Shown here one piece after another: positions 1 to 64,000 of a stretch of DNA of 64,000 nucleotides. Source of the stretch: Neoaquamicrobium microcysteis (lineage in GTDB: Bacteria > Pseudomonadota > Alphaproteobacteria > Rhizobiales > Rhizobiaceae); contig NZ_VSZS01000058.1 of NCBI RefSeq assembly GCF_008180155.1, positions 62,001 to 126,000 of the forward strand, in the 5' to 3' direction. Both the position numbers and the translations under genes were made by a program. Every line of letters begins with the position of its first letter. The stretch's first letter is position 1. The notes beneath the pieces are model-generated. The model saw only the letters and a list, made by a program, of their open reading frames with translations, was not told the origin of the DNA and ran no database searches.

Positions 1-609
1 GTTCTGATCTGCACCATCGTGGGCGCCATCGTCGCACAGCAGGGCGCCTACCAGCTTCGTTGGTTCGGCGCGGAAATCTTCATCGTCGATCTGGTAGGGA
101 TACTGGCGCTGCGCGAACTGGGCGTCCTTTTGACCGCCATCATGGTCGCGGGTCGTTCAGGCAGCGCCATAACCGCCGAGATAGGGTCGATGCGGATGCG
201 CGAGGAGGTGGACGCGCTGAAGGTGATCGGCCTCAACCCCATCGGCGTGCTGGTGTTTCCGCGGCTGGTGGCTCTGGTGATCGCCATACCTTGCCTGACC
301 ATCATCGCGAACGCCGCAACGCTGGGCGGCGGCATGGCCGTGGCGTGGATGTATTCCGGCATCCCTCCGGAGCAGTTCATCGACCGGCTGCGCGCCAGCA
401 TCGACCTCTCGACGATCTTCGCCGGCCTCATCAAGGCCCCTTTCATGGCGCTCATTATCGGCATCGTCGCATCGGTCGAAGGCATGAAGGTGGGCGGAAG
501 TGCGGAATCGCTCGGCCGCCACGTCACCTCCTCGGTGGTGAAGGCCATCTTCGTCGTCATCGTGCTCGACGGCCTGTTCGCCATGTTCTACGTGGCCATC
601 GATTTCTGA
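1..609 (+). CDS. mlaE: MlaE-type ABC permease, 5' end missing
   Basis: This is the permease subunit of an inner-membrane Mla (MCE) lipid transporter that moves phospholipid between inner and outer membranes. The reading frame is open from base 1, so the start lies outside the window and 202 C-terminal codons are visible. The sequence shows the MlaE/DUF140 pattern: a conserved stretch around [15 protein letters not shown] near window residues 58-73, followed by four to five hydrophobic segments. The ATPase gene follows after 11 bp and the MCE gene after that, so the three form one operon. The family assignment is firm; the substrate is inferred from the family. Confidence 0.93.
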
Positions 610-620
610 CCGGAGCGAGG

Positions 621-1451
621 ATGGAACAGACCGAAACGCTGCACATGGACCCCAACGCTTCGCGCACGGAAGACACGCGCGAAGTCGTGCTGTCGGTGCG
701 CGACGTGACGGTGGCCTTCGGCGACAATGTGGTGCTCGACAATCTGTCGCTCGATGTCTATCGCGGCGAAATCCTGGGTTTCGTGGGCGCTTCGGGCACC
801 GGCAAGTCGGTGCTGCTGCGCACGGTGCTGGGGCTGACGCCCAAGCGCTCGGGCACCGTCTCCATTTTCGGGCTCGATCTCGACCAGATCGATGAGCAGC
901 AGAGGATGCAGGTGGACATGCGGCTTGGCGTGCTGTTCCAGCACGGGGCGCTGTTTTCCGCGCTGTCGGTGCGGGAAAACATCCAGGTGCCGATGCGCGA
1001 ATATCTCGACCTGCCGAAGAAGCTGATGGACGAACTGGCGATGCTGAAGTTGGAACTGGTCGGCCTGCCTCCGGACGCGGCCGACAAGTTTCCCTCGGAA
1101 CTCTCCGGCGGCATGATAAAGCGCGCCGCACTTGCCCGCGCGCTGGCGCTCGACCCCGATATCGTCTTCCTAGACGAACCGACTTCCGGCCTCGACCCCA
1201 TCGGCGCTGCCGATTTCGACGAACTGGTCGCCAAGCTGCGCGATACGATGGGCCTGACGGTCTACATGGTGACCCACGACCTCGACAGCCTGTTTTCGGT
1301 GTGCGACCGCATCGCGGTGCTCGGCAAGAAGAAGGTTCTCGTCGATGGGACCATCGAAGACATGATGAAATTCGACGATCCGTGGGTGAAGTCGTATTTC
1401 CGCGGCAAGCGCGCGCGGCAGATCGATCTCAAAGCCCGAGAGCAAGCGTAG
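621..1451 (+). CDS. mlaF: MlaF-type ABC transporter ATPase
   Basis: This is the cytoplasmic ATPase that drives the Mla/MCE lipid transporter. In 276 residues it shows a Walker A motif at about residues 56-63 (GASGTGKS), a Q-loop, the signature LSGGM, a Walker B ending in FLDEP and the switch His in a VTHD motif. The ATG at 621 lies 11 bp after the permease stop and is preceded by a GGAGCGAGG ribosome-binding sequence. The frame is open much further upstream, but that part only overlaps the permease gene. The MCE gene starts 10 bp after its stop. The operon order permease-ATPase-MCE protein is the usual one in alphaproteobacteria. Confidence 0.95.
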   Translation: MEQTETLHMDPNASRTEDTREVVLSVRDVTVAFGDNVVLDNLSLDVYRGEILGFVGASGTGKSVLLRTVLGLTPKRSGTVSIFGLDLDQIDEQQRMQVDMRLGVLFQHGALFSALSVRENIQVPMREYLDLPKKLMDELAMLKLELVGLPPDAADKFPSELSGGMIKRAALARALALDPDIVFLDEPTSGLDPIGAADFDELVAKLRDTMGLTVYMVTHDLDSLFSVCDRIAVLGKKKVLVDGTIEDMMKFDDPWVKSYFRGKRARQIDLKAREQA

Positions 1452-1461
1452 GGAAGGACGA

Positions 1462-2838
1462 ATGGAGACAAGAGCCAACTACGTCATCGTCGGCATCTTC
1501 ACGGTCCTGTCCGTGCTTGCCGCGTTCGGCTTCGTCTACTGGACATCCGGTGTCGGCGACAGGGGCGAGGTTTCGACGTTGCGCTTTCGCATTCCCGGTT
1601 CCGCGTCGGGCCTGACGCGCGGCAGCGTGGTGCTCTTCAACGGCATCAAGGTCGGCGACGTGACGCGTGTTTATATCGACGTGTCCAACCCGTCGGTGGC
1701 GATCGCGGAAGCCGAGGTCGACCGCCTGACGCCCATCACCGAGTCCACCCAGGCCGATGTCGGTCTTGCGGGCCTGACGACCGGCCAGGCGAATATCGAG
1801 CTTCGTGGCGGCAACCCGGCCGAGCCGAACTTGCTCGATCTGGCGGAGGCCGAGGGGACGATCGCCGAGATGACGGCCAACCCGTCAGCCGTTTCCAACC
1901 TGCTTGAGAGCGCGCAGAACATCTTCCGCCGGGCGGACTCGGTGCTGAGCGATCTGGAGGGGCTGGCGGGCGACGCAAGAGGCCCCATCACCCAGACGCT
2001 GCGCAACGTCGAAGAGTTTTCGGGCGCGCTCAGCCGCAATGCCGAGGGAATCGACCGGTTTCTTGCGAGCGTTACGTCGATGTCGGAGACGCTGTCGGGC
2101 GTGTCCGGTCGTCTGGATTCCACGCTGGCCGCGGCCGAAGACCTTATTCGGTCGGTAGATACCGACCAGATTTCGGCGACGGTGAATAACATCGAACAGT
2201 TCACGAGACGGATCGACGAAGCCAGCAGCGGGCTCGAAGGCATCATGGGCGAGGTGAACAGTGCCGCGAGCGAGATCGCGCGCTTCTCGGCTTCGGCGAA
2301 CGACACGCTGGCCAAGATCGACGGGGTTCTCGACGGGGTCGATGCTGCGGCCGTGCGTACGGCCCTGACCAATTTCGAGCAGGCAAGCACCACCGTCAAC
2401 GCCGCCGTCAACGACGTGGCGAAGGTGACCGAGCGGTTCGGGGAGCGGGCAGGCGACATAGATGGCATCATCACCGATGCGCAGCAGATCGCCGCTCGCC
2501 TCAACGAGGCATCGAAGCGGGTCGACGGCGTGCTGGCGCGCGTGGACAGCCTGCTGGGCTCGGGCGAGGCGGAAGGGCTCATGAGCGATGCGGGCGAGAC
2601 GCTGCGCGCGTTCCGCGAAGTGGCCGATACACTCAACGCGCGCATGGGCACCATCACCGACGGGCTGGCACGCTTCTCCGGACAGGGACTGCGCGAAGTC
2701 GAGTCGCTGGTGCGCGATTCGCGGCGCTCCATCACCCGCATCGAGCAGGCGATCACCGATCTGGAACGCAATCCGCAGCGTATAATTACCGGTGGAGCAG
2801 GCAGCGTGAGGGAGTATGACGGTCGTGCGCGACGTTGA
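1462..2838 (+). CDS. mlaD: MlaD/MCE-domain substrate-binding protein
   Basis: This is the periplasmic, membrane-anchored lipid-binding subunit of the MCE transporter. Of its 458 residues, about 8-30 form one N-terminal membrane segment and about 40-115 the MCE domain, with the Gly-rich region around LTRGSVVLFNGIKVG. The rest is a long, mostly helical, Asp/Ala/Thr-rich tail that extends to the C terminus. That length is typical of rhizobial MCE proteins, whereas enterobacterial MlaD is under 200 residues. The tail probably forms a helical bundle or tunnel reaching into the periplasm. Its start follows the ATPase stop by 10 bp and has a GGAAGGA ribosome-binding site. Confidence 0.93.
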   Translation: METRANYVIVGIFTVLSVLAAFGFVYWTSGVGDRGEVSTLRFRIPGSASGLTRGSVVLFNGIKVGDVTRVYIDVSNPSVAIAEAEVDRLTPITESTQADVGLAGLTTGQANIELRGGNPAEPNLLDLAEAEGTIAEMTANPSAVSNLLESAQNIFRRADSVLSDLEGLAGDARGPITQTLRNVEEFSGALSRNAEGIDRFLASVTSMSETLSGVSGRLDSTLAAAEDLIRSVDTDQISATVNNIEQFTRRIDEASSGLEGIMGEVNSAASEIARFSASANDTLAKIDGVLDGVDAAAVRTALTNFEQASTTVNAAVNDVAKVTERFGERAGDIDGIITDAQQIAARLNEASKRVDGVLARVDSLLGSGEAEGLMSDAGETLRAFREVADTLNARMGTITDGLARFSGQGLREVESLVRDSRRSITRIEQAITDLERNPQRIITGGAGSVREYDGRARR

Positions 2839-2913
2839 CATGGTCGACGCACACCGCCAAAAATTAACGGTTTTCAAGGGCCTGCACTCCGACGGCCGGT
2901 GGGACGAGTTGGT

Positions 2914-3519
2914 ATGATCGGTAGAAGTTTGAGAGCGTGCGCGCTCGTCGCACTCCTTGCTGTGTCCGGATGCGCTGCCCTGCCGGGCGGTGGGCCGGCG
3001 CCGCTGGACACCTATGATCTGACGGCTGGAACGGCGGTCGACCCAACGGAGCCGCGCCGGGGCCGGACGCAGGTTCTGGTTGCAGAGCCGACCGCGCTCA
3101 AGGTTCTTGACGGCGAGAATGTCGTGATCCGGCCGGCTGCAGGCTCGGTCGAGTTCCTCAAAGGCGCGCAGTGGGCCGACCGCCTGCCGCGCATCGTGCA
3201 GGCGCGGATGGTCGAGGCCCTGCAATCGACAGGCAGGCTCGGAGGCGTCGGCAAGCCGGGCGAGGGGCTGGCGATCGACTACCAGATCGTCACCGAGGTA
3301 CGCTCGTTCGAAATCCGGCTGGACGGTCCGGCGCGTGCCGAAGTGCGGCTCTACGTGAAGGTGCTGAACGACCGCAACGGTGTCGTGCGCGCCTCGCGCA
3401 GCTTCGCCGCATCCGCACCCGTCGGCGGTTCCGGCAACGATGCCTATGTCGCCGCGCTCGACCGCGCGCTCGCGCAGGTCCTGAACGAACTGGTGCCGTG
3501 GTCTCTGGGAACCATGTAG
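2914..3519 (+). CDS. ABC-type transport auxiliary lipoprotein (PqiC/LptE-like)
   Basis: This is an outer-membrane lipoprotein partner of the MCE transporter. The ATG at 2914 gives a clean lipoprotein signal peptide ending in the lipobox Val-Ser-Gly-Cys at about residue 20. A GTG at 2899 in the same frame would add only five residues. The mature part has the ABC_trans_aux pattern: a Tyr-Asp-Leu start, alternating beta segments, and a C-terminal stretch resembling FAASAPVGGSGNDAYVAALD. It lies 75 bp after mlaD on the same strand. I infer that it receives or anchors the MCE complex at the outer membrane, as PqiC does for PqiAB. Confidence 0.85.
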   Translation: MIGRSLRACALVALLAVSGCAALPGGGPAPLDTYDLTAGTAVDPTEPRRGRTQVLVAEPTALKVLDGENVVIRPAAGSVEFLKGAQWADRLPRIVQARMVEALQSTGRLGGVGKPGEGLAIDYQIVTEVRSFEIRLDGPARAEVRLYVKVLNDRNGVVRASRSFAASAPVGGSGNDAYVAALDRALAQVLNELVPWSLGTM

Positions 3520-3765
3520 AAAAGGTTACGCAGCCGCCTCTCGCTCGGAGGGCGCTTTGCGACGGTGATGTGCGCCCCCAAGGGACGCCGTGGCGTCAGC
3601 GTGAAACGAGGAGTTGGTCTGCTCGCGTTCTTACACCGTGTGGCCGACGGCTTTTTCGAGCAACTTGAGCTGCCTCGCTACGCCGATTTGCGGCCGGCCC
3701 TGGATCTCGTGAGCCGAACAAGTCGCCGCTGCGCCCTAGCAGAAGGAAGCGGCGGAAGGGCCGGG

Positions 3766-3879
3766 TCAGACTTCCTGATCGGGCGTGCGGCGGCCGCGCG
3801 CGCGGGCGGCATAGCCGCGGTAGGTGAGGTATGCGGTCAGCAGCAGGGCGGCGATAGCGGCAATCAGCAAGAGGTCCAT
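3766..3879 (-). CDS. 37-residue predicted membrane microprotein
   Basis: This short minus-strand frame encodes 37 residues: a short hydrophobic segment rich in Leu, Ile and Ala at residues 3-18, then a basic stretch (RARGRR) and an acidic end. That is the layout of a single-pass small membrane protein with a cytoplasmic positive tail. The ATG is preceded by a good AGGAG at seven-base spacing, which supports real translation. It stands alone between the mla lipoprotein gene and a second small lipoprotein gene. I do not recognise a family. The case rests on the ribosome-binding site and the clean hydrophobic/basic split. Confidence 0.55.
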   Translation of the reverse strand: MDLLLIAAIAALLLTAYLTYRGYAARARGRRTPDQEV

Positions 3880-4008
3880 GGGTGTCTCCTTTCAGGAAGG
3901 AAACGCATCATGCACGCGAGTGTTGCACGGCAAGGCGCAATCGCCCGCTCCAACCTCGTTTCTATCTGGAAGATTGCCGGATACGCCAACGTATGGGCGA
4001 AAGGCCAT

Positions 4009-4029
4009 GGCGCAGCCTCAGGCTGCGCC
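4009..4029 (-). terminator. Hairpin with the stop codon in its loop
   Basis: A perfect 9-bp stem (GGCGCAGCC / GGCTGCGCC) encloses a 3-nt loop. On the minus strand the loop is exactly the TGA stop of the small lipoprotein gene. Only a weak T-run follows (CCTTTCG), so intrinsic termination is plausible but not certain. Confidence 0.45.
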
Positions 4030-4350
4030 GCAGTTTCGCCGCTTCATTGAATTGTTCATTGCGGTGATCTCGCCGATGGCGCGCGCCTTTGCCCGCGCCG
4101 CGTCGCTGCGGCCGTCCGGAATGACGAGATCGAAGCCTGCGGATAGCGATTCCTGCTGCGGCTCGCGCTCCACATCCGGAGACAGACCGTGCTGCGCCGC
4201 AAGCTGGTTGCGCCGCTGCGTGAGCTCGCCGCACGGCACGGTGTCGAACTGCATGGAGCCGACGACCTCTCGCTCGCGCTGGACGGCGACGGAGTTCTGA
4301 CAGCCGGCAAGCGCAAGGGCCGTCAATGCCAGAACGATAGCTTTGCGCAT
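4018..4350 (-). CDS. Small lipoprotein of unknown function
   Basis: The gene encodes 110 residues. The N terminus is a lipoprotein signal peptide with the lipobox Leu-Ala-Gly-Cys, the Cys falling at residue 17. The mature part is hydrophilic and contains two further Cys residues (around CGEL and RRNCG near the C terminus) that could form a disulfide in the periplasm. I recognise no domain. It lies on the same strand as, and downstream of, the giant coiled-coil gene, but that gene's terminator separates them, so it is probably transcribed on its own. The ATG is preceded by an AGGAGAAGGA sequence. Confidence 0.75.
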   Translation of the reverse strand: MRKAIVLALTALALAGCQNSVAVQREREVVGSMQFDTVPCGELTQRRNQLAAQHGLSPDVEREPQQESLSAGFDLVIPDGRSDAARAKARAIGEITAMNNSMKRRNCGAA

Positions 4351-4437
4351 CGCGTGATCCTTCTCCTGTCCTGCGCGCGAAGCATCGGGTGCAAACGCGG
4401 CAAACTTAAGCCGCCGGGCGGCTTCCGTTCATTGCCC

Positions 4438-4470
4438 GAAAAAGACGAAGGCGGGACAAGCCCGCCTTCG
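4438..4470 (-). terminator. Rho-independent terminator of the giant coiled-coil gene
   Basis: On the minus strand a perfect 10-bp stem (CGAAGGCGGG / CCCGCCTTCG) with the 5-nt loop CTTGT is followed by TCTTTTTC. It begins 25 bp after the stop of the 1,831-residue gene, which it should terminate. Confidence 0.85.
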
Positions 4471-4494
4471 CAACGCTTCATGGCGCCGAGGGCC

Positions 4495-7400
4495 TTACTT
4501 CAACCTGCCGCTCGCATGCGCCAGCATGGTGTAGACCTTGCCGGTATCGGAGGTGAGGTAGGTCTGCGTCATCATGTTGTCGCGGTCGTTGCGGCCGACA
4601 TCCTGAAGCAACTTCTCGAAATCGCGGCAGTAGCGATCGACGGCTTCGCGGAAATCGCTGTCTGCCTGATACTTGCGGCGGATTTCCTCGAACGTCTGCT
4701 GGCCCTTCAGCGTGTAGAGCCGGCGGGTAAAGACGTTGCGCTCGCCACGGCGGTAGCGGTCCCAAAGCTCGATCGAGACTTCGTGGTCGATTGCGCGGGC
4801 GATATCGACCGAGAGCGAGTTGAGCGATTCGACCAGATGGAGCGGCGAACGCTCGGCACCGGCGGCCGGTGCTGCCTCCTCGCGCGACGCGCCGCGCAGC
4901 AGATCCTTGACCCAGCCGCCCGAAGGCGCCTGCGGATCGCGCTCACGAACCGGGGCGGCCGTCAGCCCACCGCGCAGCGGCGTGTCGGCTAACGGCGGCG
5001 CAGGCTTGCGCTCTGCCACAGGCGCTGCCGGGGGAGGCGTCAGCGAAGGGGCTGCGGCACGGGGCGCAGCCTTGCGGTCCGTCGCGTCGATGGCGCGGCC
5101 GGACTTCGCCACGATATCGGCCAGCTCCTTGAGCGCGTTGATCTGCTCGCTGACGGCACGGCGCATTGCGGAGGTGGACTGCTTGGTCTCCTCGGGCAGT
5201 TCCATCACGCCCTTCTTGACCTCTGCTCGGGTCTGCTCCAGCTCGCGGCGGATGGTGCCGGCGGTGCTGCGGATTTCTTCGGTCGCCTCGGCGAAGCGCT
5301 TGGCAGCGCCATCCACGGCCTCGGCGATCGCGGCGCGGATGTGCTCGGTCGAGGTGCGGGTGCGGCCTTCGGCCTTCTCCAGCGCGTTGCCGACGAGGTC
5401 CTCGAAGGAACGCATCACGCGCTCGATATCTTCCGACTTCTTGACGAGGCCGACGGCGAGGCTTTCCAGTGCCTGCTGGCGGCCGTCGAGCGTGGAGGCG
5501 AGGTCGTTCTGCGCCGAGCCGAGCAGGTCGGAGGCGGAGTTGAGCACCTGCGCATGCTCGTCGAAGCGCGTTGCGATTGCGGCGATGTCCTTGAGCGTGG
5601 AGGACGACAGCTCGGTCAGGCGGCCGGCGTTGGAGTCGATCAGGCGAGCCGAGCTTGCGAACGACTGGGCGGCGCGCTCCGTGCTGGAGGCAAAGCGCTC
5701 CGTCGTGCCCACGATCTTGTCGTCAAGGCTGACGAGGTTCGTCGCGGCCTGCTCGACGAGTTCGCCCAACTTCTCGTTCGACGCTGTGAGTCGGTCGATG
5801 AGGTTCGAGACATTGTCGGAAAGATTGTTGCTGGCTGCATCCACCGCCGTGAGCGTCTCGGCAGTACGGGTCGCAAGGGCGTTGACCAGTGCCGCGTTCT
5901 GCTGGCGAAGGCGCTCGGTCGCCTGTTCGGTGGCGATCTCGAGGCTCTTCTGGAGCTCGCCGCCGCTTTCCGCGAAGCGCTGCACCAGCGGAGCCGCGCG
6001 CTCGTCGAGAATACGGGCGAGGTCGGACGAGCGGGCCGACAGGAGAGCGTTGAGCTCCCGCGTACGCTCGTCGATCGTGAGGGCGGCTTCCGTCGCCGAC
6101 GTTCCGACCTGATCGTTGACCGCGGCGAATGCCTGGGAAAGCGCGTCGGCGCGAGCGCGCAAATCCGCCTCGGCACGGGAGATCTGCTCCTGCAGCTTCT
6201 CGCCGACATGTTCGACGCCTGCGCTCAGGCGCTGTTCGGCGCCAGAGATGTTGTCGTCGATGCGTGCGGCAATCGCGCTTGCGCCGGCAGCGAGGCGCTG
6301 GTCGGCACCATCGAGCGACTGAGCGATCGACGCCGCGCGAGCTTCGAGCTCGGCAGCTGTCTGCTGCGTGCGCGAAACGATGGCTTCGTCTGCCGTGGCG
6401 AAAATCTCGCCTATGGCTGCGGCACGCGCTTCCAGTTCGGAAGCCGTCTGCTGCGTCCGTGAAACAATGGCGTCGTCGGCCTTGGCGAAAATCTGACGTA
6501 TGGCTGCCGCGCGCGCTTCAAGCTCGGAAGCCGTTTGCTGCGTGCGTGAGACAATGGCGTCGTCAGCGTTCGCGAAGACCTCGGCGAGGGCAGAAGCGCG
6601 CTCTGCAAGGCGTTGGTCCGTGCCCTCGAACGAGCGGGCGATCTCGGCAGCGCGGTTGGCCAGCGACTGGGCGATGCTGTCGACCTGGCTGCCCAGTTCG
6701 GAGCCGGACAGCGAAATGCGGTCGGCCAGACGCTTGTCGGCGTCGTCGAAGGCGATGCGGATCTCGGCAGCGCGCGCCGAGAAGATGCCGGCCGCGTGCT
6801 CGGCATGGCCGCGCAGTTCTTCACCGGTAGCCAGCGTGCGCTCGGCAAGTCGACGTTCGGCGGCCTCGAAGACATCGGTAAATTCGCCTGCGCGGGCGGA
6901 GAGAGCCTGTGCGGCCTGTTCGGCGCGCGCGGCGATAAGCGCATCGGCATCGGCAACCGCCTTACCCGCTTCCTCGCCCAGTGAGGCGGTAACTTCCAGC
7001 ACCTTGTCGCGCAGCGAACCGGCAACCGCAACGGCGCTGCCTTCCAGTGCGCCCTTGACGTTCTGGACGCCGATGTTGAGGGCGCGCTCCATGCTCTGGG
7101 TGCGCTCCTCGATCACGCCGGACTGGCGGGCGAATGCCTCCTCGATCTTGGAAAGGTCCTCGCCGAGCGCATTGCGCACGCCTTCCGCGCCTGCATGCAG
7201 GGCGTTTTCCAGCGCCCTCGTATGCTCGGTGACGATGCCGGCATGATTGGCGAATGCGGTTTCGACGCGGGTGATGTCGTCACCAAGCGCGTTGCGCACC
7301 GTTTCGGCACCGGCGTTAAGCGTGTCGGCGAGCGCGCTGGTGCGGATTTCGATGGCACCGGCCTGCCGCTCGAAGGCATGATCGATGCGGGCGATATCCT

Positions 7401-9990
7401 GATCGAGCGCATTGCGTACGGTTTCAGCACCTGAAAGCAGCGTGCTTTCGAGCGCCTTCGTACGCGCCTCGATGACGCCAGTCTGCTGCGCGAACGCGCC
7501 TTCGATCCGGGCGATGTCGTCGCCGAGCGCGTTGCGCACCGTCTCCGCCCCGCCAAGCAGCGTATCCTCGAGCACCTTGGTGCGCGCCTCGATCACGCCT
7601 GTCTGGCGGCTGAACGCATCCTCGATGCGGGAAATGTCGTCCCCGAGCGCGTTGCGGATATTCTCCGCGCCGGCGTAAAGGGCGCTTTCCATCGTGCGGG
7701 TACGGGCCTCGATGACGCCCTGCTGGTGGGAGAAAGCTTCGTCGATCTTGGCGACATCGTCGGCGATCACACCGCGAAGCTGCTCGGCACCGGTGGCGAG
7801 CGCCGTTTCGATTGCCTGCGTACGCTGCTGGATCTGGCCGGTATGCGCGGCCAGCGCCTCGTCGATATGCGCGACCTCCTCGCCGAGCGCGCCCTTCATC
7901 TGCTCGACACTGCGGCCCAGGGCGGCCTGGAGGTCAAGCGTGCGCTCGCCGATGATGTTGGTCTGGCGATCGAAGGCGTCTTCCACCTTGGCCAGATCGA
8001 CGGAGATCGCGGTGGTGAGGTCCTTCTGCCGCTCTTCCAGAGACTTGAGGTGCTGTGTAGCCACCTGATCGATGCCGTCGCGCGCCAGCTTGATGCGGGC
8101 GAGATCGCTGTCGAGCATCGAGGCGATCTGCTGGCGGCCTTCGGCGAACTTCTCTACGTGGCCCGTGACGGCGGCATCGACGTTGGCGCGTGCCTCGGTC
8201 AGCTTGCGCAGATCTTCGTCCAGCGCCTGCACCATCATGGCGCGGCCTTCGGCCAGCTTCTCCACATGGCTGCTCATAGCCGTGTCAACGCTCTGGCGCG
8301 AGGCCTCAATGCGCTGAAGGTCGGCTTCCAGCGCTTGCGCGATCATGTCGCGGCCGCCGGCGAGGCGGCTGGCGAAGTCCGATGCGCGGCTTTCCAGCAT
8401 GGTGGAGGTGGACATGACCAGCTCGGCCATCTCGGAACCGATGCGTGCCTTGCTCTCGTCGATGAGGCTCGAAATGCCGTTCTTGCCGTCGGTGAACGTC
8501 TGCGCGATCTGGCGGGAACGTTCGACCAGCGTCTCGTTTATCTGGCGCGCGCGCGCTTCCAGCGCGGCATTGAGCTTTTGTGCGCCGGTATCGAGCGCTT
8601 CCGCGCGGGTCTGGAACTCGTGGATAAGCGCCTGACCACGCTCGCGCAGGGTCGCCTCGATGCCTTCGAGGCGGGCGCCAAGCTCGTTGTTGAGCGAGGT
8701 GGTGGCGCCGCCCAGCAGCGAGACCATGCCGGTGGTGCGTTCGTCGAGCATCTGCGAGAGGGTACGGGTCACATCGTCGGTGCTCTGGGTGAGCCGCGCG
8801 ATACGCGTGTCGAGCAGGCTCGCGAAAGCCTCGCCAGAGGTGGTGATGCGGTCCGAGATCACATCGAGGCGCTGGTCGATGGCGTCATACATCGAGACGC
8901 CGCTCTCGTTGATGCGATCGACGAGCTGCGCGCCGGAATCGGAGATCGTGCTGCTGAGGCGCGACGAGACGCCCAGAATGTTCTGGCGGATGACGTCGCT
9001 GGCCTGATCGAGCTCTTCCTTGAGGGTCTCATGCGCGCCCGAGATGGACGAGCGCACGCGCTCGGCATGGGTGACGACCGCTTCGCGCTCGCTGCCGAGC
9101 CCGTCGATGAGCGTGCGGATGCGGCTTTCATTGTCGGTGTAAGCGCGCTCGAGCTCGTTGACCTCGGTATGAACCAGGGTCTCGAGCTCGACGGCGCGCG
9201 CCAGCGTACGCTCGATACCTTCGCCCATCGCCTGCACCTCGCGGCGCACGGCCTGACCCACCATCATGACGCGATCGGTTGCCAGATGCTCAGGCTCGGC
9301 CAGACGGAAGGCCACCTCGGCCATCGACTGGGCGGCAAGGCGCATCTCCTGCGCGCGCCGGATCATGACGCCGAAGCCCCAGAACAGGACGATCGGCACG
9401 ACGATGCCTACGATCAGCCCGATGAGCTGCGGCGTGGCCATGAGCTGCTGGATGGAGCGCACTTCCCATATGGCTGGTGAGAAGAGCATGTGGCCGAGAA
9501 GCACGCCGCCCGCGATCCACGCGAGCGAAAGCAGCGACACCAGCCAGTAGATGGTACGCGGGCTGCTACGGCGCATCTGCTGCTGGAGCGCGCGATAGTC
9601 CTTCTGGCGGTCGTCGTTGGCGTGCGCGAATGAGGACGGCGCGGCCGGCGCAGGGGCGGCCACCGGCTTGAGGTCGGACGCAGCGGCGCTGCCGGCAAGC
9701 CTTGTCGGCTGGGTGGGTGCAGGGGAGGGCCTGGGAGCGGCAGGCGCGACGGCCGGGGCCTTTGCCGCGGGCTGCTCGACCTTCAACGGCTCCGGCTTGG
9801 CGCCGGCGCGCGAATCCCTTGCAAGGTCTTCGGCGGCCTTGTTGATCTGCGCTTCGAAGTCCGCCATCGAGCCGGCCATGTCGAGGCCGCCATCCTCGTC
9901 ATCGACAAACAGGTCGATGTCGAGCGCGTCTTCGAGCTCCTTGGCCACTTCGCTATCGAGATTGGTTGTCGTCGTTGCTTTACGCGCCAT
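4495..9990 (-). CDS. Giant membrane-anchored coiled-coil protein, GPR/RgsE-like polar growth protein
   Basis: The product has 1,831 residues. The first 145 are acidic and then Pro/Ala-rich. Two membrane segments follow at about 147-169 and 188-210. A very long helical coiled-coil region then runs to about residue 1650, followed by a Pro/Ala-rich linker and a conserved C-terminal domain of about 110 residues beginning LHLVESLNSLSVDIARAIDH. This layout, with apolipoprotein-like repeats, matches the growth pole ring protein of Agrobacterium (GPR) and RgsE of Sinorhizobium, which organise unipolar growth. Seven 40-residue repeats and three 29-residue repeats lie inside. The ATG at 9990 has an AGGG ribosome-binding site. 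The function is inferred from architecture. Confidence 0.8.
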   Translation of the reverse strand: MARKATTTTNLDSEVAKELEDALDIDLFVDDEDGGLDMAGSMADFEAQINKAAEDLARDSRAGAKPEPLKVEQPAAKAPAVAPAAPRPSPAPTQPTRLAGSAAASDLKPVAAPAPAAPSSFAHANDDRQKDYRALQQQMRRSSPRTIYWLVSLLSLAWIAGGVLLGHMLFSPAIWEVRSIQQLMATPQLIGLIVGIVVPIVLFWGFGVMIRRAQEMRLAAQSMAEVAFRLAEPEHLATDRVMMVGQAVRREVQAMGEGIERTLARAVELETLVHTEVNELERAYTDNESRIRTLIDGLGSEREAVVTHAERVRSSISGAHETLKEELDQASDVIRQNILGVSSRLSSTISDSGAQLVDRINESGVSMYDAIDQRLDVISDRITTSGEAFASLLDTRIARLTQSTDDVTRTLSQMLDERTTGMVSLLGGATTSLNNELGARLEGIEATLRERGQALIHEFQTRAEALDTGAQKLNAALEARARQINETLVERSRQIAQTFTDGKNGISSLIDESKARIGSEMAELVMSTSTMLESRASDFASRLAGGRDMIAQALEADLQRIEASRQSVDTAMSSHVEKLAEGRAMMVQALDEDLRKLTEARANVDAAVTGHVEKFAEGRQQIASMLDSDLARIKLARDGIDQVATQHLKSLEERQKDLTTAISVDLAKVEDAFDRQTNIIGERTLDLQAALGRSVEQMKGALGEEVAHIDEALAAHTGQIQQRTQAIETALATGAEQLRGVIADDVAKIDEAFSHQQGVIEARTRTMESALYAGAENIRNALGDDISRIEDAFSRQTGVIEARTKVLEDTLLGGAETVRNALGDDIARIEGAFAQQTGVIEARTKALESTLLSGAETVRNALDQDIARIDHAFERQAGAIEIRTSALADTLNAGAETVRNALGDDITRVETAFANHAGIVTEHTRALENALHAGAEGVRNALGEDLSKIEEAFARQSGVIEERTQSMERALNIGVQNVKGALEGSAVAVAGSLRDKVLEVTASLGEEAGKAVADADALIAARAEQAAQALSARAGEFTDVFEAAERRLAERTLATGEELRGHAEHAAGIFSARAAEIRIAFDDADKRLADRISLSGSELGSQVDSIAQSLANRAAEIARSFEGTDQRLAERASALAEVFANADDAIVSRTQQTASELEARAAAIRQIFAKADDAIVSRTQQTASELEARAAAIGEIFATADEAIVSRTQQTAAELEARAASIAQSLDGADQRLAAGASAIAARIDDNISGAEQRLSAGVEHVGEKLQEQISRAEADLRARADALSQAFAAVNDQVGTSATEAALTIDERTRELNALLSARSSDLARILDERAAPLVQRFAESGGELQKSLEIATEQATERLRQQNAALVNALATRTAETLTAVDAASNNLSDNVSNLIDRLTASNEKLGELVEQAATNLVSLDDKIVGTTERFASSTERAAQSFASSARLIDSNAGRLTELSSSTLKDIAAIATRFDEHAQVLNSASDLLGSAQNDLASTLDGRQQALESLAVGLVKKSEDIERVMRSFEDLVGNALEKAEGRTRTSTEHIRAAIAEAVDGAAKRFAEATEEIRSTAGTIRRELEQTRAEVKKGVMELPEETKQSTSAMRRAVSEQINALKELADIVAKSGRAIDATDRKAAPRAAAPSLTPPPAAPVAERKPAPPLADTPLRGGLTAAPVRERDPQAPSGGWVKDLLRGASREEAAPAAGAERSPLHLVESLNSLSVDIARAIDHEVSIELWDRYRRGERNVFTRRLYTLKGQQTFEEIRRKYQADSDFREAVDRYCRDFEKLLQDVGRNDRDNMMTQTYLTSDTGKVYTMLAHASGRLK
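6310..6570 (-). repeat. Three 87-bp tandem repeats in the giant coiled-coil gene
   Basis: Three consecutive 29-residue units, each built around Asp-Asp/Glu-Ala-Ile-Val-Ser-Arg-Thr-Gln-Gln-Thr, start at 6570, 6483 and 6396 (reading the minus strand). The DNA copies are nearly identical over long stretches, which indicates recent duplication or ongoing homogenisation. Confidence 0.85.
7072..7911 (-). repeat. Seven 120-bp tandem repeats in the giant coiled-coil gene
   Basis: Seven units of exactly 40 residues follow one another, with boundaries every 120 bp from 7911 down to 7072. The consensus begins GAETVRNALGDDIARIE and ends in TKALESTLLS-like sequence. A decayed eighth unit follows. The 40-residue period suits a regularly kinked helical rod. 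Confidence 0.88.
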
Positions 9991-10131
9991 GCCGCTGCTA
10001 CCCTGTACTCGTGTCGCGGGCCGCCTTTACGACGCCTCGTGCCCGCTCATTTGGGCCTTTTACGGGCCATGGCGTATCGTACTGGGACAGGGCGACAAAG
10101 GAAACTGCCATTCGCCGCCATGTGTAAAACT

Positions 10132-10221
10132 TTAAATATAAGGTTAACAGGCGGACACCAAACGGCTTTTGGCTGCCGGGCGATGCGTGCCCCTGCCGCC
10201 GGAAGTTAACTCCTTCATTAA
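10132..10221. promoter_or_regulatory. Two paired TTAA motifs, possible CtrA-type sites
   Basis: The 290-bp gap between the divergent giant polar gene and the Hpt gene contains two TTAA-N8-TTAAC arrangements, at 10132-10148 and 10206-10222. The canonical CtrA site is TTAA-N7-TTAA, so both are one base too wide. Their matching geometry and their place between two cell-cycle-type genes make regulation possible, not shown. Confidence 0.35.
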
Positions 10222-10280
10222 CCGGTTGTGTACCTTGACGAAGCACACTTTGCCCCGTGGGGACAATGGGGTGAAGGGTC

Positions 10281-10655
10281 ATGACGCCGGGGGCGGATGA
10301 GACGATGGCGTTCGGCAAGCCGGGCGGAGAAACATGTGGCAGGCCCGGCGCAAGGCCGGTAGATCTCGTGCATCTGGCCCGCCAGACACTCGGCGACAGA
10401 GCGCTGGAGCAGGAGGTGCTGGAGCTGTTCGTGCAGCAGATGATCTCGATACGCGAGCGATTGCCGCTGGCTGACGAGGCCGAGCGGAAGATGCTGGCGC
10501 ATACGCTCAAGGGCGCGGCCCGCGGCGTCGGCGCATTCGCCGTGGCAGATTGCGCCGACGAGATCGAGAAGACGCCTTCAAGCAAGACGCATCTTGCCAA
10601 GCTCCCGGGCCTCATCGATGAGGTGCGGGACTTCGTGGCTGCCATCAACCGCTGA
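10281..10655 (+). CDS. Hpt-domain phosphotransfer protein
   Basis: This is a free-standing histidine phosphotransfer protein of 124 residues that probably relays phosphate between a hybrid kinase and a response regulator in the cytoplasm. The phospho-acceptor is His74 in the motif AHTLKGAARGVGA, followed by the helix containing CADEIEK. The N-terminal 25 residues are polar and unconserved. It is not ChpT, which is about twice this length and has a degenerate kinase fold. The gene is divergent from the giant polar coiled-coil gene, with paired TTAA motifs between them. The ATG at 10281 has a GAAGGG sequence upstream. The partner kinase is unknown. Confidence 0.85.
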   Translation: MTPGADETMAFGKPGGETCGRPGARPVDLVHLARQTLGDRALEQEVLELFVQQMISIRERLPLADEAERKMLAHTLKGAARGVGAFAVADCADEIEKTPSSKTHLAKLPGLIDEVRDFVAAINR

Positions 10656-10753
10656 GACGCGCCGACTGGTCGCGGTTGACTTGTCGCGGCGAGATTGTAT
10701 CTCTCGCGCCAAAATCGGCCCGCAGCGGCCAGCACGTCTCCTAAGGCAATCCA

Positions 10754-11074
10754 ATGACCAAGATCACCTATGTCGCCTTCGACGGCACACGCTTCGAAGT
10801 CGAGGCGGAAAACGGCTCCACAGTGATGGAGAACGCGATCCGCAACTCCGTGCCCGGTATCGAGGCGGAATGCGGCGGCGCGTGCGCATGCGCGACCTGC
10901 CATGTCTATGTCGACGACGCATGGAGTGCTATCGTCGGCTCGCCCGAGGCGATGGAAGAAGACATGCTGGACTTCGCCTATGACGTGCGGCCGACCTCGC
11001 GATTGTCTTGCCAGATCCGCGTCCGCGACGAGCTGGACGGCCTGGTCGTCAACGTGCCCGAAAGGCAGGGCTGA
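10754..11074 (+). CDS. Adrenodoxin-type 2Fe-2S ferredoxin
   Basis: This is a soluble electron carrier of 106 residues. The cluster ligands fit the adrenodoxin/FdVI pattern: Cys40, Cys46 and Cys49 in the loop [11 protein letters not shown], and Cys86 in the sequence SRLSCQ. The length and the ending VNVPERQG are normal for the family. Rhizobial relatives serve cytochrome P450s, Rieske oxygenases or Fe-S assembly; no partner gene adjoins here, so its specific role is open. The next gene is convergent, with only 9 bp between the two stops. Confidence 0.92.
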
Positions 11075-11083
11075 CCTGACGGT

Positions 11084-11701
11084 TCAGCTGGGCGGGATCC
11101 GTCCCGACTCTATTCGTTCCATCCGGTAGTCCATCAGCCGCATCAGCCGGCGCTCGAAATTGATTCCCTCGATGCGGTCGAAATCGTCCTGTGCCTTGTC
11201 GTGGGCGGCGAGGATGCGCTCGCTGACAGCGGCCGCCTTGCTCTGCGCCGCCTCGCAACTGGGCTCGTTTCGAACCTGCAACAGCGCTCTCTCCATGTCG
11301 CGCGCGTGATTTTTCGCAATGACAACATGGCTTTCCTCGTGCCGCCTGATGTCTGAAGAGAGCGTGTCCCAGACGAAACGCGTTTCCGTTTCGGCGCGGC
11401 CGCGCTTGTTCCAGCGCGGCAGGATCATGGTGGCTTTCACGCTGACATCGGCCTGGAGGACGCTGCAGCGCCCATTGCTCTCGCCGTATCCGACACGGGT
11501 GGTGAACTCCATGCGCGTCGCACCGGGATGCCTGGCGCCCTGGCCGCCGATCTGCGGGCCGCGCTTCTTCAGTTCCTGCTCGATTTCCTCAAGGGTAACC
11601 CCGCCGATGGTGAAATAGCTGTAGGTCCGCGAAATGCTTGCGCCGTGCGATGGCAGGCTGGCCAGCGCCATGATGCCGGCGGCGAGTACAAGCTTCTTCA
11701 T
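11084..11701 (-). CDS. DUF922 exported putative zinc-dependent protease
   Basis: The product has 205 residues from the ATG at 11701, which has a GGAGA ribosome-binding site and opens a clean signal peptide ending near Ser-His-Gly-Ala. A longer reading to 11764 lacks these. The DUF922 hallmark is the sequence RRHEESHVVIAKNHARDME, where His-Glu-Glu-Ser-His resembles a metal-binding HExxH site. The family is described as secreted Zn-dependent proteases, but activity has rarely been shown. It probably acts in the periplasm. It converges on the ferredoxin gene. Confidence 0.8.
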   Translation of the reverse strand: MKKLVLAAGIMALASLPSHGASISRTYSYFTIGGVTLEEIEQELKKRGPQIGGQGARHPGATRMEFTTRVGYGESNGRCSVLQADVSVKATMILPRWNKRGRAETETRFVWDTLSSDIRRHEESHVVIAKNHARDMERALLQVRNEPSCEAAQSKAAAVSERILAAHDKAQDDFDRIEGINFERRLMRLMDYRMERIESGRIPPS

Positions 11702-11870
11702 GGCGTCTCCTTTTGCGGCCAGTGTGGGGCAGGGGTCCACGGCAGGCAATGGAGAATGTCGCACCGATACGTAACGAGGGGGTTATCGCCCCTGAAATCT
11801 TGCACAACGACGTTGCTTTTGGCGGGCGGGCGGACCAGAACGCTGGCAGTTGAAGATTGGACGAAACGCC

Positions 11871-12731
11871 ATGTTCCAGCCCCTCCAGTGGCCTCTCGCC
11901 CACGGCCGCAGCCTAGAGCTGGGGCCGGTCGCGCGCCTCATGGGCGTGCTGAACGTGACGCCGGACAGCTTTTCCGACGGAGGGCTGTTTCAGCAAGGGG
12001 ATGATGCGCTTGCGCAGGCCGAGCGGATGATAGGCGAGGGAGCGTCCATCATCGACGTGGGAGGGGAATCCACGCGCCCGGGAGGCGCTGCCGTAAGCGC
12101 CGCCGAGGAGCAGGCGCGCATCCTTCCGGTCATCGAGGCGCTGGCCGGCCGCGATGACGTGCTGATTTCCGTCGACACCTATCGGGAGGAGACGGCACGG
12201 CTTGCCGTGGCGGCTGGCGCGCATATCGTCAACGATGTCTGGGGCCTGCAGCGCGAGCCCGGCATCGCGCGGGTTGCCGCCGAAACCGGCGCCGGCCTCG
12301 TCGTCATGCATACCGGGCGCGAACGGCTGAAACTGGACGATGTGATCGAGGATCAAGTCGCTTTCCTGTCGCGGTCGCTCGAGATCGCCCGGCAGGCAGG
12401 TGTCGAGGAGCGGCGCATCCTGCTCGATCCGGGCTTCGGCTTCGCCAAGGAGACGCCCGAGGAAAATCTCGATCTGATGGCACGGTTCGGCGAGCTTTCC
12501 GGCCTTGGGCGGCCGCTGCTCGTAGGCACGTCGCGCAAGCGCTTCGTGGGCGCCGTGACCGGCCGCGAACCTGCAGAGCGTGGGCCCGGCACGGCTGCGA
12601 CAAGCGTCATCCTGCGTTTGCAGGGAGCCGTCATATTCCGCGTGCATGATGTCGCAATCAACATGGACGCGCTGCGCTTTGCCGATGCTATGGTGGCGCG
12701 CGGGATGACCGCGCAGAGGAAACCAGCCTGA
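11871..12731 (+). CDS. folP: Dihydropteroate synthase
   Basis: This enzyme condenses p-aminobenzoate with hydroxymethyl-dihydropterin pyrophosphate to give dihydropteroate in folate synthesis; it is the sulfonamide target. The 286 residues show all family motifs: GVLNVTPDSFSDGG, the GGESTRPG loop, the DPGFGFAKE substrate loop and the SRK motif (GTSRKRF). I chose the ATG at 11871; a TTG at 11850 would add seven residues. The gene overlaps folB by one base, and folK follows, so three consecutive folate steps share one operon. Confidence 0.96.
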   Translation: MFQPLQWPLAHGRSLELGPVARLMGVLNVTPDSFSDGGLFQQGDDALAQAERMIGEGASIIDVGGESTRPGGAAVSAAEEQARILPVIEALAGRDDVLISVDTYREETARLAVAAGAHIVNDVWGLQREPGIARVAAETGAGLVVMHTGRERLKLDDVIEDQVAFLSRSLEIARQAGVEERRILLDPGFGFAKETPEENLDLMARFGELSGLGRPLLVGTSRKRFVGAVTGREPAERGPGTAATSVILRLQGAVIFRVHDVAINMDALRFADAMVARGMTAQRKPA

Positions 12732-13090
12732 TGTATACGATCCGCATGAAGAACTGCGCGTTCTTCGCCCGACATGGTGTTCTGGACGAAGAGGAGACGC
12801 TGGGTCAGCGCTTCTATGTCGATGCGCAGCTCGATGTCGTTCCGGATAGCGCGCTGGAGAGCGATTCGATCGATGCGACAGTGGATTACGGTGTCGCCTT
12901 CATCGAGATAGAGAAGATCGTCACGGGGCGTCGGCGCTTTCTCATCGAAGCGCTGGCGTTCGATGTGGCGCAGGCGCTGTGCAGGAAGTTTCCGCAAATC
13001 CGACGGGCCGAAATCACCGTGCGCAAGCCGAATGCGCCAGTTCCCGGCGTGCTCGACCATGTCGAGGTGACGGTTGTCTGGCCCCAATAA
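12731..13090 (+). CDS. folB: Dihydroneopterin aldolase
   Basis: This enzyme cleaves dihydroneopterin to hydroxymethyl-dihydropterin, the substrate of FolK. The 119-residue length is normal for FolB. Visible motifs are FFARHGVLDEEE at the N terminus with the active-site Glu, the sequence VDYG, and LIEALAFDVA near residue 75. Its ATG overlaps the folP stop (TGATG), and its 3' end overlaps folK by 17 bp, so translation is probably coupled across the operon. Confidence 0.95.
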   Translation: MYTIRMKNCAFFARHGVLDEEETLGQRFYVDAQLDVVPDSALESDSIDATVDYGVAFIEIEKIVTGRRRFLIEALAFDVAQALCRKFPQIRRAEITVRKPNAPVPGVLDHVEVTVVWPQ

Positions 13091-13604
13091 GCCCTTGCAA
13101 TCGCGCGCCTATCTGGGACTGGGCGGGAATCTGGGCGATCCGGCGGCTGCCATGGGGGCCGCGCTGCGCGCGCTGGATGCGCACGAGGCCGTCACCGTGG
13201 CCGAGGTATCCTCGCTTTACCGCACGCCGCCGTGGGGCAGGATAGACCAGCCCGATTTTCTCAATGCGGTCGCGGCTGTCGATACGACGCTGACAGCGCG
13301 GGAATTGCTCGACCTTTGCCTTGAAACCGAACGCGCGCTCAAACGCGTGCGCGCGGAGCGCTGGGGTCCGAGGCTGATCGACATGGACGTGCTGGTGTTC
13401 GCTGACGAGCGCATTGACGAGGAGGGGCTGCAGGTGCCCCACCCGCGCATGGGTGAGCGCGCGTTCGTGCTGGCGCCTCTAGCCGAAATCGCTCCCGGCC
13501 TCGACCTCTCCGGCAGCACGGCGGCCGAGCGGCTGGCGGCGGTGGAGCAGGCGGGCATCGAACGGCTTGCCGGCGGGCGCGACTGGTGGCGCGGACCGGC
13601 CTGA
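13074..13604 (+). CDS. folK: Hydroxymethyl-dihydropterin pyrophosphokinase
   Basis: This enzyme transfers pyrophosphate from ATP to hydroxymethyl-dihydropterin. Motifs in the 176 residues are YLGLGGNLGDP, YRTPPWG, and the catalytic RWGPRLIDMDVL with its two Mg-binding Asp residues, followed by HPRMGERAFVLAPLAEI. The start is a TTG inside the 3' end of folB (17-bp overlap); no in-frame ATG precedes the first conserved motif. The order folP-folB-folK is common in rhizobia. Confidence 0.95.
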   Translation: MSGPNKPLQSRAYLGLGGNLGDPAAAMGAALRALDAHEAVTVAEVSSLYRTPPWGRIDQPDFLNAVAAVDTTLTARELLDLCLETERALKRVRAERWGPRLIDMDVLVFADERIDEEGLQVPHPRMGERAFVLAPLAEIAPGLDLSGSTAAERLAAVEQAGIERLAGGRDWWRGPA

Positions 13605-13608
13605 TCCG

Positions 13609-15450
13609 TCAGACGGCATCCGCTTCCGGCGCTTTACGGATGAGTTCGGCCGCTTCCTCATTGCCGGCGCTACCCTCGCGGCGAGGCGTAGCGAGTGGGG
13701 TCGGCACCGGCTGGTTGCCCTTTAGCAACTGGTTGCCGGCATAGATGCCGCCTACTACCTGGATCTCCAGCCGCTCCGCGTCGCGACGGCGTACCTCCTC
13801 CATCAACTCGTCCGCCTCTTCGTCGGGGACGCCCAATTGCCCGAGCGTGGCGCGTCCGAATACGAAGGCTGAATGCAGCGTCTCGCGGATCTGGTAGTCC
13901 GCGCCGGCCTTGATGAGTTCGATCGCGGCGCCGCGATCGAAAGCGCGGACCATAACCGGGGTAAGCGGGAAATCCGCCTTGATGAGCTCGACGATGCGCA
14001 GCGCGGATTCCGGCTTGTCGATGCAGACGAGGATGGCCTTGGCATGCTCCGCGCCGGCCGCACGGAGAATGTCGAGGCGTGTGCCGTCGCCATAATAGAC
14101 CTTGAAGCCGAAATCGGCGGCCGCCTGAATCATCTCGACATCGGCATCGATGATCGACACTTCCTCGCCGCGCAGAAGGAGCGGTTGGCTGACGATCTGG
14201 CCGAAGCGTCCGAAGCCGATGACCAGAATGCTGCCGCGCAGATCGTGTGCAACCTCGACGCCGTCCAAGGACTGTTCGGGCGCGGGTGTGAGGCGTTTCA
14301 GCGCCATCATCGCGAAGGGCGTGATCACCATGGAAATTATGACGGTGGACGTGAAGATCGCATTCACGGTGCCGTCGATGAGGCCGACGGTCGTGGCCGT
14401 GGCGTAGAGCACGAAAGCGAATTCGCCGCCCTGCGCCATCAGCACGGCGCGTTCCATAGCTTCGGCATGGCCGGTCTTGAGCAGCCGCGCGACGACGTAG
14501 ATGCCGAGCGCCTTGACGATCATGAAAGAAATCACGGCAATCGCGATGAGGCCGAGGTTTTGGGCGATGACGGTCAGATCGAGCGCCATGCCGACGCCGA
14601 GGAAGAACAGGCCGAGCAGAATGCCGCGGAACGGCTCGACGTCGGCTTCGAGCTGGTGACGGAAGGTCGATTCCGACAGGAGCACCCCCGCAAGGAAGGC
14701 GCCCATTGCCATCGACAGACCGCCGAGTTGCATGGCTAGCGCGGACCCCAGCACCACGAGCAACGCGGCGGCGGTCATCACCTCGCGCGCGCCGGCCTGC
14801 GCCAGGATGCGGAACAGCGGATTGAGCAGGAAACGGCCCACCAGCACCAATCCGGCGATCGAGGCCAGCGCTATCGTGATGGTGACCCAGCGGGCGGCCT
14901 CCTCGTCCGCACCCGACCCGGGCGCGAGAAACGCGACGAAGGCGAGAAGCGGCACGATCGCGATGTCTTCCAGCAGCAGGATGGAGACGATGCGCTGACC
15001 CTTGGGTGTCGAAAGCTCGCCCCGCTCATTGAGAAGCTGGAAGACGATGGCGGTAGAGGTCAGCACGAAGCCCATGCCGAACACAAACGCGACGGCCGGC
15101 GAATATCCGAGGAGAATGCCGATGCCCGTCAACAATAAGCCGCAGGCCGCGACCTGGAGGACGCCGAGACCGAGGATTTCGCCGCGCAGGCTCCACAACC
15201 GCGAAGGCTGCATTTCGAGCCCGATCACGAACAGGAACATGACCACGCCGAGCTCGGCGACATGGATGATCGTCTGCGGGTCGGAGAACAGGCCGAGGCC
15301 AAACGGACCAATGACGAGGCCGGCGGCAAGATAGCCCAGTACAGAATCAAGGCCGAAGCGCTTGAACAGCGGCACCGCGACGACGCCTGCCGCCAGAAGA
15401 GCAACGACCGGAATCAGATCCACGCCGTGATTGGCTGCTTCACCTGCCAT
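13609..15450 (-). CDS. CPA2-family cation/proton antiporter with RCK domain (Kef-like)
   Basis: This is an inner-membrane K+ or Na+/H+ antiporter of 613 residues. About residues 1-380 form a Na/H-exchanger domain of roughly a dozen hydrophobic helices. A TrkA-N (RCK) Rossmann domain follows, starting with the nucleotide-binding motif VIGFGRFGQ. A polar tail of about 80 residues ends the protein. I use the ATG at 15450, which has a GGAGA sequence upstream; an ATG at 15483 lacks one. The domain order matches KefB/KefC of Escherichia coli, but glutathione gating cannot be judged here. It converges on folK. Confidence 0.9.
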   Translation of the reverse strand: MAGEAANHGVDLIPVVALLAAGVVAVPLFKRFGLDSVLGYLAAGLVIGPFGLGLFSDPQTIIHVAELGVVMFLFVIGLEMQPSRLWSLRGEILGLGVLQVAACGLLLTGIGILLGYSPAVAFVFGMGFVLTSTAIVFQLLNERGELSTPKGQRIVSILLLEDIAIVPLLAFVAFLAPGSGADEEAARWVTITIALASIAGLVLVGRFLLNPLFRILAQAGAREVMTAAALLVVLGSALAMQLGGLSMAMGAFLAGVLLSESTFRHQLEADVEPFRGILLGLFFLGVGMALDLTVIAQNLGLIAIAVISFMIVKALGIYVVARLLKTGHAEAMERAVLMAQGGEFAFVLYATATTVGLIDGTVNAIFTSTVIISMVITPFAMMALKRLTPAPEQSLDGVEVAHDLRGSILVIGFGRFGQIVSQPLLLRGEEVSIIDADVEMIQAAADFGFKVYYGDGTRLDILRAAGAEHAKAILVCIDKPESALRIVELIKADFPLTPVMVRAFDRGAAIELIKAGADYQIRETLHSAFVFGRATLGQLGVPDEEADELMEEVRRRDAERLEIQVVGGIYAGNQLLKGNQPVPTPLATPRREGSAGNEEAAELIRKAPEADAV

Positions 15451-15541
15451 GCCAAGGTCTCCAGACGCTTCGCGCGAACGCATCAGCGTCTAGTTCTAGG
15501 CATAGAATCGGCAGGAGGGAATATGGGGATTACGGGCGCGA

Positions 15542-16084
15542 TCAGCGATTGTCGATGGAGCCGACCGCGCGGGTGTCCATGCGCTTGAGGTTCATGCCGA
15601 TGACCGGCACCATCTCGTTGTCGACCTTGACGGACACGGTGACATGCATGGTGTCGTCGTTTGGCAGCCGCGCCAGCATCGCCCCGTTGAGCTGATTGCG
15701 GTTGAGCGTCAGCGTGACGCGTTCGCCATTGACGTTGCCGCCGACGACGTCGAGGCCTTCACCGATCGCGCCGTCCATGAAGGTGCCGCGATAGCCCTGA
15801 CGGCCCTTGTGCTCGACGCTGGCCGACATCTTCTGCGTGAAGAGGCCGACACGGCAGCCGCCGTCAAGCGACATGCCGACCTTGCCGTCGGGAGTCGCAC
15901 CGGTGAAATTGCAGGTGAAGCGGGTGCCCTTGTACTTGCCGGCAACGATTTCGCCCGGCCCGGACCATTCGCCCTGAACCTTGCTGAAGAATCGCTTGTC
16001 CTTCTCAGAAGCATGCGCGCTGCCGACAACAGCCATCGAGGCAACGACTGGCAGCAATGCGGACAGGAATGCGCGTGCGATCAT
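15542..16084 (-). CDS. Exported protein of unknown function
   Basis: The gene encodes 180 residues with a signal peptide of about 25 residues ending Ala-His-Ala-Ser. The mature part is rich in beta strands and Gly, with two Cys residues (about Cys58 in TRFTCNF and Cys77 in GGCRVG), and resembles small lipocalin-like periplasmic proteins of rhizobia. No catalytic motif is apparent. A single TTAACCAT (a CtrA half-site form) lies on the minus strand at 16141-16148, 57 bp upstream of the ATG. I assign no function. Confidence 0.75.
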   Translation of the reverse strand: MIARAFLSALLPVVASMAVVGSAHASEKDKRFFSKVQGEWSGPGEIVAGKYKGTRFTCNFTGATPDGKVGMSLDGGCRVGLFTQKMSASVEHKGRQGYRGTFMDGAIGEGLDVVGGNVNGERVTLTLNRNQLNGAMLARLPNDDTMHVTVSVKVDNEMVPVIGMNLKRMDTRAVGSIDNR

Positions 16085-16205
16085 GATGGGACACCCGGCG
16101 ACAACGATGACTGGAACGACGAAGCCGACCTTGGAGAATAATGGTTAACGCTTCGTCTATTCGCTCTCGCGCGGAGAATGGTCGAACCTGCGGCGCGGCG
16201 CAAGA

Positions 16206-17279
16206 TCATTTGGTTTTTTTGGTTTCCACAGCGTTCTTTCGGCGCACGAAAGTGGACAGGGCGGCGAGAAAGTCGCCCATGCCGGGGCGCTTCACCGCCG
16301 CAAAGGGCAGGGGGCGTACCGTTTCCATTGCCGCAACGCCGATTCGCGCCGTCATCATGCCGTTCACGATGCCTTCGCCGAGCTTGGCAGAAAGGCGGGC
16401 TGCAAGGCCCTGTCCGACGATCTGGTGGACGAACTCGTCGCCTGCCGCAATCGCCCCCGTGACCGCGAGATGCGCAAGCACGTCACGCGCCAGCCGGATG
16501 AAGCCGAGCGTACCGGGGCGTCCGCCGTAAAGCTCCGCCAGCCTCCGAATGAGGCGGCCGGCCTCGAACAGCACATAGGCGATGTCCACAAGCGCACGCG
16601 GGCTGACGGCAGTGACGACCGAGACACGCTTGGCGGCATCGAGGATGAGCGTCTGCGCCTGCGCGTCGAGCGGGGCCAGCAGTTCCTTTTCGGCGAGGCG
16701 CACCAGATCGGCCCCGTCGATAATGTCGTCCTTGAGCGCATCGAGGGACCGACGCCCGGCAGCAGTCTCCGGTCGTGACGCAACGAAGCTCGTCAGTTCG
16801 GCGACGACCTTTCGTGCCTCGCGTGCATCGTCATGCGCCAACGCGTCCGCGCCCTTGCGGCGAAGCGCTTCGACGGAGTTGAGGCGGGCAAGGCCGACGA
16901 GCTCGCGCGCGACTATGACGATGAAGGCCAGAGCGGCGACAGCTGCGACGCCCGCCGCAAGCCAGCCCAGCCAGTCGGATCGGGCGAACAGATCGCCGAT
17001 AAGCCGTTCCGTCCACAGCCCCAGCGCCAGCGACAGCAGGATCCCCATAGCGCCGAAGAAGATCGCACCTAACCTGGATCTGCGGCGCGGCGGGGCGGCG
17101 GGGGGCGGCTCGGCCAGTGCGGCGTCCGGCTCGTCGAAGACGTCGATTTCGGCCGGAAGAACGACGGCAGTTTCGGGCTTGAGGGCGCGTGGCTCGCGTG
17201 GCGGGGCAGCCTTCGTTGCCGGCTCGGGCTTTCGTTCCGGCTCAATGCGAAACGCGGCGGGCTTTCTGGGCTCGTTCAT
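16206..17279 (-). CDS. YcjF-family membrane protein (TIGR01620/DUF697)
   Basis: The protein has 357 residues: a Pro/Ala-rich cytoplasmic N terminus of about 70, two membrane segments at roughly 72-92 and 103-125, and a soluble C-terminal DUF697 domain. It is translationally coupled to the upstream YcjX-like ATPase by a 4-bp ATGA overlap. The pair is conserved across proteobacteria, in many of them near phage-shock or envelope-stress genes, but its biochemical role is unknown. The Lys/Thr-rich end (ETKKTK) is unremarkable. Confidence 0.88.
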   Translation of the reverse strand: MNEPRKPAAFRIEPERKPEPATKAAPPREPRALKPETAVVLPAEIDVFDEPDAALAEPPPAAPPRRRSRLGAIFFGAMGILLSLALGLWTERLIGDLFARSDWLGWLAAGVAAVAALAFIVIVARELVGLARLNSVEALRRKGADALAHDDAREARKVVAELTSFVASRPETAAGRRSLDALKDDIIDGADLVRLAEKELLAPLDAQAQTLILDAAKRVSVVTAVSPRALVDIAYVLFEAGRLIRRLAELYGGRPGTLGFIRLARDVLAHLAVTGAIAAGDEFVHQIVGQGLAARLSAKLGEGIVNGMMTARIGVAAMETVRPLPFAAVKRPGMGDFLAALSTFVRRKNAVETKKTK

Positions 17280-18745
17280 GCCAGATGGTCCCCGATCAGG
17301 AATTGCAGCGCCCGGTCGAGCCGGATATGGGGCAGCGAAAGGGTTACGCCTTCGGCGGTCCGTTCGAGCCGCGGCGGGCGGAAGCGCACGAAGCGTATGG
17401 CGGGTTCGGCAGGCTGCGAGGCGCCGTGCAACCCTTTGAGCGCGATGTCAGCTTTTTCCGGCAAGTCACCGGGAAATATCGCTGTTTCGCTTTCTCCATC
17501 GAAGGTTTCCGAGCCGATGGTCTCGCCCTTTAGCGGCGTGCCGATGATAACGGGGAGGGTGTCTCGCCCCTGCCTTACCGTGCCTTCGCGCGTTGCGCGC
17601 ACTGCCGCCATCGCGAGAACGTCGACTTCCGCGCCGGAAAAGCTGGCGCGCTCGACGGCCCGGTCGGCGAGCCGGCGTACGATCGCCTGCAGCCTGTCAT
17701 GGCTTTCGTGGTGGATGTGATCGGCCTTGGTGGCGGCGATCAGGATGCGGTCTATGCGGCGGGAGAACAACCCGGTGAGCAGGCTGCCGCGCCCCTGCCG
17801 GAAGCAGGCGAGGATTTCGGTCAGGGCGCGTTCGAGGTCGGCCACCGCCGCAGGACCGGCATTGAGTGCCTGCATCGCATCGACCAGCACGATCTGGCGG
17901 TCAAGACGCGCGATGTGCTCGCGGAAGAAGGGCCGGACGACGTGCGTCTTGTAGGCCTCGTAGCGCCGCTCCATCATCGCGCGCAGGGAACCGGGCTTTG
18001 CGCGGCCGTCCGCGAGGTTCGGCAGCGGTGCGAAGGTGAGCGCGGGGGAGCCTTCGAGGTCGCCCGGCATCAGGAAGCGTCCTGGCGGGAGGGTCGAAAG
18101 TGCGCGCTCATCCTGCTTGCCGGCACGCAAATAGGCGGCGAAGCTTTCGGCCAGCCGCCGCGCAGTCATCTCGTCGGCGGGAGCGTCCGGATCGGCCGCG
18201 CCGGCAAGGGTCAGCCATTCGGCCGCGAGGTCGGAACGCGCCGGCAGCAGAGCAAGTTCGTAAGCATCGCGCGAAAACGCGCCGAAGTCCTTGCCCAGCA
18301 GCGGCAGGTCGAGAAGCCACTCGCCGGGGTAATCCACGATGTCGAGGGACAGCCTTCCACGCGAGAACATGCGGCCCCAGCCGGAAGCGGATTCGTATTC
18401 AATCGTCAGGCGAAGTTCCGATATGGCGCGGGTGGAATCGGGCCAGACCCGCTCATCCACCAGCGCGGCGACGTGATCCTCGTACTGGAAGCGTGGCACG
18501 GCGTCGTCGGGCTGATGTTCGAGGTAGGCGCGCGCAATGCGGCCGCTCTTCTGCGCCTCAAACAGCGGCAGCCGCCCGCCATGGACGAGATTGTGCACAA
18601 GCGAGGTGATGAACACCGTCTTGCCGGCACGCGAAAGGCCGGTGACGCCGAGCCGCAGCGACGGGTTGACGAGGCCGGCCGCACGTCCCGCCAGCGTGTC
18701 GAGCGCTATGCGCGCTTCGTCGCCGATGCTAGTCAGGGCAGCCAA
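17276..18745 (-). CDS. YcjX-like P-loop NTPase (DUF463)
   Basis: This is a predicted cytoplasmic P-loop NTPase of 489 residues. The Walker A motif GLSRAGKTVF lies near residue 40, and a DYPGEWLLDLPLLG stretch supplies the Walker B region. There is no ATG before Walker A in this frame. I use a TTG at 18745, just after a GAGACG sequence, which gives the usual family length. The open frame continues further upstream, but that part overlaps the antisense of neighbouring genes. The pairing with YcjF downstream supports the call. The substrate and role of this family are not established. Confidence 0.85.
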   Translation of the reverse strand: MAALTSIGDEARIALDTLAGRAAGLVNPSLRLGVTGLSRAGKTVFITSLVHNLVHGGRLPLFEAQKSGRIARAYLEHQPDDAVPRFQYEDHVAALVDERVWPDSTRAISELRLTIEYESASGWGRMFSRGRLSLDIVDYPGEWLLDLPLLGKDFGAFSRDAYELALLPARSDLAAEWLTLAGAADPDAPADEMTARRLAESFAAYLRAGKQDERALSTLPPGRFLMPGDLEGSPALTFAPLPNLADGRAKPGSLRAMMERRYEAYKTHVVRPFFREHIARLDRQIVLVDAMQALNAGPAAVADLERALTEILACFRQGRGSLLTGLFSRRIDRILIAATKADHIHHESHDRLQAIVRRLADRAVERASFSGAEVDVLAMAAVRATREGTVRQGRDTLPVIIGTPLKGETIGSETFDGESETAIFPGDLPEKADIALKGLHGASQPAEPAIRFVRFRPPRLERTAEGVTLSLPHIRLDRALQFLIGDHLA

Positions 18746-18879
18746 AGAATGCGTCTCATGGTCATCGGCCCGATATAGGTATTTCTTCGGCGATATGAAA
18801 AGGCCCGCGCCTCGGCCATTCGTGTTTTGCGCATAGTCTTCACCCGACAGCCGTCGCTTCGGCGAGCAAAGGCAGGTAT

Positions 18880-19383
18880 CTACAGGTCGCGCGGGGCGAG
18901 AAACTCCTCCAGATAACCGTCTTCCGGGGCGATCTGCGCCAGCGGCGTCGAAAAGCGGATGACCGCCAGCCCGCAGGTCGGGAAGCCGCCGGCAACGGCG
19001 GCGAGAGCATCGGTTTCGCCGCCACGCGAAAGCGCCATGGCGAGGTCCTCCATCATCGGGTTGTGCCCGACGACGAGGACGGAGCCAGAGCCGCCATTTT
19101 GCCGTATGATCTCCAGATAGCCGCCAGCGTCGGAACTGTAGAGCCCGTCCAGATACTCGACATCCGTGACGGCGAGGTGCCGCGAGGCCGCTTCCCACGT
19201 CTCGCGAGCACGCCTTGCGCCAGAGCACAGAACCCTGTCCGGGACGTAGCCGGCGAGCAGCATGGAGGCCGCCACGGTCTCGGCGTCAGCCTTGCCGGAA
19301 GGGTCGAGCGCTCGGTCATAGTCGCGGGAGCCAGGTTCGGCCCATTTCGCCCGTGCATGTCGAAGAAGATAGAGCCGGGTCAT
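18880..19383 (-). CDS. SixA-like phosphohistidine phosphatase
   Basis: This is a small histidine-phosphatase-superfamily enzyme of 167 residues. The RHG-type motif is Arg8-His9-Ala-Arg (LYLLRHARAKW), with His9 the phospho-acceptor; the second catalytic His lies in the sequence VVGHNPMMEDLA. Its small size and RHA motif fit SixA, which dephosphorylates phosphohistidine proteins, for example Hpt domains. A relay target is plausible in a genome with free Hpt proteins but cannot be named. The ATG at 19383 has GCGAGG upstream. It is divergent from dksA. Confidence 0.85.
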   Translation of the reverse strand: MTRLYLLRHARAKWAEPGSRDYDRALDPSGKADAETVAASMLLAGYVPDRVLCSGARRARETWEAASRHLAVTDVEYLDGLYSSDAGGYLEIIRQNGGSGSVLVVGHNPMMEDLAMALSRGGETDALAAVAGGFPTCGLAVIRFSTPLAQIAPEDGYLEEFLAPRDL

Positions 19384-19626
19384 CGAACCTCGCAGTTCCA
19401 GCCCTGCCGGAATGGCGATCGCGGGCCCGTCGATCCGGTTTAGCTTTCCGCAATGCGCCGTGCAACCGGATGGTCGACGGACGGGCGTGACGACGTGCTT
19501 GATGACGCTGCGGCAGGCCGCTTGGCGTGTTTGACAAATGCGTGAGCGGTCATTCCTTTGCGCTTGTGCACCCTTGAACCCAAGAATATATAGGCGCCCG
19601 GACTGCAGCTTTTGGGATTGAGTCGA

Positions 19627-20043
19627 ATGTCAGGAACTATTGAGACCGATTACGTTCCCTCCGAAGACGAACCCTTCATGAACGAGCGGCAGAAAGCATA
19701 CTTCCGCACTAAGCTCGTTTCCTGGAAGAACGATATACTTCGCGAAGCACGCGAAACGCTCGAAATCCTCCAGCAGGAAAACGCCAACCATCCCGATCTC
19801 GCTGACCGCGCCTCCTCGGAGACCGATCGGGCGATCGAGCTTCGCGCCCGCGACCGCCAGCGCAAGCTCATCTCGAAGATCGATGCCGCCCTGCAGCGGA
19901 TCGACGAGGGGACTTACGGCTACTGCGAAGAGACCGGCGAGCCGATCGCCCTCAAGCGCCTGGATGCGCGCCCCATCGCGACGCTCTCCATCGAGGCGCA
20001 AGAGCGACACGAGCGTCGCGAAAAAGTGTATCGCGACGACTGA
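19627..20043 (+). CDS. dksA: RNA polymerase-binding transcription factor DksA
   Basis: DksA binds the RNA polymerase secondary channel and works with ppGpp to reprogramme transcription in starvation. The 138 residues show the coiled-coil N-terminal half with the conserved DRASSETDRAIELRARDR tip region and the C-terminal zinc-finger region GTYGYCEETGEPI. Only one Cys (Cys103) remains of the classical four, as in the redox-insensitive DksA variants of alphaproteobacteria. I chose the ATG at 19627; a TTG 15 bp upstream is possible. A strong terminator follows. Confidence 0.93.
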   Translation: MSGTIETDYVPSEDEPFMNERQKAYFRTKLVSWKNDILREARETLEILQQENANHPDLADRASSETDRAIELRARDRQRKLISKIDAALQRIDEGTYGYCEETGEPIALKRLDARPIATLSIEAQERHERREKVYRDD

Positions 20044-20052
20044 GCGGAACTG

Positions 20053-20079
20053 AAAGCGGCCCTGGAGCCGCTTTTTTTA
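20053..20079 (+). terminator. Rho-independent terminator of dksA
   Basis: A stem AGCGGC / GCCGCT (20055-20060 and 20067-20072) with loop CCTGGA is followed by seven T residues. It starts 10 bp after the dksA stop codon. Confidence 0.92.
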
Positions 20080-20150
20080 TTGACGATACAGCCGGCCCCT
20101 CCGCCGGACGGCGCATTCATTTGCCGAGAACGGGAAGGCGGTGCCCTCGT

Positions 20151-20990
20151 CTACCGCTTGCTCGACAGGTCCCCCAGAAGCCTGCTCATCTCCTCGTCAA
20201 GCGACAGATCGGGGCCAGCCGCATTCTTGCGTTGCTGGTCCATTTCCAGCGACACCTCGAGCTCTTCCAGCAGGGCGTCGTCCAGATCATGATTGCGCGG
20301 GGCCGGCGTTTCCGCCACGGGCTCGGTTACCGGGCGCAGCGTCTTGACGCTGGCGGCTACGGGCTCGGGTTGCGCCACCAAGGGCGGCTGTGATGCGGGT
20401 GCCTGAACCGGCACGGTCGGCGCCAGCGATGAAAATCTCGGTTCGGTGGCACGCTCGGATGCCTGCACAGCCGGTGATGCCACGGAGGGCGATACGGGTG
20501 GAGGAGGCGGAGGAGCTGCCTGTACCGGCGGTGCCGGGATGATGGGGGGCGGCGCGGGCTGGCGAGGAGGGGTCGCGACGGGCGGCTGAGGCGTGCGTAC
20601 CGGGCGGGCGGCGGGTTCCTGCTGGGTTGGGCGCTCCGGCACCGGAGCCACGGCAACTGCCGGCGCTTCCTCCGCTGGACGCCGCGAGGGCGGCAGCAAC
20701 CTTATGTTCTGCTCGACAACCACGTCGCTCGGCCCGCCTATAAGAATGAGATGTTCGACATCGTCGCGGCGCACCAGCACCAGCCGGCGCTGGCTGTCCA
20801 CGGCGGCGGCGTCCATCACCGCCAGACGGGTCTTGCGGTTGCGTCCGCCCGCCACGAAGGTGCCGAAGGTAAGGCCACGCACGATCTTGACCGCCACAAG
20901 CAGCACGAGCAGCGCGACCAGCGCCAGAAGCGTCCACATCAGCGCCGAAGCGTATTCCGGGCCGGCCACACTCTCCAACCATGCCTGCAT
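20151..20990 (-). CDS. Orphan FliO-like membrane protein with Pro-rich tail
   Basis: The product has 279 residues. One N-terminal membrane segment lies at about 15-37. A FliO-type small domain follows at about 40-100, with the sequences RNRKTRLAVMDAAAVDSQRRLVLVRRD (FliO has the same VD-xx-RxLVLVRRD logic) and HLILIGGPSDVVVEQNI. Then come about 130 residues of Pro/Ala/Gln-rich linker and a short acidic helix at the C terminus. No flagellar genes are nearby. The gene is divergent from cckA. Rhizobia conserve this arrangement, so a role outside the flagellar export gate is possible. The ATG at 20990 was chosen because it opens the membrane segment. Confidence 0.75.
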   Translation of the reverse strand: MQAWLESVAGPEYASALMWTLLALVALLVLLVAVKIVRGLTFGTFVAGGRNRKTRLAVMDAAAVDSQRRLVLVRRDDVEHLILIGGPSDVVVEQNIRLLPPSRRPAEEAPAVAVAPVPERPTQQEPAARPVRTPQPPVATPPRQPAPPPIIPAPPVQAAPPPPPPVSPSVASPAVQASERATEPRFSSLAPTVPVQAPASQPPLVAQPEPVAASVKTLRPVTEPVAETPAPRNHDLDDALLEELEVSLEMDQQRKNAAGPDLSLDEEMSRLLGDLSSKR

Positions 20991-21220
20991 GTCGACTCTC
21001 CTGGTATTTTCTTCGCTTTCGCGCTTTTGCGCGCGAACACTAGACGGCGTCGATGGTCGCGGCAAGTTCCCGGACCGGCCAATGAGGCCGAAGCTTGAGC
21101 GAAGCGTGCGGCGGCGGCACGGAACCCAGGGAGACGGGCCTGCCGCCCTTGCGAATGCGGACGGCCATGATGTATGCCGAACCATCCTTGGGCCGCGCGG
21201 GCATGGCAGGCAGGAATCGA

Positions 21221-23803
21221 ATGGCGAGACAAACCGGCGGCGAAATCCGTCCCGCACCGATCGTGGACCAGAGCGCCAGACCCGGTGCGATAACGCGCCT
21301 GTTGATCTTCATCGTCGTGCTGATCTTCGCAGCCCTGGTGTTCGCCGTGTTCCGCGAACGGCTGGGGGATCCGCTGCTGCTCGGCCTGCTCGGCGTTCTG
21401 GCGATGATCGGCGTCGGCTTCCTGTTTACCACCGCCATCGGCTTCATACAGGTGGCTCCGCGCTCAACGGCCGACGAACTGTCGCGCGCCTTCGTCGACA
21501 CGATGGGGCAGGGGCTGATCGTCGCGGACATAAAGGGCAGGGTCGTCTACGCCAACCGCGCCTATGCGGAGATGACCGGCGCGACATCGGCAGCCGACGT
21601 GCGCACGGTGGAAGGCCTGCTGTCGGACAGCCCGGAAGCGTCTCCCACGATCTACCGGCTGGCCGCGGGCCTCCGTGACGGCATCGCCGGCGACGGCGAG
21701 TTCCGGCTCGGCGGCGCGATCCGGCCCGGTGCCGATCCCGGCGCGCGCTGGTATCGGGTGCGCGCACGGACCTTCAAGGTGCCTGGCTACCGCCAGCCGC
21801 TGTCTGCATGGCAGATCGCCGACATTTCGGCAGAACGCGCAGAGCAGGAACGCTTCTTCCTCGACCTTCAAAAGGCGATCGACCATCTGGACCATGCGCC
21901 GGCAGGCTTCTTCGCCGCCGACGCTTCCGGCCGGGTGACCTATATCAACGCGACACTGGCCGAATGGCTGGGTATCGACCTCGCTTCCTTCACGCCCGGA
22001 TCGACCACGCTGTCTCAGGTGGTGGCGGGCGACGGTATGGCGCTTATCCGCTCGGTGAAGGCCGATCCGGGGTCGACACGCAACGCCGTGATCGACCTCG
22101 ACCTATCGACGGTCTCGGGGGCCGCGTTGCCGGTGCGCTTCATGCACCGCGTGACGGCCAGCCGCGACGGAGCGCCGGGACCCTCGCGCACCATCGTGCT
22201 CAACCGCAACCACGGCGAAGACGCCTCCGCAGAGCTTCGCGCGTCGGAAGTGCGCTTCACGCGCTTCTTCAACTCGACGCCGATGGCCATTGCCGGGGTG
22301 GACGGCGAAGGGCGCATCCTGCGAACCAACGCGCCGTTCCTGTCGCTGTTCTCGCCCGCCGTGGACCGCGACATGCTGGATCGCCGGGTCAAGCTGGAGG
22401 CGGTCATCCATCCCCGCGACCGCGCGGCCTTCGATGCCGCGCTCGCCCGCGCGCGCCAGCATCAGGCGGACATCGCGCCGATCGACACGGTGCTGCCCGA
22501 CAACGAGGAGCGCCACATGCGCTTCTACGTCAACGCCGTGGCCGATGCCGGTTCGGGCGAGGGCGCGGAGGAGGCGGCCATCGTCTACGCCGTCGAGACG
22601 ACCGAGCAGAAGGCGCTGGAAGCGCAGATGGCGCAGAGCCAGAAGATGCAGGCCGTCGGCCAGCTCGCGGGCGGCATCGCGCACGACTTCAACAACGTGC
22701 TGACCGCCATCATCATGGCGTCGGACCTGCTTCTGGCTAATCACCGGCCGTCCGACCAGTCCTTCCCGGACATCATGAACATCAAGCAGAACGCCAACCG
22801 CGCCGCCTCGCTGGTGCGCCAGTTGCTGGCGTTCTCACGCAAGCAGACCATGCGGCCGGAGGTGCTGAACCTCACCGACGTGCTGGCGGATTTGCGGATG
22901 CTGTTGTCGCGCCTGGCCGGCAACGAGATCAAACTGACCATAGACCATGGCCGCGACCTTTGGCCGGTCAAGGCCGATATCGGGCAGTTCGAGCAGGTGA
23001 TCGTCAACCTCACCGTCAATGCGCGCGACGCCATGCCGGGAGGCGGCGCGCTTTCGGTGCGCACACGAAACGTGCCGGAGGCAGAGTGCGCGTCGTTCGG
23101 CTATCGTGAGCTTGCGCCTGCCGACTACGTGCTGGTCGAAGTCGAGGACACCGGGACGGGTATCCCCGCCGACGTGCTGGCGAAGATATTCGAGCCCTTC
23201 TTCACCACCAAGGAAGTCGGCAAGGGCACCGGCCTCGGCCTGTCGATGGTGTACGGCATCGTCAAGCAGACCGGCGGCTTCATCTTCTGCTCGTCGGAGC
23301 CGGGCAACGGCGCGACGTTCCGCATCTTCCTGCCGCGCCACATCGCGGAGGCGCCGAAGGAAAAGAGCGGCGACGAAGCGGCGGTGGCCGAAGTTGTTGC
23401 GCCTGCAAAGCCCGCAGCCAGCAAGGATCTGTCCGGTTCGGCCACGGTGCTCCTGGTGGAAGACGAGGACGCGGTGCGCATGGGCGGCGTGCGCGCGCTT
23501 TCCTCCCGCGGCTATACGGTGCACGAGGCTTCCTCCGGTGTCGAGGCGCTGGAAATCTTCGAGGAACTGGACGGCAAGGTCGATATCGTCGTTTCCGACG
23601 TCGTGATGCCGGAGATGGACGGGCCGACGCTTCTGGGTGAACTCATCAAGCGCCAGCCCGACATCAAGTTCATCTTCGTGTCCGGCTATGCCGAGGACGC
23701 CTTTGCCAAGAACCTTCCCGAAGAAGCGAAGTTCGGCTTCCTGCCCAAGCCGTTCACGCTCAAGCAACTGGCGACGACGGTCAAGGACATGCTCGATTCC
23801 TGA
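21221..23803 (+). CDS. cckA: Cell-cycle hybrid histidine kinase CckA
   Basis: CckA is the membrane kinase/phosphatase that feeds phosphate through ChpT to CtrA and CpdR and so controls the alphaproteobacterial cell cycle. From the ATG at 21221 it has 860 residues: two membrane segments at about 25-45 and 50-72, two to three PAS-like regions, a HisKA domain with His488 in the motif [14 protein letters not shown], a GHKL ATPase domain (N-box [12 protein letters not shown]), and a C-terminal receiver with phospho-acceptor Asp793 in the sequence [12 protein letters not shown]. That order is diagnostic. In-frame ATGs at 21203 and further upstream are alternatives. Confidence 0.94.
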
Positions 23804-24022
23804 TCGCGGGTATTTGAGCCAAATTGCGCCGCGTGCGTGAAGACGTCGTCCACAAAGCTTCGCTAGAACGCGCGCCAGAGCAGGTGCTCGGGCGCAGCGG
23901 GGACGGACATGATCGTCGGCGGGTTTTCTTATGTGGGCACGCTCGCACGACCGGCCACGGCTTCTCCACCGCATAACCTCCCAGGCACTCCGACGCGGGC
24001 GCTGGTGGAGGAGAGCGAGGAG

Positions 24023-24262
24023 ATGAACGAAAGCCCGACCTATTTTCGCGCTATCTCCGCCATCAGTCCCGGCTCGCTCGCCGCCGTCTATCAGGCGATA
24101 AGGGCGCATGAAGAACAGGCGGAGCCCACGCAGGAAACCGCAGCGGTTCGGATCGACAAGGAAACGCCCGATGGCGCCAGCGGAGCGTTCATACTTTCAG
24201 GACTGGGTATTCCCGCTGCGATGAGCGCGTATGACGAAACCTTGGCGACAGCCGGCGAATAG
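24023..24262 (+). CDS. Small hypothetical protein
   Basis: The frame encodes 79 residues from an ATG preceded by GGAGGAGAGCGAGGAG, which supplies a purine-rich ribosome-binding site. The frame is open further upstream to 23909, but that part looks non-coding. The protein is soluble and Ala/Glu-rich, beginning MNESPTYFRAISAISPGSLA, with no motif I recognise. It stands alone between cckA and the L,D-transpeptidase gene. The moderate confidence rests on the ribosome-binding site and host-like codon use. Confidence 0.45.
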   Translation: MNESPTYFRAISAISPGSLAAVYQAIRAHEEQAEPTQETAAVRIDKETPDGASGAFILSGLGIPAAMSAYDETLATAGE

Positions 24263-24430
24263 CGTCGCGCGCGCCGCATTGTTGCAACAGAGCAACACCG
24301 GCGACCCCGTCACTTTTCTGCCCCATATCGCACAAGCCATGGCCACGTTTGGCCTTCACCAACGGAACTGAAGGACGCCGAACGCGTTCGCTGCGCGACT
24401 ACGAACAACAGAAGTCTCAGGTTCCGCCTC

Positions 24431-25273
24431 ATGTGTGTCAAAGACGATCTCAAGGGATCGACCCCTGGCCGGCTTTCCCGTCGGCTCTTTCTCGCCTCCG
24501 CCCCGCTTTTCCTGGCCGCCTGCACCAAGACCGCGCAGGTTCTCGAATCGGTGACGCCAACCGGCCCTGACCCGTACTACGTGGCCATGTACGGGGCGAA
24601 GCCGGATGAACGCTTCCCGCTTCCCGCCACCGACATCCGTCAGGTCGACCAGCGCTTCTATCGCCAGCAGGTCGACTATCATCGCAGCGAGCCGGCCGGC
24701 ACGCTCGTCGTCGATACGGCAAACCGCTTCCTCTTCCTCGTGCAGGAAGGTGGCAAGGCGATGCGCTACGGCATCGGCGTCGGCAAGGCCGGTCTCGAGT
24801 TCGAAGGCACCGCCCGCGTCGCCCGCAAGGCCGAATGGCCGCGCTGGACCCCGACGCCCGGAATGATCGCGCGTGAGCCGGACCGCTACGCGCAGTATGC
24901 CGGCGGCATGGAGCCGGGCCTGACCAACCCGCTCGGGCCGCGCGCGCTCTACCTCTTCCAGGGCAGCCGAGACACCCTCTACCGCATCCATGGCACGTCG
25001 GAGCCATGGTCCATCGGTCTTGCCGTTTCGTCCGGTTGCATCCGCCTGTTCAATCAGGACATCATCGACCTCTACAATCGCGTTCCAGTGGACACGGTCG
25101 TGGTGGTTCTTCAGAACGAGCCGTTGATGTATCCGCAGCGCGAAGTGCCGGAGTGGGTCGCGCGCCAGATCAACCCGCAGCAGCCGGCAATGCAGCAGAC
25201 CAGCGATGCCGCACAGTTGCCCCCGCTCGACCCGGGTGCGGCCCAGCCTCGCCGGCCGGCGCTGGACATCTAG
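24431..25273 (+). CDS. L,D-transpeptidase (YkuD/ErfK) with Tat-like lipoprotein signal
   Basis: This enzyme forms 3-3 cross-links in peptidoglycan or attaches proteins to it, which is important in Hyphomicrobiales that grow from the pole. The 280 residues begin with a signal containing Ser-Arg-Arg-Leu-Phe-Leu (a twin-arginine pattern) and a lipobox Leu-Ala-Ala-Cys with Cys31. The catalytic region runs from His in the sequence YRIHGTSEPWSIG to the nucleophile Cys in SSGCIR, about 15-20 residues later, as in YkuD. A Pro/Gln-rich tail of about 40 residues ends it. It converges on dinB, with only 17 bp between the stops. Confidence 0.9.
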   Translation: MCVKDDLKGSTPGRLSRRLFLASAPLFLAACTKTAQVLESVTPTGPDPYYVAMYGAKPDERFPLPATDIRQVDQRFYRQQVDYHRSEPAGTLVVDTANRFLFLVQEGGKAMRYGIGVGKAGLEFEGTARVARKAEWPRWTPTPGMIAREPDRYAQYAGGMEPGLTNPLGPRALYLFQGSRDTLYRIHGTSEPWSIGLAVSSGCIRLFNQDIIDLYNRVPVDTVVVVLQNEPLMYPQREVPEWVARQINPQQPAMQQTSDAAQLPPLDPGAAQPRRPALDI

Positions 25274-25290
25274 CTTTCCTCGGCAAGACG

Positions 25291-26619
25291 TCATTCTTCA
25301 TCCGGGCGCGGCAGTCGTCCACGACTGCCGCGCCCGAACGTGTATCCGGTCTCGACGGCCTTGCCGCCGAACTTCGCGCGCAATTGGTCGACCGCTCCTT
25401 CCGCCAGCGCCCGCTTGCGTGACTGCACGTCCACCAGGTCGGGCGGGTCGGCGCGTCCGTCATCGGAAAGATCGCTGACGCCGATGCCAAGCAGGCGGTA
25501 TCGCGTGCCGTCGGTCTCGCGCCGCAGAAGCTCCAGTCCCGTAGCGAAGATGCGATCCGCCAGCCGCGTCGCGTCTGCGAGCTGACGGTTGCGCGTTTTG
25601 ATCCGGAAATCGGCGCTCTTCAGTTTCAAAACGACCGTTCGGCCTGCGATCCCGGACTTCTTCAAACGGGCCGACACCTGCTCCGACAGCGCCCGCAGGA
25701 TCGGGACGAGATCGTCGAACGTCGCCAGATCCTTGTCGAAGGTGGTTTCAGCCGACACGCTCTTGGCGTCGTGCTCCGGATGGACCTGGCGCTCATCCTG
25801 CCCGCGCGAGAGCCGGTGCAGCCTGTCGCCCATCGTGCCGTAGCGGCGCAGCAGTTCGTTGCGTTCCATCGTCTGCAACTGACCGATGGTGCGGATGCCG
25901 CCTTCCGCCAGCGTTGCCTCGAACGCCTTGCCCACGCCCCAGATGAGCGACACCGGCTTGTCGGCCAGGAAGGAGAGCGCCTCGGCGTCGCCGATGACGG
26001 AGAAGCCGCGCGGCTTGGCCATATCCGACGCGACCTTCGCAAGGAACTTGCAATAGGACAGGCCCACGGACACGGTGATGCCAACCTCCCGCTCGACCCT
26101 TCTGGCAAAGTCGGCCAGCACGAGTGCCGGCGGCCTGCCGTGCAGCTTCTGCGTTCCGGCGAGGTCGAGAAAAGCCTCGTCGATCGAGATGGGCTCCACC
26201 AGAGGTGTCAGCGCCTGCATCATGGCGCGCACCTGCCGCCCAACGGCCACATACTTTTCCATGTCGGGCTTGATGACCACGGCGTCGGGACAGGCCTCCA
26301 GCGCCTTGAACATCGGCATGGCCGAGCGAACGCCGCGGATGCGCGCGATGTAGCAGGCGGTGGAAACCACGCCGCGCTTGCCGCCACCGATGATAACGGG
26401 CCGGTCACGCAATTCGGGCCGGTCGCGCTTTTCGACCGCAGCATAGAAGGCATCGCAGTCTATGTGCGCCAGGGACAGATCGTAGAGTTCCGCATGGCGA
26501 GCGAGGCGAGGGCTTCCGCACACCTCGCAGCGCTGCTTTACGGCCCTTTGAAGGCCGAGGCAATCGCGGCAAAAGCCTTGTGTTGGATCGTTGACAGGCG
26601 TCGGCATGGATGCGAACAT
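25291..26619 (-). CDS. dinB: DNA polymerase IV with N-terminal Cys4 motif
   Basis: This is an error-prone Y-family polymerase for translesion synthesis. From the ATG at 26619 it has 442 residues. An N-terminal Cys-x2-Cys...Cys-x2-Cys motif (FCRDCLG and RCEVCGS) comes before the polymerase core, probably a small zinc ribbon found in rhizobial DinB but absent from the Escherichia coli enzyme. Catalytic acidic residues are in [13 protein letters not shown] and SIDEAF. The helix-hairpin-helix region and little-finger domain follow. The start is uncertain: ATGs at 26607 and 26640 are also possible and none has a clear ribosome-binding site. A long palindrome lies in the last codons. Confidence 0.93.
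25303..25336. repeat. 16-bp perfect palindrome at the dinB 3' end
   Basis: CGGGCGCGGCAGTCGT is followed after two bases by its exact reverse complement. It lies inside the last codons of dinB and 30 bp after the stop of the convergent L,D-transpeptidase gene. Neither side has a T-run, so it may be a bidirectional stabilising or Rho-linked structure instead of an intrinsic terminator. Confidence 0.8.
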
Positions 26620-26693
26620 AGAGGGAACAAACGTAATCATAGTCGATGCCCGCCGCGCCAACAAGACGGTGTGCGGGTAGGGAAGGAGGGGTG

Positions 26694-27287
26694 GTGACTG
26701 TTGTCGACGAGGCGACGGACGTCCTGCCATTGACGCCGGAGCGCTGGCCGCTTTTCGAGGATCTGTTCGGCAAGCAAGGCGCCTGCTACGGCTGCTGGTG
26801 CACGCATTTCAGGTTGCCGCCTGCCATACGCCGGGAGAACGACCGGCAGCGCAACAAGGATTTCATTCGCGCGCGAATCGAGAATGGCCCGCCGCCGGGA
26901 TTGCTTGCCGTTGCGGACGGGAAGGCCGTCGGATGGATGCAGATCGGCCCGCGTGCGGACGTGCCCGAATGGAACAATGCGGGCCGCGTGTCGGCGCCCT
27001 TGATGCCGGACGAAGCTGGCGATCCGGCAGTGTGGGCGATCTCATGCTTCTTCATCCGCAGCAAGGCGAGAGGCAGGGGACTGACCCACCGGCTCGTGGC
27101 TGCGGGCATAGGCTACGCGCGCGAGGCCGGCGCACGGGCGCTGGAGGCTTGCCCAATGGACCAGTCGAAGGATTCGCGCTCGATCGGACTTTTCGTCGGC
27201 TCGACGCGGGTGTTCGAGAAGGCCGGTTTCCTGCCGGTGGTAACGCGCAAGCCGGGCCGGCCGCTGATGCGGATGGAACTCGGCTGA
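26694..27287 (+). CDS. GNAT-family N-acetyltransferase
   Basis: This is a predicted cytoplasmic acyl-CoA-dependent N-acetyltransferase of 197 residues. The N-terminal part carries a Cys/Trp cluster ([10 protein letters not shown]) typical of one GNAT subgroup. The acetyl-CoA-binding motif A is [21 protein letters not shown] with the RGRGLT pyrophosphate loop, and motif B ends with [10 protein letters not shown] chose a GTG at 26694, six bases after GGAGG. It is divergent from dinB and converges on the HAD gene. The substrate is unknown. Confidence 0.88.
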
Positions 27288-27302
27288 GGCTGCACGCGGC
27301 AG

Positions 27303-27956
27303 TCAGATACCCAGCGCCGCCGCAATCCTGCCGCTCGCATCGCGCCAGTCCTCTACCGTGACGATGCCTTCCGGCGGTGGAGGCAGAAATTTGCGAAGGG
27401 AGTTGTCGGCCATCAGATGGAACAGATGCGCGTCGGGGACGAATTCCTGTGCCGAGAGAAGGTTGTGCGGCATGTCATCGACGAAGGCGACCGGGCGTTC
27501 CGTCTCGCCGCGAAGACGCAGGATCGCCGGCCCCTTTGCCATCTCCGTCGTCAACAAGGGGTAGCACAGGCCAAGCTCGTCCAGATGCCGGCGGCGGATA
27601 TCGCGGTGGCGATGCGGCATAGCGGTCAGCAATACCACTTCGGCATCCCTGGAAATCGTCTCGATCGCGTCGGCAGCACCCTCGGTCAAGGTCTGCCACG
27701 CCGCCTGTGCGTCGAAGAAGGCGGCAAGCAGGTCGCTGACGCGTTCGCGCTCGGCCGCGCTGCCGGTCTCGACATGGAATATGTTGCCGTGCAGGCGGAA
27801 ATTGCTGAACTCCAGCCGATAGCCCTCCTGCTGGAGATAACGCGGGAACGGCCGGATGAAATCGAGCAGCACATCATCGACATCAAGCACCAGCAGCGGC
27901 CTGTCGTCGTGCGAAAGCTCCTCGATCTGGCGAAGGGTCTCAGGGTCGATAGTCAC
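27303..27956 (-). CDS. HAD-superfamily hydrolase
   Basis: This is a predicted cytoplasmic phosphatase of 217 residues. HAD motif I is LVLDVDDVLLDF with the nucleophile and acid/base Asp pair; motif II is VVLLTAMPH; motif IV is VAFVDDMPHN. The start is a GTG at 27956 that overlaps the stop of the DUF3572 gene by 4 bp (GTGA), so the two are translationally coupled. No ATG lies near motif I. The substrate cannot be assigned from sequence. Confidence 0.87.
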   Translation of the reverse strand: MTIDPETLRQIEELSHDDRPLLVLDVDDVLLDFIRPFPRYLQQEGYRLEFSNFRLHGNIFHVETGSAAERERVSDLLAAFFDAQAAWQTLTEGAADAIETISRDAEVVLLTAMPHRHRDIRRRHLDELGLCYPLLTTEMAKGPAILRLRGETERPVAFVDDMPHNLLSAQEFVPDAHLFHLMADNSLRKFLPPPPEGIVTVEDWRDASGRIAAALGI

Positions 27957-28270
27957 GTTGAAGCCTCGAAGCGGTCGTCGCCGAAGGGGAGCGCACGCAG
28001 GGCGGCCGAGACGTGCGCGGGTTCGGTCTGCGTCGATTCGCAGAACGCGGCAAGGGTAGGCTCGTGGGCCAGGATGAACTGCAACACCCCCGCAAGGAAG
28101 CCGGGCTCGCCGGCCGCCAGCCTGATCTGGCCGGCATCGATGCCCGAGAGTGCCAGAAAGCGCGGCAGCAAGGCGGGGTCGGACGCGACAAAGGCCAGCG
28201 CGGAAATCGCGAGCTGCTCGGCGGCGGCCGGGTCCATCTTGCCCAGTCGTGAGTGGGGCGTTCTGTTCAT
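27953..28270 (-). CDS. DUF3572 family protein
   Basis: This is a small helical protein of 105 residues belonging to DUF3572, a family found almost only in Hyphomicrobiales. The visible core is LAISALAFVASDPALLPRFLALSGIDAGQIRLAAGEPGFLAGVLQFIL, a repeated helical layout. Function is unknown. It is coupled to the HAD phosphatase gene by a 4-bp overlap and is divergent from divK, the same neighbourhood it has in other rhizobia. That suggests, without proving, a cell-cycle link. Confidence 0.87.
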   Translation of the reverse strand: MNRTPHSRLGKMDPAAAEQLAISALAFVASDPALLPRFLALSGIDAGQIRLAAGEPGFLAGVLQFILAHEPTLAAFCESTQTEPAHVSAALRALPFGDDRFEAST

Positions 28271-28422
28271 GCCAAAGCCTGTAGCGCAGGCAGCGCCGGT
28301 GCCGCAACCGGCGGTTCGACCGAGGTTTTCCTTTCGTCAATGAAATTGCGGTAGGCTGGAATGAAGATTCGTGCAGTGCGGATGCGCCGGAGAGCTGCAT
28401 CCGATCGGCAGACAGGGTGGCC

Positions 28423-28794
28423 ATGTCCAAGAAGGTGATGATCGTCGAGGATAACGAGCTCAACATGAAGCTCTTCCGCGACCTGATCGAGGCGAGCGGC
28501 TACGAAACGGTGCGTACCCGCAACGGCCTGGAGGCGCTGGACCTTGCCCGCGCGCACAAGCCCGACCTCATCCTCATGGATATTCAGCTGCCGGAAGTTT
28601 CCGGGCTGGAAGTGACCAAATGGCTCAAGGAGGATGACGAGCTGCACCCCATTCCGGTAATCGCGGTCACCGCCTTTGCCATGAAGGGTGACGAGGAACG
28701 CATCCGGCAGGGTGGCTGCGAGGCCTATATTTCCAAGCCGATCTCGGTCGGCAAGTTCATCGAGACGATCAAATCCTATCTGGGCGATGCCTGA
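28423..28794 (+). CDS. divK: Single-domain response regulator DivK
   Basis: DivK relays cell-pole information from DivJ/PleC-type kinases to CckA (via DivL) and PleD. The 123 residues form one receiver domain: acidic pocket Glu9-Asp10, phospho-acceptor Asp53 in the sequence [10 protein letters not shown], conserved Thr in the sequence [14 protein letters not shown], and Lys in the sequence ISKPIS. The sequence is almost identical in pattern to Brucella DivK. The start is the ATG at 28423 (a GTG lies six bases upstream). It overlaps pleD by one base (TGATG), so the pair is co-translated. Confidence 0.96.
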
Positions 28795-30170
28795 TGACCG
28801 CTCGCATTCTCGTCGTCGATGATGTCCCGGCCAATGTGAAGCTGCTCGAGGCGCGGCTGCTGGCCGAGTATTTCGAGGTGCTGACCGCGCATGGCGGCGC
28901 GGAGGCGCTGGAAATCTGCGAGAACGGCAAGGTCGACGTGGTTCTGCTCGACGTGATGATGCCGGAGATGGACGGCTTCGAGGTCTGCCGAAGGCTCAAA
29001 TCCGATCCGGCGACCCAGCACATCCCGGTCGTGATGATAACCGCGCTCGACCAGATATCGGACCGCGTGCGCGGTCTGGAAGCCGGCGCCGACGACTTCC
29101 TGACCAAGCCGGTGAACGACCTGCAACTGATGACGCGGGTCAAGAGCCTCGTGCGGCTCAAGAACCTGACGGACGAACTGCGCCTGCGCGCGTCCACGAC
29201 TCGCAATATCGGTATCGAGGAACTGTTGAGCCGCCGCAGCGCGGCAATGGACGAGCAGGTTCGTTCGCTTCTGGTCGATACACGTCCGGCGGCGGCCGAG
29301 CGCATCGGCAAGATGCTGCGCGGGCGATGTGAACTCACGGTGACGCAGGATCCGCAGGCGGCCTTTTTCCAGGCGGCCGAAGGCGGTTTCGACTGCGTCA
29401 TCGTCTCGACGGACCTGGGCGACTACGATCCGCTGCGGCTTTGCTCGCAGCTGCGCACTCTCGACCGCACGCGTTTCGTGCCCATCATGCTGCTGGCCGG
29501 CGAGGGGGAGGAAGAACGCCTCGTGCGGGCGCTGGAACTGGGCGTGAACGACTATCTGGTGCGCCCGGTGGACCAGCACGAGCTGGTCGCGCGGCTGACC
29601 ACGCAGGTCAAGCGCAAGCGCTATAACGACCATCTGCGCGCCAGCGTGGCGCAGACAATCGAGATGGCGGTGACCGACGGGCTGACGGGCCTGCACAACC
29701 GCCGCTATCTGGACAGCCATCTGGCGACGCTATTCGAGAGAGCCCGAAGCCGCCGCCGGCCGCTTTCGCTGATGATTACCGACATCGACCGCTTCAAGTC
29801 GATCAACGATACCTGGGGGCACGACGTCGGCGATGAGGTGCTGCGCGAATTTGCGGCACGGCTGCGCAAGAACGTGCGGGGTATCGATCTCGCGTGCCGG
29901 ATGGGCGGCGAGGAGTTCGTCGTGGTCATGCCTGACACGGATGCCGAGATCGCCCAGAAGGTTGCCGAACGCATCCGCGAACAAATCGCGCAGGCTCCTT
30001 TCGCAGCCGGGCCACACGGTGCCCTGATCGACGTGACAGTGAGCGTCGGGGTTTCGGCAATGGCCGCAAGCGCGCCCGACACAGTCGAAGCGATGATGAA
30101 GCGCGCCGACGTGGCGCTCTACGAGGCCAAGAACGGCGGCCGCAACCGCGTCGTGGCCGCTGCCGCCTGA
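28794..30170 (+). CDS. pleD: Polar diguanylate cyclase PleD
   Basis: PleD makes cyclic di-GMP at the pole when phosphorylated. The 458 residues comprise receiver 1 with Asp53 (LLDVMMPEMDG), a degenerate receiver 2 at about 155-275, and a GGDEF domain with active-site GGEEF at 371-375. The inhibitory I-site RxxD is present as Arg362-Gly-Ile-Asp365, five residues before GGEEF, so product feedback is expected. The one-base overlap with divK fits the conserved rhizobial divK-pleD operon. Confidence 0.96.
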   Translation: MTARILVVDDVPANVKLLEARLLAEYFEVLTAHGGAEALEICENGKVDVVLLDVMMPEMDGFEVCRRLKSDPATQHIPVVMITALDQISDRVRGLEAGADDFLTKPVNDLQLMTRVKSLVRLKNLTDELRLRASTTRNIGIEELLSRRSAAMDEQVRSLLVDTRPAAAERIGKMLRGRCELTVTQDPQAAFFQAAEGGFDCVIVSTDLGDYDPLRLCSQLRTLDRTRFVPIMLLAGEGEEERLVRALELGVNDYLVRPVDQHELVARLTTQVKRKRYNDHLRASVAQTIEMAVTDGLTGLHNRRYLDSHLATLFERARSRRRPLSLMITDIDRFKSINDTWGHDVGDEVLREFAARLRKNVRGIDLACRMGGEEFVVVMPDTDAEIAQKVAERIREQIAQAPFAAGPHGALIDVTVSVGVSAMAASAPDTVEAMMKRADVALYEAKNGGRNRVVAAAA

Positions 30171-30393
30171 TTCGACACACCGTCAGGTGCTTGCGGTCGA
30201 AATCAATCGCGACGTGGTTAGAAATTTACCCTAATATTCGAGAATCAGGCCGGATAGTTAAGAAACTATTGATTTTCCTGCGATGTTGAGCGACTGTCGC
30301 CATGGGTAAGACGGGTGGGGGAAACGTTCCCATCCGTTCATGCAGACACCCCATGATGCTCAGGTCCGCCGCATCTCCTGGGTCCGTGGGGTT

Positions 30394-30452
30394 GGCCGGT
30401 CGGCTCTGGTGCATAGTGGCCTCCTCGTACCGCTGCCAGACGCCGACCGGCC
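30394..30452. other. Long hairpin in the pleD-rpmG gap
   Basis: The 438-bp gap between pleD and rpmG holds little else. Here GGCCGGTCGGCTCTGG (30394-30409) pairs with 30436-30452 with one bulged base; inside, AGTGG and CCGCT can extend the stem. Read on the plus strand the loop shows CCTCCT, an anti-Shine-Dalgarno sequence. Read on the minus strand it shows AGGAGG five bases before an ATG. It may be an sRNA or a translation-control element. Confidence 0.4.
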
Positions 30453-30552
30453 CCCTTTGCTCTCATTCTCATATGTCTGAACCGTCCAAGACAGCCGCAT
30501 CGTCGCGTGCAGGTGTCGGCATGCTCGCGTGAGATCGCGCCAGTGTTACGCC

Positions 30553-30586
30553 AAAAGAAAACGCCGCCCCGAAGGAGCGGCGTTTT
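30553..30586 (-). terminator. Rho-independent terminator of rpmG
   Basis: A 10-bp stem AAAACGCCGC / GCGGCGTTTT encloses a 9-nt loop. On the minus strand it is followed by CTTTTGG. It lies 23 bp after the rpmG stop and could also work in the other direction. Confidence 0.88.
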
Positions 30587-30608
30587 GCATTCTGCGAGGA
30601 TGAGAAGA

Positions 30609-30776
30609 TTACTTGATCTTCGTTTCCTTGAACTCGACGTGCTTCTTGGCGATCGGGTCGTACTTGCGCTTGGTCATCTTGTCCGTCATCGTGCGGCTGT
30701 TCTTGCTCGTGACGTAGAAGAAGCCCGTGTCGGCGGTCGACAGAAGCTTGATCTTGATGGTCGTAGCCTTGGCCAT
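30609..30776 (-). CDS. rpmG: 50S ribosomal protein L33
   Basis: This 55-residue ribosomal protein of the large subunit begins [20 protein letters not shown] and ends with [11 protein letters not shown]. It is the Cys-free form (C-minus), without the CxxC pairs of zinc-binding L33. The length and basic composition are normal. It has its own strong terminator and lies next to pleD, as in Sinorhizobium and Brucella. Confidence 0.96.
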
Positions 30777-30887
30777 TTTTCCTGTCCGCTATTCTTGAAT
30801 GGGGTCGCCGCATCGTTTCGGGCGGCAGCCCGGTTGCGGAAAACTCGCGCGGACACATAAAGAACGCTGGGCGAAAGTCAAGTCCGA

Positions 30888-32084
30888 TCAGGCACGAAGC
30901 TGGCGGCTGCCCAGCCGGAAGACCGCAAGAACCAGATAGAAGGCGAAGAAAAGCGCTATCGACCATGCGAAACCGTTCGGTCCGGCGACATCCATGCCGA
31001 TGCCGATCGCCTGCGGGCCGAGCAGCATGCCGATGCCGTAGCACAGCACGAAGGCAGCGTTGGCCGAGGCGAGGTCGCGCCCCGACAGGCGTGAGCCCAG
31101 ATGGGCGAGGCCGATCGTATAAAGCCCCGCGACGACACCGCCCCAGACGAACAGGATGGCGGCGCTGGCATGCCAGTTGCCGGCCGCATAGGGCAACGCC
31201 AGAACGCCCACGAGGCCGACCACGGCGCAGGCGACCAGAAGGTGACGTCGGTCGCGCATTCGGTCGCTCAACAGGCCCAGCGGGATCTGCAACAGGACGT
31301 TTCCGAGCCCGACCGCCGTCAGCAGAAGAGCGGCGTCTGCTTCGGAATAGCCGATGCGCGAGCCGTAGACGGGGAATAGCGCGAAGCCGCCGGTTTCAAC
31401 CGCGCCGAACACGAGGACGGCCGCCGTCGCCATCGGCACCATCCAGATGTAGCGGGCTATGCCGCTGCCCGAGTGCGTGGCGGGCCCGCGCATGTCGGGG
31501 CTTTCGCGCCATGCCAGCGAAACCGGCACGGCCGCCAGCATGACGAGCGCGAAGGTGATGCCGAAGGGAGCGAAACCGGCGGAGCCTATCTGCGCGAACA
31601 GGAACGGACCGAAGGCAAAGCCGAGCGACAGCACTGTGGCGTAGAGACCCAGCACAAGGCCGCGCCTGTGGGGCGGGGCGGATGTCGATATCCAGAATTC
31701 CGACAGGATGAACAGGACGGTGAGAGCGAAATGCAGAACCGCGCGGAGCGGGAACCACATCCAGAAAGCCGGCGCGAAATAGAAGCCGACGAAGGCGAAC
31801 CCGCCCGCGACGATCATGGCCAGCATGACAGGCACAACGCCGAACCGTACGGCCAGCGGCGTCGCAAAAGGGGCGGCAACGATCGACGCGATGCCCGCGA
31901 CGGCCGTGTTGGCGCCGATCATCGTCGCGGAGTGGCCGCGCGATTCCAGAATGACCGAAAGCAGCGGCACGCCGAGCCCGATGGCAATGCCCACCACGCT
32001 GATGGATGCAATGGCCGCCGAGATCGAGAGCCAGCGCATGGCGGCTTCCGGTTGATGCTGCTGAGCGGACGGCGAGGTCGCCAT
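30888..32084 (-). CDS. MFS transporter
   Basis: This is an inner-membrane major facilitator permease of 398 residues with about 12 hydrophobic helices. A conserved loop between helices 2 and 3 is visible (AVRFGVVPVM), with a matching loop in the second half (LLSDRMRDRRHLL), so both six-helix halves are present. It resembles YcaD/YfcJ-type sugar or drug exporters, but the substrate cannot be assigned. The ATG at 32084 was chosen; a GTG nine bases upstream is possible. It lies 31 bp after the NUDIX gene on the same strand and may be the last gene of the topA-rnr run. Confidence 0.88.
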   Translation of the reverse strand: MATSPSAQQHQPEAAMRWLSISAAIASISVVGIAIGLGVPLLSVILESRGHSATMIGANTAVAGIASIVAAPFATPLAVRFGVVPVMLAMIVAGGFAFVGFYFAPAFWMWFPLRAVLHFALTVLFILSEFWISTSAPPHRRGLVLGLYATVLSLGFAFGPFLFAQIGSAGFAPFGITFALVMLAAVPVSLAWRESPDMRGPATHSGSGIARYIWMVPMATAAVLVFGAVETGGFALFPVYGSRIGYSEADAALLLTAVGLGNVLLQIPLGLLSDRMRDRRHLLVACAVVGLVGVLALPYAAGNWHASAAILFVWGGVVAGLYTIGLAHLGSRLSGRDLASANAAFVLCYGIGMLLGPQAIGIGMDVAGPNGFAWSIALFFAFYLVLAVFRLGSRQLRA

Positions 32085-32115
32085 CGTGGTCACCTGCGGT
32101 AAGAGATGGAAAGCG

Positions 32116-32850
32116 TCAGAGGACGTCGCGGCAGAAGCGGTTGTGGCGCATGTAGTAGAAGGGCGCAGACCCGCCGGGCGAGAGCAGGGGGTCTTCCTTC
32201 AGCTGGCTTTCGAGATCGTCCAGCACGGTGCGGGTGATGGCGGGCACGTCAGCGTTCTTCGCCTGAGCAAGGGGAAGCCACACGATCTCTTCCAACTCGT
32301 TGGTCGGGCCGCCATCTGCCAGTTCGACGGCGACATCGTCCTTGAAGGCTGCAAGAAAGCGGGTGTCGAAGCGACGCACGCGACCGGGCGGGGTGATTGC
32401 GCGGGCAACGAAGCGCAGGGCTTCCAGCGAGGGACGGACGCCGTGGTCGGCAAAGCCCTGCCAGTCGGCCTTTGATGTCGCGAATGCGCCTTTTCGCCCA
32501 ATAAGGAGGCCGGCTTCCTCGTAGGTCTCGCGCACGGCCGAAAGGGCGATCGCGCGTGCGCGGGCCGTGCTGGTGCGCTTTCCCACAAGTTTGCATTCGA
32601 CGTCGGGATGGAGCCCCGTCACTACCGGTATGCGGCTGTCGGCTGGATCAGTGCGCCCGCCCGGAAACACGAACTTGCCGGGCATAAACGCGTGACGCAT
32701 GTGGCGACGGCCCATCAGCACGCGGAATTCCCCGCCGACGCGGTCGAGCAGGATGAGGGTCGCGGCGTCGCGCGGACGCTTCGGCCCGACGCCCAGCGCG
32801 AAGTCCTTGTTTTCGACTTTATCGACTTCGGCGCGCGTCATGCCTTCCAT
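32116..32850 (-). CDS. NUDIX hydrolase
   Basis: This is a predicted cytoplasmic nucleoside-diphosphate-X hydrolase of 244 residues. The Nudix box is split by an insertion of about 35 residues: the first Gly-Gly is in KFVFPGGRTDPAD and the catalytic helix is SAVRETYEEAGLLIG with the REXXEE metal ligands. This long-insert layout is seen in the RNA-deNADding/CoA-like subgroup. The ATG at 32850 follows GAGGGA at seven-base spacing. It is 26 bp from the DUF983 gene, in the dprA-topA-rnr run. Confidence 0.9.
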   Translation of the reverse strand: MEGMTRAEVDKVENKDFALGVGPKRPRDAATLILLDRVGGEFRVLMGRRHMRHAFMPGKFVFPGGRTDPADSRIPVVTGLHPDVECKLVGKRTSTARARAIALSAVRETYEEAGLLIGRKGAFATSKADWQGFADHGVRPSLEALRFVARAITPPGRVRRFDTRFLAAFKDDVAVELADGGPTNELEEIVWLPLAQAKNADVPAITRTVLDDLESQLKEDPLLSPGGSAPFYYMRHNRFCRDVL

Positions 32851-32876
32851 GGTGCGTCCCTCCACAGCCAAGGCTA

Positions 32877-33302
32877 TCAAAGCTCCGGGTGCGTTTCGAG
32901 GGCGTCGGGGGTTCCCGAAAAGCCATGCATCCTGAGCGCCCACTGCAAACCAACGACGGCGCCCTTGACCGGTTGGAGAAGTCCGATCGTCGCGACCAGC
33001 GTGAGAGGTCCCCAGATCGCCAGATGCTGCCACGTGGACAATTCGACCATGCGCTCGACGCCCATGAAGGCACCGACGACGATGTGGCCGACGATGAAGA
33101 TGACCAGATAGGCGGGCAGGTCGTCGGCGCGGTGATGGTGATATTCCTCGCCGCAGGCATCGCAACGATCCGCCACCTTGAGAAACTTGCCGAACAGACG
33201 ACCCCTGGCGCAATGCGGGCAACGGCCCATGAAGCCCCGCGCCATGGAGCGCATCAGCGGGCGATCGTTCTTCGCGGCCCGGCCATAAACGTGCTGTTCC
33301 AT
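32877..33302 (-). CDS. DUF983 membrane protein with zinc ribbon
   Basis: The product has 141 residues. An N-terminal Cys4 zinc ribbon (CPHCARG and CDACGEEYHHH) is followed by two membrane segments at about 62-85 and 95-115. DUF983 is common in alphaproteobacteria; a role in cytochrome oxidase biogenesis has been suggested from genome context but not established for this copy. The ATG at 33302 has AGGAG upstream. It begins two bases after the rnr stop, so it is co-transcribed with rnr. Confidence 0.88.
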   Translation of the reverse strand: MEQHVYGRAAKNDRPLMRSMARGFMGRCPHCARGRLFGKFLKVADRCDACGEEYHHHRADDLPAYLVIFIVGHIVVGAFMGVERMVELSTWQHLAIWGPLTLVATIGLLQPVKGAVVGLQWALRMHGFSGTPDALETHPEL

Positions 33303-33304
33303 CG

Positions 33305-35590
33305 TCACCTTCTCCTTGAGCGGCCCCGCGAGGCTGCGCGACCCGTGCCGGCGCGTCCTTTGCGCGTCTTGTGAAACGACTGCTTCGATCCCGGAAGCGG
33401 CTTGGGCTCGCTCAGCATCTCGAAACGCATCGCCCCTGCAAGAGGAAGCACCTCGACAAGCCGCACCTCGACCTCATCTGCCAGTTGGTAGCCCCTGCGG
33501 CTTCGTTCGCCGAACAGCGCACGGGCACCTTCATCGAATATATAGTAATCGTCACCCAAAGATGACACCGGGATAAAGCCGTCGGCACCGTACTGAGGCA
33601 ACTGGACAAAGAGTCCCGCCTTGGTGACGCCGGAGATCCGCGCCTGGAAGGTTTCCTCCACGCGCGTGGCGAGATGAGCGGCGACAAGCCGGTCGACGGT
33701 TTCGCGCTCGGCGGCCATGGCACGCCGCTCCGACGCCGAAATCAACGCCGATATCTCCTCCAGACGCTCCTCCTCGCTCCGCGAAATCCCTTCATTTCCA
33801 AGGCCCAGAGAGCCGATAAGGGCGCGATGGACGATCAGGTCGGCATAGCGGCGAATGGGCGAAGTGAAGTGGGCGTAGCGGCGAAGATTGAGGCCGAAAT
33901 GGCCGATGTTCTCCGGTGCATAGACGGCCTGGCTTTGGGTGCGCAGCACGACCTCATTGACCAGCGCCTCGTTGTCGGAACCCTGCACCCGCGACAAAAT
34001 GCCGTTGAACGACGACGGCTTCATCTGAGCACCGCGCGCGAGCGACAGCCCCAGCGTCTGCAGAAACTCGCGTAGCGATTCCTGCTTGGCGAGCGTGGGG
34101 GCATCGTGGATGCGATAGATCAGCGGCTGGCGCCTGCCTTCCAACGTCTCGGCGGCCGCGACATTGGCCTGGATCATGAACTCCTCGATGAGCTTGTGCG
34201 CATCGAGGCGGTCGGGGACGATGACGCGATCGACGGTTCCGTCAGGCTTCAGCAGTATCTTGCGCTCGGGCAGGTCGAGTTCCAGCGGCGCTCGCTCGTT
34301 GCGGCCACGCCTGAGCGCGCCATAGGCCTCCCACAGAGGACGCAAAACGCCATCGAGCAGCGGCGCGGTCTTTTCGTCCGCATTGCCGTCGATGGCCGCT
34401 TGAGCTTGCGGGTAGGCCAGCTTGGCGGCCGAACGCATCATGATGCGGTGGAAGGAATGGCGCAGCTTGCGACCTTCCGACGTGAAGACCATGCGCACTG
34501 CGAGGGCAGGGCGGTCTTCGTTCTCGTGCAGCGAGCACAGGTCGTTGGAGATGCGCTCCGGCAGCATCGGGACGACGCGGTCGGGGAAATAGACGGAATT
34601 GCCGCGCTTCAGCGCTTCGCGATCCAGCGCCGAATTGGTCGTGACGTAGGCTGCGACGTCCGCGATGGCGACCGTCACGACATGGCCCCCGACATTCGCC
34701 TCATCGGTGTCGGGTTCCGCGTAGACCGCGTCGTCATGGTCCTTCGCGTCGGCCGGGTCGATCGTTATCAGAGGCAGGGCGCGCCAGTCCTCGCGGCCCT
34801 CAAGCGTTGCCGGCTTCGCAGCCTGCGCTTCCGCCAGCACCTCGGGCGGGAAGATGTGCGGTATGTCGTGAGCGTGGATGGCGATCATCGAGACCGCCTT
34901 TTCGCTTTCCAGCGAGCCCAGCACCGCAATGACGCGAGCCTTCGGCAAGCCATAGCGGCCGCTCGACAGCGGCTCCACCTCGACCAGATCGCCGCTTTGT
35001 GCGTCGCCTGCATTGTCGCGCTCGACGATCAGTTCAGGCTGGCGGCGCTCGACCGGCTCGATGCGGAAGGAGCCGTCCTTCAGCTTGCGGAACACGCCGA
35101 GAACGGCTTCACGCCGCTTCTCGAAAATCTTCATCACCCGGCCTGTGTAGGCCGGCCCCGTATCGTCGTCGGTGGGGAAGACCTTGGCCAGCACACGCTC
35201 GCCGACTCCCGGGGCGCGGGCCTTGTCGGCGCGTGGCGCGCGTATGGAGACCACCGGAGCAGAGCCGTTTTCTTCCGGCCATTCGGCGGGGCGCGCCAGG
35301 AGAAGCCCATCGGCGTCGCGGGAAAACACGTCGAGGACGACCACATGCGGAAGCGCGCCAGGGCGCGAAAACCGCTTGGCGCTCTTCTTCAGCAGGCCTT
35401 CGTCCTGCAACTCGCGCAAAGCGTCCTTCAGCCAGACGCGATCCTCTCCCTTGAGGCCGAATGCGCGGGCGATCTCGCGCTTGCCGGCCTGATCCGGGTT
35501 CTCACGGATGAACTTGAGGATGTCGTCGCGCGACGGACGAAAGTCGCGTGAAGCGCCGCCGGCCTTGCCCCCGGGAATCCGCTTCGCCAA
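33305..35590 (-). CDS. rnr: Ribonuclease R
   Basis: This is a 3'-5' exoribonuclease that degrades structured RNA. The 761 residues comprise an N-terminal winged helix, cold-shock domains, the RNB catalytic domain with the Asp cluster DPADAKDHDDAVY, the RNB ending with HFTSPIRRYADLIVHR, an S1 domain, and a basic C-terminal tail ending RGRSRRR. The start is a TTG at 35590 with AGGA four bases before it, six bases after the topA stop, so the two are co-transcribed. Confidence 0.95.
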   Translation of the reverse strand: MAKRIPGGKAGGASRDFRPSRDDILKFIRENPDQAGKREIARAFGLKGEDRVWLKDALRELQDEGLLKKSAKRFSRPGALPHVVVLDVFSRDADGLLLARPAEWPEENGSAPVVSIRAPRADKARAPGVGERVLAKVFPTDDDTGPAYTGRVMKIFEKRREAVLGVFRKLKDGSFRIEPVERRQPELIVERDNAGDAQSGDLVEVEPLSSGRYGLPKARVIAVLGSLESEKAVSMIAIHAHDIPHIFPPEVLAEAQAAKPATLEGREDWRALPLITIDPADAKDHDDAVYAEPDTDEANVGGHVVTVAIADVAAYVTTNSALDREALKRGNSVYFPDRVVPMLPERISNDLCSLHENEDRPALAVRMVFTSEGRKLRHSFHRIMMRSAAKLAYPQAQAAIDGNADEKTAPLLDGVLRPLWEAYGALRRGRNERAPLELDLPERKILLKPDGTVDRVIVPDRLDAHKLIEEFMIQANVAAAETLEGRRQPLIYRIHDAPTLAKQESLREFLQTLGLSLARGAQMKPSSFNGILSRVQGSDNEALVNEVVLRTQSQAVYAPENIGHFGLNLRRYAHFTSPIRRYADLIVHRALIGSLGLGNEGISRSEEERLEEISALISASERRAMAAERETVDRLVAAHLATRVEETFQARISGVTKAGLFVQLPQYGADGFIPVSSLGDDYYIFDEGARALFGERSRRGYQLADEVEVRLVEVLPLAGAMRFEMLSEPKPLPGSKQSFHKTRKGRAGTGRAASRGRSRRR

Positions 35591-35596
35591 TTCGTC

Positions 35597-38191
35597 CTAT
35601 TCCTTTTTCTTCGCGGCCTTCTTGGCCGCCGGCTTTTTCTTGGCGGCAGCCTTTTTGGGCGCGGCCTTCTTGCCACCGCCGGATTTGCCAGCCTTGGCGG
35701 CAATCAGTTCGAGAGCCTCCTCGACGGTGATCGAGGCAGGCTCCTTGCCCTTGGGGAGGGTGGCGTTGACCTTGCCCCAGTTGACATAGGGGCCGTAGCG
35801 ACCGTCACGCACGGTCATCGGCCCGCCGTCGGGATGCTCGCCCAGTTCCTTCAGTGCGACGGCCGCCGCACGGCCCTTGCCGTTGGCGAATTTCGACTTC
35901 TTCTCCGCAATGACCGTGACAGCACGGTTGAGGCCGATAGAGAACACATCCTCGATCGATTCGAGGTTTGCGTAGGTGCCGTCATGCAGGACGAAAGGAC
36001 CGTAGCGGCCGAGCCCTGCGGAAATCATCTTCCCGGTTTCCGGATGCTGCCCGACGTCGCGTGGAAGCGACAGAAGCGCGATGGCCTTCTCGTGGTCGAC
36101 CTGGTCGGGCGCCCAGCCCTTGGGCAGGCTGGAGCGCTTGGCCTCCTTGCCTTCGCCGCGCTGGACGTAGGGGCCGAAACGACCGCTCTTGAGGACGATT
36201 TCCTCGCTCGTGTAGGGATCCTTGCCGAGCACGCGGTCGCCGTTTTCACCGCCGGAGCCGTCACCATCCGCGGCTTCGCCGAGCTGCCGGGTGTAGCCAC
36301 ATTCCGGATAGTTGGAACAGCCGACGAAAGCGCCGAACTTGCCGAGCTTGAGCGAGAGGTTGCCGCTTCCGCATTTCGGGCAGATGCGCGGGTTGGAGCC
36401 GTCCTCGCGCTCTGGGAAGACGAGCGGTGCAAGCTCCTCGTTGAGCGCGTCGAGCACCTCGGTTACGCGCAGTTCCTTGATCTCGTCGACGTGGCCGGAA
36501 AAATCCTTCCAGAAGTCGCGGAGCACATCCTTCCACGACAGCTTGCCGTCGGAAATCTCATCGAGCTTCTCCTCCAGCGCGGCGGTAAAGTCGTATTCGA
36601 CGTAGCGCTCAAAGAAGCTTTCCAGGAATGCGGTAACCAGCCGGCCCTTGGCCTGCGGCACCAGCCTGCGACGATCTATGGTGACGTAGTCGCGGTCTTC
36701 CAGCGTCTTGAGGGTGGCGGCGTAGGTCGATGGACGGCCGATGCCGAGCTCTTCCATCTTCTTGATGAGCGATGCTTCGGAATAGCGCGGCGGCGGCTCG
36801 GTCGTGTGCTGCGTAACCGTGACCGACTTGCGCGACAGCGTCTCGCCCGCCTTGATTTCCGGCAGGCGGCCGTCCTCGTCCTCGGCGTCCTCTTCCTTCT
36901 GTTCGGTGTACGCGGCCAGGAAGCCATCGAAGCGGACGACCGACCCAACGGCACGCAGGGCCGCCGTGCGCGAACCGTTGACCGCCTCGATCTCGACCGT
37001 CGTACGCTCGATCTCGGCCGGGTTCATCTGGCTGGCGATGGCACGCTTCCAGATGATCTCGTAGAGGCGGGCCTGATCCGCGTCGAGGTACTTGCGAACC
37101 TGGGCCGGCGTACGGCGGAAGTCTGTGGGGCGTACGGCCTCGTGCGCCTCCTGTGCGTTCTTGGCCTTGGACGAATAATAGCGTGGCTTCTCGGGCAGAT
37201 ATTTGTCGCCGAACTCCTCGCCGATGGAAGACCGGGCCGCATCGATGGCTTCCGGCGCCATCTGAACGCCGTCGGTTCGCATATAGGTGATGAGACCCGT
37301 GGTCTCGCCGCCGATCTCGATGCCCTCGTAGAGGCGCTGGGCAACCTGCATCGTGCGCGAGGCCGAGAAGCCGAGTTGCGACGAGGCGGCCTGCTGGAGC
37401 GTCGAGGTGGTGAAGGGCGGGCCGGGATTGCGCTTCGTCGGCTTCGCCTCGACGGATGCCGCCTTGAAGGTCGCGCCGTCCAGCATCGTCTTGATGTCGG
37501 CAGCCTGCTCGGCCGAATTGATGTCGAGCTTCTGGAGCTTCTTGCCCTCGAAGGCGGTGAGCCGTGCGTCGAATTCGTCGGCACGGGGCGTCGCGAGCAG
37601 GGCGGCGATCTGCCAGTAGTCCTCACGGATGAAGCGTTCGATCTCGCCTTCCCGGTCACAGACCAGCCGCAACGCGACGGACTGCACGCGACCGGCCGAG
37701 CGCGCGCCAGGCAGCTTGCGCCACAGGACCGGCGACAGGGTGAAGCCGACGAGGTAGTCCAGTGCACGACGGGCCAGATAGGCCTCGACCAGCGGCGCGT
37801 CGATCTCGCGCGGGTTGGCCATTGCGTCTAGCACGGACTTTTTGGTGATGGCGTTGAATACCACGCGGCTGACTGGCTTGTCCTTGAGCGCCTTCTTCTG
37901 GCGAAGCACCTCCAGCACGTGCCAGGAAATGGCTTCGCCCTCCCGATCCGGATCGGTGGCGAGGATCAGGCCGTCGGCATCCTTGACCGCCTTGGCGATG
38001 TCGGCCAGCCGCTTGGAAGAGGGACCATCGACTTCCCACGACATGGAAAAATCATCGTCCGGACGCACCGAGCCGTCCTTGGCCGGCAGGTCGCGCACGT
38101 GACCGAAGGACGCCAGAACCTTGTAGTTCGAGCCCAGATACTTGTTGATGGTCTTGGCCTTGGCAGGCGATTCGACGACGACGACGTCCAT
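35597..38191 (-). CDS. topA: DNA topoisomerase I
   Basis: This is a type IA topoisomerase that relaxes negative supercoils. The 864 residues begin with the Toprim domain (VVVESPAKAKTINKYLG), followed by the catalytic region with the active-site Tyr in LITYMRTDG. One classical Cys4 zinc finger follows (CPKCG and CSNYPECG), then several topoisomerase C-terminal repeats with the phrase RFGPYV, and a Lys/Ala-rich tail typical of alphaproteobacteria. The ATG at 38191 is the natural start. Its usual upstream neighbour dprA is now a broken remnant. Confidence 0.96.
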   Translation of the reverse strand: MDVVVVESPAKAKTINKYLGSNYKVLASFGHVRDLPAKDGSVRPDDDFSMSWEVDGPSSKRLADIAKAVKDADGLILATDPDREGEAISWHVLEVLRQKKALKDKPVSRVVFNAITKKSVLDAMANPREIDAPLVEAYLARRALDYLVGFTLSPVLWRKLPGARSAGRVQSVALRLVCDREGEIERFIREDYWQIAALLATPRADEFDARLTAFEGKKLQKLDINSAEQAADIKTMLDGATFKAASVEAKPTKRNPGPPFTTSTLQQAASSQLGFSASRTMQVAQRLYEGIEIGGETTGLITYMRTDGVQMAPEAIDAARSSIGEEFGDKYLPEKPRYYSSKAKNAQEAHEAVRPTDFRRTPAQVRKYLDADQARLYEIIWKRAIASQMNPAEIERTTVEIEAVNGSRTAALRAVGSVVRFDGFLAAYTEQKEEDAEDEDGRLPEIKAGETLSRKSVTVTQHTTEPPPRYSEASLIKKMEELGIGRPSTYAATLKTLEDRDYVTIDRRRLVPQAKGRLVTAFLESFFERYVEYDFTAALEEKLDEISDGKLSWKDVLRDFWKDFSGHVDEIKELRVTEVLDALNEELAPLVFPEREDGSNPRICPKCGSGNLSLKLGKFGAFVGCSNYPECGYTRQLGEAADGDGSGGENGDRVLGKDPYTSEEIVLKSGRFGPYVQRGEGKEAKRSSLPKGWAPDQVDHEKAIALLSLPRDVGQHPETGKMISAGLGRYGPFVLHDGTYANLESIEDVFSIGLNRAVTVIAEKKSKFANGKGRAAAVALKELGEHPDGGPMTVRDGRYGPYVNWGKVNATLPKGKEPASITVEEALELIAAKAGKSGGGKKAAPKKAAAKKKPAAKKAAKKKE

Positions 38192-38473
38192 GTTTTGACG
38201 GATTTCCCCGCAGTGCTGAGATCGATTGCACCGCATATGTTGGCAAAAGGCAGCCCGTCACATGGCCGCGCTTTGTTCCCCGGTCAAGTGCCTTACCGTA
38301 TTTCGCTGACAGAGGGCACGGAATGCAACCATAAATAGCACCCAAAAATTGTTGCAATTTTAGATAAATTGAATAGTTTCTAATTCACGTGATGGTTGTT
38401 TTTTTATAGAAATACAACTCCGGGCGTCGGCTGATGGTTGCGCCTGCCAATGACTTGATGCGGGGTGAGGTGG
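38192..38473. promoter_or_regulatory. AT-rich topA upstream region with inverted repeat
   Basis: This 282-bp gap is strikingly AT-rich for the genome. It contains a 7-bp inverted repeat AAAATTG-TTG-CAATTTT at 38345-38361 and an eight-T run near 38398-38406. It should hold the topA promoter and the promoter of the divergent small gene at 38474. The repeat is a candidate operator; I recognise no named regulator site. Confidence 0.45.
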
Positions 38474-38713
38474 ATGCGGAATCAACCCAACCGACGACGC
38501 ACTGAGACGCTCGACTACGTGCAGTCAATGCTGGGACAGATGCGCACCATGGCGGAGGCCGAACGTTGCGACATGCTCGCCTACCTCATTGAGATGGCCT
38601 ATGTTGAAGTTAGCGACATCATTCGTGGCGAGCGGCCGCTACGGGTGCAGGATGAGCGAAACAGAGCCTCCGGCGTGACGCTCGAGCCGTCCGGCAAGGT
38701 CAAGTTCCAGTAA
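38474..38713 (+). CDS. Small conserved-looking protein overlapping the dprA 3' end
   Basis: The gene encodes 79 soluble residues from the ATG at 38474, which has GGGTGAGG upstream. The central part AEAERCDMLAYLIEMAYVEVSDIIRGE is an amphipathic helix of the kind found in small uncharacterised rhizobial proteins. It runs against dprA, and its last 75 bp are antisense to the dprA C-terminal codons. Because both frames look conserved there, this overlap probably predates the insertion. Function unknown. Confidence 0.7.
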   Translation: MRNQPNRRRTETLDYVQSMLGQMRTMAEAERCDMLAYLIEMAYVEVSDIIRGERPLRVQDERNRASGVTLEPSGKVKFQ

Positions 38714-39223
38714 CACGGAGAATATCTGAGCCGGGTGGAGGCCCGTGTGGCGGATTATCTCGTCGATCGGCGTGGGGACCGGACCCAATGCCTCGATCCC
38801 ATAGCGCGTTCGTCTTCACCCGGCGGCGTTGTCGTGGCCATGTCCGGCGGTTCCTCGAGGGGCGTCGCCGGCGAGGGTGGCCGCCCGACCAGCGGCGCGA
38901 TCGCTTCCAGCACATCCTGTGTTTCGGTGACCATCGTCGCACCGTCCTTGAGCAGGCCGTTGGTTCCGGCAGCACGCGGATCGAGAGGCGAGCCGGGTAC
39001 GGCGAAGACCAGGCGCCCGAGTTCCCCGGCAAGCCGCGCGGAGATCAGCGAGCCCGACCGGGTCGCCGCCTCCACCACGACGAGCCCGAGCCCCAGCCCG
39101 GCGACAAGGCGGTTCCTTCTGGGAAAATCCCGTGCGCGGGGCTCCCATCCGAACGGCATTTCGGAAAGGAGCACGCCCCTCTCTGCGATCTCCTCGCAAA
39201 GCCGGATGTTTTCGGGCGGGTAG
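38639..39223 (-). pseudogene. dprA: dprA 3' fragment, split from its 5' part and frameshifted
   Basis: This is the C-terminal half of the DNA processing protein DprA, which loads RecA on incoming single-stranded DNA. Read on the minus strand from 39223 it gives RPYPPENIRLCEEIAERGV, then the Rossmann-fold motif PRRNRLVAGL and the sequence EAATRSGSLISARLAGE. Near 38790-38812 one base is missing: the frame moves, reaching a stop at 38755, while the DprA winged-helix end (ALGPVPTPIDEIIRHTG to LAGRLERH) continues in another frame to 38639. The 5' part is 13.6 kb away at 52829-53380. Both the insertion and the frameshift inactivate it. Confidence 0.92.
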
Positions 39224-39236
39224 GGCCTGCCCTAAC
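39216..39236. other. Left attachment junction (attL-type)
   Basis: dprA sequence (GGGCGGGTAG on the plus strand) meets element sequence (CTGCCCTAAC) at a GGC core at 39224-39226. The same core, between the complementary halves, appears at 52833-52835. Swapping the halves restores an intact dprA frame, which identifies this as the recombination point to within about 3 bp. Confidence 0.82.
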
Positions 39237-39532
39237 ATTTATTATGCGGAATGCTGAAAGCACATAGCTGGCGTTGGCCGGAAATGGGCTGCTAACGCTC
39301 ATCCGTTGGCCCCGCGTCAAGCCCCATGATCTCGCGCGGTATAGGGTGGTTCGCGGGATGTCCTAGGGGGTGCCGGGGGGTATTCCTGTAAGGAGTATAT
39401 ACGAAATCCCGATACAGATTTTTCTCAAAACGGTCGCCGTAAAAGTCATTTGCCATGAAACCTCTCGCGCGCCGCTAGGCCATTTGACACCACGTCGCGG
39501 CACCGGCAATCATCGACCATCTGGGGGGATAA

Positions 39533-40660
39533 ATGTACCGAAGTGTATTGACGCATATCGATGGTTGCCGCCGCGTTGTCGTGCTCGCTTGTATTAGCGT
39601 CGCATTGACAATGTGCTTCGTCCAGAGAGGTATGGCTGAGGTGACTGTTGAACAGTGGCGCGGATACCAAGTCCTGCGCTTATCAGGCAGTATTTCGAAT
39701 GGAACTGCCGCGCGGTATCGCGAACTGGTCTCGACGGTTGACAGGTTGCCCCACGGGCTGCCCATTCTCTTGCTAGACAGCAGCGGCGGCTTGGTGGACG
39801 AGGCATTGGCATTGTCTGCCATCATGGCGGACTACCCTGCGCACACTGTCATTCCCGATGGGGCGAAATGCGCATCGGCGTGTGCGTCAATCGTGTTTGT
39901 CGCTGGTCAAAATCGAACAATCGAAGATGGCGGCGCGCTTGGGCAGCACTCCTGTTCGGTCGGAGGTGTTGCGGACCAAGCCTGTAACGAGGAGATCGCG
40001 GCCCATGCCATCAAGCATGGCGTTTCACACGGCAGCATAGCGGCCTTTGTGACCTACGTTGCACCCGACGATATCCTGTGGTTCTCGCGAGAAGATGCAG
40101 AAGGCTGGGGCCTTACACGGTACCCGGGAGAAGCGGAAAGCGGGTTCGAAAAGAGCGAGCCGAGGGTGATCCGAATGTTGACGGGTTCCTTTCCTGCCGC
40201 GCAGTCAGCTTGGCGCTTGGCCTTTAGGGAGGACGGCTATCAAGCGTTCTCGCGGACTGTCTCTGACGTTGAGCGAGAAATGGAGATCGGCCTGTTTTGT
40301 ATTGAGGCCTTGCCCGGACGCCTCTTTCTTTCAATGACAATTACCGGCCCAGCCGCCGCCGTTCAGGGCGCAGTTGCTGGTGTGGGAGTGTTCGCTGACC
40401 ACATGCGTTGGGACGATCACACACCCGCCATCTGGCAGATTGAGCCCATGCTGACAGAAGTCATTACAGAAGTTCCTCGCGAACGCATAATAGAGTTTCT
40501 GACGCGGATTGATGCTCTGACGTTTGGTATTGCCATGCGTAAACCATATGAGCCGATTATTGGAAGAACTACACTGTCAAGTAGTCGCGGCGTTTTAAAA
40601 TTTGCAGCGAATAACTGTGCAAGCGGCACATATGCCGAAGTGCCGTCACCATTGCGGTGA
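39533..40660 (+). CDS. Secreted ClpP/crotonase-fold protein (COG3904-like)
   Basis: This is a predicted periplasmic or secreted protein of 375 residues. A signal peptide of about 35 residues is followed by a ClpP-like domain at about 45-200. Family landmarks are the Gly-rich LDSSGG turn at 82-86, the candidate nucleophile Ser115 in CASACAS, and His139 in LGQHS, the same Ser...His layout as other COG3904 proteins. The rest (about 200-375) matches nothing I recognise. GGGGGG lies four bases before the ATG. It is the first gene of the element's cargo region and transcribed towards the secreted gene at 40894. Confidence 0.72.
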   Translation: MYRSVLTHIDGCRRVVVLACISVALTMCFVQRGMAEVTVEQWRGYQVLRLSGSISNGTAARYRELVSTVDRLPHGLPILLLDSSGGLVDEALALSAIMADYPAHTVIPDGAKCASACASIVFVAGQNRTIEDGGALGQHSCSVGGVADQACNEEIAAHAIKHGVSHGSIAAFVTYVAPDDILWFSREDAEGWGLTRYPGEAESGFEKSEPRVIRMLTGSFPAAQSAWRLAFREDGYQAFSRTVSDVEREMEIGLFCIEALPGRLFLSMTITGPAAAVQGAVAGVGVFADHMRWDDHTPAIWQIEPMLTEVITEVPRERIIEFLTRIDALTFGIAMRKPYEPIIGRTTLSSSRGVLKFAANNCASGTYAEVPSPLR

Positions 40661-40893
40661 TGCGGCCAATGACGCGAATGTATCGACCTAGGGGAATCAA
40701 ATGCCGACAAAAATTGACGATGACGTGGCGGAGGATTTTCGGGTGGAGAACTGAGACGCCTCCAACCAGCCGCAAAGTGTGAGAGGGGCGTTTGCTCCTC
40801 CCAGCATAGGCGATCGCTCACTAGAATGCGTTGAGGTCTGAGAGCGAATAACTGTAAACTGAGTTCTGTTCGCAGCTTCACTAGCGTGCGGGG

Positions 40894-41841
40894 TCAGGGG
40901 CGGATCGGGCGGCAGTATGCTCGAACTACCGATATACAATCGCCGCAGTAGCGCCCCCCGTCGGTGTCTTGGCCAAGTATGCCAGCAATATATTGACCTT
41001 CGGGGCAAGTAACTTTCGTGTTTCCCGCTGATATTATTTCGGTCTCGCCGCCGCCCCAGGCCCTGAGGCTGTTCGCCAGTTCCGCGTTCTTCTCTCCGAG
41101 ATCATTGACTGACGATTTTAGCGCCTGAACGTCCGCATTTATTGCATCAAGTACTGAACCCGAATAGCCGTTTAAAGTTATTGGCAACGGCCCTGATGCG
41201 AAGCGGAGGTTGACTGTTAAGTCGTCGCTGGAAATAACCTGAATGCCTTCGAATATCTGCACGCCTGCTTGGCGCTGACATGTAAGAGTTATCGGTGCAT
41301 TCTTGGTTACATTTGCCGGAAGCGTATCCGGCAGGCCTATACAATTCACGCTGCTGGAAGAGATAAGGTCAACTCCATGAAGAATTCCGCCGTTCTCAGA
41401 ATTGTTCGAGATACTGATGCTTAACGCATCCTTCTGTATTGGCTGATAATTAATATCCCAGCCCGCGCCCGCAGCCACCAGGCATTTCTCGATTGTTGGC
41501 AAAGCGCTCGCAAAAAACGATGCGCCCGTGTGGTAATCGCGCTGGGAAACTCCTATATCGCCCAAACTCTCATTGCAAAACGTCTGGCGATCTGTCTGGG
41601 AAATCCCGAGACCCAGATTGAACGCCTTGTAAGCAATGTCTAATGTAGTACTGGTGGCGTGAGAGGCCGCTTCACAGAAGGCGTAGTGTTGTAAGGATTT
41701 CAACTGTCTGTCAGTGATCGTTTCAAATTTCGGTGCAACTATCGCTTGCGCTAAGGAAATACACTGCGATCCGGTCACTTGGGCTAAAGCGATTTTTGTG
41801 GATACGAATATTATGGCAGCGAGCACGTAGAGCAGACGCAT
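40894..41841 (-). CDS. Secreted protein of unknown function
   Basis: The product has 315 residues from the ATG at 41841 (GGAGG upstream), with a signal peptide of about 21 residues ending Ala-Leu-Ala-Gln. The mature protein has about a dozen Cys residues, including a C-terminal cluster (TCPEGQ, YCGDCISVVRAYC), which suggests a disulfide-rich extracytoplasmic fold. A coiled-coil stretch (AINADVQALKSSVNDLGEKNAELANSL) lies shortly before the cluster. I recognise no family. Codon use is AT-richer than the host's, as for its cargo neighbours. Confidence 0.7.
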   Translation of the reverse strand: MRLLYVLAAIIFVSTKIALAQVTGSQCISLAQAIVAPKFETITDRQLKSLQHYAFCEAASHATSTTLDIAYKAFNLGLGISQTDRQTFCNESLGDIGVSQRDYHTGASFFASALPTIEKCLVAAGAGWDINYQPIQKDALSISISNNSENGGILHGVDLISSSSVNCIGLPDTLPANVTKNAPITLTCQRQAGVQIFEGIQVISSDDLTVNLRFASGPLPITLNGYSGSVLDAINADVQALKSSVNDLGEKNAELANSLRAWGGGETEIISAGNTKVTCPEGQYIAGILGQDTDGGRYCGDCISVVRAYCRPIRP

Positions 41842-42293
41842 TGTCGCCTCCAATGTGTGGAAAATACTGAATATTATCACGGCAAACTTGCTAGGTTGAA
41901 GCTATACGAATGGTGCTGACGCGTCATAATTCCGACTACATACAAGTACGGTAGGTGGTCATTTTAGTGACAGCTACAACTATCTCCACTATTTGAGTTA
42001 GTACTCCAGCACTCATTGTCGCGCATCTCCAAATTTCTCGTCCAATATGGCGCTTCCGGCAGCCTACCCTGCAAGGTTCCGTTTTTCTATTTCAGTTGGG
42101 GAATAGATCAACCGCGGCGCGAGGATGTTAGTTCCTCAATGATGCCACCTAGGATTCGTAACCGGCGTCACATAGGGGCACCGGCTTTACAATCGTGCAA
42201 CTAGATTCACTTGTGCATCGGTAGGGGACGGCTTACTCAGGAGGAACGCTTGCCTAGAATGGCAGAGTTTGGCCTCGAGCGGAGGGTAGAGCT
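41842..42293. other. AT-rich divergent intergenic region in the element
   Basis: This 452-bp gap separates the divergent secreted gene and HD-GHKL gene and should hold both promoters. I found no convincing gene in it on either strand and no clear repeat. GC content is visibly lower than in the host. Confidence 0.5.
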
Positions 42294-45200
42294 ATGGATT
42301 GGACCGAGACTAGTCTCTGGAAAGGCGCGAGAGATCAACTTCAGGAAAGGGAGATGGCGGCGGTGTCAGCTGCATTGCGGTCTGCCCAGCTCTCGCTGCG
42401 TAGCGCTTCCACTGCCCCCCTAGATTTTACGCTACACGATGAGGGCCATAGTTTTCGTGTGGCAGAGAATATATTCTCGTTAATTCCCAAAGATGTTGAT
42501 CTAAATGCCTATGAATTGGCATTGTTACTGCTGAGTTCATATATTCACGATATTGGCATGTCGCCATCCCAATATATTGTTAATTTGCACTATAATTACT
42601 TAATTACCGGTGCTAAGGAAAGTCTAACAAATCAGCAGATAAGAGATTTTCAGCAATGGATCGATGCAGAATATTGGGGAATTTCTGTCCCGATTGCGGT
42701 CGACAAATTATCTTCTTCAGACTTGAGGCTCGTTGACGAGATCATTTCTTATTACTCTCGACATAAGCATAATGACTGGAGTGAGGAGTGGGCTCGTTCG
42801 GTACTTGGCGATCTACCGGACTCTCTCTATGCAAATTGGGTGGACGATACTGTAACGCTATGTCGGAGTCACCACGAAGGATTGGCAGCCTTACGTTCGG
42901 ACAGATTCGATGCGAAGCTGGTTGGTTCGAGGGGGCAGGCCGTAAATTTGCGGTACTTAGCCGCTCTACTACGTATCGCAGATGTTGTGGAGTTTGATCC
43001 CGAGAGGACGCCTAGTGTAATATTGGAACGCCGTGACATTGCTGCAAACAGCCGAATATATTGGATGCGCGATCACCAAATAGCGTTTCATCTCAATGCC
43101 GAAGACAGCAGCATCTCTCTCTCCGCACGGACACCAAACGCTCCTTTACATCGAGCAGTGTTAGATATTGTTCAGTCGGTTAATCACGAGCTAGCTGTGT
43201 GCGCGGCGCTTGAGCACGAAGGCCTCTTCGTAAAGGGAAAAATCCCGAGCCAACAGCGGAGCCGATATCGCTGGGGTTGGCCGTCTCAAATTGGGGTCGA
43301 TATCGCGGAGAAGGATGGAAGCTTCGTCTACATCGAAGGTGCATTCCGACCGGACACGAAACGCGTTCTCAATCTGCTGTCTGGCGTCGCGTTGTATGGA
43401 AATCCTCTAGCCGCAGTCCGCGAGTTGCTGCAGAACGCTGTTGACGCCGTAAAGGAGCAAATCGCCTATGAAAGGCTCGGACAAGAAGATTGTGGGTGTA
43501 CAGATTTCTCAGAAATTTGGAGCCAAGTTCACCATATAAAGCTAAGTATTGAAGAGGAGGCAGGAGACATTTGGCTCAGGTGTTCCGACGATGGCATCGG
43601 AATGACCCGTGACATTATCGAAAATCACTTGCTGGTGAGCGGTTCCCCACCAAGGGTTGCAAGCAGGACACTCGATCGTGAGGCTGCCGAACGAGGGTTT
43701 TCTGTCGGCAGAACCGGGCAGTTCGGGGTTGGAGCCCTGAGCTACTTTATGATCGCTGATCGATTGGAGATAACGACCAGGCAAAGTGCCGAGGCTGGGG
43801 ACATCGACCATTCCGGATGGCGATTCATCTCCGAAGGGTTGGGCACCTTTGGTGAGTTGATGCCCGCTAGTCGTTCCACGAAGGGGACTGAGGTGCGTCT
43901 TCGGCTAAGGCGTGACGCATTTGATTCCGCCCAGTCAGTATTTACGCAAATATCAGAATATATTTCGAAAACAGTTTCATTCCTTCCCTGCAAACTGGAA
44001 TTCAAAGACAATATAGGAGAAGAGAGCCCACTCGTTCTTCAAGCGGGATGGGCATTTCCGGCGGCAAAATTCTCCAGCTCCTGCTTGCCCCCAGTTTACG
44101 CGTCTCGACCTCCAGCTGATGCCTCGTCAGCCCGCATCAAACAAGCAGAAATGGAATTCGAAGAACGTCAACGCATGAGAGGCGACGCGTTGACGAGGTT
44201 GAAGTGGCTTGGTCCTGAAGAGATAGTATTGGGAGACCCGAAGGTTCGGGTAAGAGTCTGGCTGCCGTACTTTGAGCTAGAGCATGGCAACTGCGCCGTT
44301 TACATGGATATCGATGGCAGCACTCTAGCGTGGCTTCCCAGCGGCGACCACTTTCTGAGAGCTGAGAAATGCCTTAAAGTTTCGTGGCGCGGCTTTGGAG
44401 TCCACGAGTCGCCTCTCGATATACACGACCGCGTTCTCGCGCAGGTCGATGTCAGCGATGGTGGCATAATCTCCGTGGCGCGGGAGAGCCTGACTTTTCG
44501 AACCGACGAGTGTAGCAAATTCATCGCTGAAGCCGCGCAAAGGTTGCGCGAGCGTTTTTTGCGCGAGAATGATACTTCTCCGTTTAAATTTGTCAGTTCT
44601 TCGATTCTGAAAATGAGTGGCAAGAGGAACGATGGACAGCTCCACTGGAGGGACAATAACAACCAATGGAGCGTCTTAGCGCCGCCTTTTGCGCAAGTGC
44701 TGAGGTTCGTTTACGATCGCGAACTGACAGGTGGAGAAACAACTAATGCGGGCCGGTCAGTTCAGAGACTATTCGAGCTAACAAGTGGGAGCACCCCAAC
44801 TCGAATTTCGGACAACATTAATGGGGGGCGTATTGTGTACACGCGCGACCATTCAAAATTCTCTATTCTTCAAACGGCCATTTTGTGGGATGAGCACCCC
44901 ACGGAGTTCACTTGGGGGCCTCGTAAATTTCCTCCCTCACTCGCACAGCTTGTCGCTTTGAGTGTGGATGGAAAAATCGAATTGAACGGTGATCATCCTT
45001 TCGCCGCCGGCGCTTCTCCCTATGGATATCCCAGCTTTGGCGCCCTAGACGAGCACTGTGCTGACGAGTTACTGCGATCGACAGTGATTAAGAACCTGTG
45101 CTGGTATTCCCTAGAGAGCTGGAGCAGTTTAGGAGAAAGGTATCCTATTCTTAAGAGACGGATAATGGATGCAATTGGTAACACTTTGGATAGTAGAATC

Positions 45201-45416
45201 GATGCGTGGGTTGTTTCAGGTGCGGATGAATTCGTCTACACACTAGATGATACTGGCATTCACTACAGAAAACAGCCTTTCAGCTTCGAATATTTAGAAG
45301 CTTATGACGGAAGAATATTCAAGATCGATGAGGAAGAAGATCATTGGATTATTATAAAAGATTCAAAGGCTGAAGGAAGTGTGAAAAAAGCTGTAACTGG
45401 AACAGTAACTTTCTGA
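42294..45416 (+). CDS. HD domain fused to Hsp90-like (GHKL) ATPase, candidate defence protein
   Basis: The product has 1,040 residues. An HD phosphohydrolase-like domain fills about 40-240: His48 and His52 (LHDEGHSFRV), His85-Asp86 (SYIHDIGM), His193-His194 (RSHHEG) and Asp230 (RIADVVEF). A GHKL/Hsp90-type ATPase follows: N-box Glu377...Asn381-Ala-Val-Asp384, G1 box DDGIGM at 432-437 and G2 box GQFGVG at 475-480, then a GTEVRLRLR strand. About 500 further residues match nothing I know. HD-CE plus Hsp90-like ATPase pairings are described in bacterial conflict systems; an anti-phage or stress role is inferred. GGAGGG precedes the ATG. Codon use is foreign and AT-rich. Confidence 0.85.
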   Translation: MDWTETSLWKGARDQLQEREMAAVSAALRSAQLSLRSASTAPLDFTLHDEGHSFRVAENIFSLIPKDVDLNAYELALLLLSSYIHDIGMSPSQYIVNLHYNYLITGAKESLTNQQIRDFQQWIDAEYWGISVPIAVDKLSSSDLRLVDEIISYYSRHKHNDWSEEWARSVLGDLPDSLYANWVDDTVTLCRSHHEGLAALRSDRFDAKLVGSRGQAVNLRYLAALLRIADVVEFDPERTPSVILERRDIAANSRIYWMRDHQIAFHLNAEDSSISLSARTPNAPLHRAVLDIVQSVNHELAVCAALEHEGLFVKGKIPSQQRSRYRWGWPSQIGVDIAEKDGSFVYIEGAFRPDTKRVLNLLSGVALYGNPLAAVRELLQNAVDAVKEQIAYERLGQEDCGCTDFSEIWSQVHHIKLSIEEEAGDIWLRCSDDGIGMTRDIIENHLLVSGSPPRVASRTLDREAAERGFSVGRTGQFGVGALSYFMIADRLEITTRQSAEAGDIDHSGWRFISEGLGTFGELMPASRSTKGTEVRLRLRRDAFDSAQSVFTQISEYISKTVSFLPCKLEFKDNIGEESPLVLQAGWAFPAAKFSSSCLPPVYASRPPADASSARIKQAEMEFEERQRMRGDALTRLKWLGPEEIVLGDPKVRVRVWLPYFELEHGNCAVYMDIDGSTLAWLPSGDHFLRAEKCLKVSWRGFGVHESPLDIHDRVLAQVDVSDGGIISVARESLTFRTDECSKFIAEAAQRLRERFLRENDTSPFKFVSSSILKMSGKRNDGQLHWRDNNNQWSVLAPPFAQVLRFVYDRELTGGETTNAGRSVQRLFELTSGSTPTRISDNINGGRIVYTRDHSKFSILQTAILWDEHPTEFTWGPRKFPPSLAQLVALSVDGKIELNGDHPFAAGASPYGYPSFGALDEHCADELLRSTVIKNLCWYSLESWSSLGERYPILKRRIMDAIGNTLDSRIDAWVVSGADEFVYTLDDTGIHYRKQPFSFEYLEAYDGRIFKIDEEEDHWIIIKDSKAEGSVKKAVTGTVTF

Positions 45417-45583
45417 TGGTTTCCGTATTTTGGAATGATCGCTTGGCCGATGTTGACGGCGATAAGAGGTGGACAACATCACTGAAGTCCATTTGGGGGT
45501 CGAAAAGGCTTAGGCCGTGAACCCCTAAGCGCTGGGTGATTGAGGCGCTGGAAAGCAATTAACCGGCGGTCTACAACCTGACT

Positions 45584-45865
45584 ATGCCGCTCGCCCGCAA
45601 AATAATTCTGCACGTTCCGGGTGAGACCTTGATGGCTTTGTTGAGCAATGTCTGAATGTCGGTGTGTCGCTCGTGACCGTGGTCGGACTGGGCTGCGCGA
45701 AGGTTGAAGACATTATCGACCAGATTGTCGTTGGTGACGGAAGCGACGAAGCACGCTTTCTATGCACAACTTCTCATGCAGGTGAGCCATTTGAAGGTGT
45801 GTTGAACATGGGCAAGGGCATGGGAGTTTGAGCGCGGTGATCCCGTCGAAGAGGTTCGGCTGTAA
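45584..45865 (+). pseudogene. Decayed small gene, three reading frames
   Basis: Three pieces in different frames together make one product of about 90 residues: MPLARKIILHVPGETLMALLSN (stop after about 23 codons), then VGVSLVTVVGLGCAKVEDIID to TTSHAGEPFEGVLNM, then RAWEFERGDPVEEVRL before a TAA at 45863-45865. At least two frameshifts separate them. The pieces read as a coherent alpha/beta protein, so a gene once existed here. I do not recognise the family. Confidence 0.6.
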
Positions 45866-45925
45866 GAGTCATTAACCGTCCCAATTTAGGCTTCCATGCC
45901 ACGCCATTTCTGATGCAGGCTCCGC

Positions 45926-46580
45926 ATGAGCCGATATGATCCGACTGACTCGGAATGGTGCGTCATCGAGCGGCTGTCGCTTAACAAGTCCCGAGGCGTG
46001 CCGCGTGTTGATGATCGGCGCGTGTTGAACGGCATCTTCTGGATGCTGCGATCGGGTGCGCGCTGGAGCGATCTGCCCGAGCGATACGGCCCACGCACCA
46101 CCTGCTACAATCGCTTCGTCCGATAGCGGAGAGCAGGTGTAGGGGACCGCCTCATGGAGGTTATCACCAAAGCCCATGATGGCAAAGGTGCAGATGATCG
46201 ATGCCTCAATTGTTCGCGTCCATCAGCAGGGCGCGACGGCAAAATAGGGACTGGGATCATTGTCTCGTTCGTTCCCGAGGCGGGCTGACGACAAAATCCA
46301 TGCTCTTTTCGACGCCCAAGGCAGACCGATCAAGCAGACGCTCACGGCGGGCCAGATGAGTGACATCGCCTCCGCACCGGACTTGATCAAAGATTGCCGG
46401 AGGGTGCCATGCTACTCGCTGACAAGACGTATGCTGCCACGCATTACGAACTCCTGTCACCGAGCGAAAGGCGTGGGCCAACATTCCGCCCAAGGCCAGC
46501 CGCAAGGATGCGATCTACGGTTAGATTTCTTTCCGCACATTGAGTTGGCGCGTAGGTATGTATCCATCGTGCTGATTTAG
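45926..46580 (+). pseudogene. Degraded IS5-family transposase
   Basis: The start MSRYDPTDSEWCVIERL with GVPRVDDRRVLNGIFWMLRSGARWSDLPERYGP is the N terminus of an IS5-type (IS427-like) transposase. A TAG replaces the Trp codon after NRFVR, a frameshift follows, KVQMIDASIVRVHQQGATAK appears in a second frame, and KIHALFDAQGRPIKQTLTAGQMSDIASAPDLIKD in a third. The 3' end is lost. It cannot encode a working enzyme, and I could not find its terminal inverted repeats. Confidence 0.88.
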
Positions 46581-46853
46581 GTGTCCAAAGCTCCTTACTC
46601 TACGTGTGGACGTAGGATTTGCTTGCGCCCTGCCCGTGGCACGGTTCGCTACGGGCAGGGTAGCCTCGTTTCCGTCAGGACACTTATGCTTCTAAGTCTT
46701 GCTCATTCGCAGCGCCAAGAGAACTTCAATCCCCTTTCAGCTATCGTGGTTAGTACGAAATACATCGATCTTATCTCCAGACTCGGTTCCTGCCTCGATT
46801 GCATGACTGACTGAGCTGCTATAGACGGCCGGGAATAAGCCTATCGGGCAAAG

Positions 46854-47279
46854 CTAATCGCATCTGTCGGAGATAGTCTGTACTGTTAAGGGACTGTCTA
46901 GGGTCGCTTTATCCTCCCCTGGAAGGCACCCCAACTCGGGAAAGAACTTCTCCAGTTCGGCATGGGTGACCATAGGTGCCCCTGCGGACAGGTCACGGAC
47001 CACGGGAGCCTTATGAGCGACAGTCGTCGTGCCCGTTGCAACACCGATTGTCAGTCGGGAATTGCGGCGCTCGATTGGGGCGAGCACTTTCCGCAACGTC
47101 TCAAAGTCATCCATCATGCGGGCAAGCTTCATCTCGCTGGCCTTGCGTTGATTGATAAGCAATGCGTTGTCGGTGGTAAGGCGGGTAACTTCCGCCTTCA
47201 ACTGGGCAATTTCGGTGCTGTTGTCGATTGCTTCAAGCTTGGCGAGGAGTTCCTCGCGGGTTTCTGGTTTCTTGGCCAT
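46854..47279 (-). CDS. Small coiled-coil protein of unknown function
   Basis: The gene encodes 141 residues: a charged, Leu-rich coiled-coil N-terminal half (about residues 5-65) and a polar second half. The ATG follows AGGAGG at good spacing, 14 bp from the stop of the preceding small gene, so it is co-transcribed with the minus-strand run. It is the last gene of that run. I recognise no domain; small coiled-coil proteins of this kind are common in phage and satellite genomes. Confidence 0.65.
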   Translation of the reverse strand: MAKKPETREELLAKLEAIDNSTEIAQLKAEVTRLTTDNALLINQRKASEMKLARMMDDFETLRKVLAPIERRNSRLTIGVATGTTTVAHKAPVVRDLSAGAPMVTHAELEKFFPELGCLPGEDKATLDSPLTVQTISDRCD

Positions 47280-47293
47280 GGTAGTGGCTCCTC

Positions 47294-47464
47294 CTATTCG
47301 TCGTCTTCTTCGTCGGTGATCGGCGTGATGCCGTTCGCGATGCGCAGGGAGTTTTCAAGGCGCTTGGCGATCCGAGTGATGTTGCGCGCGTCGTCGGCGT
47401 AGTAGGTGCCGACAGCGGCAAGGTCGGCTGCGGTTTCGCGCAACGTGGTAATGATGGCTTCCAT
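47294..47464 (-). CDS. 56-residue acidic protein
   Basis: This short frame codes for 56 residues beginning MEAIITTLRETAADLAAVGT and ending with an acidic DEEDDE. It is helical and soluble, with no known motif. It lies 14 bp before the next gene in the same direction and continues the tightly packed minus-strand run of the element. The spacing and the intact frame support it. Confidence 0.55.
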   Translation of the reverse strand: MEAIITTLRETAADLAAVGTYYADDARNITRIAKRLENSLRIANGITPITDEEDDE

Positions 47465-47497
47465 TAAGGATGCCCTTTCAGTCAGGGCGAATAGCGC

Positions 47498-47599
47498 CTA
47501 CGGCGCGATGAGCGGTAGAGACGCGAACACGTCGCTGAGGACCGCAATCATGAGGGTCGTGATTGTCACGATGTAGAGGGCAACGGCGATGTTGAGCAT
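47498..47599 (-). CDS. 33-residue predicted membrane peptide
   Basis: The frame encodes 33 residues that form one long hydrophobic segment (LNIAVALYIVTITTLMIAVL), with almost no soluble part. It lies 33 bp before the 56-residue gene and 11 bp after the 88-residue gene in the same direction. The ribosome-binding site is weak. Such single-helix peptides occur in phage and toxin modules; no function is assigned. Confidence 0.45.
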   Translation of the reverse strand: MLNIAVALYIVTITTLMIAVLSDVFASLPLIAP

Positions 47600-47610
47600 G
47601 ACGGTGCGCC

Positions 47611-47877
47611 TCAGTCGGCATCCGGCAGCGAGTGCCACCACATGTCGTATGCGTCCCCAAGCTTGTGGGGCTTGAGCTTGCCGGTGACGAAGTCGGCAAC
47701 GACACGGCGTGCAAACGGATCGTCCGTTCGGGAAGCGGCGTACATGAGCGATGCCCAGCGCTCGGACCCGATGGCTTCCGATGCGAATGGCTCGACCTCG
47801 TCAATGGCCGTCTGGGCCACGCTGGCGGCTGTAGCAGCGTCAAGGCCGGTAGGCCTCCACGATGCGCGCCACGGCAT
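47611..47877 (-). CDS. Small protein overlapping its upstream neighbour
   Basis: The gene encodes 88 residues, rich in Ala and acidic residues, ending DAYDMWWHSLPDAD. Its ATG lies 38 bp inside the 3' end of the upstream acidic-protein gene, so translation would be coupled. The first dozen residues are encoded in the overlap and may not be part of the real protein. No family recognised. Confidence 0.5.
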   Translation of the reverse strand: MPWRASWRPTGLDAATAASVAQTAIDEVEPFASEAIGSERWASLMYAASRTDDPFARRVVADFVTGKLKPHKLGDAYDMWWHSLPDAD

Positions 47878-48346
47878 CCTGAGGGTCCCCTGTGGCCACC
47901 AGCGTGGTCACACCGTCTTTAAAGTCTTCCGGGGTGAAGCAAGCCGCTATGTCGTCGGCAGTCTCAGACAGGGACGGCTCAACGTCCTGAATTTCTAGCT
48001 GGTCCTTGAGGGCCTCAAGGTCCTCGTCGCTGATTTCGTCAAGCTGGTCCTCGGCAGCATGGGCAGCGGGATCGGTCCCAGCCGGGACACCGCGAGGGTC
48101 CAAGGCTTGCATGGCCGCAGGGTGTTCCTGAGGGACTGCATTGCTCGGACCCAGCCCAAGGGACGCCGCCACGTCCTCAGCCACGTAGGTATTGAGGCCC
48201 GGAACAAAGACCATTCCAGCGGGGGCAGTGTCGGGCACCTCTGCCCGTGAATAGTCGGGGGCGCTGCTGCGCACCGTCCATCCTGAACTGGGGTCCATAG
48301 GGTTCGGGAGGCCCATATGGCCGTGATTGTCGTTGAAGTCGTGCAT
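47840..48346 (-). CDS. Acidic protein of unknown function in the phage-like run
   Basis: The product has 168 residues. The N-terminal third is Pro/Gly-rich and low in complexity; the C-terminal two-thirds is strongly acidic and helical (DQLDEISDEDLEALKDQLEIQDVEPSL). Such a disordered-then-acidic-helical layout occurs in phage scaffolding proteins, but the similarity is only in composition. It lies 15 bp downstream of the zinc-knuckle gene in the same direction. Confidence 0.6.
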   Translation of the reverse strand: MHDFNDNHGHMGLPNPMDPSSGWTVRSSAPDYSRAEVPDTAPAGMVFVPGLNTYVAEDVAASLGLGPSNAVPQEHPAAMQALDPRGVPAGTDPAAHAAEDQLDEISDEDLEALKDQLEIQDVEPSLSETADDIAACFTPEDFKDGVTTLVATGDPQDAVARIVEAYRP

Positions 48347-48361
48347 GTGGTGATCGTCTTT

Positions 48362-49135
48362 CTAAAGGAGCTTGGCGGCTCTGAGTGCCGCTTTGGCGTA
48401 GTCGAGAATGGTCATTTCCTGCCCGTCGCTGGTTGAGACAGGGGAAGACCAAAAGGATGCGCCGTAAATCTCACGGGCATGTTTGGTGAAGTCGCGCCCA
48501 AGGTGCCGGTGGGTTGCTCCTGAGACTTCCTTGCGCATGGTCGTGCTGCCCATGGTCTTGTGGAAGTCGCCCAGCAGCGCCCCGGCTCGGGTACAGAGAA
48601 ACCGCTCCCGGTTCTCCCAAAGGCCCCCAGCGGGACCCCCATAGTAAACCGCCATCCAGCCCATGAGCGCCAAGGCGTGGGTAACGGCCTCGGTATAGGT
48701 GCGCCGGTCCTTGTGCTGCCAATTCGCCAGAAGACCATGGGCCTTGGCGATCTGCGGCAGCTTGGGGTGAATGTCACCGGGGCCGAGCATGAAAGATGGC
48801 GGGAGGGTCTTGAGGGTCTCAAGGGCCTTGAGGTCCCCGGTGATCCGCTGGGCCTTAACGGGGTCTGTGGCGAGGTAGAGCGTGATTGCCTTTCTGAAGA
48901 TGGGAAGTTCGTTGCGAGCCGGGAGGCGCGCCACGGGGTCACCACGCTGGCTTGCGAGGTCGCGATGAGGTCCACAATAGCGGGAGACACCAGCGCAGTT
49001 CTTGAGACAGCGAGGACACTGGCATGGTTTGGTTTCGTTGATGATCTGGCGGCGTCTTAGCTGGGCCGCATTGTTGGGCGCTTGGGCTCCCACACGCCAA
49101 TCGCGTGGACGCCCCCGCGTGACAGGGGATGCCAT
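48362..49135 (-). CDS. Zinc-knuckle protein of unknown function
   Basis: The product has 257 residues from the ATG at 49135 (AAGGAACC upstream). A Cys/His cluster at about residues 40-65 (CQCPRCLKNC, then YCGPHRDL and QRGDP) resembles the small zinc motif that precedes HNH endonuclease or phage DNA-binding domains, where Cys-x2-Cys is followed by Cys-x2-His and a GDP motif. I see no HNH motif after it. The rest is mostly helical. It is part of the minus-strand run and might act in element DNA processing, which is unproven. Confidence 0.6.
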   Translation of the reverse strand: MASPVTRGRPRDWRVGAQAPNNAAQLRRRQIINETKPCQCPRCLKNCAGVSRYCGPHRDLASQRGDPVARLPARNELPIFRKAITLYLATDPVKAQRITGDLKALETLKTLPPSFMLGPGDIHPKLPQIAKAHGLLANWQHKDRRTYTEAVTHALALMGWMAVYYGGPAGGLWENRERFLCTRAGALLGDFHKTMGSTTMRKEVSGATHRHLGRDFTKHAREIYGASFWSSPVSTSDGQEMTILDYAKAALRAAKLL

Positions 49136-49628
49136 AGGGTTCCTTGGGGTGATGGTTGATGGTCGGACTAGCCGAGAAGGAAGGGAGTGGGCAGGAGGTG
49201 GAGTAACTCGCGCGCCCATTGACAGACTTGGCGTGAGACGGGCTTGCGCCCGTTCTTGGGAAAGCTTGAGGTGTCCAATGGGATCGCGAGGCCTAGTCCG
49301 CTCGGGAAGACCGAAACGGAGACAGTGATTGGAAAGACCAGAAGTGGAATACTCCTCTTTGTCTTCCCCAACTCGGTCTGTCGTGAAGTGCTGGTGCTGC
49401 TGTCGGGTATGTCATGACCGGGCACCGCCCGGCTCCAATCCATGAGGGTCCGACGATACCACCAGATAGGGACATAGATGGTTTGATAGCTAGGAAGTAC
49501 CCGCCCAGCGGGACCTCATGAGCCCTTTATATATAGGCGGATGGTTGACACGAAACCCAGCGTTTGCACGGGTTGCAGATTGGTTTTCCGTTCTGGCCGA
49601 CACGACGCAAGGTTGACACTACCCAGCT
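49136..49628. other. 493-bp gap in the element
   Basis: No gene with a credible start or ribosome-binding site is visible. It contains CTATATATA at 49528-49536 (in the sequence TTTATATATAGGC), a possible promoter region for the downstream minus-strand genes at 49135. Frames on both strands are broken or low in complexity. Confidence 0.45.
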
Positions 49629-50153
49629 TCAAGCTGCCTTGGCGACAGCCTCAAAAGCCACGCCGTCCTCCCATGAGCCAATGACGGGCCAGTCAGTCAG
49701 CCGTGGCGGGCGGCTCCTCAGGTGCTTCGAAACAGCTTCGGCACTGATACCAACCCGCTGGCCGATGGCGCGCATCGACAGCCCAACATCATCGTGCAGC
49801 TTCTCGATTTCCGTCTGTGGCTCGTTGGTTGCCTCAAGGTTGCGAGCAAGGAGAACCATCCCTGAGGGAAGAATAACGTCGTACCTTTTGGTTGGCGCGC
49901 CCCTGCCAGTGCGACGATGGATCACCTCTCCCTGACACAAGCGTCGGGCGTCCTGAGTAATCCCATAGCGGCCTCTGGCGTCCCTCTGGACGATTCCGAG
50001 ACAGGCAAGCCGTCTCAGGACATCGGCGGTGGTCGTGTTAAACGTCACCGCAAGCGCAGCGAATGGCAGGTAGCCGGTGTGCCATGCGCCGCTGGCATCG
50101 CGGATTTCACCTAGTGTCGTGGACACGCATTGGACGATTTGGCCTTCGCTCAT
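49629..50153 (-). CDS. Putative DNA-binding regulator with two HTH regions
   Basis: The product has 174 residues. One helical region near 25-70 (LPFAALAVTFNTTTADVLRRLACLGIVQRDARGRYGIT) reads as a winged helix, and a second near 122-145 (LSMRAIGQRVGISAEAVSKHL) as a classical helix-turn-helix. It could regulate the integrase or act as a replication or excision factor; neither can be decided. The ATG at 50153 follows AGGAG, which makes the start firm. Confidence 0.65.
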   Translation of the reverse strand: MSEGQIVQCVSTTLGEIRDASGAWHTGYLPFAALAVTFNTTTADVLRRLACLGIVQRDARGRYGITQDARRLCQGEVIHRRTGRGAPTKRYDVILPSGMVLLARNLEATNEPQTEIEKLHDDVGLSMRAIGQRVGISAEAVSKHLRSRPPRLTDWPVIGSWEDGVAFEAVAKAA

Positions 50154-50294
50154 AGTTCTCCTTGCGATTGATGGCTGCTCTTTGAGTCGTGGGGGGCACC
50201 TGAGGGCGCTGGGCTTCTCGGCGGTATAGGCGCAGCGGGAAACGCCTGACGCGCTCCCATGACTCCCTGAGGTCCCCTGTGGGCATCCTCTGGT

Positions 50295-50822
50295 TTACTG
50301 GTGCACCGACTGCTTCTGCCGCTTCGATGGTGTCGGGTTGCCGTGCCGGAAGTCCTCAAGTTCCCCGGGGGAGCATGAAGACGCAAAACGTGGCGGTATC
50401 AGTGACCATGTATCCGCTGGGCGGCGCTGCTCCTGGGCGATGATTTCGCGGATGGCGTCATAGGAGAGATAGAGGGTGTCGCCGGGTGCCCAGTCGAGAA
50501 GCCGGAAGGCCCATAGCGTGTCCACGATTTCAAGGATGACGGGCACGGTGACGTTGTGCGCGCCTCTCACTTCATACTGGTTTGACAGTGAGACGCCTTC
50601 CGGTTCCATGGCTCCCGCGTGGGCTAGCCTTCGGGCAGCACGGGACTTGCGAATATGGTCAGGGGCATTGCGGCGCTTCTCTGCCTCGCGCCAGCGCTCG
50701 GATGAAAGGTGCGGCGGGCAGAAGGACGGGAATGTGGAAGCGAGGGACTTCCCCCCGGTTGCGGGCTGCTTCATTGCATCGGTGGTCGCGACGATCTCGG
50801 GACCGCGCTTGTAGTTCGCCAT
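50295..50822 (-). CDS. Hypothetical protein between integrase and HTH gene
   Basis: The product has 175 residues from the ATG at 50822. It is soluble, with a basic N-terminal half and a middle part ILEIVDTLWAFRLLDWAPGDTLYLSYDAIREII that looks folded. The ribosome-binding site is weak (GAAG), and the open frame extends further upstream without a better start. It is in the same direction as the integrase. I recognise no family; small DNA-binding accessory proteins occur at this position in many integrative elements. Confidence 0.5.
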   Translation of the reverse strand: MANYKRGPEIVATTDAMKQPATGGKSLASTFPSFCPPHLSSERWREAEKRRNAPDHIRKSRAARRLAHAGAMEPEGVSLSNQYEVRGAHNVTVPVILEIVDTLWAFRLLDWAPGDTLYLSYDAIREIIAQEQRRPADTWSLIPPRFASSCSPGELEDFRHGNPTPSKRQKQSVHQ

Positions 50823-51266
50823 ATCGGCTTCGCTATATGTAGTGTTGATCGGTGTCGAATGCACTAGATGTGCTATCGGGCTGCGGCGGCTACAATTCGG
50901 ACCACCAAGAGAAAAACAGGGAGCGCACCAGAGGACGCACGACGACGTCTTGCTAGTCTCTGTATGAGGGGGAAACGGAAATCCGACCGGCTTGACTGGC
51001 ACACTTGATGGCCCCTCAGGGACCCTAAAAGGCCCCATGAGCAGCGTTCACCATCTCATGGTGGTCCGGTTTCTGAATGAGAATGATTACCTGTAGCGGC
51101 GCCCAGTCAGTACAGTGACCGATCGGGAGGTGTGGTTTCGGTGTGCTGTATGGGGGGGAAATCCCTGCGCTACCAGAAAACCCCTGATAACGCAGTGACT
51201 TAGATGAGTTTCATGGCAGGGCAGACGTGTCACGCAGCAACCGAGCCCGTGGGAGCCTCAAGGAGG
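50823..51266. other. 444-bp gap in the element with a short inverted repeat
   Basis: No convincing gene is visible. A perfect 6-bp inverted repeat CACCAT-CTC-ATGGTG occurs at 51048-51062, and a hairpin AGCCTC-AAG-GAGGCT overlaps the integrase stop at 51254-51268. These could be operator or 3'-end structures. It should contain the promoter for the gene at 50822. Confidence 0.4.
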
Positions 51267-52772
51267 CTAGAGAGCCCCTGAGGTATCAAATACCATCTGG
51301 TGGGTGTAGCCGGTCCTCAAGGTCACCACGGCGCGGCGCAGGTCCTTGCTATCGCTTTCCAGTTCGATCCGCTCCACCACGTTTGCAATGAGACGCTTGG
51401 CGTCCTCACGGTCATCCTTGGCCATCCGCTGCATTGCCGCTATGTCGTCAGCGAAGTCAGCGGTGTGGGTTGCGGCCTGTTGGAAGCGCGCCGCGCTCTC
51501 GCGAAGCTGGGTGAGGGCATCGCGCTTTGTCTTGATGTTGTCAGAAATCGCCCTGGCATTGTCGAGAAGGATTGAGCGGGTCGCGGCATCGGCTGCTTCG
51601 GCCACACCAGCTAGGACGTTTCTATGGCGGTCCTCAAGGGCCCGTATTTCAGCCTCAAGTTCCTCTGTCCTGCTGTCTTCTAAGCCGGTATCTCCGCTCG
51701 GTATAGGAAGGGCGAGAAAGCCCATGCGTTCAAGGAAATCAGCTTCGAACTGGTCATACTTCCAATTGAGCGATTTGCAGTCAGTGCGCTTAAGGGAGCG
51801 GCCTTCGCAGACCAGATAGCGCCACGTCTTGCCGCGAACGGTACTAGAGGTGACGACCATAGCCGAACCACAATGAGCGCAGCGCAAGAGACGTGGGAAG
51901 AGATTGGTGGTGTTTCCAGCTTGCGGGTTCTGGTGGCGAACACGTTGGCGGCTCTGGATAGCGAGCCATTCGGTTTCCGTGATGAGGGGAGGGAAGTAGC
52001 TGCGCACTTCCTCCTTCTTGAGCACCAAAGAGCCATAAGCTGCCTTGGACTTGAGAACGTCCTGCACCATACTCTTTCCCCAAGTGCCCCCTCGGGAAGA
52101 CGGGATGCCATTTTCGTTTAGATGATTTGTGATGGCCCATTGCCCGTGGCCGTCTGTAGCAAGCTGAAAGATCAGGCGGGCATCATTGGCGCGGGCATTG
52201 AGTTCCTGCGTCGTCTGGTCGATCCAAAAGGGGACCTTTGAAAGCTTCAAACGCTCGCCTTGCATGGCGCGCTTCACGCGGCCATTCCATGATTCTCCGA
52301 TGCGCTTGGAAAGCTTGTCGCTGTACTCGTGAGCGGCTTGCATCGCCATGAGCGACATGAGGAGATTGGCGAAATTGTCGTCATAGCCTTCAGCGGTATG
52401 CACCCGGCCATCCGTGAGGGTGACCAACGTTAAGCCCGTATCGAGCAAGTCGAGGAAGTAGCGAACGGCGCGTGTTGGTTTCACGCGGGTGATACGGTCA
52501 ATGTTCTCGACGATGAGGACATAGTCGTTAGCGATCTTGCCAGCCTTAACGTCCGCGACGAACTGCCCAAGGCTTGCCTCTAGGTTCGCGCCTTTGAATG
52601 CTGACACGCCATCATCAACAAGTTGCTTGTCCAGCGTGAGGCCATAGGTCGTGCAGAAGCTTTCGGCGTTCTCCGACTGCCTACGAAGGCTGTCGCCCTC
52701 TGCCTGTTTCCCTGAGGACCAACGGGCGTAAGAGATGGCGGTGCGGCCTTTGAGGTCTCTGGCTTGCAACAT
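51267..52772 (-). CDS. Large serine recombinase (integrase)
   Basis: This is the site-specific integrase of the element, of 501 residues. The N-terminal resolvase domain shows the catalytic Ser19/Ser20 in YARWSSGKQAEGDSLRRQ and the Arg in DRITRVKP. A Recombinase domain follows at about 150-280, then a zinc ribbon with two Cys pairs (CAHCGSAMV and VCEGRSLKRTDC), a coiled coil and a C-terminal tail. It starts 60 bp inside the right end of the element, and the ATG has TTGGAG upstream. The layout is that of phage and island large serine integrases, not of small resolvases. Confidence 0.93.
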   Translation of the reverse strand: MLQARDLKGRTAISYARWSSGKQAEGDSLRRQSENAESFCTTYGLTLDKQLVDDGVSAFKGANLEASLGQFVADVKAGKIANDYVLIVENIDRITRVKPTRAVRYFLDLLDTGLTLVTLTDGRVHTAEGYDDNFANLLMSLMAMQAAHEYSDKLSKRIGESWNGRVKRAMQGERLKLSKVPFWIDQTTQELNARANDARLIFQLATDGHGQWAITNHLNENGIPSSRGGTWGKSMVQDVLKSKAAYGSLVLKKEEVRSYFPPLITETEWLAIQSRQRVRHQNPQAGNTTNLFPRLLRCAHCGSAMVVTSSTVRGKTWRYLVCEGRSLKRTDCKSLNWKYDQFEADFLERMGFLALPIPSGDTGLEDSRTEELEAEIRALEDRHRNVLAGVAEAADAATRSILLDNARAISDNIKTKRDALTQLRESAARFQQAATHTADFADDIAAMQRMAKDDREDAKRLIANVVERIELESDSKDLRRAVVTLRTGYTHQMVFDTSGAL

Positions 52773-52822
52773 TGTCGGGCTCCAACTCGGTGTGTTAGAA
52801 CCGTCCTAATCGTTCTGTAGAG

Positions 52823-52845
52823 TGCACGTCAAGGCTTGTCCAGTC
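52823..52845. other. Right attachment junction (attR-type)
   Basis: Element sequence (GCACGTCAA on the plus strand) meets dprA sequence (TTGTCCAGTC) at the GGC core at 52833-52835. Joined to the left junction it rebuilds an uninterrupted dprA (Gly-Leu-Asp-Lys-Pro-Tyr-Pro on the minus strand). An in-frame TGA lies just inside the element, so the truncated dprA ends at 52829. Confidence 0.82.
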
Positions 52846-53380
52846 CGCCGGCCAGAACTGCGACCGTGCCAGTATCCAGGCTGCCGCCGTGAGCGGCCGC
52901 ATCGATGCCGCGCGCAAGCCCCGATACGATCGCGTAGCCTTCGCGCCCGAGCTCGGATGCGAGGAGCCGAGCCATTCGTACGCCGGCCACCGAGGCGTTA
53001 CGCGCGCCCACGATGGAAACGGCCGGCAGTTGGAAGGTTTCTGAGCGGCCCTTTATAGCCACCAGCGGCGGCGGTAAATCCATGCGGCGCAGCATCGGCG
53101 GATAGTCCGGCTCGCCTATCGCGACGAAGCGCGAACCATGCCGCCGCGCGGCGTCCATTTCGGCTTCGGCCTGGCTCTCGGTGGCCACTCGCATCGGTCG
53201 CGACGCACCGCCGCGCATCGCCAGTTCCGGAAGGGCGGCGATGGCGGCTTCCGCCGAGCCGAAACGGTTGATGAGTTCGCGAAACGAAGCAGGGCCGACA
53301 TTGTCGGTGCGGATCAGACGAAGCCAGTGAAGACGCTGCCGGTCGGTGAGCCTCGGGCCTCCCGCCGGCGGGCCATTCAT
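52829..53380 (-). pseudogene. dprA: dprA 5' fragment, truncated by the element
   Basis: This is the N-terminal 183 codons of DprA. The sequence shows the N-terminal helix-hairpin-helix/SAM-like region (LRLIRTDNVGPASFRELINRFGSAEAAIAALPEL) and the start of the Rossmann-like domain with SIVGARNASVAG and SGLARGIDAAAHGGSL. The frame breaks at the conserved GGLD-Lys-Pro, where the element begins, and a TGA follows at once. Its ATG overlaps the plsY stop (ATGA), the normal operon arrangement. Without the C-terminal half the RecA- and DNA-binding surfaces are incomplete, so no function is expected. Confidence 0.94.
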
Positions 53381-53961
53381 CCTTTTGCTCCGATCTTGGA
53401 CTCGGTACCGCCAAGCAGCCGGGAAATGTTGGCGTGGTGCTTGATGAACACGAGGATGCTCATCACCAACATGACGGTCGCACAGTCGTTCAACCCCATT
53501 ATGTAGAGTATCGCCGGCGTCGCGATGGCAGCCACCAGTGCGGCGAGCGAAGAGAAGCGCGACAGGAACGCCACCGCGAGCCAGAGGACGGCGAAGACGA
53601 GGGCGGCCTTCCACGCGAAGGCTGCGAGCACGCCCAGATAGGTGGCGACGCCCTTGCCGCCCTTGAAGCCGAGCCAAACGGGAAAGAGATGGCCGACGAA
53701 GGATGCGAAGCCGGCCGCCATGCCCGCTTCGGCTCCCCAGTTCGCCGCGATGAGAACGGCGGCCGTTCCCTTCACTGCGTCGAGAATCAGGGTGAGGGCG
53801 GCAAGCCCCTTGTTTCCGGTGCGCAGAACGTTGGTCGCACCGATATTGCCCGAGCCGATCTTGCGCACGTCCCCAAGCCCCGCCGCCTGCGTAACCAGCA
53901 GGCCGAACGGGATCGAGCCCAGCAGATAGCCAAAGACGAGCGCGATGATGACTGGAGTCAT
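53377..53961 (-). CDS. plsY: Glycerol-3-phosphate acyltransferase PlsY
   Basis: This is an inner-membrane enzyme that acylates glycerol-3-phosphate from acyl-phosphate in phospholipid synthesis. The 194 residues show several membrane helices and the family motifs [36 protein letters not shown] and [15 protein letters not shown] start at the ATG at 53961, which opens the first helix; the longer frame to 54120 looks non-coding. The order pyrC-plsY-dprA-topA on this strand is the usual rhizobial arrangement apart from the insertion. Confidence 0.95.
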
Positions 53962-53989
53962 GACGGACGTTTCCCCCTGGAACCGGTAT

Positions 53990-55276
53990 TCAGGCGCGGT
54001 GGACTGTGCTTCCTGCGACCAGCGTTTGCAAGACCTTGCCCTGCAGGCGTGCGCCTTCGAAGCAGGTGTTCTTGGAACGCGAGCGGATATCCTGCTCCCG
54101 CACGAGCCAGGGCTCTTCAAGGTCCACCACGATCAGGTCGGCGGCCGCCCCGGGTGCGAGCGTGCCGCCGGGCAGCCCGAATCGTTTGGCCGGTGCGGTG
54201 GAGAGCGCATCGATGATGCGCATCAACGGCACCTCTTCATTGTGGTGCAGGCGGAGCGCCGCCGCCAGCAGCGTTTCCAGCCCGATCGCACCCGAGGCGG
54301 CGTCGGCAAACGGCAGGCGCTTGGTGTCAACGTCCTGCGGGTCGTGCGACGACACGAGAATGTCGATCGTGCCGTCGCGCAGCGCCTCGACCATGGCGAC
54401 GCGGTCTTCCTCGGCGCGCAAAGGCGGCGAGAGGCGGAAGAAGGTGCGGTATTCGCCCACGTCGTGCTCGTTGAGCGACAGGCTGGCGATCGCGGCTCCT
54501 GCCGTCACCGCCGCCCCGTCGGCCTTGGCGCGAGAGACCGCGGCGGCCGACATTGCGGTGGAAATCTTGGCTGCGTGGTAGTTGCTGCGGGTCAGCCGCG
54601 CCAGCATCAGGTCGCGCTCGAGCGGGATCGCCTCGGCCTCGCGCGGGATGCCCGGCAGACCGAGCCAGCTTGCGAAAAGCCCCTCGTTCATCACCCCGGT
54701 AGACGCCAGGTCGGGATCCTGCGTCTCGTGGTCGATCACTGCGCCGAAATCGCGGGCGTAGGTAAGTGCGCGGCGCATGACCAGTGCGTTGGAGATGGTG
54801 TGCCGCCCTTCGGTGAAGGCGACGGCTCCGGCCTCCCGCAGCAGGCCGAACTCGGACATCTCGGTGCCCCTGAGCCCGCGCGTGATCGCAGCGGCGGGGA
54901 AAACGTTGACGATGGCGGTGTCGCGCGCCGTGCGCAGCACGAATTCCACCAGCGCGACATCGTCAATAACCGGATCGGTATCAGGCATCATGATGATGGA
55001 GGTGACGCCGCCGGCGGCCGCCGCCGTGCTAGCGGACGCTATCGTTTCGCGATGCTCCGCCCCAGGCTCTCCAATGTGGACACGCGCATCGACGAGGCCC
55101 GGCAGAATGGTCTTGCCCCGGCAATCGACGATGGTCGCGCCTTCGGGCGCGCCCTGGTTGTGCGCTGAAGCGCCCGCAGCGGCGATCGTCTTTCCATCGA
55201 CGATCACCGCGCCGATCTCATCGAGCGTGCGCGACGGATCGACGATGCGGGCGTTCTGGAAGAGAGTGACACTCAT
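53990..55276 (-). CDS. Dihydroorotase-like protein with degenerate metal site (PyrC'/PyrX type)
   Basis: The 428 residues fit the dihydroorotase family (pyrimidine synthesis), but the metal site is altered. The normal DxHxHxREP motif is [10 protein letters not shown], with the first His replaced by Arg and the Arg of REP by Gly; the third-ligand region reads [13 protein letters not shown] catalytic site is therefore unlikely. Such noncatalytic forms pair with PyrB in some proteobacteria as a structural partner. Here its ATG overlaps the pyrB stop (ATGA), which supports that role. A working dihydroorotase should exist elsewhere. Confidence 0.88.
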
Positions 55277-56238
55277 CCCGCAACTCCTTCCGGGTTGCGG
55301 CGCGGGTCGAGCAGCGCCTCCATCACGGCCATGCGCACGGCGACGCCCATCTCCACCTGTTCCTGGATGACGCTCTGGGGGCCGTCCGCAATCTCGGAGG
55401 CGATTTCCACGCCGCGGTTCATAGGGCCGGGATGCATCACCAGCGCATCGTCGCGAGCGGCTTTCAGCTTCTCGGCATCGAGGCCGTAGTAGCGGAAATA
55501 TTCACGCACCGAGGGCACGAACGCACCTTGCATACGTTCGCGCTGCAGGCGCAGCATCATCACCACGTCTGCGCCGTGCAGCCCTTCCTTCATGGTGTTG
55601 AACACCTCGACGCCCATGGCCGAGATGCCCGCGGGCAGGAGCGTGGACGGGGCGACGACGCGCACCCGGGCACCGAGCGCGTTGAGCAGCAGGATATTGG
55701 AACGCGCGACCCGCGAGTGGCCGATGTCGCCGCAGATCGCCACCGTCAGGCGCGCGATCTTGCCCTTGGCGCGGCGGATGGTCAGCGCGTCTAGCAGCGC
55801 CTGCGTGGGGTGTTCGTGAGCGCCGTCGCCCGCATTGACGACCGAGCAGCCGACCTTTTGGGCCAGAAGGGCGGCCGCGCCCGCCGACGCGTGGCGGATG
55901 ACGAGGATGTCGGGGCGCATCGCGTTCAGCGTCATCGCCGTGTCGATGAGTGTTTCGCCCTTCTTCACCGAAGACGAGGCGACAGACATGTTCATGACGT
56001 CGGCCCCCAGACGCTTGCCGGCGAGCTCGAATGACGATTGCGTGCGGGTGGACGCCTCGTAGAACAGATTGATCTGGGTGCGGCCGCGCAGGGTCGAGGT
56101 CTTCTTTTCCGATTGGCGCGAAATCGCAACCGCATCGTCGGCGCGATCCAGAAGCAGCTCTATGTCGGAAGGAGACAGATCCTTGATGCCCAGCAGGTGC
56201 CGGTGCGGATAAAGCGGGAAGGGCGCGCGCTCATTCAT
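55273..56238 (-). CDS. pyrB: Aspartate carbamoyltransferase catalytic subunit
   Basis: This enzyme joins carbamoyl phosphate and aspartate, the first committed step in pyrimidine synthesis. The 321 residues carry the carbamoyl-phosphate motif [20 protein letters not shown], the Lys of [20 protein letters not shown], and the aspartate-binding part including [11 protein letters not shown]. It is coupled to the degenerate dihydroorotase gene by a 4-bp overlap, an arrangement typical of type A ATCase complexes that use a noncatalytic PyrC for assembly. Confidence 0.96.
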
Positions 56239-56373
56239 GTCAAAGCGGTGCTATAGGGAAGGGCAGGCGGCCTCGCAAGCACGCAGGCGGACATCCACCG
56301 GATTTTCCTCGCAAGAGCGGCCGGTTTGCATGTAACTGTGGCGATCCTGCTGGAATCGCGCCGGAGTTTGCAG

Positions 56374-58002
56374 TTGACGCATGAGGTACTGAACCAGAGC
56401 CCCCCGCTGACGGGTACGAGCGCGTGGCGGGCCGACCCCCTGCTGGTGCAACTCGCGGAAGGCTATTCCGACCCGGTGCGGCGCGAGCTGGACCAGTTGG
56501 GCCGCTACGTGCGCTCGTCGGAGGCGCAGGAGCTTGCCCGTCTCGCCAACACGGAAACGCCCAAGCTCAGGACGCATGACCGGCAGGGAAAGCGCATCGA
56601 TCTGGTCGAATTCCACCCGGCCTATCATGCTTTGATGCGCCGGTCCGTATCGATCGGCCTTCACTCGTCCGTCTGGGAGAACAATGCAGCGGAGACCGGC
56701 AAGCGCCATCAGGTGCGCGCCGCGCGCTTCTACATGACGGCGCAGCTTGAATGCGGGCATCTGTGTCCCATCACCATGACCAGCGCCTCGCTCGCCGCGC
56801 TGATGGCCAACCCCAAGCTTTTCCGCGAGTGGGCGCCGCGTGTGACCACGCGCAAATACGATCAGGGCCAGAAGCCGCCGGTGCAGAAGGCCGGGCTGAC
56901 GCTCGGCATGGGCATGACGGAAAAGCAGGGCGGCACGGACGTGCGCGCCAACACGACAAGGGCAGAACGGGCCGGCAACGGCTTCTACCGACTGACGGGG
57001 CACAAATGGTTCATGTCCGCGCCGATGTCGGATGCGTTCCTGATGCTGGCTCAGGCGGGCGAGGGGCTGTCATGCTTCCTGGTGCCGCGCATCCTTGGCG
57101 ACGGAACCGACAATGGACTGCGTTTCCAGCGACTGAAGGACAAGCTCGGCAACCGCTCCAATGCGTCTTCGGAGGTGGAGTTCACCAACGCGATAGCCGA
57201 GATGGTCGGAGAGCCAGGTGCCGGCATCAAGACGATCATGGACATGGTGACGCTGACGCGGCTCGACTGTGCGGTGGCCAATGCGGGCCTGATGCGGGCG
57301 GGCCTTGCCGAGGCAGTGCACCATACTCGTCATCGCATCGCGTTCGGCTCCCCGCTCTTCGAACAACCGTTGATGCAGCGCGTGCTGGCTGACATGGCGC
57401 TGGACGTGGCAGGCGCGACCGCGCTGTCGTTGCGGCTGGCGCGGTCGTTCGACGAGGCAGCAAACGACCCCGGCGAGGCGGCCTTCGCACGGTCGATGAC
57501 GCCCGTGGTGAAATACTGGGTCTGCAAGATCGCGCCGGCGCTGCTCTATGAAGCGATGGAGTGCCTCGGCGGCAACGGTTATGTCGAGGAAGCGCCGCTG
57601 GCGCGTGCCTACCGCGAGGCCCCGGTCAACGCGATCTGGGAGGGTTCCGGCAACGTGATGGCGCTGGACGTGCTGCGCGTGCTCCGGCGCGCGCCACAGC
57701 TCTTCGATGAGGTGCTTGCCGGCATCGGCCGCGATCTGGGCCCGGCCGGCAAGGGCACTGTGGGCGTGCTGCGGGCCGCCCTCCAGGTCGCCAGCTCAGA
57801 CGAGGGCTCGGCACGCATCCTGACCGAGCAACTGGCGATCTCGGCGGCCGCGGCTGAACTTCGGCGGCTTGGCGCGGGGCAGATTGCCGACGCCTTCGTC
57901 GAATCCCGCCTGGCTGGGCAGTGGCGCACGACCTACGGCATGCTGGACGCGCGGCATGACGCGCGCGTGATCGTGGATACGCTCTATCCGGAGCTGACCT
58001 GA
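56374..58002 (+). CDS. AidB-like acyl-CoA dehydrogenase
   Basis: This is a predicted cytoplasmic flavoprotein of 542 residues. The N-terminal THEVLNQSPPLTG is the AidB signature; GMGMTEKQGGTDVRANTT and GHKWFMSAPMSDAFL are the FAD/substrate region, and the helical domain has MECLGGNGYVEEAPLARAYREAPVNAIWEGSGNVMALD. AidB-type proteins bind DNA and are linked to alkylation damage, but isovaleryl-CoA-type activity is also known. The start is a TTG at 56374 (MTHEV...), seven bases after GGAG; an upstream TTG at 56326 is less likely. It overlaps the next, convergent gene by 19 bp. Confidence 0.88.
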   Translation: MTHEVLNQSPPLTGTSAWRADPLLVQLAEGYSDPVRRELDQLGRYVRSSEAQELARLANTETPKLRTHDRQGKRIDLVEFHPAYHALMRRSVSIGLHSSVWENNAAETGKRHQVRAARFYMTAQLECGHLCPITMTSASLAALMANPKLFREWAPRVTTRKYDQGQKPPVQKAGLTLGMGMTEKQGGTDVRANTTRAERAGNGFYRLTGHKWFMSAPMSDAFLMLAQAGEGLSCFLVPRILGDGTDNGLRFQRLKDKLGNRSNASSEVEFTNAIAEMVGEPGAGIKTIMDMVTLTRLDCAVANAGLMRAGLAEAVHHTRHRIAFGSPLFEQPLMQRVLADMALDVAGATALSLRLARSFDEAANDPGEAAFARSMTPVVKYWVCKIAPALLYEAMECLGGNGYVEEAPLARAYREAPVNAIWEGSGNVMALDVLRVLRRAPQLFDEVLAGIGRDLGPAGKGTVGVLRAALQVASSDEGSARILTEQLAISAAAAELRRLGAGQIADAFVESRLAGQWRTTYGMLDARHDARVIVDTLYPELT

Positions 58003-58922
58003 GCGGCCAAAGCCAGCACCAGCGGTATCGAGAAGAACGAAACCGCCGTCTGTAGTGTGGTGACTGCCGCGTATAATTCCGCGTCGCCGCCAAGCTGGCG
58101 TGCGAGAAGGTATCCGTTCATAGCCGTGGGCACGGCCGCGCAGAGCGCGAGATAAAGCACCGGTTCGCCGCGCAGGCCGAACAGCATGGCGAGGCCCACC
58201 AGTACCACCGGGAACACGGCGAGCTTCATCACGACGGGCAGCCAGATGGCGAAACGCATGCCGACCAGATCGCCGGGGCGCAAGCTCGCGCCGATCGCCA
58301 TCAGCCCAAGACCGAGCGCCGCATTTCCCACCAGCCGCAGCGTCTCATTGACCGGTTCGTAGAGCCCGAAGGGTGTCAAGCGGAGGATCACCCCGAGGCA
58401 AACGGCAAGCACAAGAGGGTTGAGCGCGACCTGAAGCAGCGTCCGGCCAAGACTTGCCTGACGATTGGCGAAGCGCATCACCACGAAGATAACTAAGACG
58501 TTGATCGGCACGATGATGACGGCCATTGCCAAGGCCACCACCGCCGCGCCTTCTGGCGGGAATATCTTGGTGGCCACCGGCAGGGCGATGAACCCGTTCC
58601 AGCGGATCGACGTCTGAAAGACCGAGGAATATTCGCTGGCCGCGACGAGCCCGGTGCCCCGGAGCACCGGCCATAGCGCCAGCATAAGTACAGCCATGAC
58701 GGCGACACCGGTGAGGAGGGCCGCGAGCATCGCATCTAGCCGCAGACCCGAGAAATCCGCGTTGTAGATCGTCACGAAAAGCAGCGAGGGGTACAGGAAC
58801 CAGTAGCTCAACTGCTCCATGCCCGGCCATGCGGCGTCGTTGATGATCGGCAGGCGACGCAGGACCATGCCCGCCGCGATCAGCAGGAAGATGGGCAGGA
58901 TACTTTCGAGGATGACAAGCAT
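57984..58922 (-). CDS. AEC-family transporter (auxin efflux carrier type)
   Basis: This is an inner-membrane permease of 312 residues with about 10 hydrophobic helices and the two-fold layout of the auxin efflux carrier family. The sequence begins MLVILESILPIFLLIAAGMVLRRL and ends VSFFSIPLVLALAAQVSSG. Members export small organic acids or malonate; the substrate here is unknown. The start is uncertain: ATG at 58922 or GTG at 58949, neither with a good ribosome-binding site. Confidence 0.87.
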   Translation of the reverse strand: MLVILESILPIFLLIAAGMVLRRLPIINDAAWPGMEQLSYWFLYPSLLFVTIYNADFSGLRLDAMLAALLTGVAVMAVLMLALWPVLRGTGLVAASEYSSVFQTSIRWNGFIALPVATKIFPPEGAAVVALAMAVIIVPINVLVIFVVMRFANRQASLGRTLLQVALNPLVLAVCLGVILRLTPFGLYEPVNETLRLVGNAALGLGLMAIGASLRPGDLVGMRFAIWLPVVMKLAVFPVVLVGLAMLFGLRGEPVLYLALCAAVPTAMNGYLLARQLGGDAELYAAVTTLQTAVSFFSIPLVLALAAQVSSG

Positions 58923-59107
58923 TGGTTGCGGCGCGGACAGGAGAGACACGCGCCGGATAGGCGCTGCGCCATGATGTGTAAAGCCGGCACGGGCCGGTCT
59001 GCCTTGGCCCAGTGGACAAAACGTCCCGCTGTTAACCTTAACAGATGGTTTCCGTTGCCGTCGTTGCGACCAGCGTCCACTCTCGATTCTCGTCGAACAG
59101 GGCCAGC

Positions 59108-59614
59108 ATGCACAAGATTCTCATAACCAGCCTGTCGGTCTACTGGACGGTGGTCTTCGCACTGGCCGCTTCGGGCGCCGGAACGCTGTCTGCAGCCGGG
59201 CTGGAGCAGGCAGGCCTTGGCGACGCCACGCTGGCCATCGCAAATGCGCTTGTGGCGGCACTCTTCCTGTGGACTGCGATTGCGACGTGGGCGCGCGTGC
59301 CCGGCGCGCCTTCCGGTGGCTATGACGACGTAGCGCGCGTGGCGTTTACGGCAGCTTCGCTGGTTCTGTCGGCCGCGGCACTCGTCGAGGGGCTGGGCGG
59401 CGAGCAAGTGTCGCCTATGATAGGAATAAAGTTTGCGGCGCTGGCTGCATCCTACCTCGTCATACGCATGGAAGAACGGGCCGGGGAACAGGAACCGGCA
59501 GTTGTGGATTATTCATACGCCGTAGCGCGACGACTGGCAGTCGGGGCGGCTCACGGATCGATGCTGTCGCGGCTCACGCGACGAGGGCCGGACACCGCGG
59601 AGAACGAAGGCTGA
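59108..59614 (+). CDS. Small membrane protein of unknown function
   Basis: The gene encodes 168 residues with about four hydrophobic segments, starting MHKILITSLSVYWTVVFALAASG. The C-terminal 50 residues are soluble. No family recognised. Its stop overlaps the start of the DUF6105 gene by one base (TGATG), so the two are translationally coupled and probably work together. The inverted TTAACCTTAA sequence at 59033-59042 lies in its upstream region. Confidence 0.72.
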   Translation: MHKILITSLSVYWTVVFALAASGAGTLSAAGLEQAGLGDATLAIANALVAALFLWTAIATWARVPGAPSGGYDDVARVAFTAASLVLSAAALVEGLGGEQVSPMIGIKFAALAASYLVIRMEERAGEQEPAVVDYSYAVARRLAVGAAHGSMLSRLTRRGPDTAENEG

Positions 59615-59937
59615 TGCGCTACATCCTGCTGTTCTGGGCGCTGCCGATGGGCCTTTTCTGGGGCTGGTACCTGCTATCCTACCACGACATGCATTTCGGG
59701 CTGCTCTTCCTGAGCCGCAGCGTTCATGATTTTGCATTCGGCTTTTACGGCAACCTGCTCGGCATAGATCCTGCGACGATCCCGCCACTGGTGGCGCGCG
59801 CCTGCGTCGTCGACACGGTGCTGATCTTCGCGATCTACGCTTTCCGCAAGCGTCGCGAAATCGCCGCGTGGTGGAACGCGCGGTCGGTGGCTATGAGCCC
59901 AGCGCCCGAAGTCGGTCAAGCGCCCCCTGCAGAATGA
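59614..59937 (+). CDS. DUF6105 family membrane protein
   Basis: The product has 107 residues: a first helix ([19 protein letters not shown]), a second hydrophobic stretch ([23 protein letters not shown]) and a basic end with [10 protein letters not shown]. This pattern, including the [13 protein letters not shown] sequence, is that of DUF6105, found in Hyphomicrobiales. Function unknown. It is coupled to the preceding membrane-protein gene, and its 3' end overlaps the convergent ruvX by 47 bp. Confidence 0.85.
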
Positions 59938-60361
59938 AGGCTGCCGCCGCCGAATCGATGCGGGCCTCGCGCTTCTTGCGGGACACGTCCATCGCAAGAA
60001 GCGCGCGTTCAGCCGCCACGGTAGAAAGCCGCTCGTCCCAGTAGACGAATGGCAGATCGGTCATCTTCTCGATGTTGCGGACGAAGGCGCGCGTGGCCTG
60101 CGCGCGCGGACCCTCCGAGCCATCCATGTTGACGGGCAGGCCAATCACCACGGCGCCTGCCTTTTCCTTCTCCAGCGCAGCCAGAAGGGCCTGGGCGTCC
60201 AGCGTGAACTTCCGGCGCGTGATGACAGGCCGCGGGTGCGCGAATGACAGGCCGGGGTCGGAGACGGCGACGCCGATGGTCTTGGTACCGAGATCCAGCC
60301 CGGCGACCGTTGCGCCGGCGGCAAGCCGCGCGCGCAGCTCGGAAATGTCGATGACGGCCAA
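59891..60361 (-). CDS. ruvX: RuvX/YqgF Holliday-junction resolvase-like nuclease
   Basis: This is a small RNase H-fold protein of 156 residues of the YqgF family, implicated in pre-16S rRNA maturation and earlier named a Holliday-junction resolvase. The N-terminal motif [15 protein letters not shown] carries the first catalytic Asp; [11 protein letters not shown] and [17 protein letters not shown] carry further active-site residues. The start is a TTG at 60361. The ribosome-binding site is distant (GAGG, about 12 bases upstream), so the start is less certain than the family. Confidence 0.92.
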
Positions 60362-60442
60362 TTAGCGCCCGATCCTCTTTGACTTGTCGCGTTCGGGTTC
60401 TATCCTTCCGGCAACACAAAAGCGAGGAGGAGATCCTTTCCG

Positions 60443-61144
60443 ATGAAGCTGACCTGGTACGGCCATTCCGCATTCCGTGTGGAGGCAGGCGGAGCAACGA
60501 TCCTCATAGACCCTTTTCTCTCTGGCAACCCCTCGTGGAGCAAGGGGTGGGAGGGGCCGGCACAGGGCGTCACGCATGTTCTGCTGACCCATGGCCACAA
60601 TGACCACGTGGGCGATGCGCTGCCGATCCTGAAGAAGACCGGGGCCATGCTCGTCTCCAATCCCGAGATTTGCGACTATTTCGCTGGGCAGGGCGTCGAG
60701 AAGGTCAATCCCGGCAACCATGGCGGCACCGTGGATTGCGGCGGCTTTACCGTGACATTCGTCAATGCGCTGCATTCGTCCGCCTACACGCTGGAAGACG
60801 GCAAGAACGTTTATCTGGGCAATCCCAACGGACTGGTCCTGCACTTCCCGGACGACAAGACCCTCTACCACATGGGTGATACCGACATTTTCTCGGATAT
60901 GGCGCTCATCCAAGAACTGCATCAGCCGGACATAGGCCTTGTGCCAGTGGGCGACCGGTTCACGATGGGCGGTGCGGTGGCAGCGCTTGCCTGCCAGCGC
61001 TTCTTCAGCTTCGAAAAGGTCGTGCCGTGCCATTTCGGCACCTTCCCGCTGCTCGATTCGTCTGCTCAGAGCTTCATCGACGGCATGGAGGGCTCCGGAG
61101 CCACAGTGCTTACGCCCAAGGTTGGAGAAGCCTTCGACGCCTGA
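60443..61144 (+). CDS. UPF0173 metal-dependent hydrolase (metallo-beta-lactamase fold)
   Basis: This is a predicted cytoplasmic metal hydrolase of 233 residues. The zinc motif is [15 protein letters not shown] (HxHxDH), and a second metal-binding region is MGDTDIFSD. It matches the UPF0173 family, whose substrate is unknown. AGGAGG lies about 12 bases before the ATG. It is divergent from ruvX and followed by gatC 98 bp later. Confidence 0.9.
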
Positions 61145-61242
61145 TCGACTTAGGCAGAATCCCGGCGTTCCATGTTGCGCGGCGGCGACCGCGCCTTTAT
61201 AGCGCGAGCATATGTTTTCCCTAGCAATCGCCGGAGCGCATC

Positions 61243-61530
61243 ATGTCCGTCGACATCGACACCGTTAAGCGCGTGGCGCGGCTCGCCCGCATCGCCGTCA
61301 CCGAAGAAGAAGCCGGTCGCATGACCGGCGAACTCAACACAATCCTCGGCTTCGTGGAGCAGCTCGGAGAGGTCAATGTCGAAGGCGTCGAGCCTATGAC
61401 ATCGGTCATCCCCATGGCGATGAGGAAGCGGCAGGACGGCGTGACCGACGGCGGAAAGGCTGCGGACATCGTGGCAAACGCGCCCGCGACCGAGGACAAT
61501 TTCTTTCTCGTGCCCAAGGTGGTGGAGTAG
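61243..61530 (+). CDS. gatC: Aspartyl/glutamyl-tRNA amidotransferase subunit C
   Basis: GatC is the small assembly subunit of the amidotransferase that converts Glu-tRNA(Gln) and Asp-tRNA(Asn). The 95 residues match: [44 protein letters not shown] and the C-terminal [15 protein letters not shown] precedes the ATG. gatA follows after a GNAT gene, a common rhizobial arrangement; gatB is not in the window. Confidence 0.95.
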
Positions 61531-61535
61531 CCGCC

Positions 61536-62030
61536 ATGGCGATCGAGATCGCGATCGAGACGCCCTTGCAGGACGATATGCGCGCGCTGATCGTGGAGTT
61601 GAACGACGCGATGAACGCGCAGGAACCCGACACTCCCGAGGAGTTCAAGTTCCGAATGACCGCCGAGGAGATGGCCGGCCCGGAGACGACCGTCTGGATC
61701 GCACGGCTGGACGGCAAGGCTGTCGGCTGCGGCGCGCTGCTGCGGCACGGCGGGGGCTATGGTGAGGTCAAGCGCATGTATGTGCGGCCCGGAATGCAGG
61801 GAAGGGGCATCGCTGGCCTCATCCTCTCGGCCATCGAGCAAAAGGCGGCCGCCGAAGGCATGTCGCGGTTGGCGCTCGAGACCGGGGTGCCCTATCTCGC
61901 GGCGCGACGGGTCTACGAGCGGGCGGGCTTCGCCCAGTGCGGACCGTTTGCCGACTATCCCGACAATCCGTATTCGGTTTTCTACGAAAAGGCGCTCACC
62001 CGGCAGCAGGCCGCCGAAACCGCCCTTTGA
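61536..62030 (+). CDS. GNAT-family N-acetyltransferase between gatC and gatA
   Basis: This is a predicted acyl-CoA-dependent N-acetyltransferase of 164 residues. Motif A is [21 protein letters not shown] with the GRGIA loop; motif B includes [15 protein letters not shown]. It lies five bases after gatC and 17 before gatA, in the same direction, so it is co-transcribed with amidotransferase genes. A link to tRNA or peptide chemistry is possible but not shown; its substrate is unknown. Confidence 0.9.
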
Positions 62031-62047
62031 GATCGACGAAAGAAACG

Positions 62048-63529
62048 ATGACGAACCTGACGCACCTCACCATTGCCGAAGCACGCAAGAAGCTGCGTGC
62101 AAAGGAGATTTCGGCGCTGGAACTGACCGACGCCTATCTCGGCGCGATCGACGCCGCCAACGAGACGTTCAACGCCTATGTCGCGGTCACGCACGACAAG
62201 GCGCGGGAGATGGCGAAGGCATCCGACGCAAGGCTCGCCGGCGGGCAGGGCGGCGAGCTGGAAGGCATCCCGCTCGGCATCAAGGATCTGTTCGCGACCG
62301 AAGGCGTCCACACGCAGGCGGCAAGCCATGTGCTGGACGGGTTCAAGCCGCGTTACGAATCGACCGTGACCGCGAACCTGTGGGCCGACGGCGCGGTCAT
62401 GCTGGGCAAGCTGAACATGGACGAGTTTGCGATGGGCTCGTCCAACGAGACGTCCTACTACGGCCCGGTCAAGAATCCGTGGCGTGCCAGAGGATCGAAC
62501 GTCGATCTGGTGCCGGGCGGCTCGTCGGGCGGTTCCGCCGCGGCGGTATCCGCCTTTCTGTGCGCCGGCGCTACCGCGACGGATACGGGCGGCTCGATCC
62601 GTCAGCCGGCCGCATTCACAGGCACGGTCGGCATCAAGCCAACCTACGGACGCTGCTCGCGCTGGGGCACCGTGGCCTTCGCGTCTTCGCTGGACCAGGC
62701 CGGGCCGATCACGCGCGACGTGCGTGACGCGGCGATCATGCTGAAGTCGATGGCATCGGTGGACCTCAAGGACACGACCTCCGTGGATTTGCCGGTGCCG
62801 GATTACGAGGCAGCGCTCGGTCAGTCGGTCAAGGGCATGAAGATCGGCATTCCCAAGGAATACCGTATCGACGGTATGCCCGATGAGATCGAGGCGCTCT
62901 GGCAGAAAGGCATTGCGTGGCTGAAGGATGCCGGCGCGCAGATCGTCGATATCTCGCTGCCGCATACGAAGTACGCGCTGCCAGCCTACTACATCGTTGC
63001 GCCCGCGGAAGCGTCGTCCAACCTCGCCCGTTACGACGGGGTGCGCTACGGGCTTCGCGTGCCGGGCAAGGACATCATCGACATGTACGAGAAGACCCGC
63101 GCCGAAGGTTTCGGCCGCGAGGTCAAGCGCCGCATCATGATTGGCACCTACGTGCTGTCGGCTGGCTACTACGATGCCTATTACGTCCAGGCGCAGAAGG
63201 TGCGCACCCTTATCAAGAAGGATTTCGAGGACGTCTTTGCTGATGGTGTCGATGCCATCCTGACGCCCGCGACGCCTTCTGCCGCCTTCGGCATCGCCGA
63301 TCAGGACATGGCCGCCGACCCGGTTAAGATGTACCTCAACGACATCTTCACGGTTACGGTCAACATGGCCGGCCTGCCGGGGATCGCGGTGCCTGCCGGT
63401 CTCGACGGCAAGGGACTTCCTCTCGGCCTCCAGCTCATCGGACGCCCGTTCGAGGAAGAGACGCTGTTTCGCGCGTCACACGTGATCGAGCAGGCGGCGG
63501 GGCGGTTCCAGCCGGAGAAATGGTGGTAG
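62048..63529 (+). CDS. gatA: Aspartyl/glutamyl-tRNA amidotransferase subunit A
   Basis: GatA is the glutaminase/amidase subunit that releases ammonia for tRNA amidation. The 493 residues include the amidase signature [13 protein letters not shown] with the Ser-Ser-Lys catalytic triad (Lys in [10 protein letters not shown], and the cis-Ser in [10 protein letters not shown]). The ATG at 62048 is the first sensible start; the longer frame overlaps the GNAT gene. A hairpin follows its stop. Confidence 0.96.
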
Positions 63530-63538
63530 GAATGACCC

Positions 63539-63567
63539 GCCCTACGCCGCAAACAGCCTGGTAGGGC
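63539..63567. other. Hairpin between gatA and the YdcF-like gene
   Basis: GCCCTAC (63539-63545) and GTAGGGC (63561-63567) form a 7-bp stem with a 15-nt loop, between the gatA stop and the next ATG. There is no T-run after it, so it may stabilise the gatA end or partly uncouple the two genes. Confidence 0.5.
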
Positions 63568-63571
63568 GCTA

Positions 63572-64000
63572 ATGTTCTTCATTCTTTCCAAAGTCTTCTG
63601 GGCGGTCGCTCAACCGATCAACTTGATCGGGATTCTGGTGCTTGTTGGCGTGGTTGCGGCCTTTTTCCGGCTGCGGCGCACCGGTCTCCTCTTCTCCATC
63701 AGCGGCCTGCTGGTGCTGGCGCTGGGTGCATGGACGACCACAGGAGCGCTGATGCTTCATCCGCTCGAGGACTATTTTTCGCGGCCCGACCCTGCGCCGG
63801 AAAACGTGGCCGGCGTGATCGTGCTGGGCGGCGGGTTCGAGGGCGCGATCAACCTCGCGCGGGGTGGCTATGAACTGAATGCCGGCGGCGATCGTTTCGT
63901 CGAGACCGCGGTTCTGGCCCGGCGCTACCCGGAGGCGCGGATCGTGGTGACGGGGGGGACCGGAACCCTGCTGCTGGATGGCGAGGGCGACGGGGATACC
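63572..64000 (+). CDS. YdcF/ElyC-family envelope protein, 3' end missing
   Basis: The frame begins at the ATG at 63572 and runs off the window after 143 codons. Two N-terminal membrane segments (about 15-33 and 39-61) precede the start of the DUF218 domain, where GVIVLGGGFEGAIN and RIVVTGGTG are typical of YdcF, SanA and ElyC proteins. ElyC of Escherichia coli affects envelope and peptidoglycan carrier homeostasis; that role is inferred only from the family. Confidence 0.85.
   Translation, partial: MFFILSKVFWAVAQPINLIGILVLVGVVAAFFRLRRTGLLFSISGLLVLALGAWTTTGALMLHPLEDYFSRPDPAPENVAGVIVLGGGFEGAINLARGGYELNAGGDRFVETAVLARRYPEARIVVTGGTGTLLLDGEGDGDT

Follow-up and report, generated by a model that had tools for sequence, protein, structure and literature searches.

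A mobile-element-borne HD-CE/Hsp90-like fusion protein as a candidate ATP-gated immune effector

Within the window analyzed here, a DNA stretch of 64,000 nucleotides, an open reading frame (ORF) at 42294..45416 on the forward strand begins with ATG and runs without an internal stop for 1,040 residues, joining an N-terminal HD-CE phosphohydrolase domain to an Hsp90-type ATPase. We consider it somewhat probable that the product is a single-protein, two-enzyme effector of the immune type, i.e., an ATP-gated HD phosphohydrolase carried as mobile-element cargo. In the proposed mechanism, the HD-CE domain would hydrolyze a phosphodiester through a six-ligand site, with a nucleotide signal or nucleic acid as the likeliest substrate. 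The ATPase and middle domains would gate this activity through a clamp that closes and opens with ATP, and the fast-evolving middle and C-terminal parts may recognize either a partner or the triggering phage component. Once freed by the trigger, the HD activity would stop phage growth, with or without loss of the cell.

The HD-CE domain occupies residues 44–300 (42423..43193, forward strand), where Pfam model PF24391 is matched over positions 3–261 of 263 with 149 bits (cut-off 27). Conservation and an AlphaFold2 model of residues 1–345 (mean pLDDT 85.4, pTM 0.86) support the assignment. The Hsp90-type GHKL ATPase domain at residues 350–573 (43341..44012, forward) is assigned from Pfam, NCBIfam, conservation, hhalign and structure matches; HATPase_c_3 reaches 26 bits on residues 373–508 against a cut-off of 25, and iHD-CE and HATPase_c match the protein below their cut-offs. 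It is followed by a probable Hsp90-type middle domain at residues 574–766 (44013..44591, forward) and by a C-terminal region at residues 767–1040 (44592..45413, forward) with no assigned domain, which is poorly modeled over its roughly 270 residues (low pLDDT) and is fast-evolving by its identity to a full-length relative. The preliminary description left about 500 residues unassigned. That is accurate for 767–1040 but not for the stretch up to 766, because residues 352–766 superpose in the predicted structure on the N-terminal and middle domains of Hsp90, with low local pLDDT in the middle part and no middle-domain profile match. The fusion is more than chance, because 72 distinct loci hold both domains in one ORF and the relative L197 matches the protein over its full length.

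The HD domain contains the motifs T46-L-H48-D49-E-G-H52, H85-D86, H159, S192-H193-H194 and A229-D230, and the putative metal ligands H52, H85, D86, H159, H193 and D230 are all present and conserved. In an alignment of 73 sequences, with gaps omitted, the counts are 69/69 for both H48 and H52, 70/70 for H85 and D86, 72/72 for R156 and 71/72 for H159, and H193, R227, D230, R238 and E299 are each found in 73/73. The HD motif set had been described as complete with His52, His85-Asp86, His194 and Asp230. All of these hold except His194: the invariant histidine of the fourth motif is His193, and position 194 is His in 22 of the 73 sequences and Trp in 35. Nor was the set complete, as His48 and His159 had been missed.

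The ligand order H-HD-H-H-D, with H48 four residues before H52, resembles phosphodiesterase-type HD sites as represented by the HD-GYP consensus. Such sites hold two metals, and the active site of the HD domain probably does so as well. Cyclic-nucleotide phosphodiesterases make up 46 of the best 50 fold matches in a structure search. Ligand order and fold matches therefore suggest a phosphodiesterase, which is predicted to fit the domain better than a dNTPase, and phosphodiester chemistry is probable. SAMHD1, Cas3 and PgpH do not appear among those best 50 matches, a result that excludes nothing. A PDB sequence search with the HD alignment returned weak matches, the best being YedJ (E 0.009), with the class 1 phosphodiesterase PDEB1 at E 0.78. 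A search of 20 genomes gave no match to the Ppx/GppA family, and PDEase_I matched weakly in 3 of 96.

An intact HD motif would also be compatible with depletion of dNTPs by an effector of the dGTPase/SAMHD1 type, such as Clover CloA, with the ATPase part sensing infection. The available text of PMC12265719 presents CloA and SpdGTPase as proven anti-phage HD dNTPases and places the catalytic dyad of CloA, H126/E129, beside its HD motif, H117/D118. We regard dNTP depletion in this style as highly improbable here, because none of the 70 family sequences with an aligned HD histidine carries the corresponding His (HD+9) and acid (HD+12), which 12 of 12 dGTPase controls do carry, and hhalign gives a probability of 0.5% between HD-CE and dGTPases. 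The nucleotide-degrading HD effector proposed earlier thus keeps its intact metal-site residues but lacks the dNTPase dyad.

The HD-GYP-like ligand order and the phosphodiesterase-like folds could instead point to an enzyme that regulates or turns over a nucleotide second messenger (e.g., c-di-GMP) for the host or the element rather than a defense effector, and a relative in Magnetospirillum (L064) does have a CZB-GGDEF gene 12 bp upstream of the fusion. However, the HHExxDGxGYP signature, taken as the consensus of eight HD-GYP domains, is missing from the window protein, which has SHHEGLAALRS, and hhalign between HD-CE and HD-GYP gives 3.9%; profile comparison thus places HD-CE near neither dGTPases nor HD-GYP, and close kinship with either was rejected. 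GGDEF-like genes occur in 4 of the 72 family loci and are directly adjacent in L064 only, the other three lying more than 3 kb away, so a general GGDEF partnership was also rejected, and no GGDEF gene adjoins the fusion in either the window or L197. We therefore consider a second-messenger role unlikely.

An intact GHKL ATP site had been reported, and the alignment bears this out. The motifs are R376-E377, Q380-N381 and D384, followed by D432-D433-G434-I-G436-M437 and G475-Q-F-G478-V-G480; E377, N381 and D384 are found in 73/73 sequences, D432 in 72/73, and G475, G478 and G480 in 71/71 with gaps omitted. In Hsp90, such Glu, Asn and Asp residues serve as general base and in nucleotide binding; because all three are present here, the ATPase should, judging from its sequence, hydrolyze ATP. 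Asp433, earlier put forward as a mutant target, is off by one and the proposed mutant is therefore misplaced, since the conserved aspartate of the DxGxG motif is Asp432. As for the ATPase sensor of the same proposal, the Hsp90-type ATPase and its key residues are supported, and the sensing and gating roles are putative. R730 was considered as the catalytic arginine of the middle domain; it is near-invariant in one alignment (A3), but a second alignment places the conserved Arg in another column, and we therefore make no claim for this residue.

The comparisons with HD-CE and Hsp90 profiles that the preliminary description called for both gave matches, the ATPase domain aligning with ten HtpG-like proteins at an hhalign probability of 99.6%. 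An N-terminal plus middle architecture of the Hsp90 kind, as predicted, would be expected of a chaperone variant with an accessory HD domain, serving stress or the maturation of element proteins. Yet the NCBIfam equivalog models give partial matches far below their cut-offs (74.9 of 371 bits for HtpG and 83.2 of 455 for HSP90); the full-length fusion is absent from the seven congeners searched, and HD-CE genes are rare in genome samples. A chaperone function is accordingly very unlikely. HD-CE proteins of any make-up exceed the cut-off in 4 of 289 genomes of the class, 16 of 398 of the phylum and 11 of 397 of the order, in samples that overlap and include the window genome.

The window protein is, by sequence, a divergent member of a broad HD-CE/Hsp90 fusion family, whose membership is defined by two profiles built here, one for the HD domain and one for the ATPase. 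Loci came from HD-CE searches, from scanned viral contigs, from plasmid records and from a genome-wide scan that used an alignment of four sequences. The alignment was needed because no relatives were confirmed when the window protein was the only query against genome contigs. The genome-wide scan kept 80 of 133 loci, 58 with both domains and 22 with the ATPase but no HD profile match. In total, 85 ORFs had both domains, and 13 were left out: eleven repeat fetches, L001, L016–L019, L033–L037 and L046; L049, judged by length and scores to be the same gene as L048; and a split Aliarcobacter gene (L061). The remaining 72 loci, some cut by contig ends or frame breaks, represent ten named phyla; with the window protein they give the 73 sequences aligned above. 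Outside the 72 are loci with HD only (including L057–L059) and eight later loci with both domains (L185–L191 and L193). When viral contigs were scanned again, this time with the window subfamily, the gain was three loci with the ATPase part only (L194–L196), and a Lysinibacillus plasmid candidate (L062) was dropped as a weak match.

The divergent subfamily has three members among the loci found. L064 is 37% identical to the window protein over residues 44–672, and the two pair on a long branch (SH-aLRT 99) in a quick tree that carries long-branch warnings. The third member (L190/L197), from the 397 genomes of the order, is the one full-length relative, with 563 of 1,040 residues identical (54%). 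Identity to it is 67.7% in the HD domain, 64.1% in the linker and 71.5% in the ATPase domain, falling to 37.8% in the middle and 36.9% in the C-terminal part. Differences per codon position are 0.376/0.270/0.668, as expected of a constrained protein; dN is 0.40 and dS is not estimable.

Carriage on a mobile element, also claimed earlier, is confirmed by the structure of the locus. The gene dprA is split at LDKP/YPPEN around an integrated element of ~13.6 kb (39223..52831) that carries the fusion gene, its ends set at the dprA break and the exact crossover approximate. On the reverse strand, the 5′ part of dprA (52832..53380) breaks off after ...LAGGLDKP and the 3′ part (38755..39222) restarts at YPPENIRL.... 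Next to the former, also on the reverse strand, the element encodes a large serine recombinase (51267..52772; Pfam Recombinase and Zn_ribbon_recom, phrog_95 integrase). A motif search found the unbroken junction (LDKPYPPEN or LDRPYPPEN) in four of seven congeners and gave no match in the other three. The GC content of the fusion gene is 49.8%, compared with 63.8% for topA. Among eight genomes of the genus, the window genome alone has a full-length match, and two others match the ATPase part only.

Several relatives lie in phage, plasmid or defense-type contexts. (i) In L055, from the same phylum, the fusion sits in a P2-type prophage in the order gpA, fusion, portal, terminase. In the available text of PMC9122126, the gpA–portal interval is described as a defense hotspot of E. 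coli P2-like phages, and the setting of L055 therefore counts toward defense. (ii) L047, L048/L049 (one locus) and L050 are IMG/VR phage contigs with head, tail, lysis or replication genes, and a phage-type integrase gene adjoins the fusion in L052. (iii) On plasmids, the fusion lies 1 kb from a TIR gene (Zymomonas), close to AAA ATPase, UvrD helicase and integrase genes (Pantoea), between recombinase genes with AbiEii nearby (Hymenobacter), beside an Abi family gene (Eubacterium) or, as a split gene, near a Shedu nuclease (Aliarcobacter). (iv) L197 is flanked on one side by phage-type terminase, prohead protease and capsid genes and on the other by a GmrSD restriction gene ~5 kb away. The earlier description of the gene as defense cargo is supported by these contexts of relatives, and its defense function is putative. 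One further plasmid record with a relative, from Nonomuraea, has no annotation.

We also compared neighboring genes with PADLOC models. Of 245 neighbor ORFs in the family, 238 were scanned in two sets; four ORFs of L063 and three that lay within or overlapped broken fusion genes were left out, and ORFs above 900 residues were not used. The first set (132 proteins) matched 315 models and the second (106 proteins) 215; the 25 models listed for each include GajA, AbiLi, Old, PtuA and HEC in the first and mad3, LmuB, PDC-S06, AriA and AbiLi in the second. As a control, the 22 ATPase-only loci supplied 95 neighbor ORFs, which matched 84 models; the 25 listed are mostly methyltransferase and RecD-like. 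The richer matches of the family neighbors favor a defense setting in what is a coarse comparison: there are many PADLOC models per family, ORFs were called by a longest-ORF rule, a recurrent SMC-like partner presumably gives part of the family signal, most control loci belong, as judged by titles, to Verrucomicrobiota and Chloroflexota, and one of them (L101), with an ATPase score in the range of the fusion family (163 bits), may be a broken family member.

The prophages, phage contigs and plasmids with recombinase genes would also be expected if the gene served the mobile element itself, through superinfection exclusion, anti-restriction or addiction. The available text of PMC7824862 describes GHKL proteins of the T4 rIIA type as phage counter-defense systems that are poorly understood, and the viral fold matches of the window protein include an RIIA-like protein. 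However, most of the 72 loci were unmatched by the few phage and integrase probes used (single-gene probes each matched 1 to 3 of the 72 and none of the 22 controls), and no antitoxin-like partner was recognized in the window. We consider such a role distinctly unlikely.

The ATP-gated immune effector that we favor resembles several known systems in part. The names HD-CE and iHD-CE (PF24401) presumably come from conflict-system surveys. Elsewhere HD-CE stands alone (L057 and L058) or with WD40 repeats (L059), whereas in the window protein it is joined to an Hsp90 N-terminal and middle-like module; unlike HtpG, Hsp90 and TRAP1, in turn, the protein has an extra N-terminal HD domain and a C-terminal region not recognizably of Hsp90. 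The anti-phage Shedu protein VcSduA likewise combines an effector domain with an N-terminal GHKL ATPase domain, and its authors hypothesize that the ATPase controls the effector (available text of PMC12137116). That effector is a PD-(D/E)xK nuclease (DUF4263), which has no Pfam match in the window protein at E up to 1. Clover CloA and SpdGTPase share an HD-superfamily effector in anti-phage defense (available text of PMC12265719); in place of control by dTTP and p3diT, the window protein has an ATPase module. The sole PADLOC 2.0 match is RT_UG24, a DRT class reverse transcriptase whose profile positions 699–898 match the HD part at 23 bits, but Pfam finds no reverse transcriptase domain in the window protein. 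No PADLOC 2.0 system model matches most of the protein, and PHROGs returned just one weak family of unknown function on the ATPase part. The preliminary description cites HD plus Hsp90 fusions as known from conflict systems. The literature searched, which covered few subscription papers, gave no confirmation of this and, among the matches listed, no experimental report on such a fusion.

We further propose, tentatively and as somewhat short of probable, that the family is a widespread class of immune proteins acting singly, each with an Hsp90-type ATP clamp that senses infection and gates a non-dNTPase HD phosphodiesterase, the window protein belonging to a divergent subfamily with a changing C-terminal recognition region. 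If so, bacteria from at least ten named phyla would have converted a chaperone-type ATPase into the trigger for an immune phosphodiesterase, and Hsp90-fold machines would have another role in phage conflict beside the GHKL-Shedu proteins. H85/D86, H193, E377 and D432 would then form a clear set of point mutants for the proposed mechanism, and the P2-prophage relative L055 should bring the system within reach of ordinary E. coli work.

Elsewhere in the family the alternative partner is an SMC-like ATPase, a small protein or a diguanylate cyclase. The SMC-like ATPase gene lies 8–25 bp upstream of the fusion in five loci (L089, L090, L097, L114 and L119), with a divergent sixth in L113. Related small-protein genes are found at most 127 bp from the fusion on the same strand in L063, L085 and L086, the protein of L085 matching DUF2157 below cut-off, and 334 bp upstream on the opposite strand in L050.

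The genes encoding the fusion of an HD-CE domain to an Hsp90-type GHKL ATPase lie close to several kinds of gene at some loci of relatives. At five of these (L089, L090, L097, L114 and L119), the HD-Hsp90 gene is preceded 8–25 bp upstream by a gene for an SMC-like ATPase of 827–843 residues, and the two together are a recurrent two-gene unit. The Magnetospirillum member of the divergent subfamily to which the window protein belongs (locus L064) has a CZB-GGDEF gene of the diguanylate cyclase type (8937–9809), which lies 12 bp upstream. Near the fusion gene in L050, L063, L085 and L086 is a gene for a related small protein of 161–190 residues, which in L085 matches DUF2157 below the cut-off.

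The HD-CE domain also occurs without the Hsp90 module. In L057 (8744–12726), L058 (530–4421) and L192, an HD-CE gene stands alone and is followed by a gene that by eye resembles a P-loop ATPase, which is cut short in L192 and has ~620 residues in the other two loci. A third gene follows these two in L057 and L058, and a gene with the appearance of a DNA methyltransferase lies nearby in both. The gene set of L057, L058 and L192 is a candidate separate defence module. In L059 (9524–12616), WD40 repeats take the place of the Hsp90 module in an HD-CE protein.

A phage contig that encodes an HD-Hsp90 fusion (L047) also encodes a second protein (2121–4097), of the GHKL-like PHROG phrog_6203, which weakly matches the ATPase part of the window protein as well.

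In the window, dprA (38755–53380), a natural transformation gene, is split at LDKP/YPPEN by the serine-recombinase element carrying the fusion gene. Beside the fusion gene, 39533–40660 encodes a 375-residue protein with weak ClpP-like and head-maturation-protease matches.
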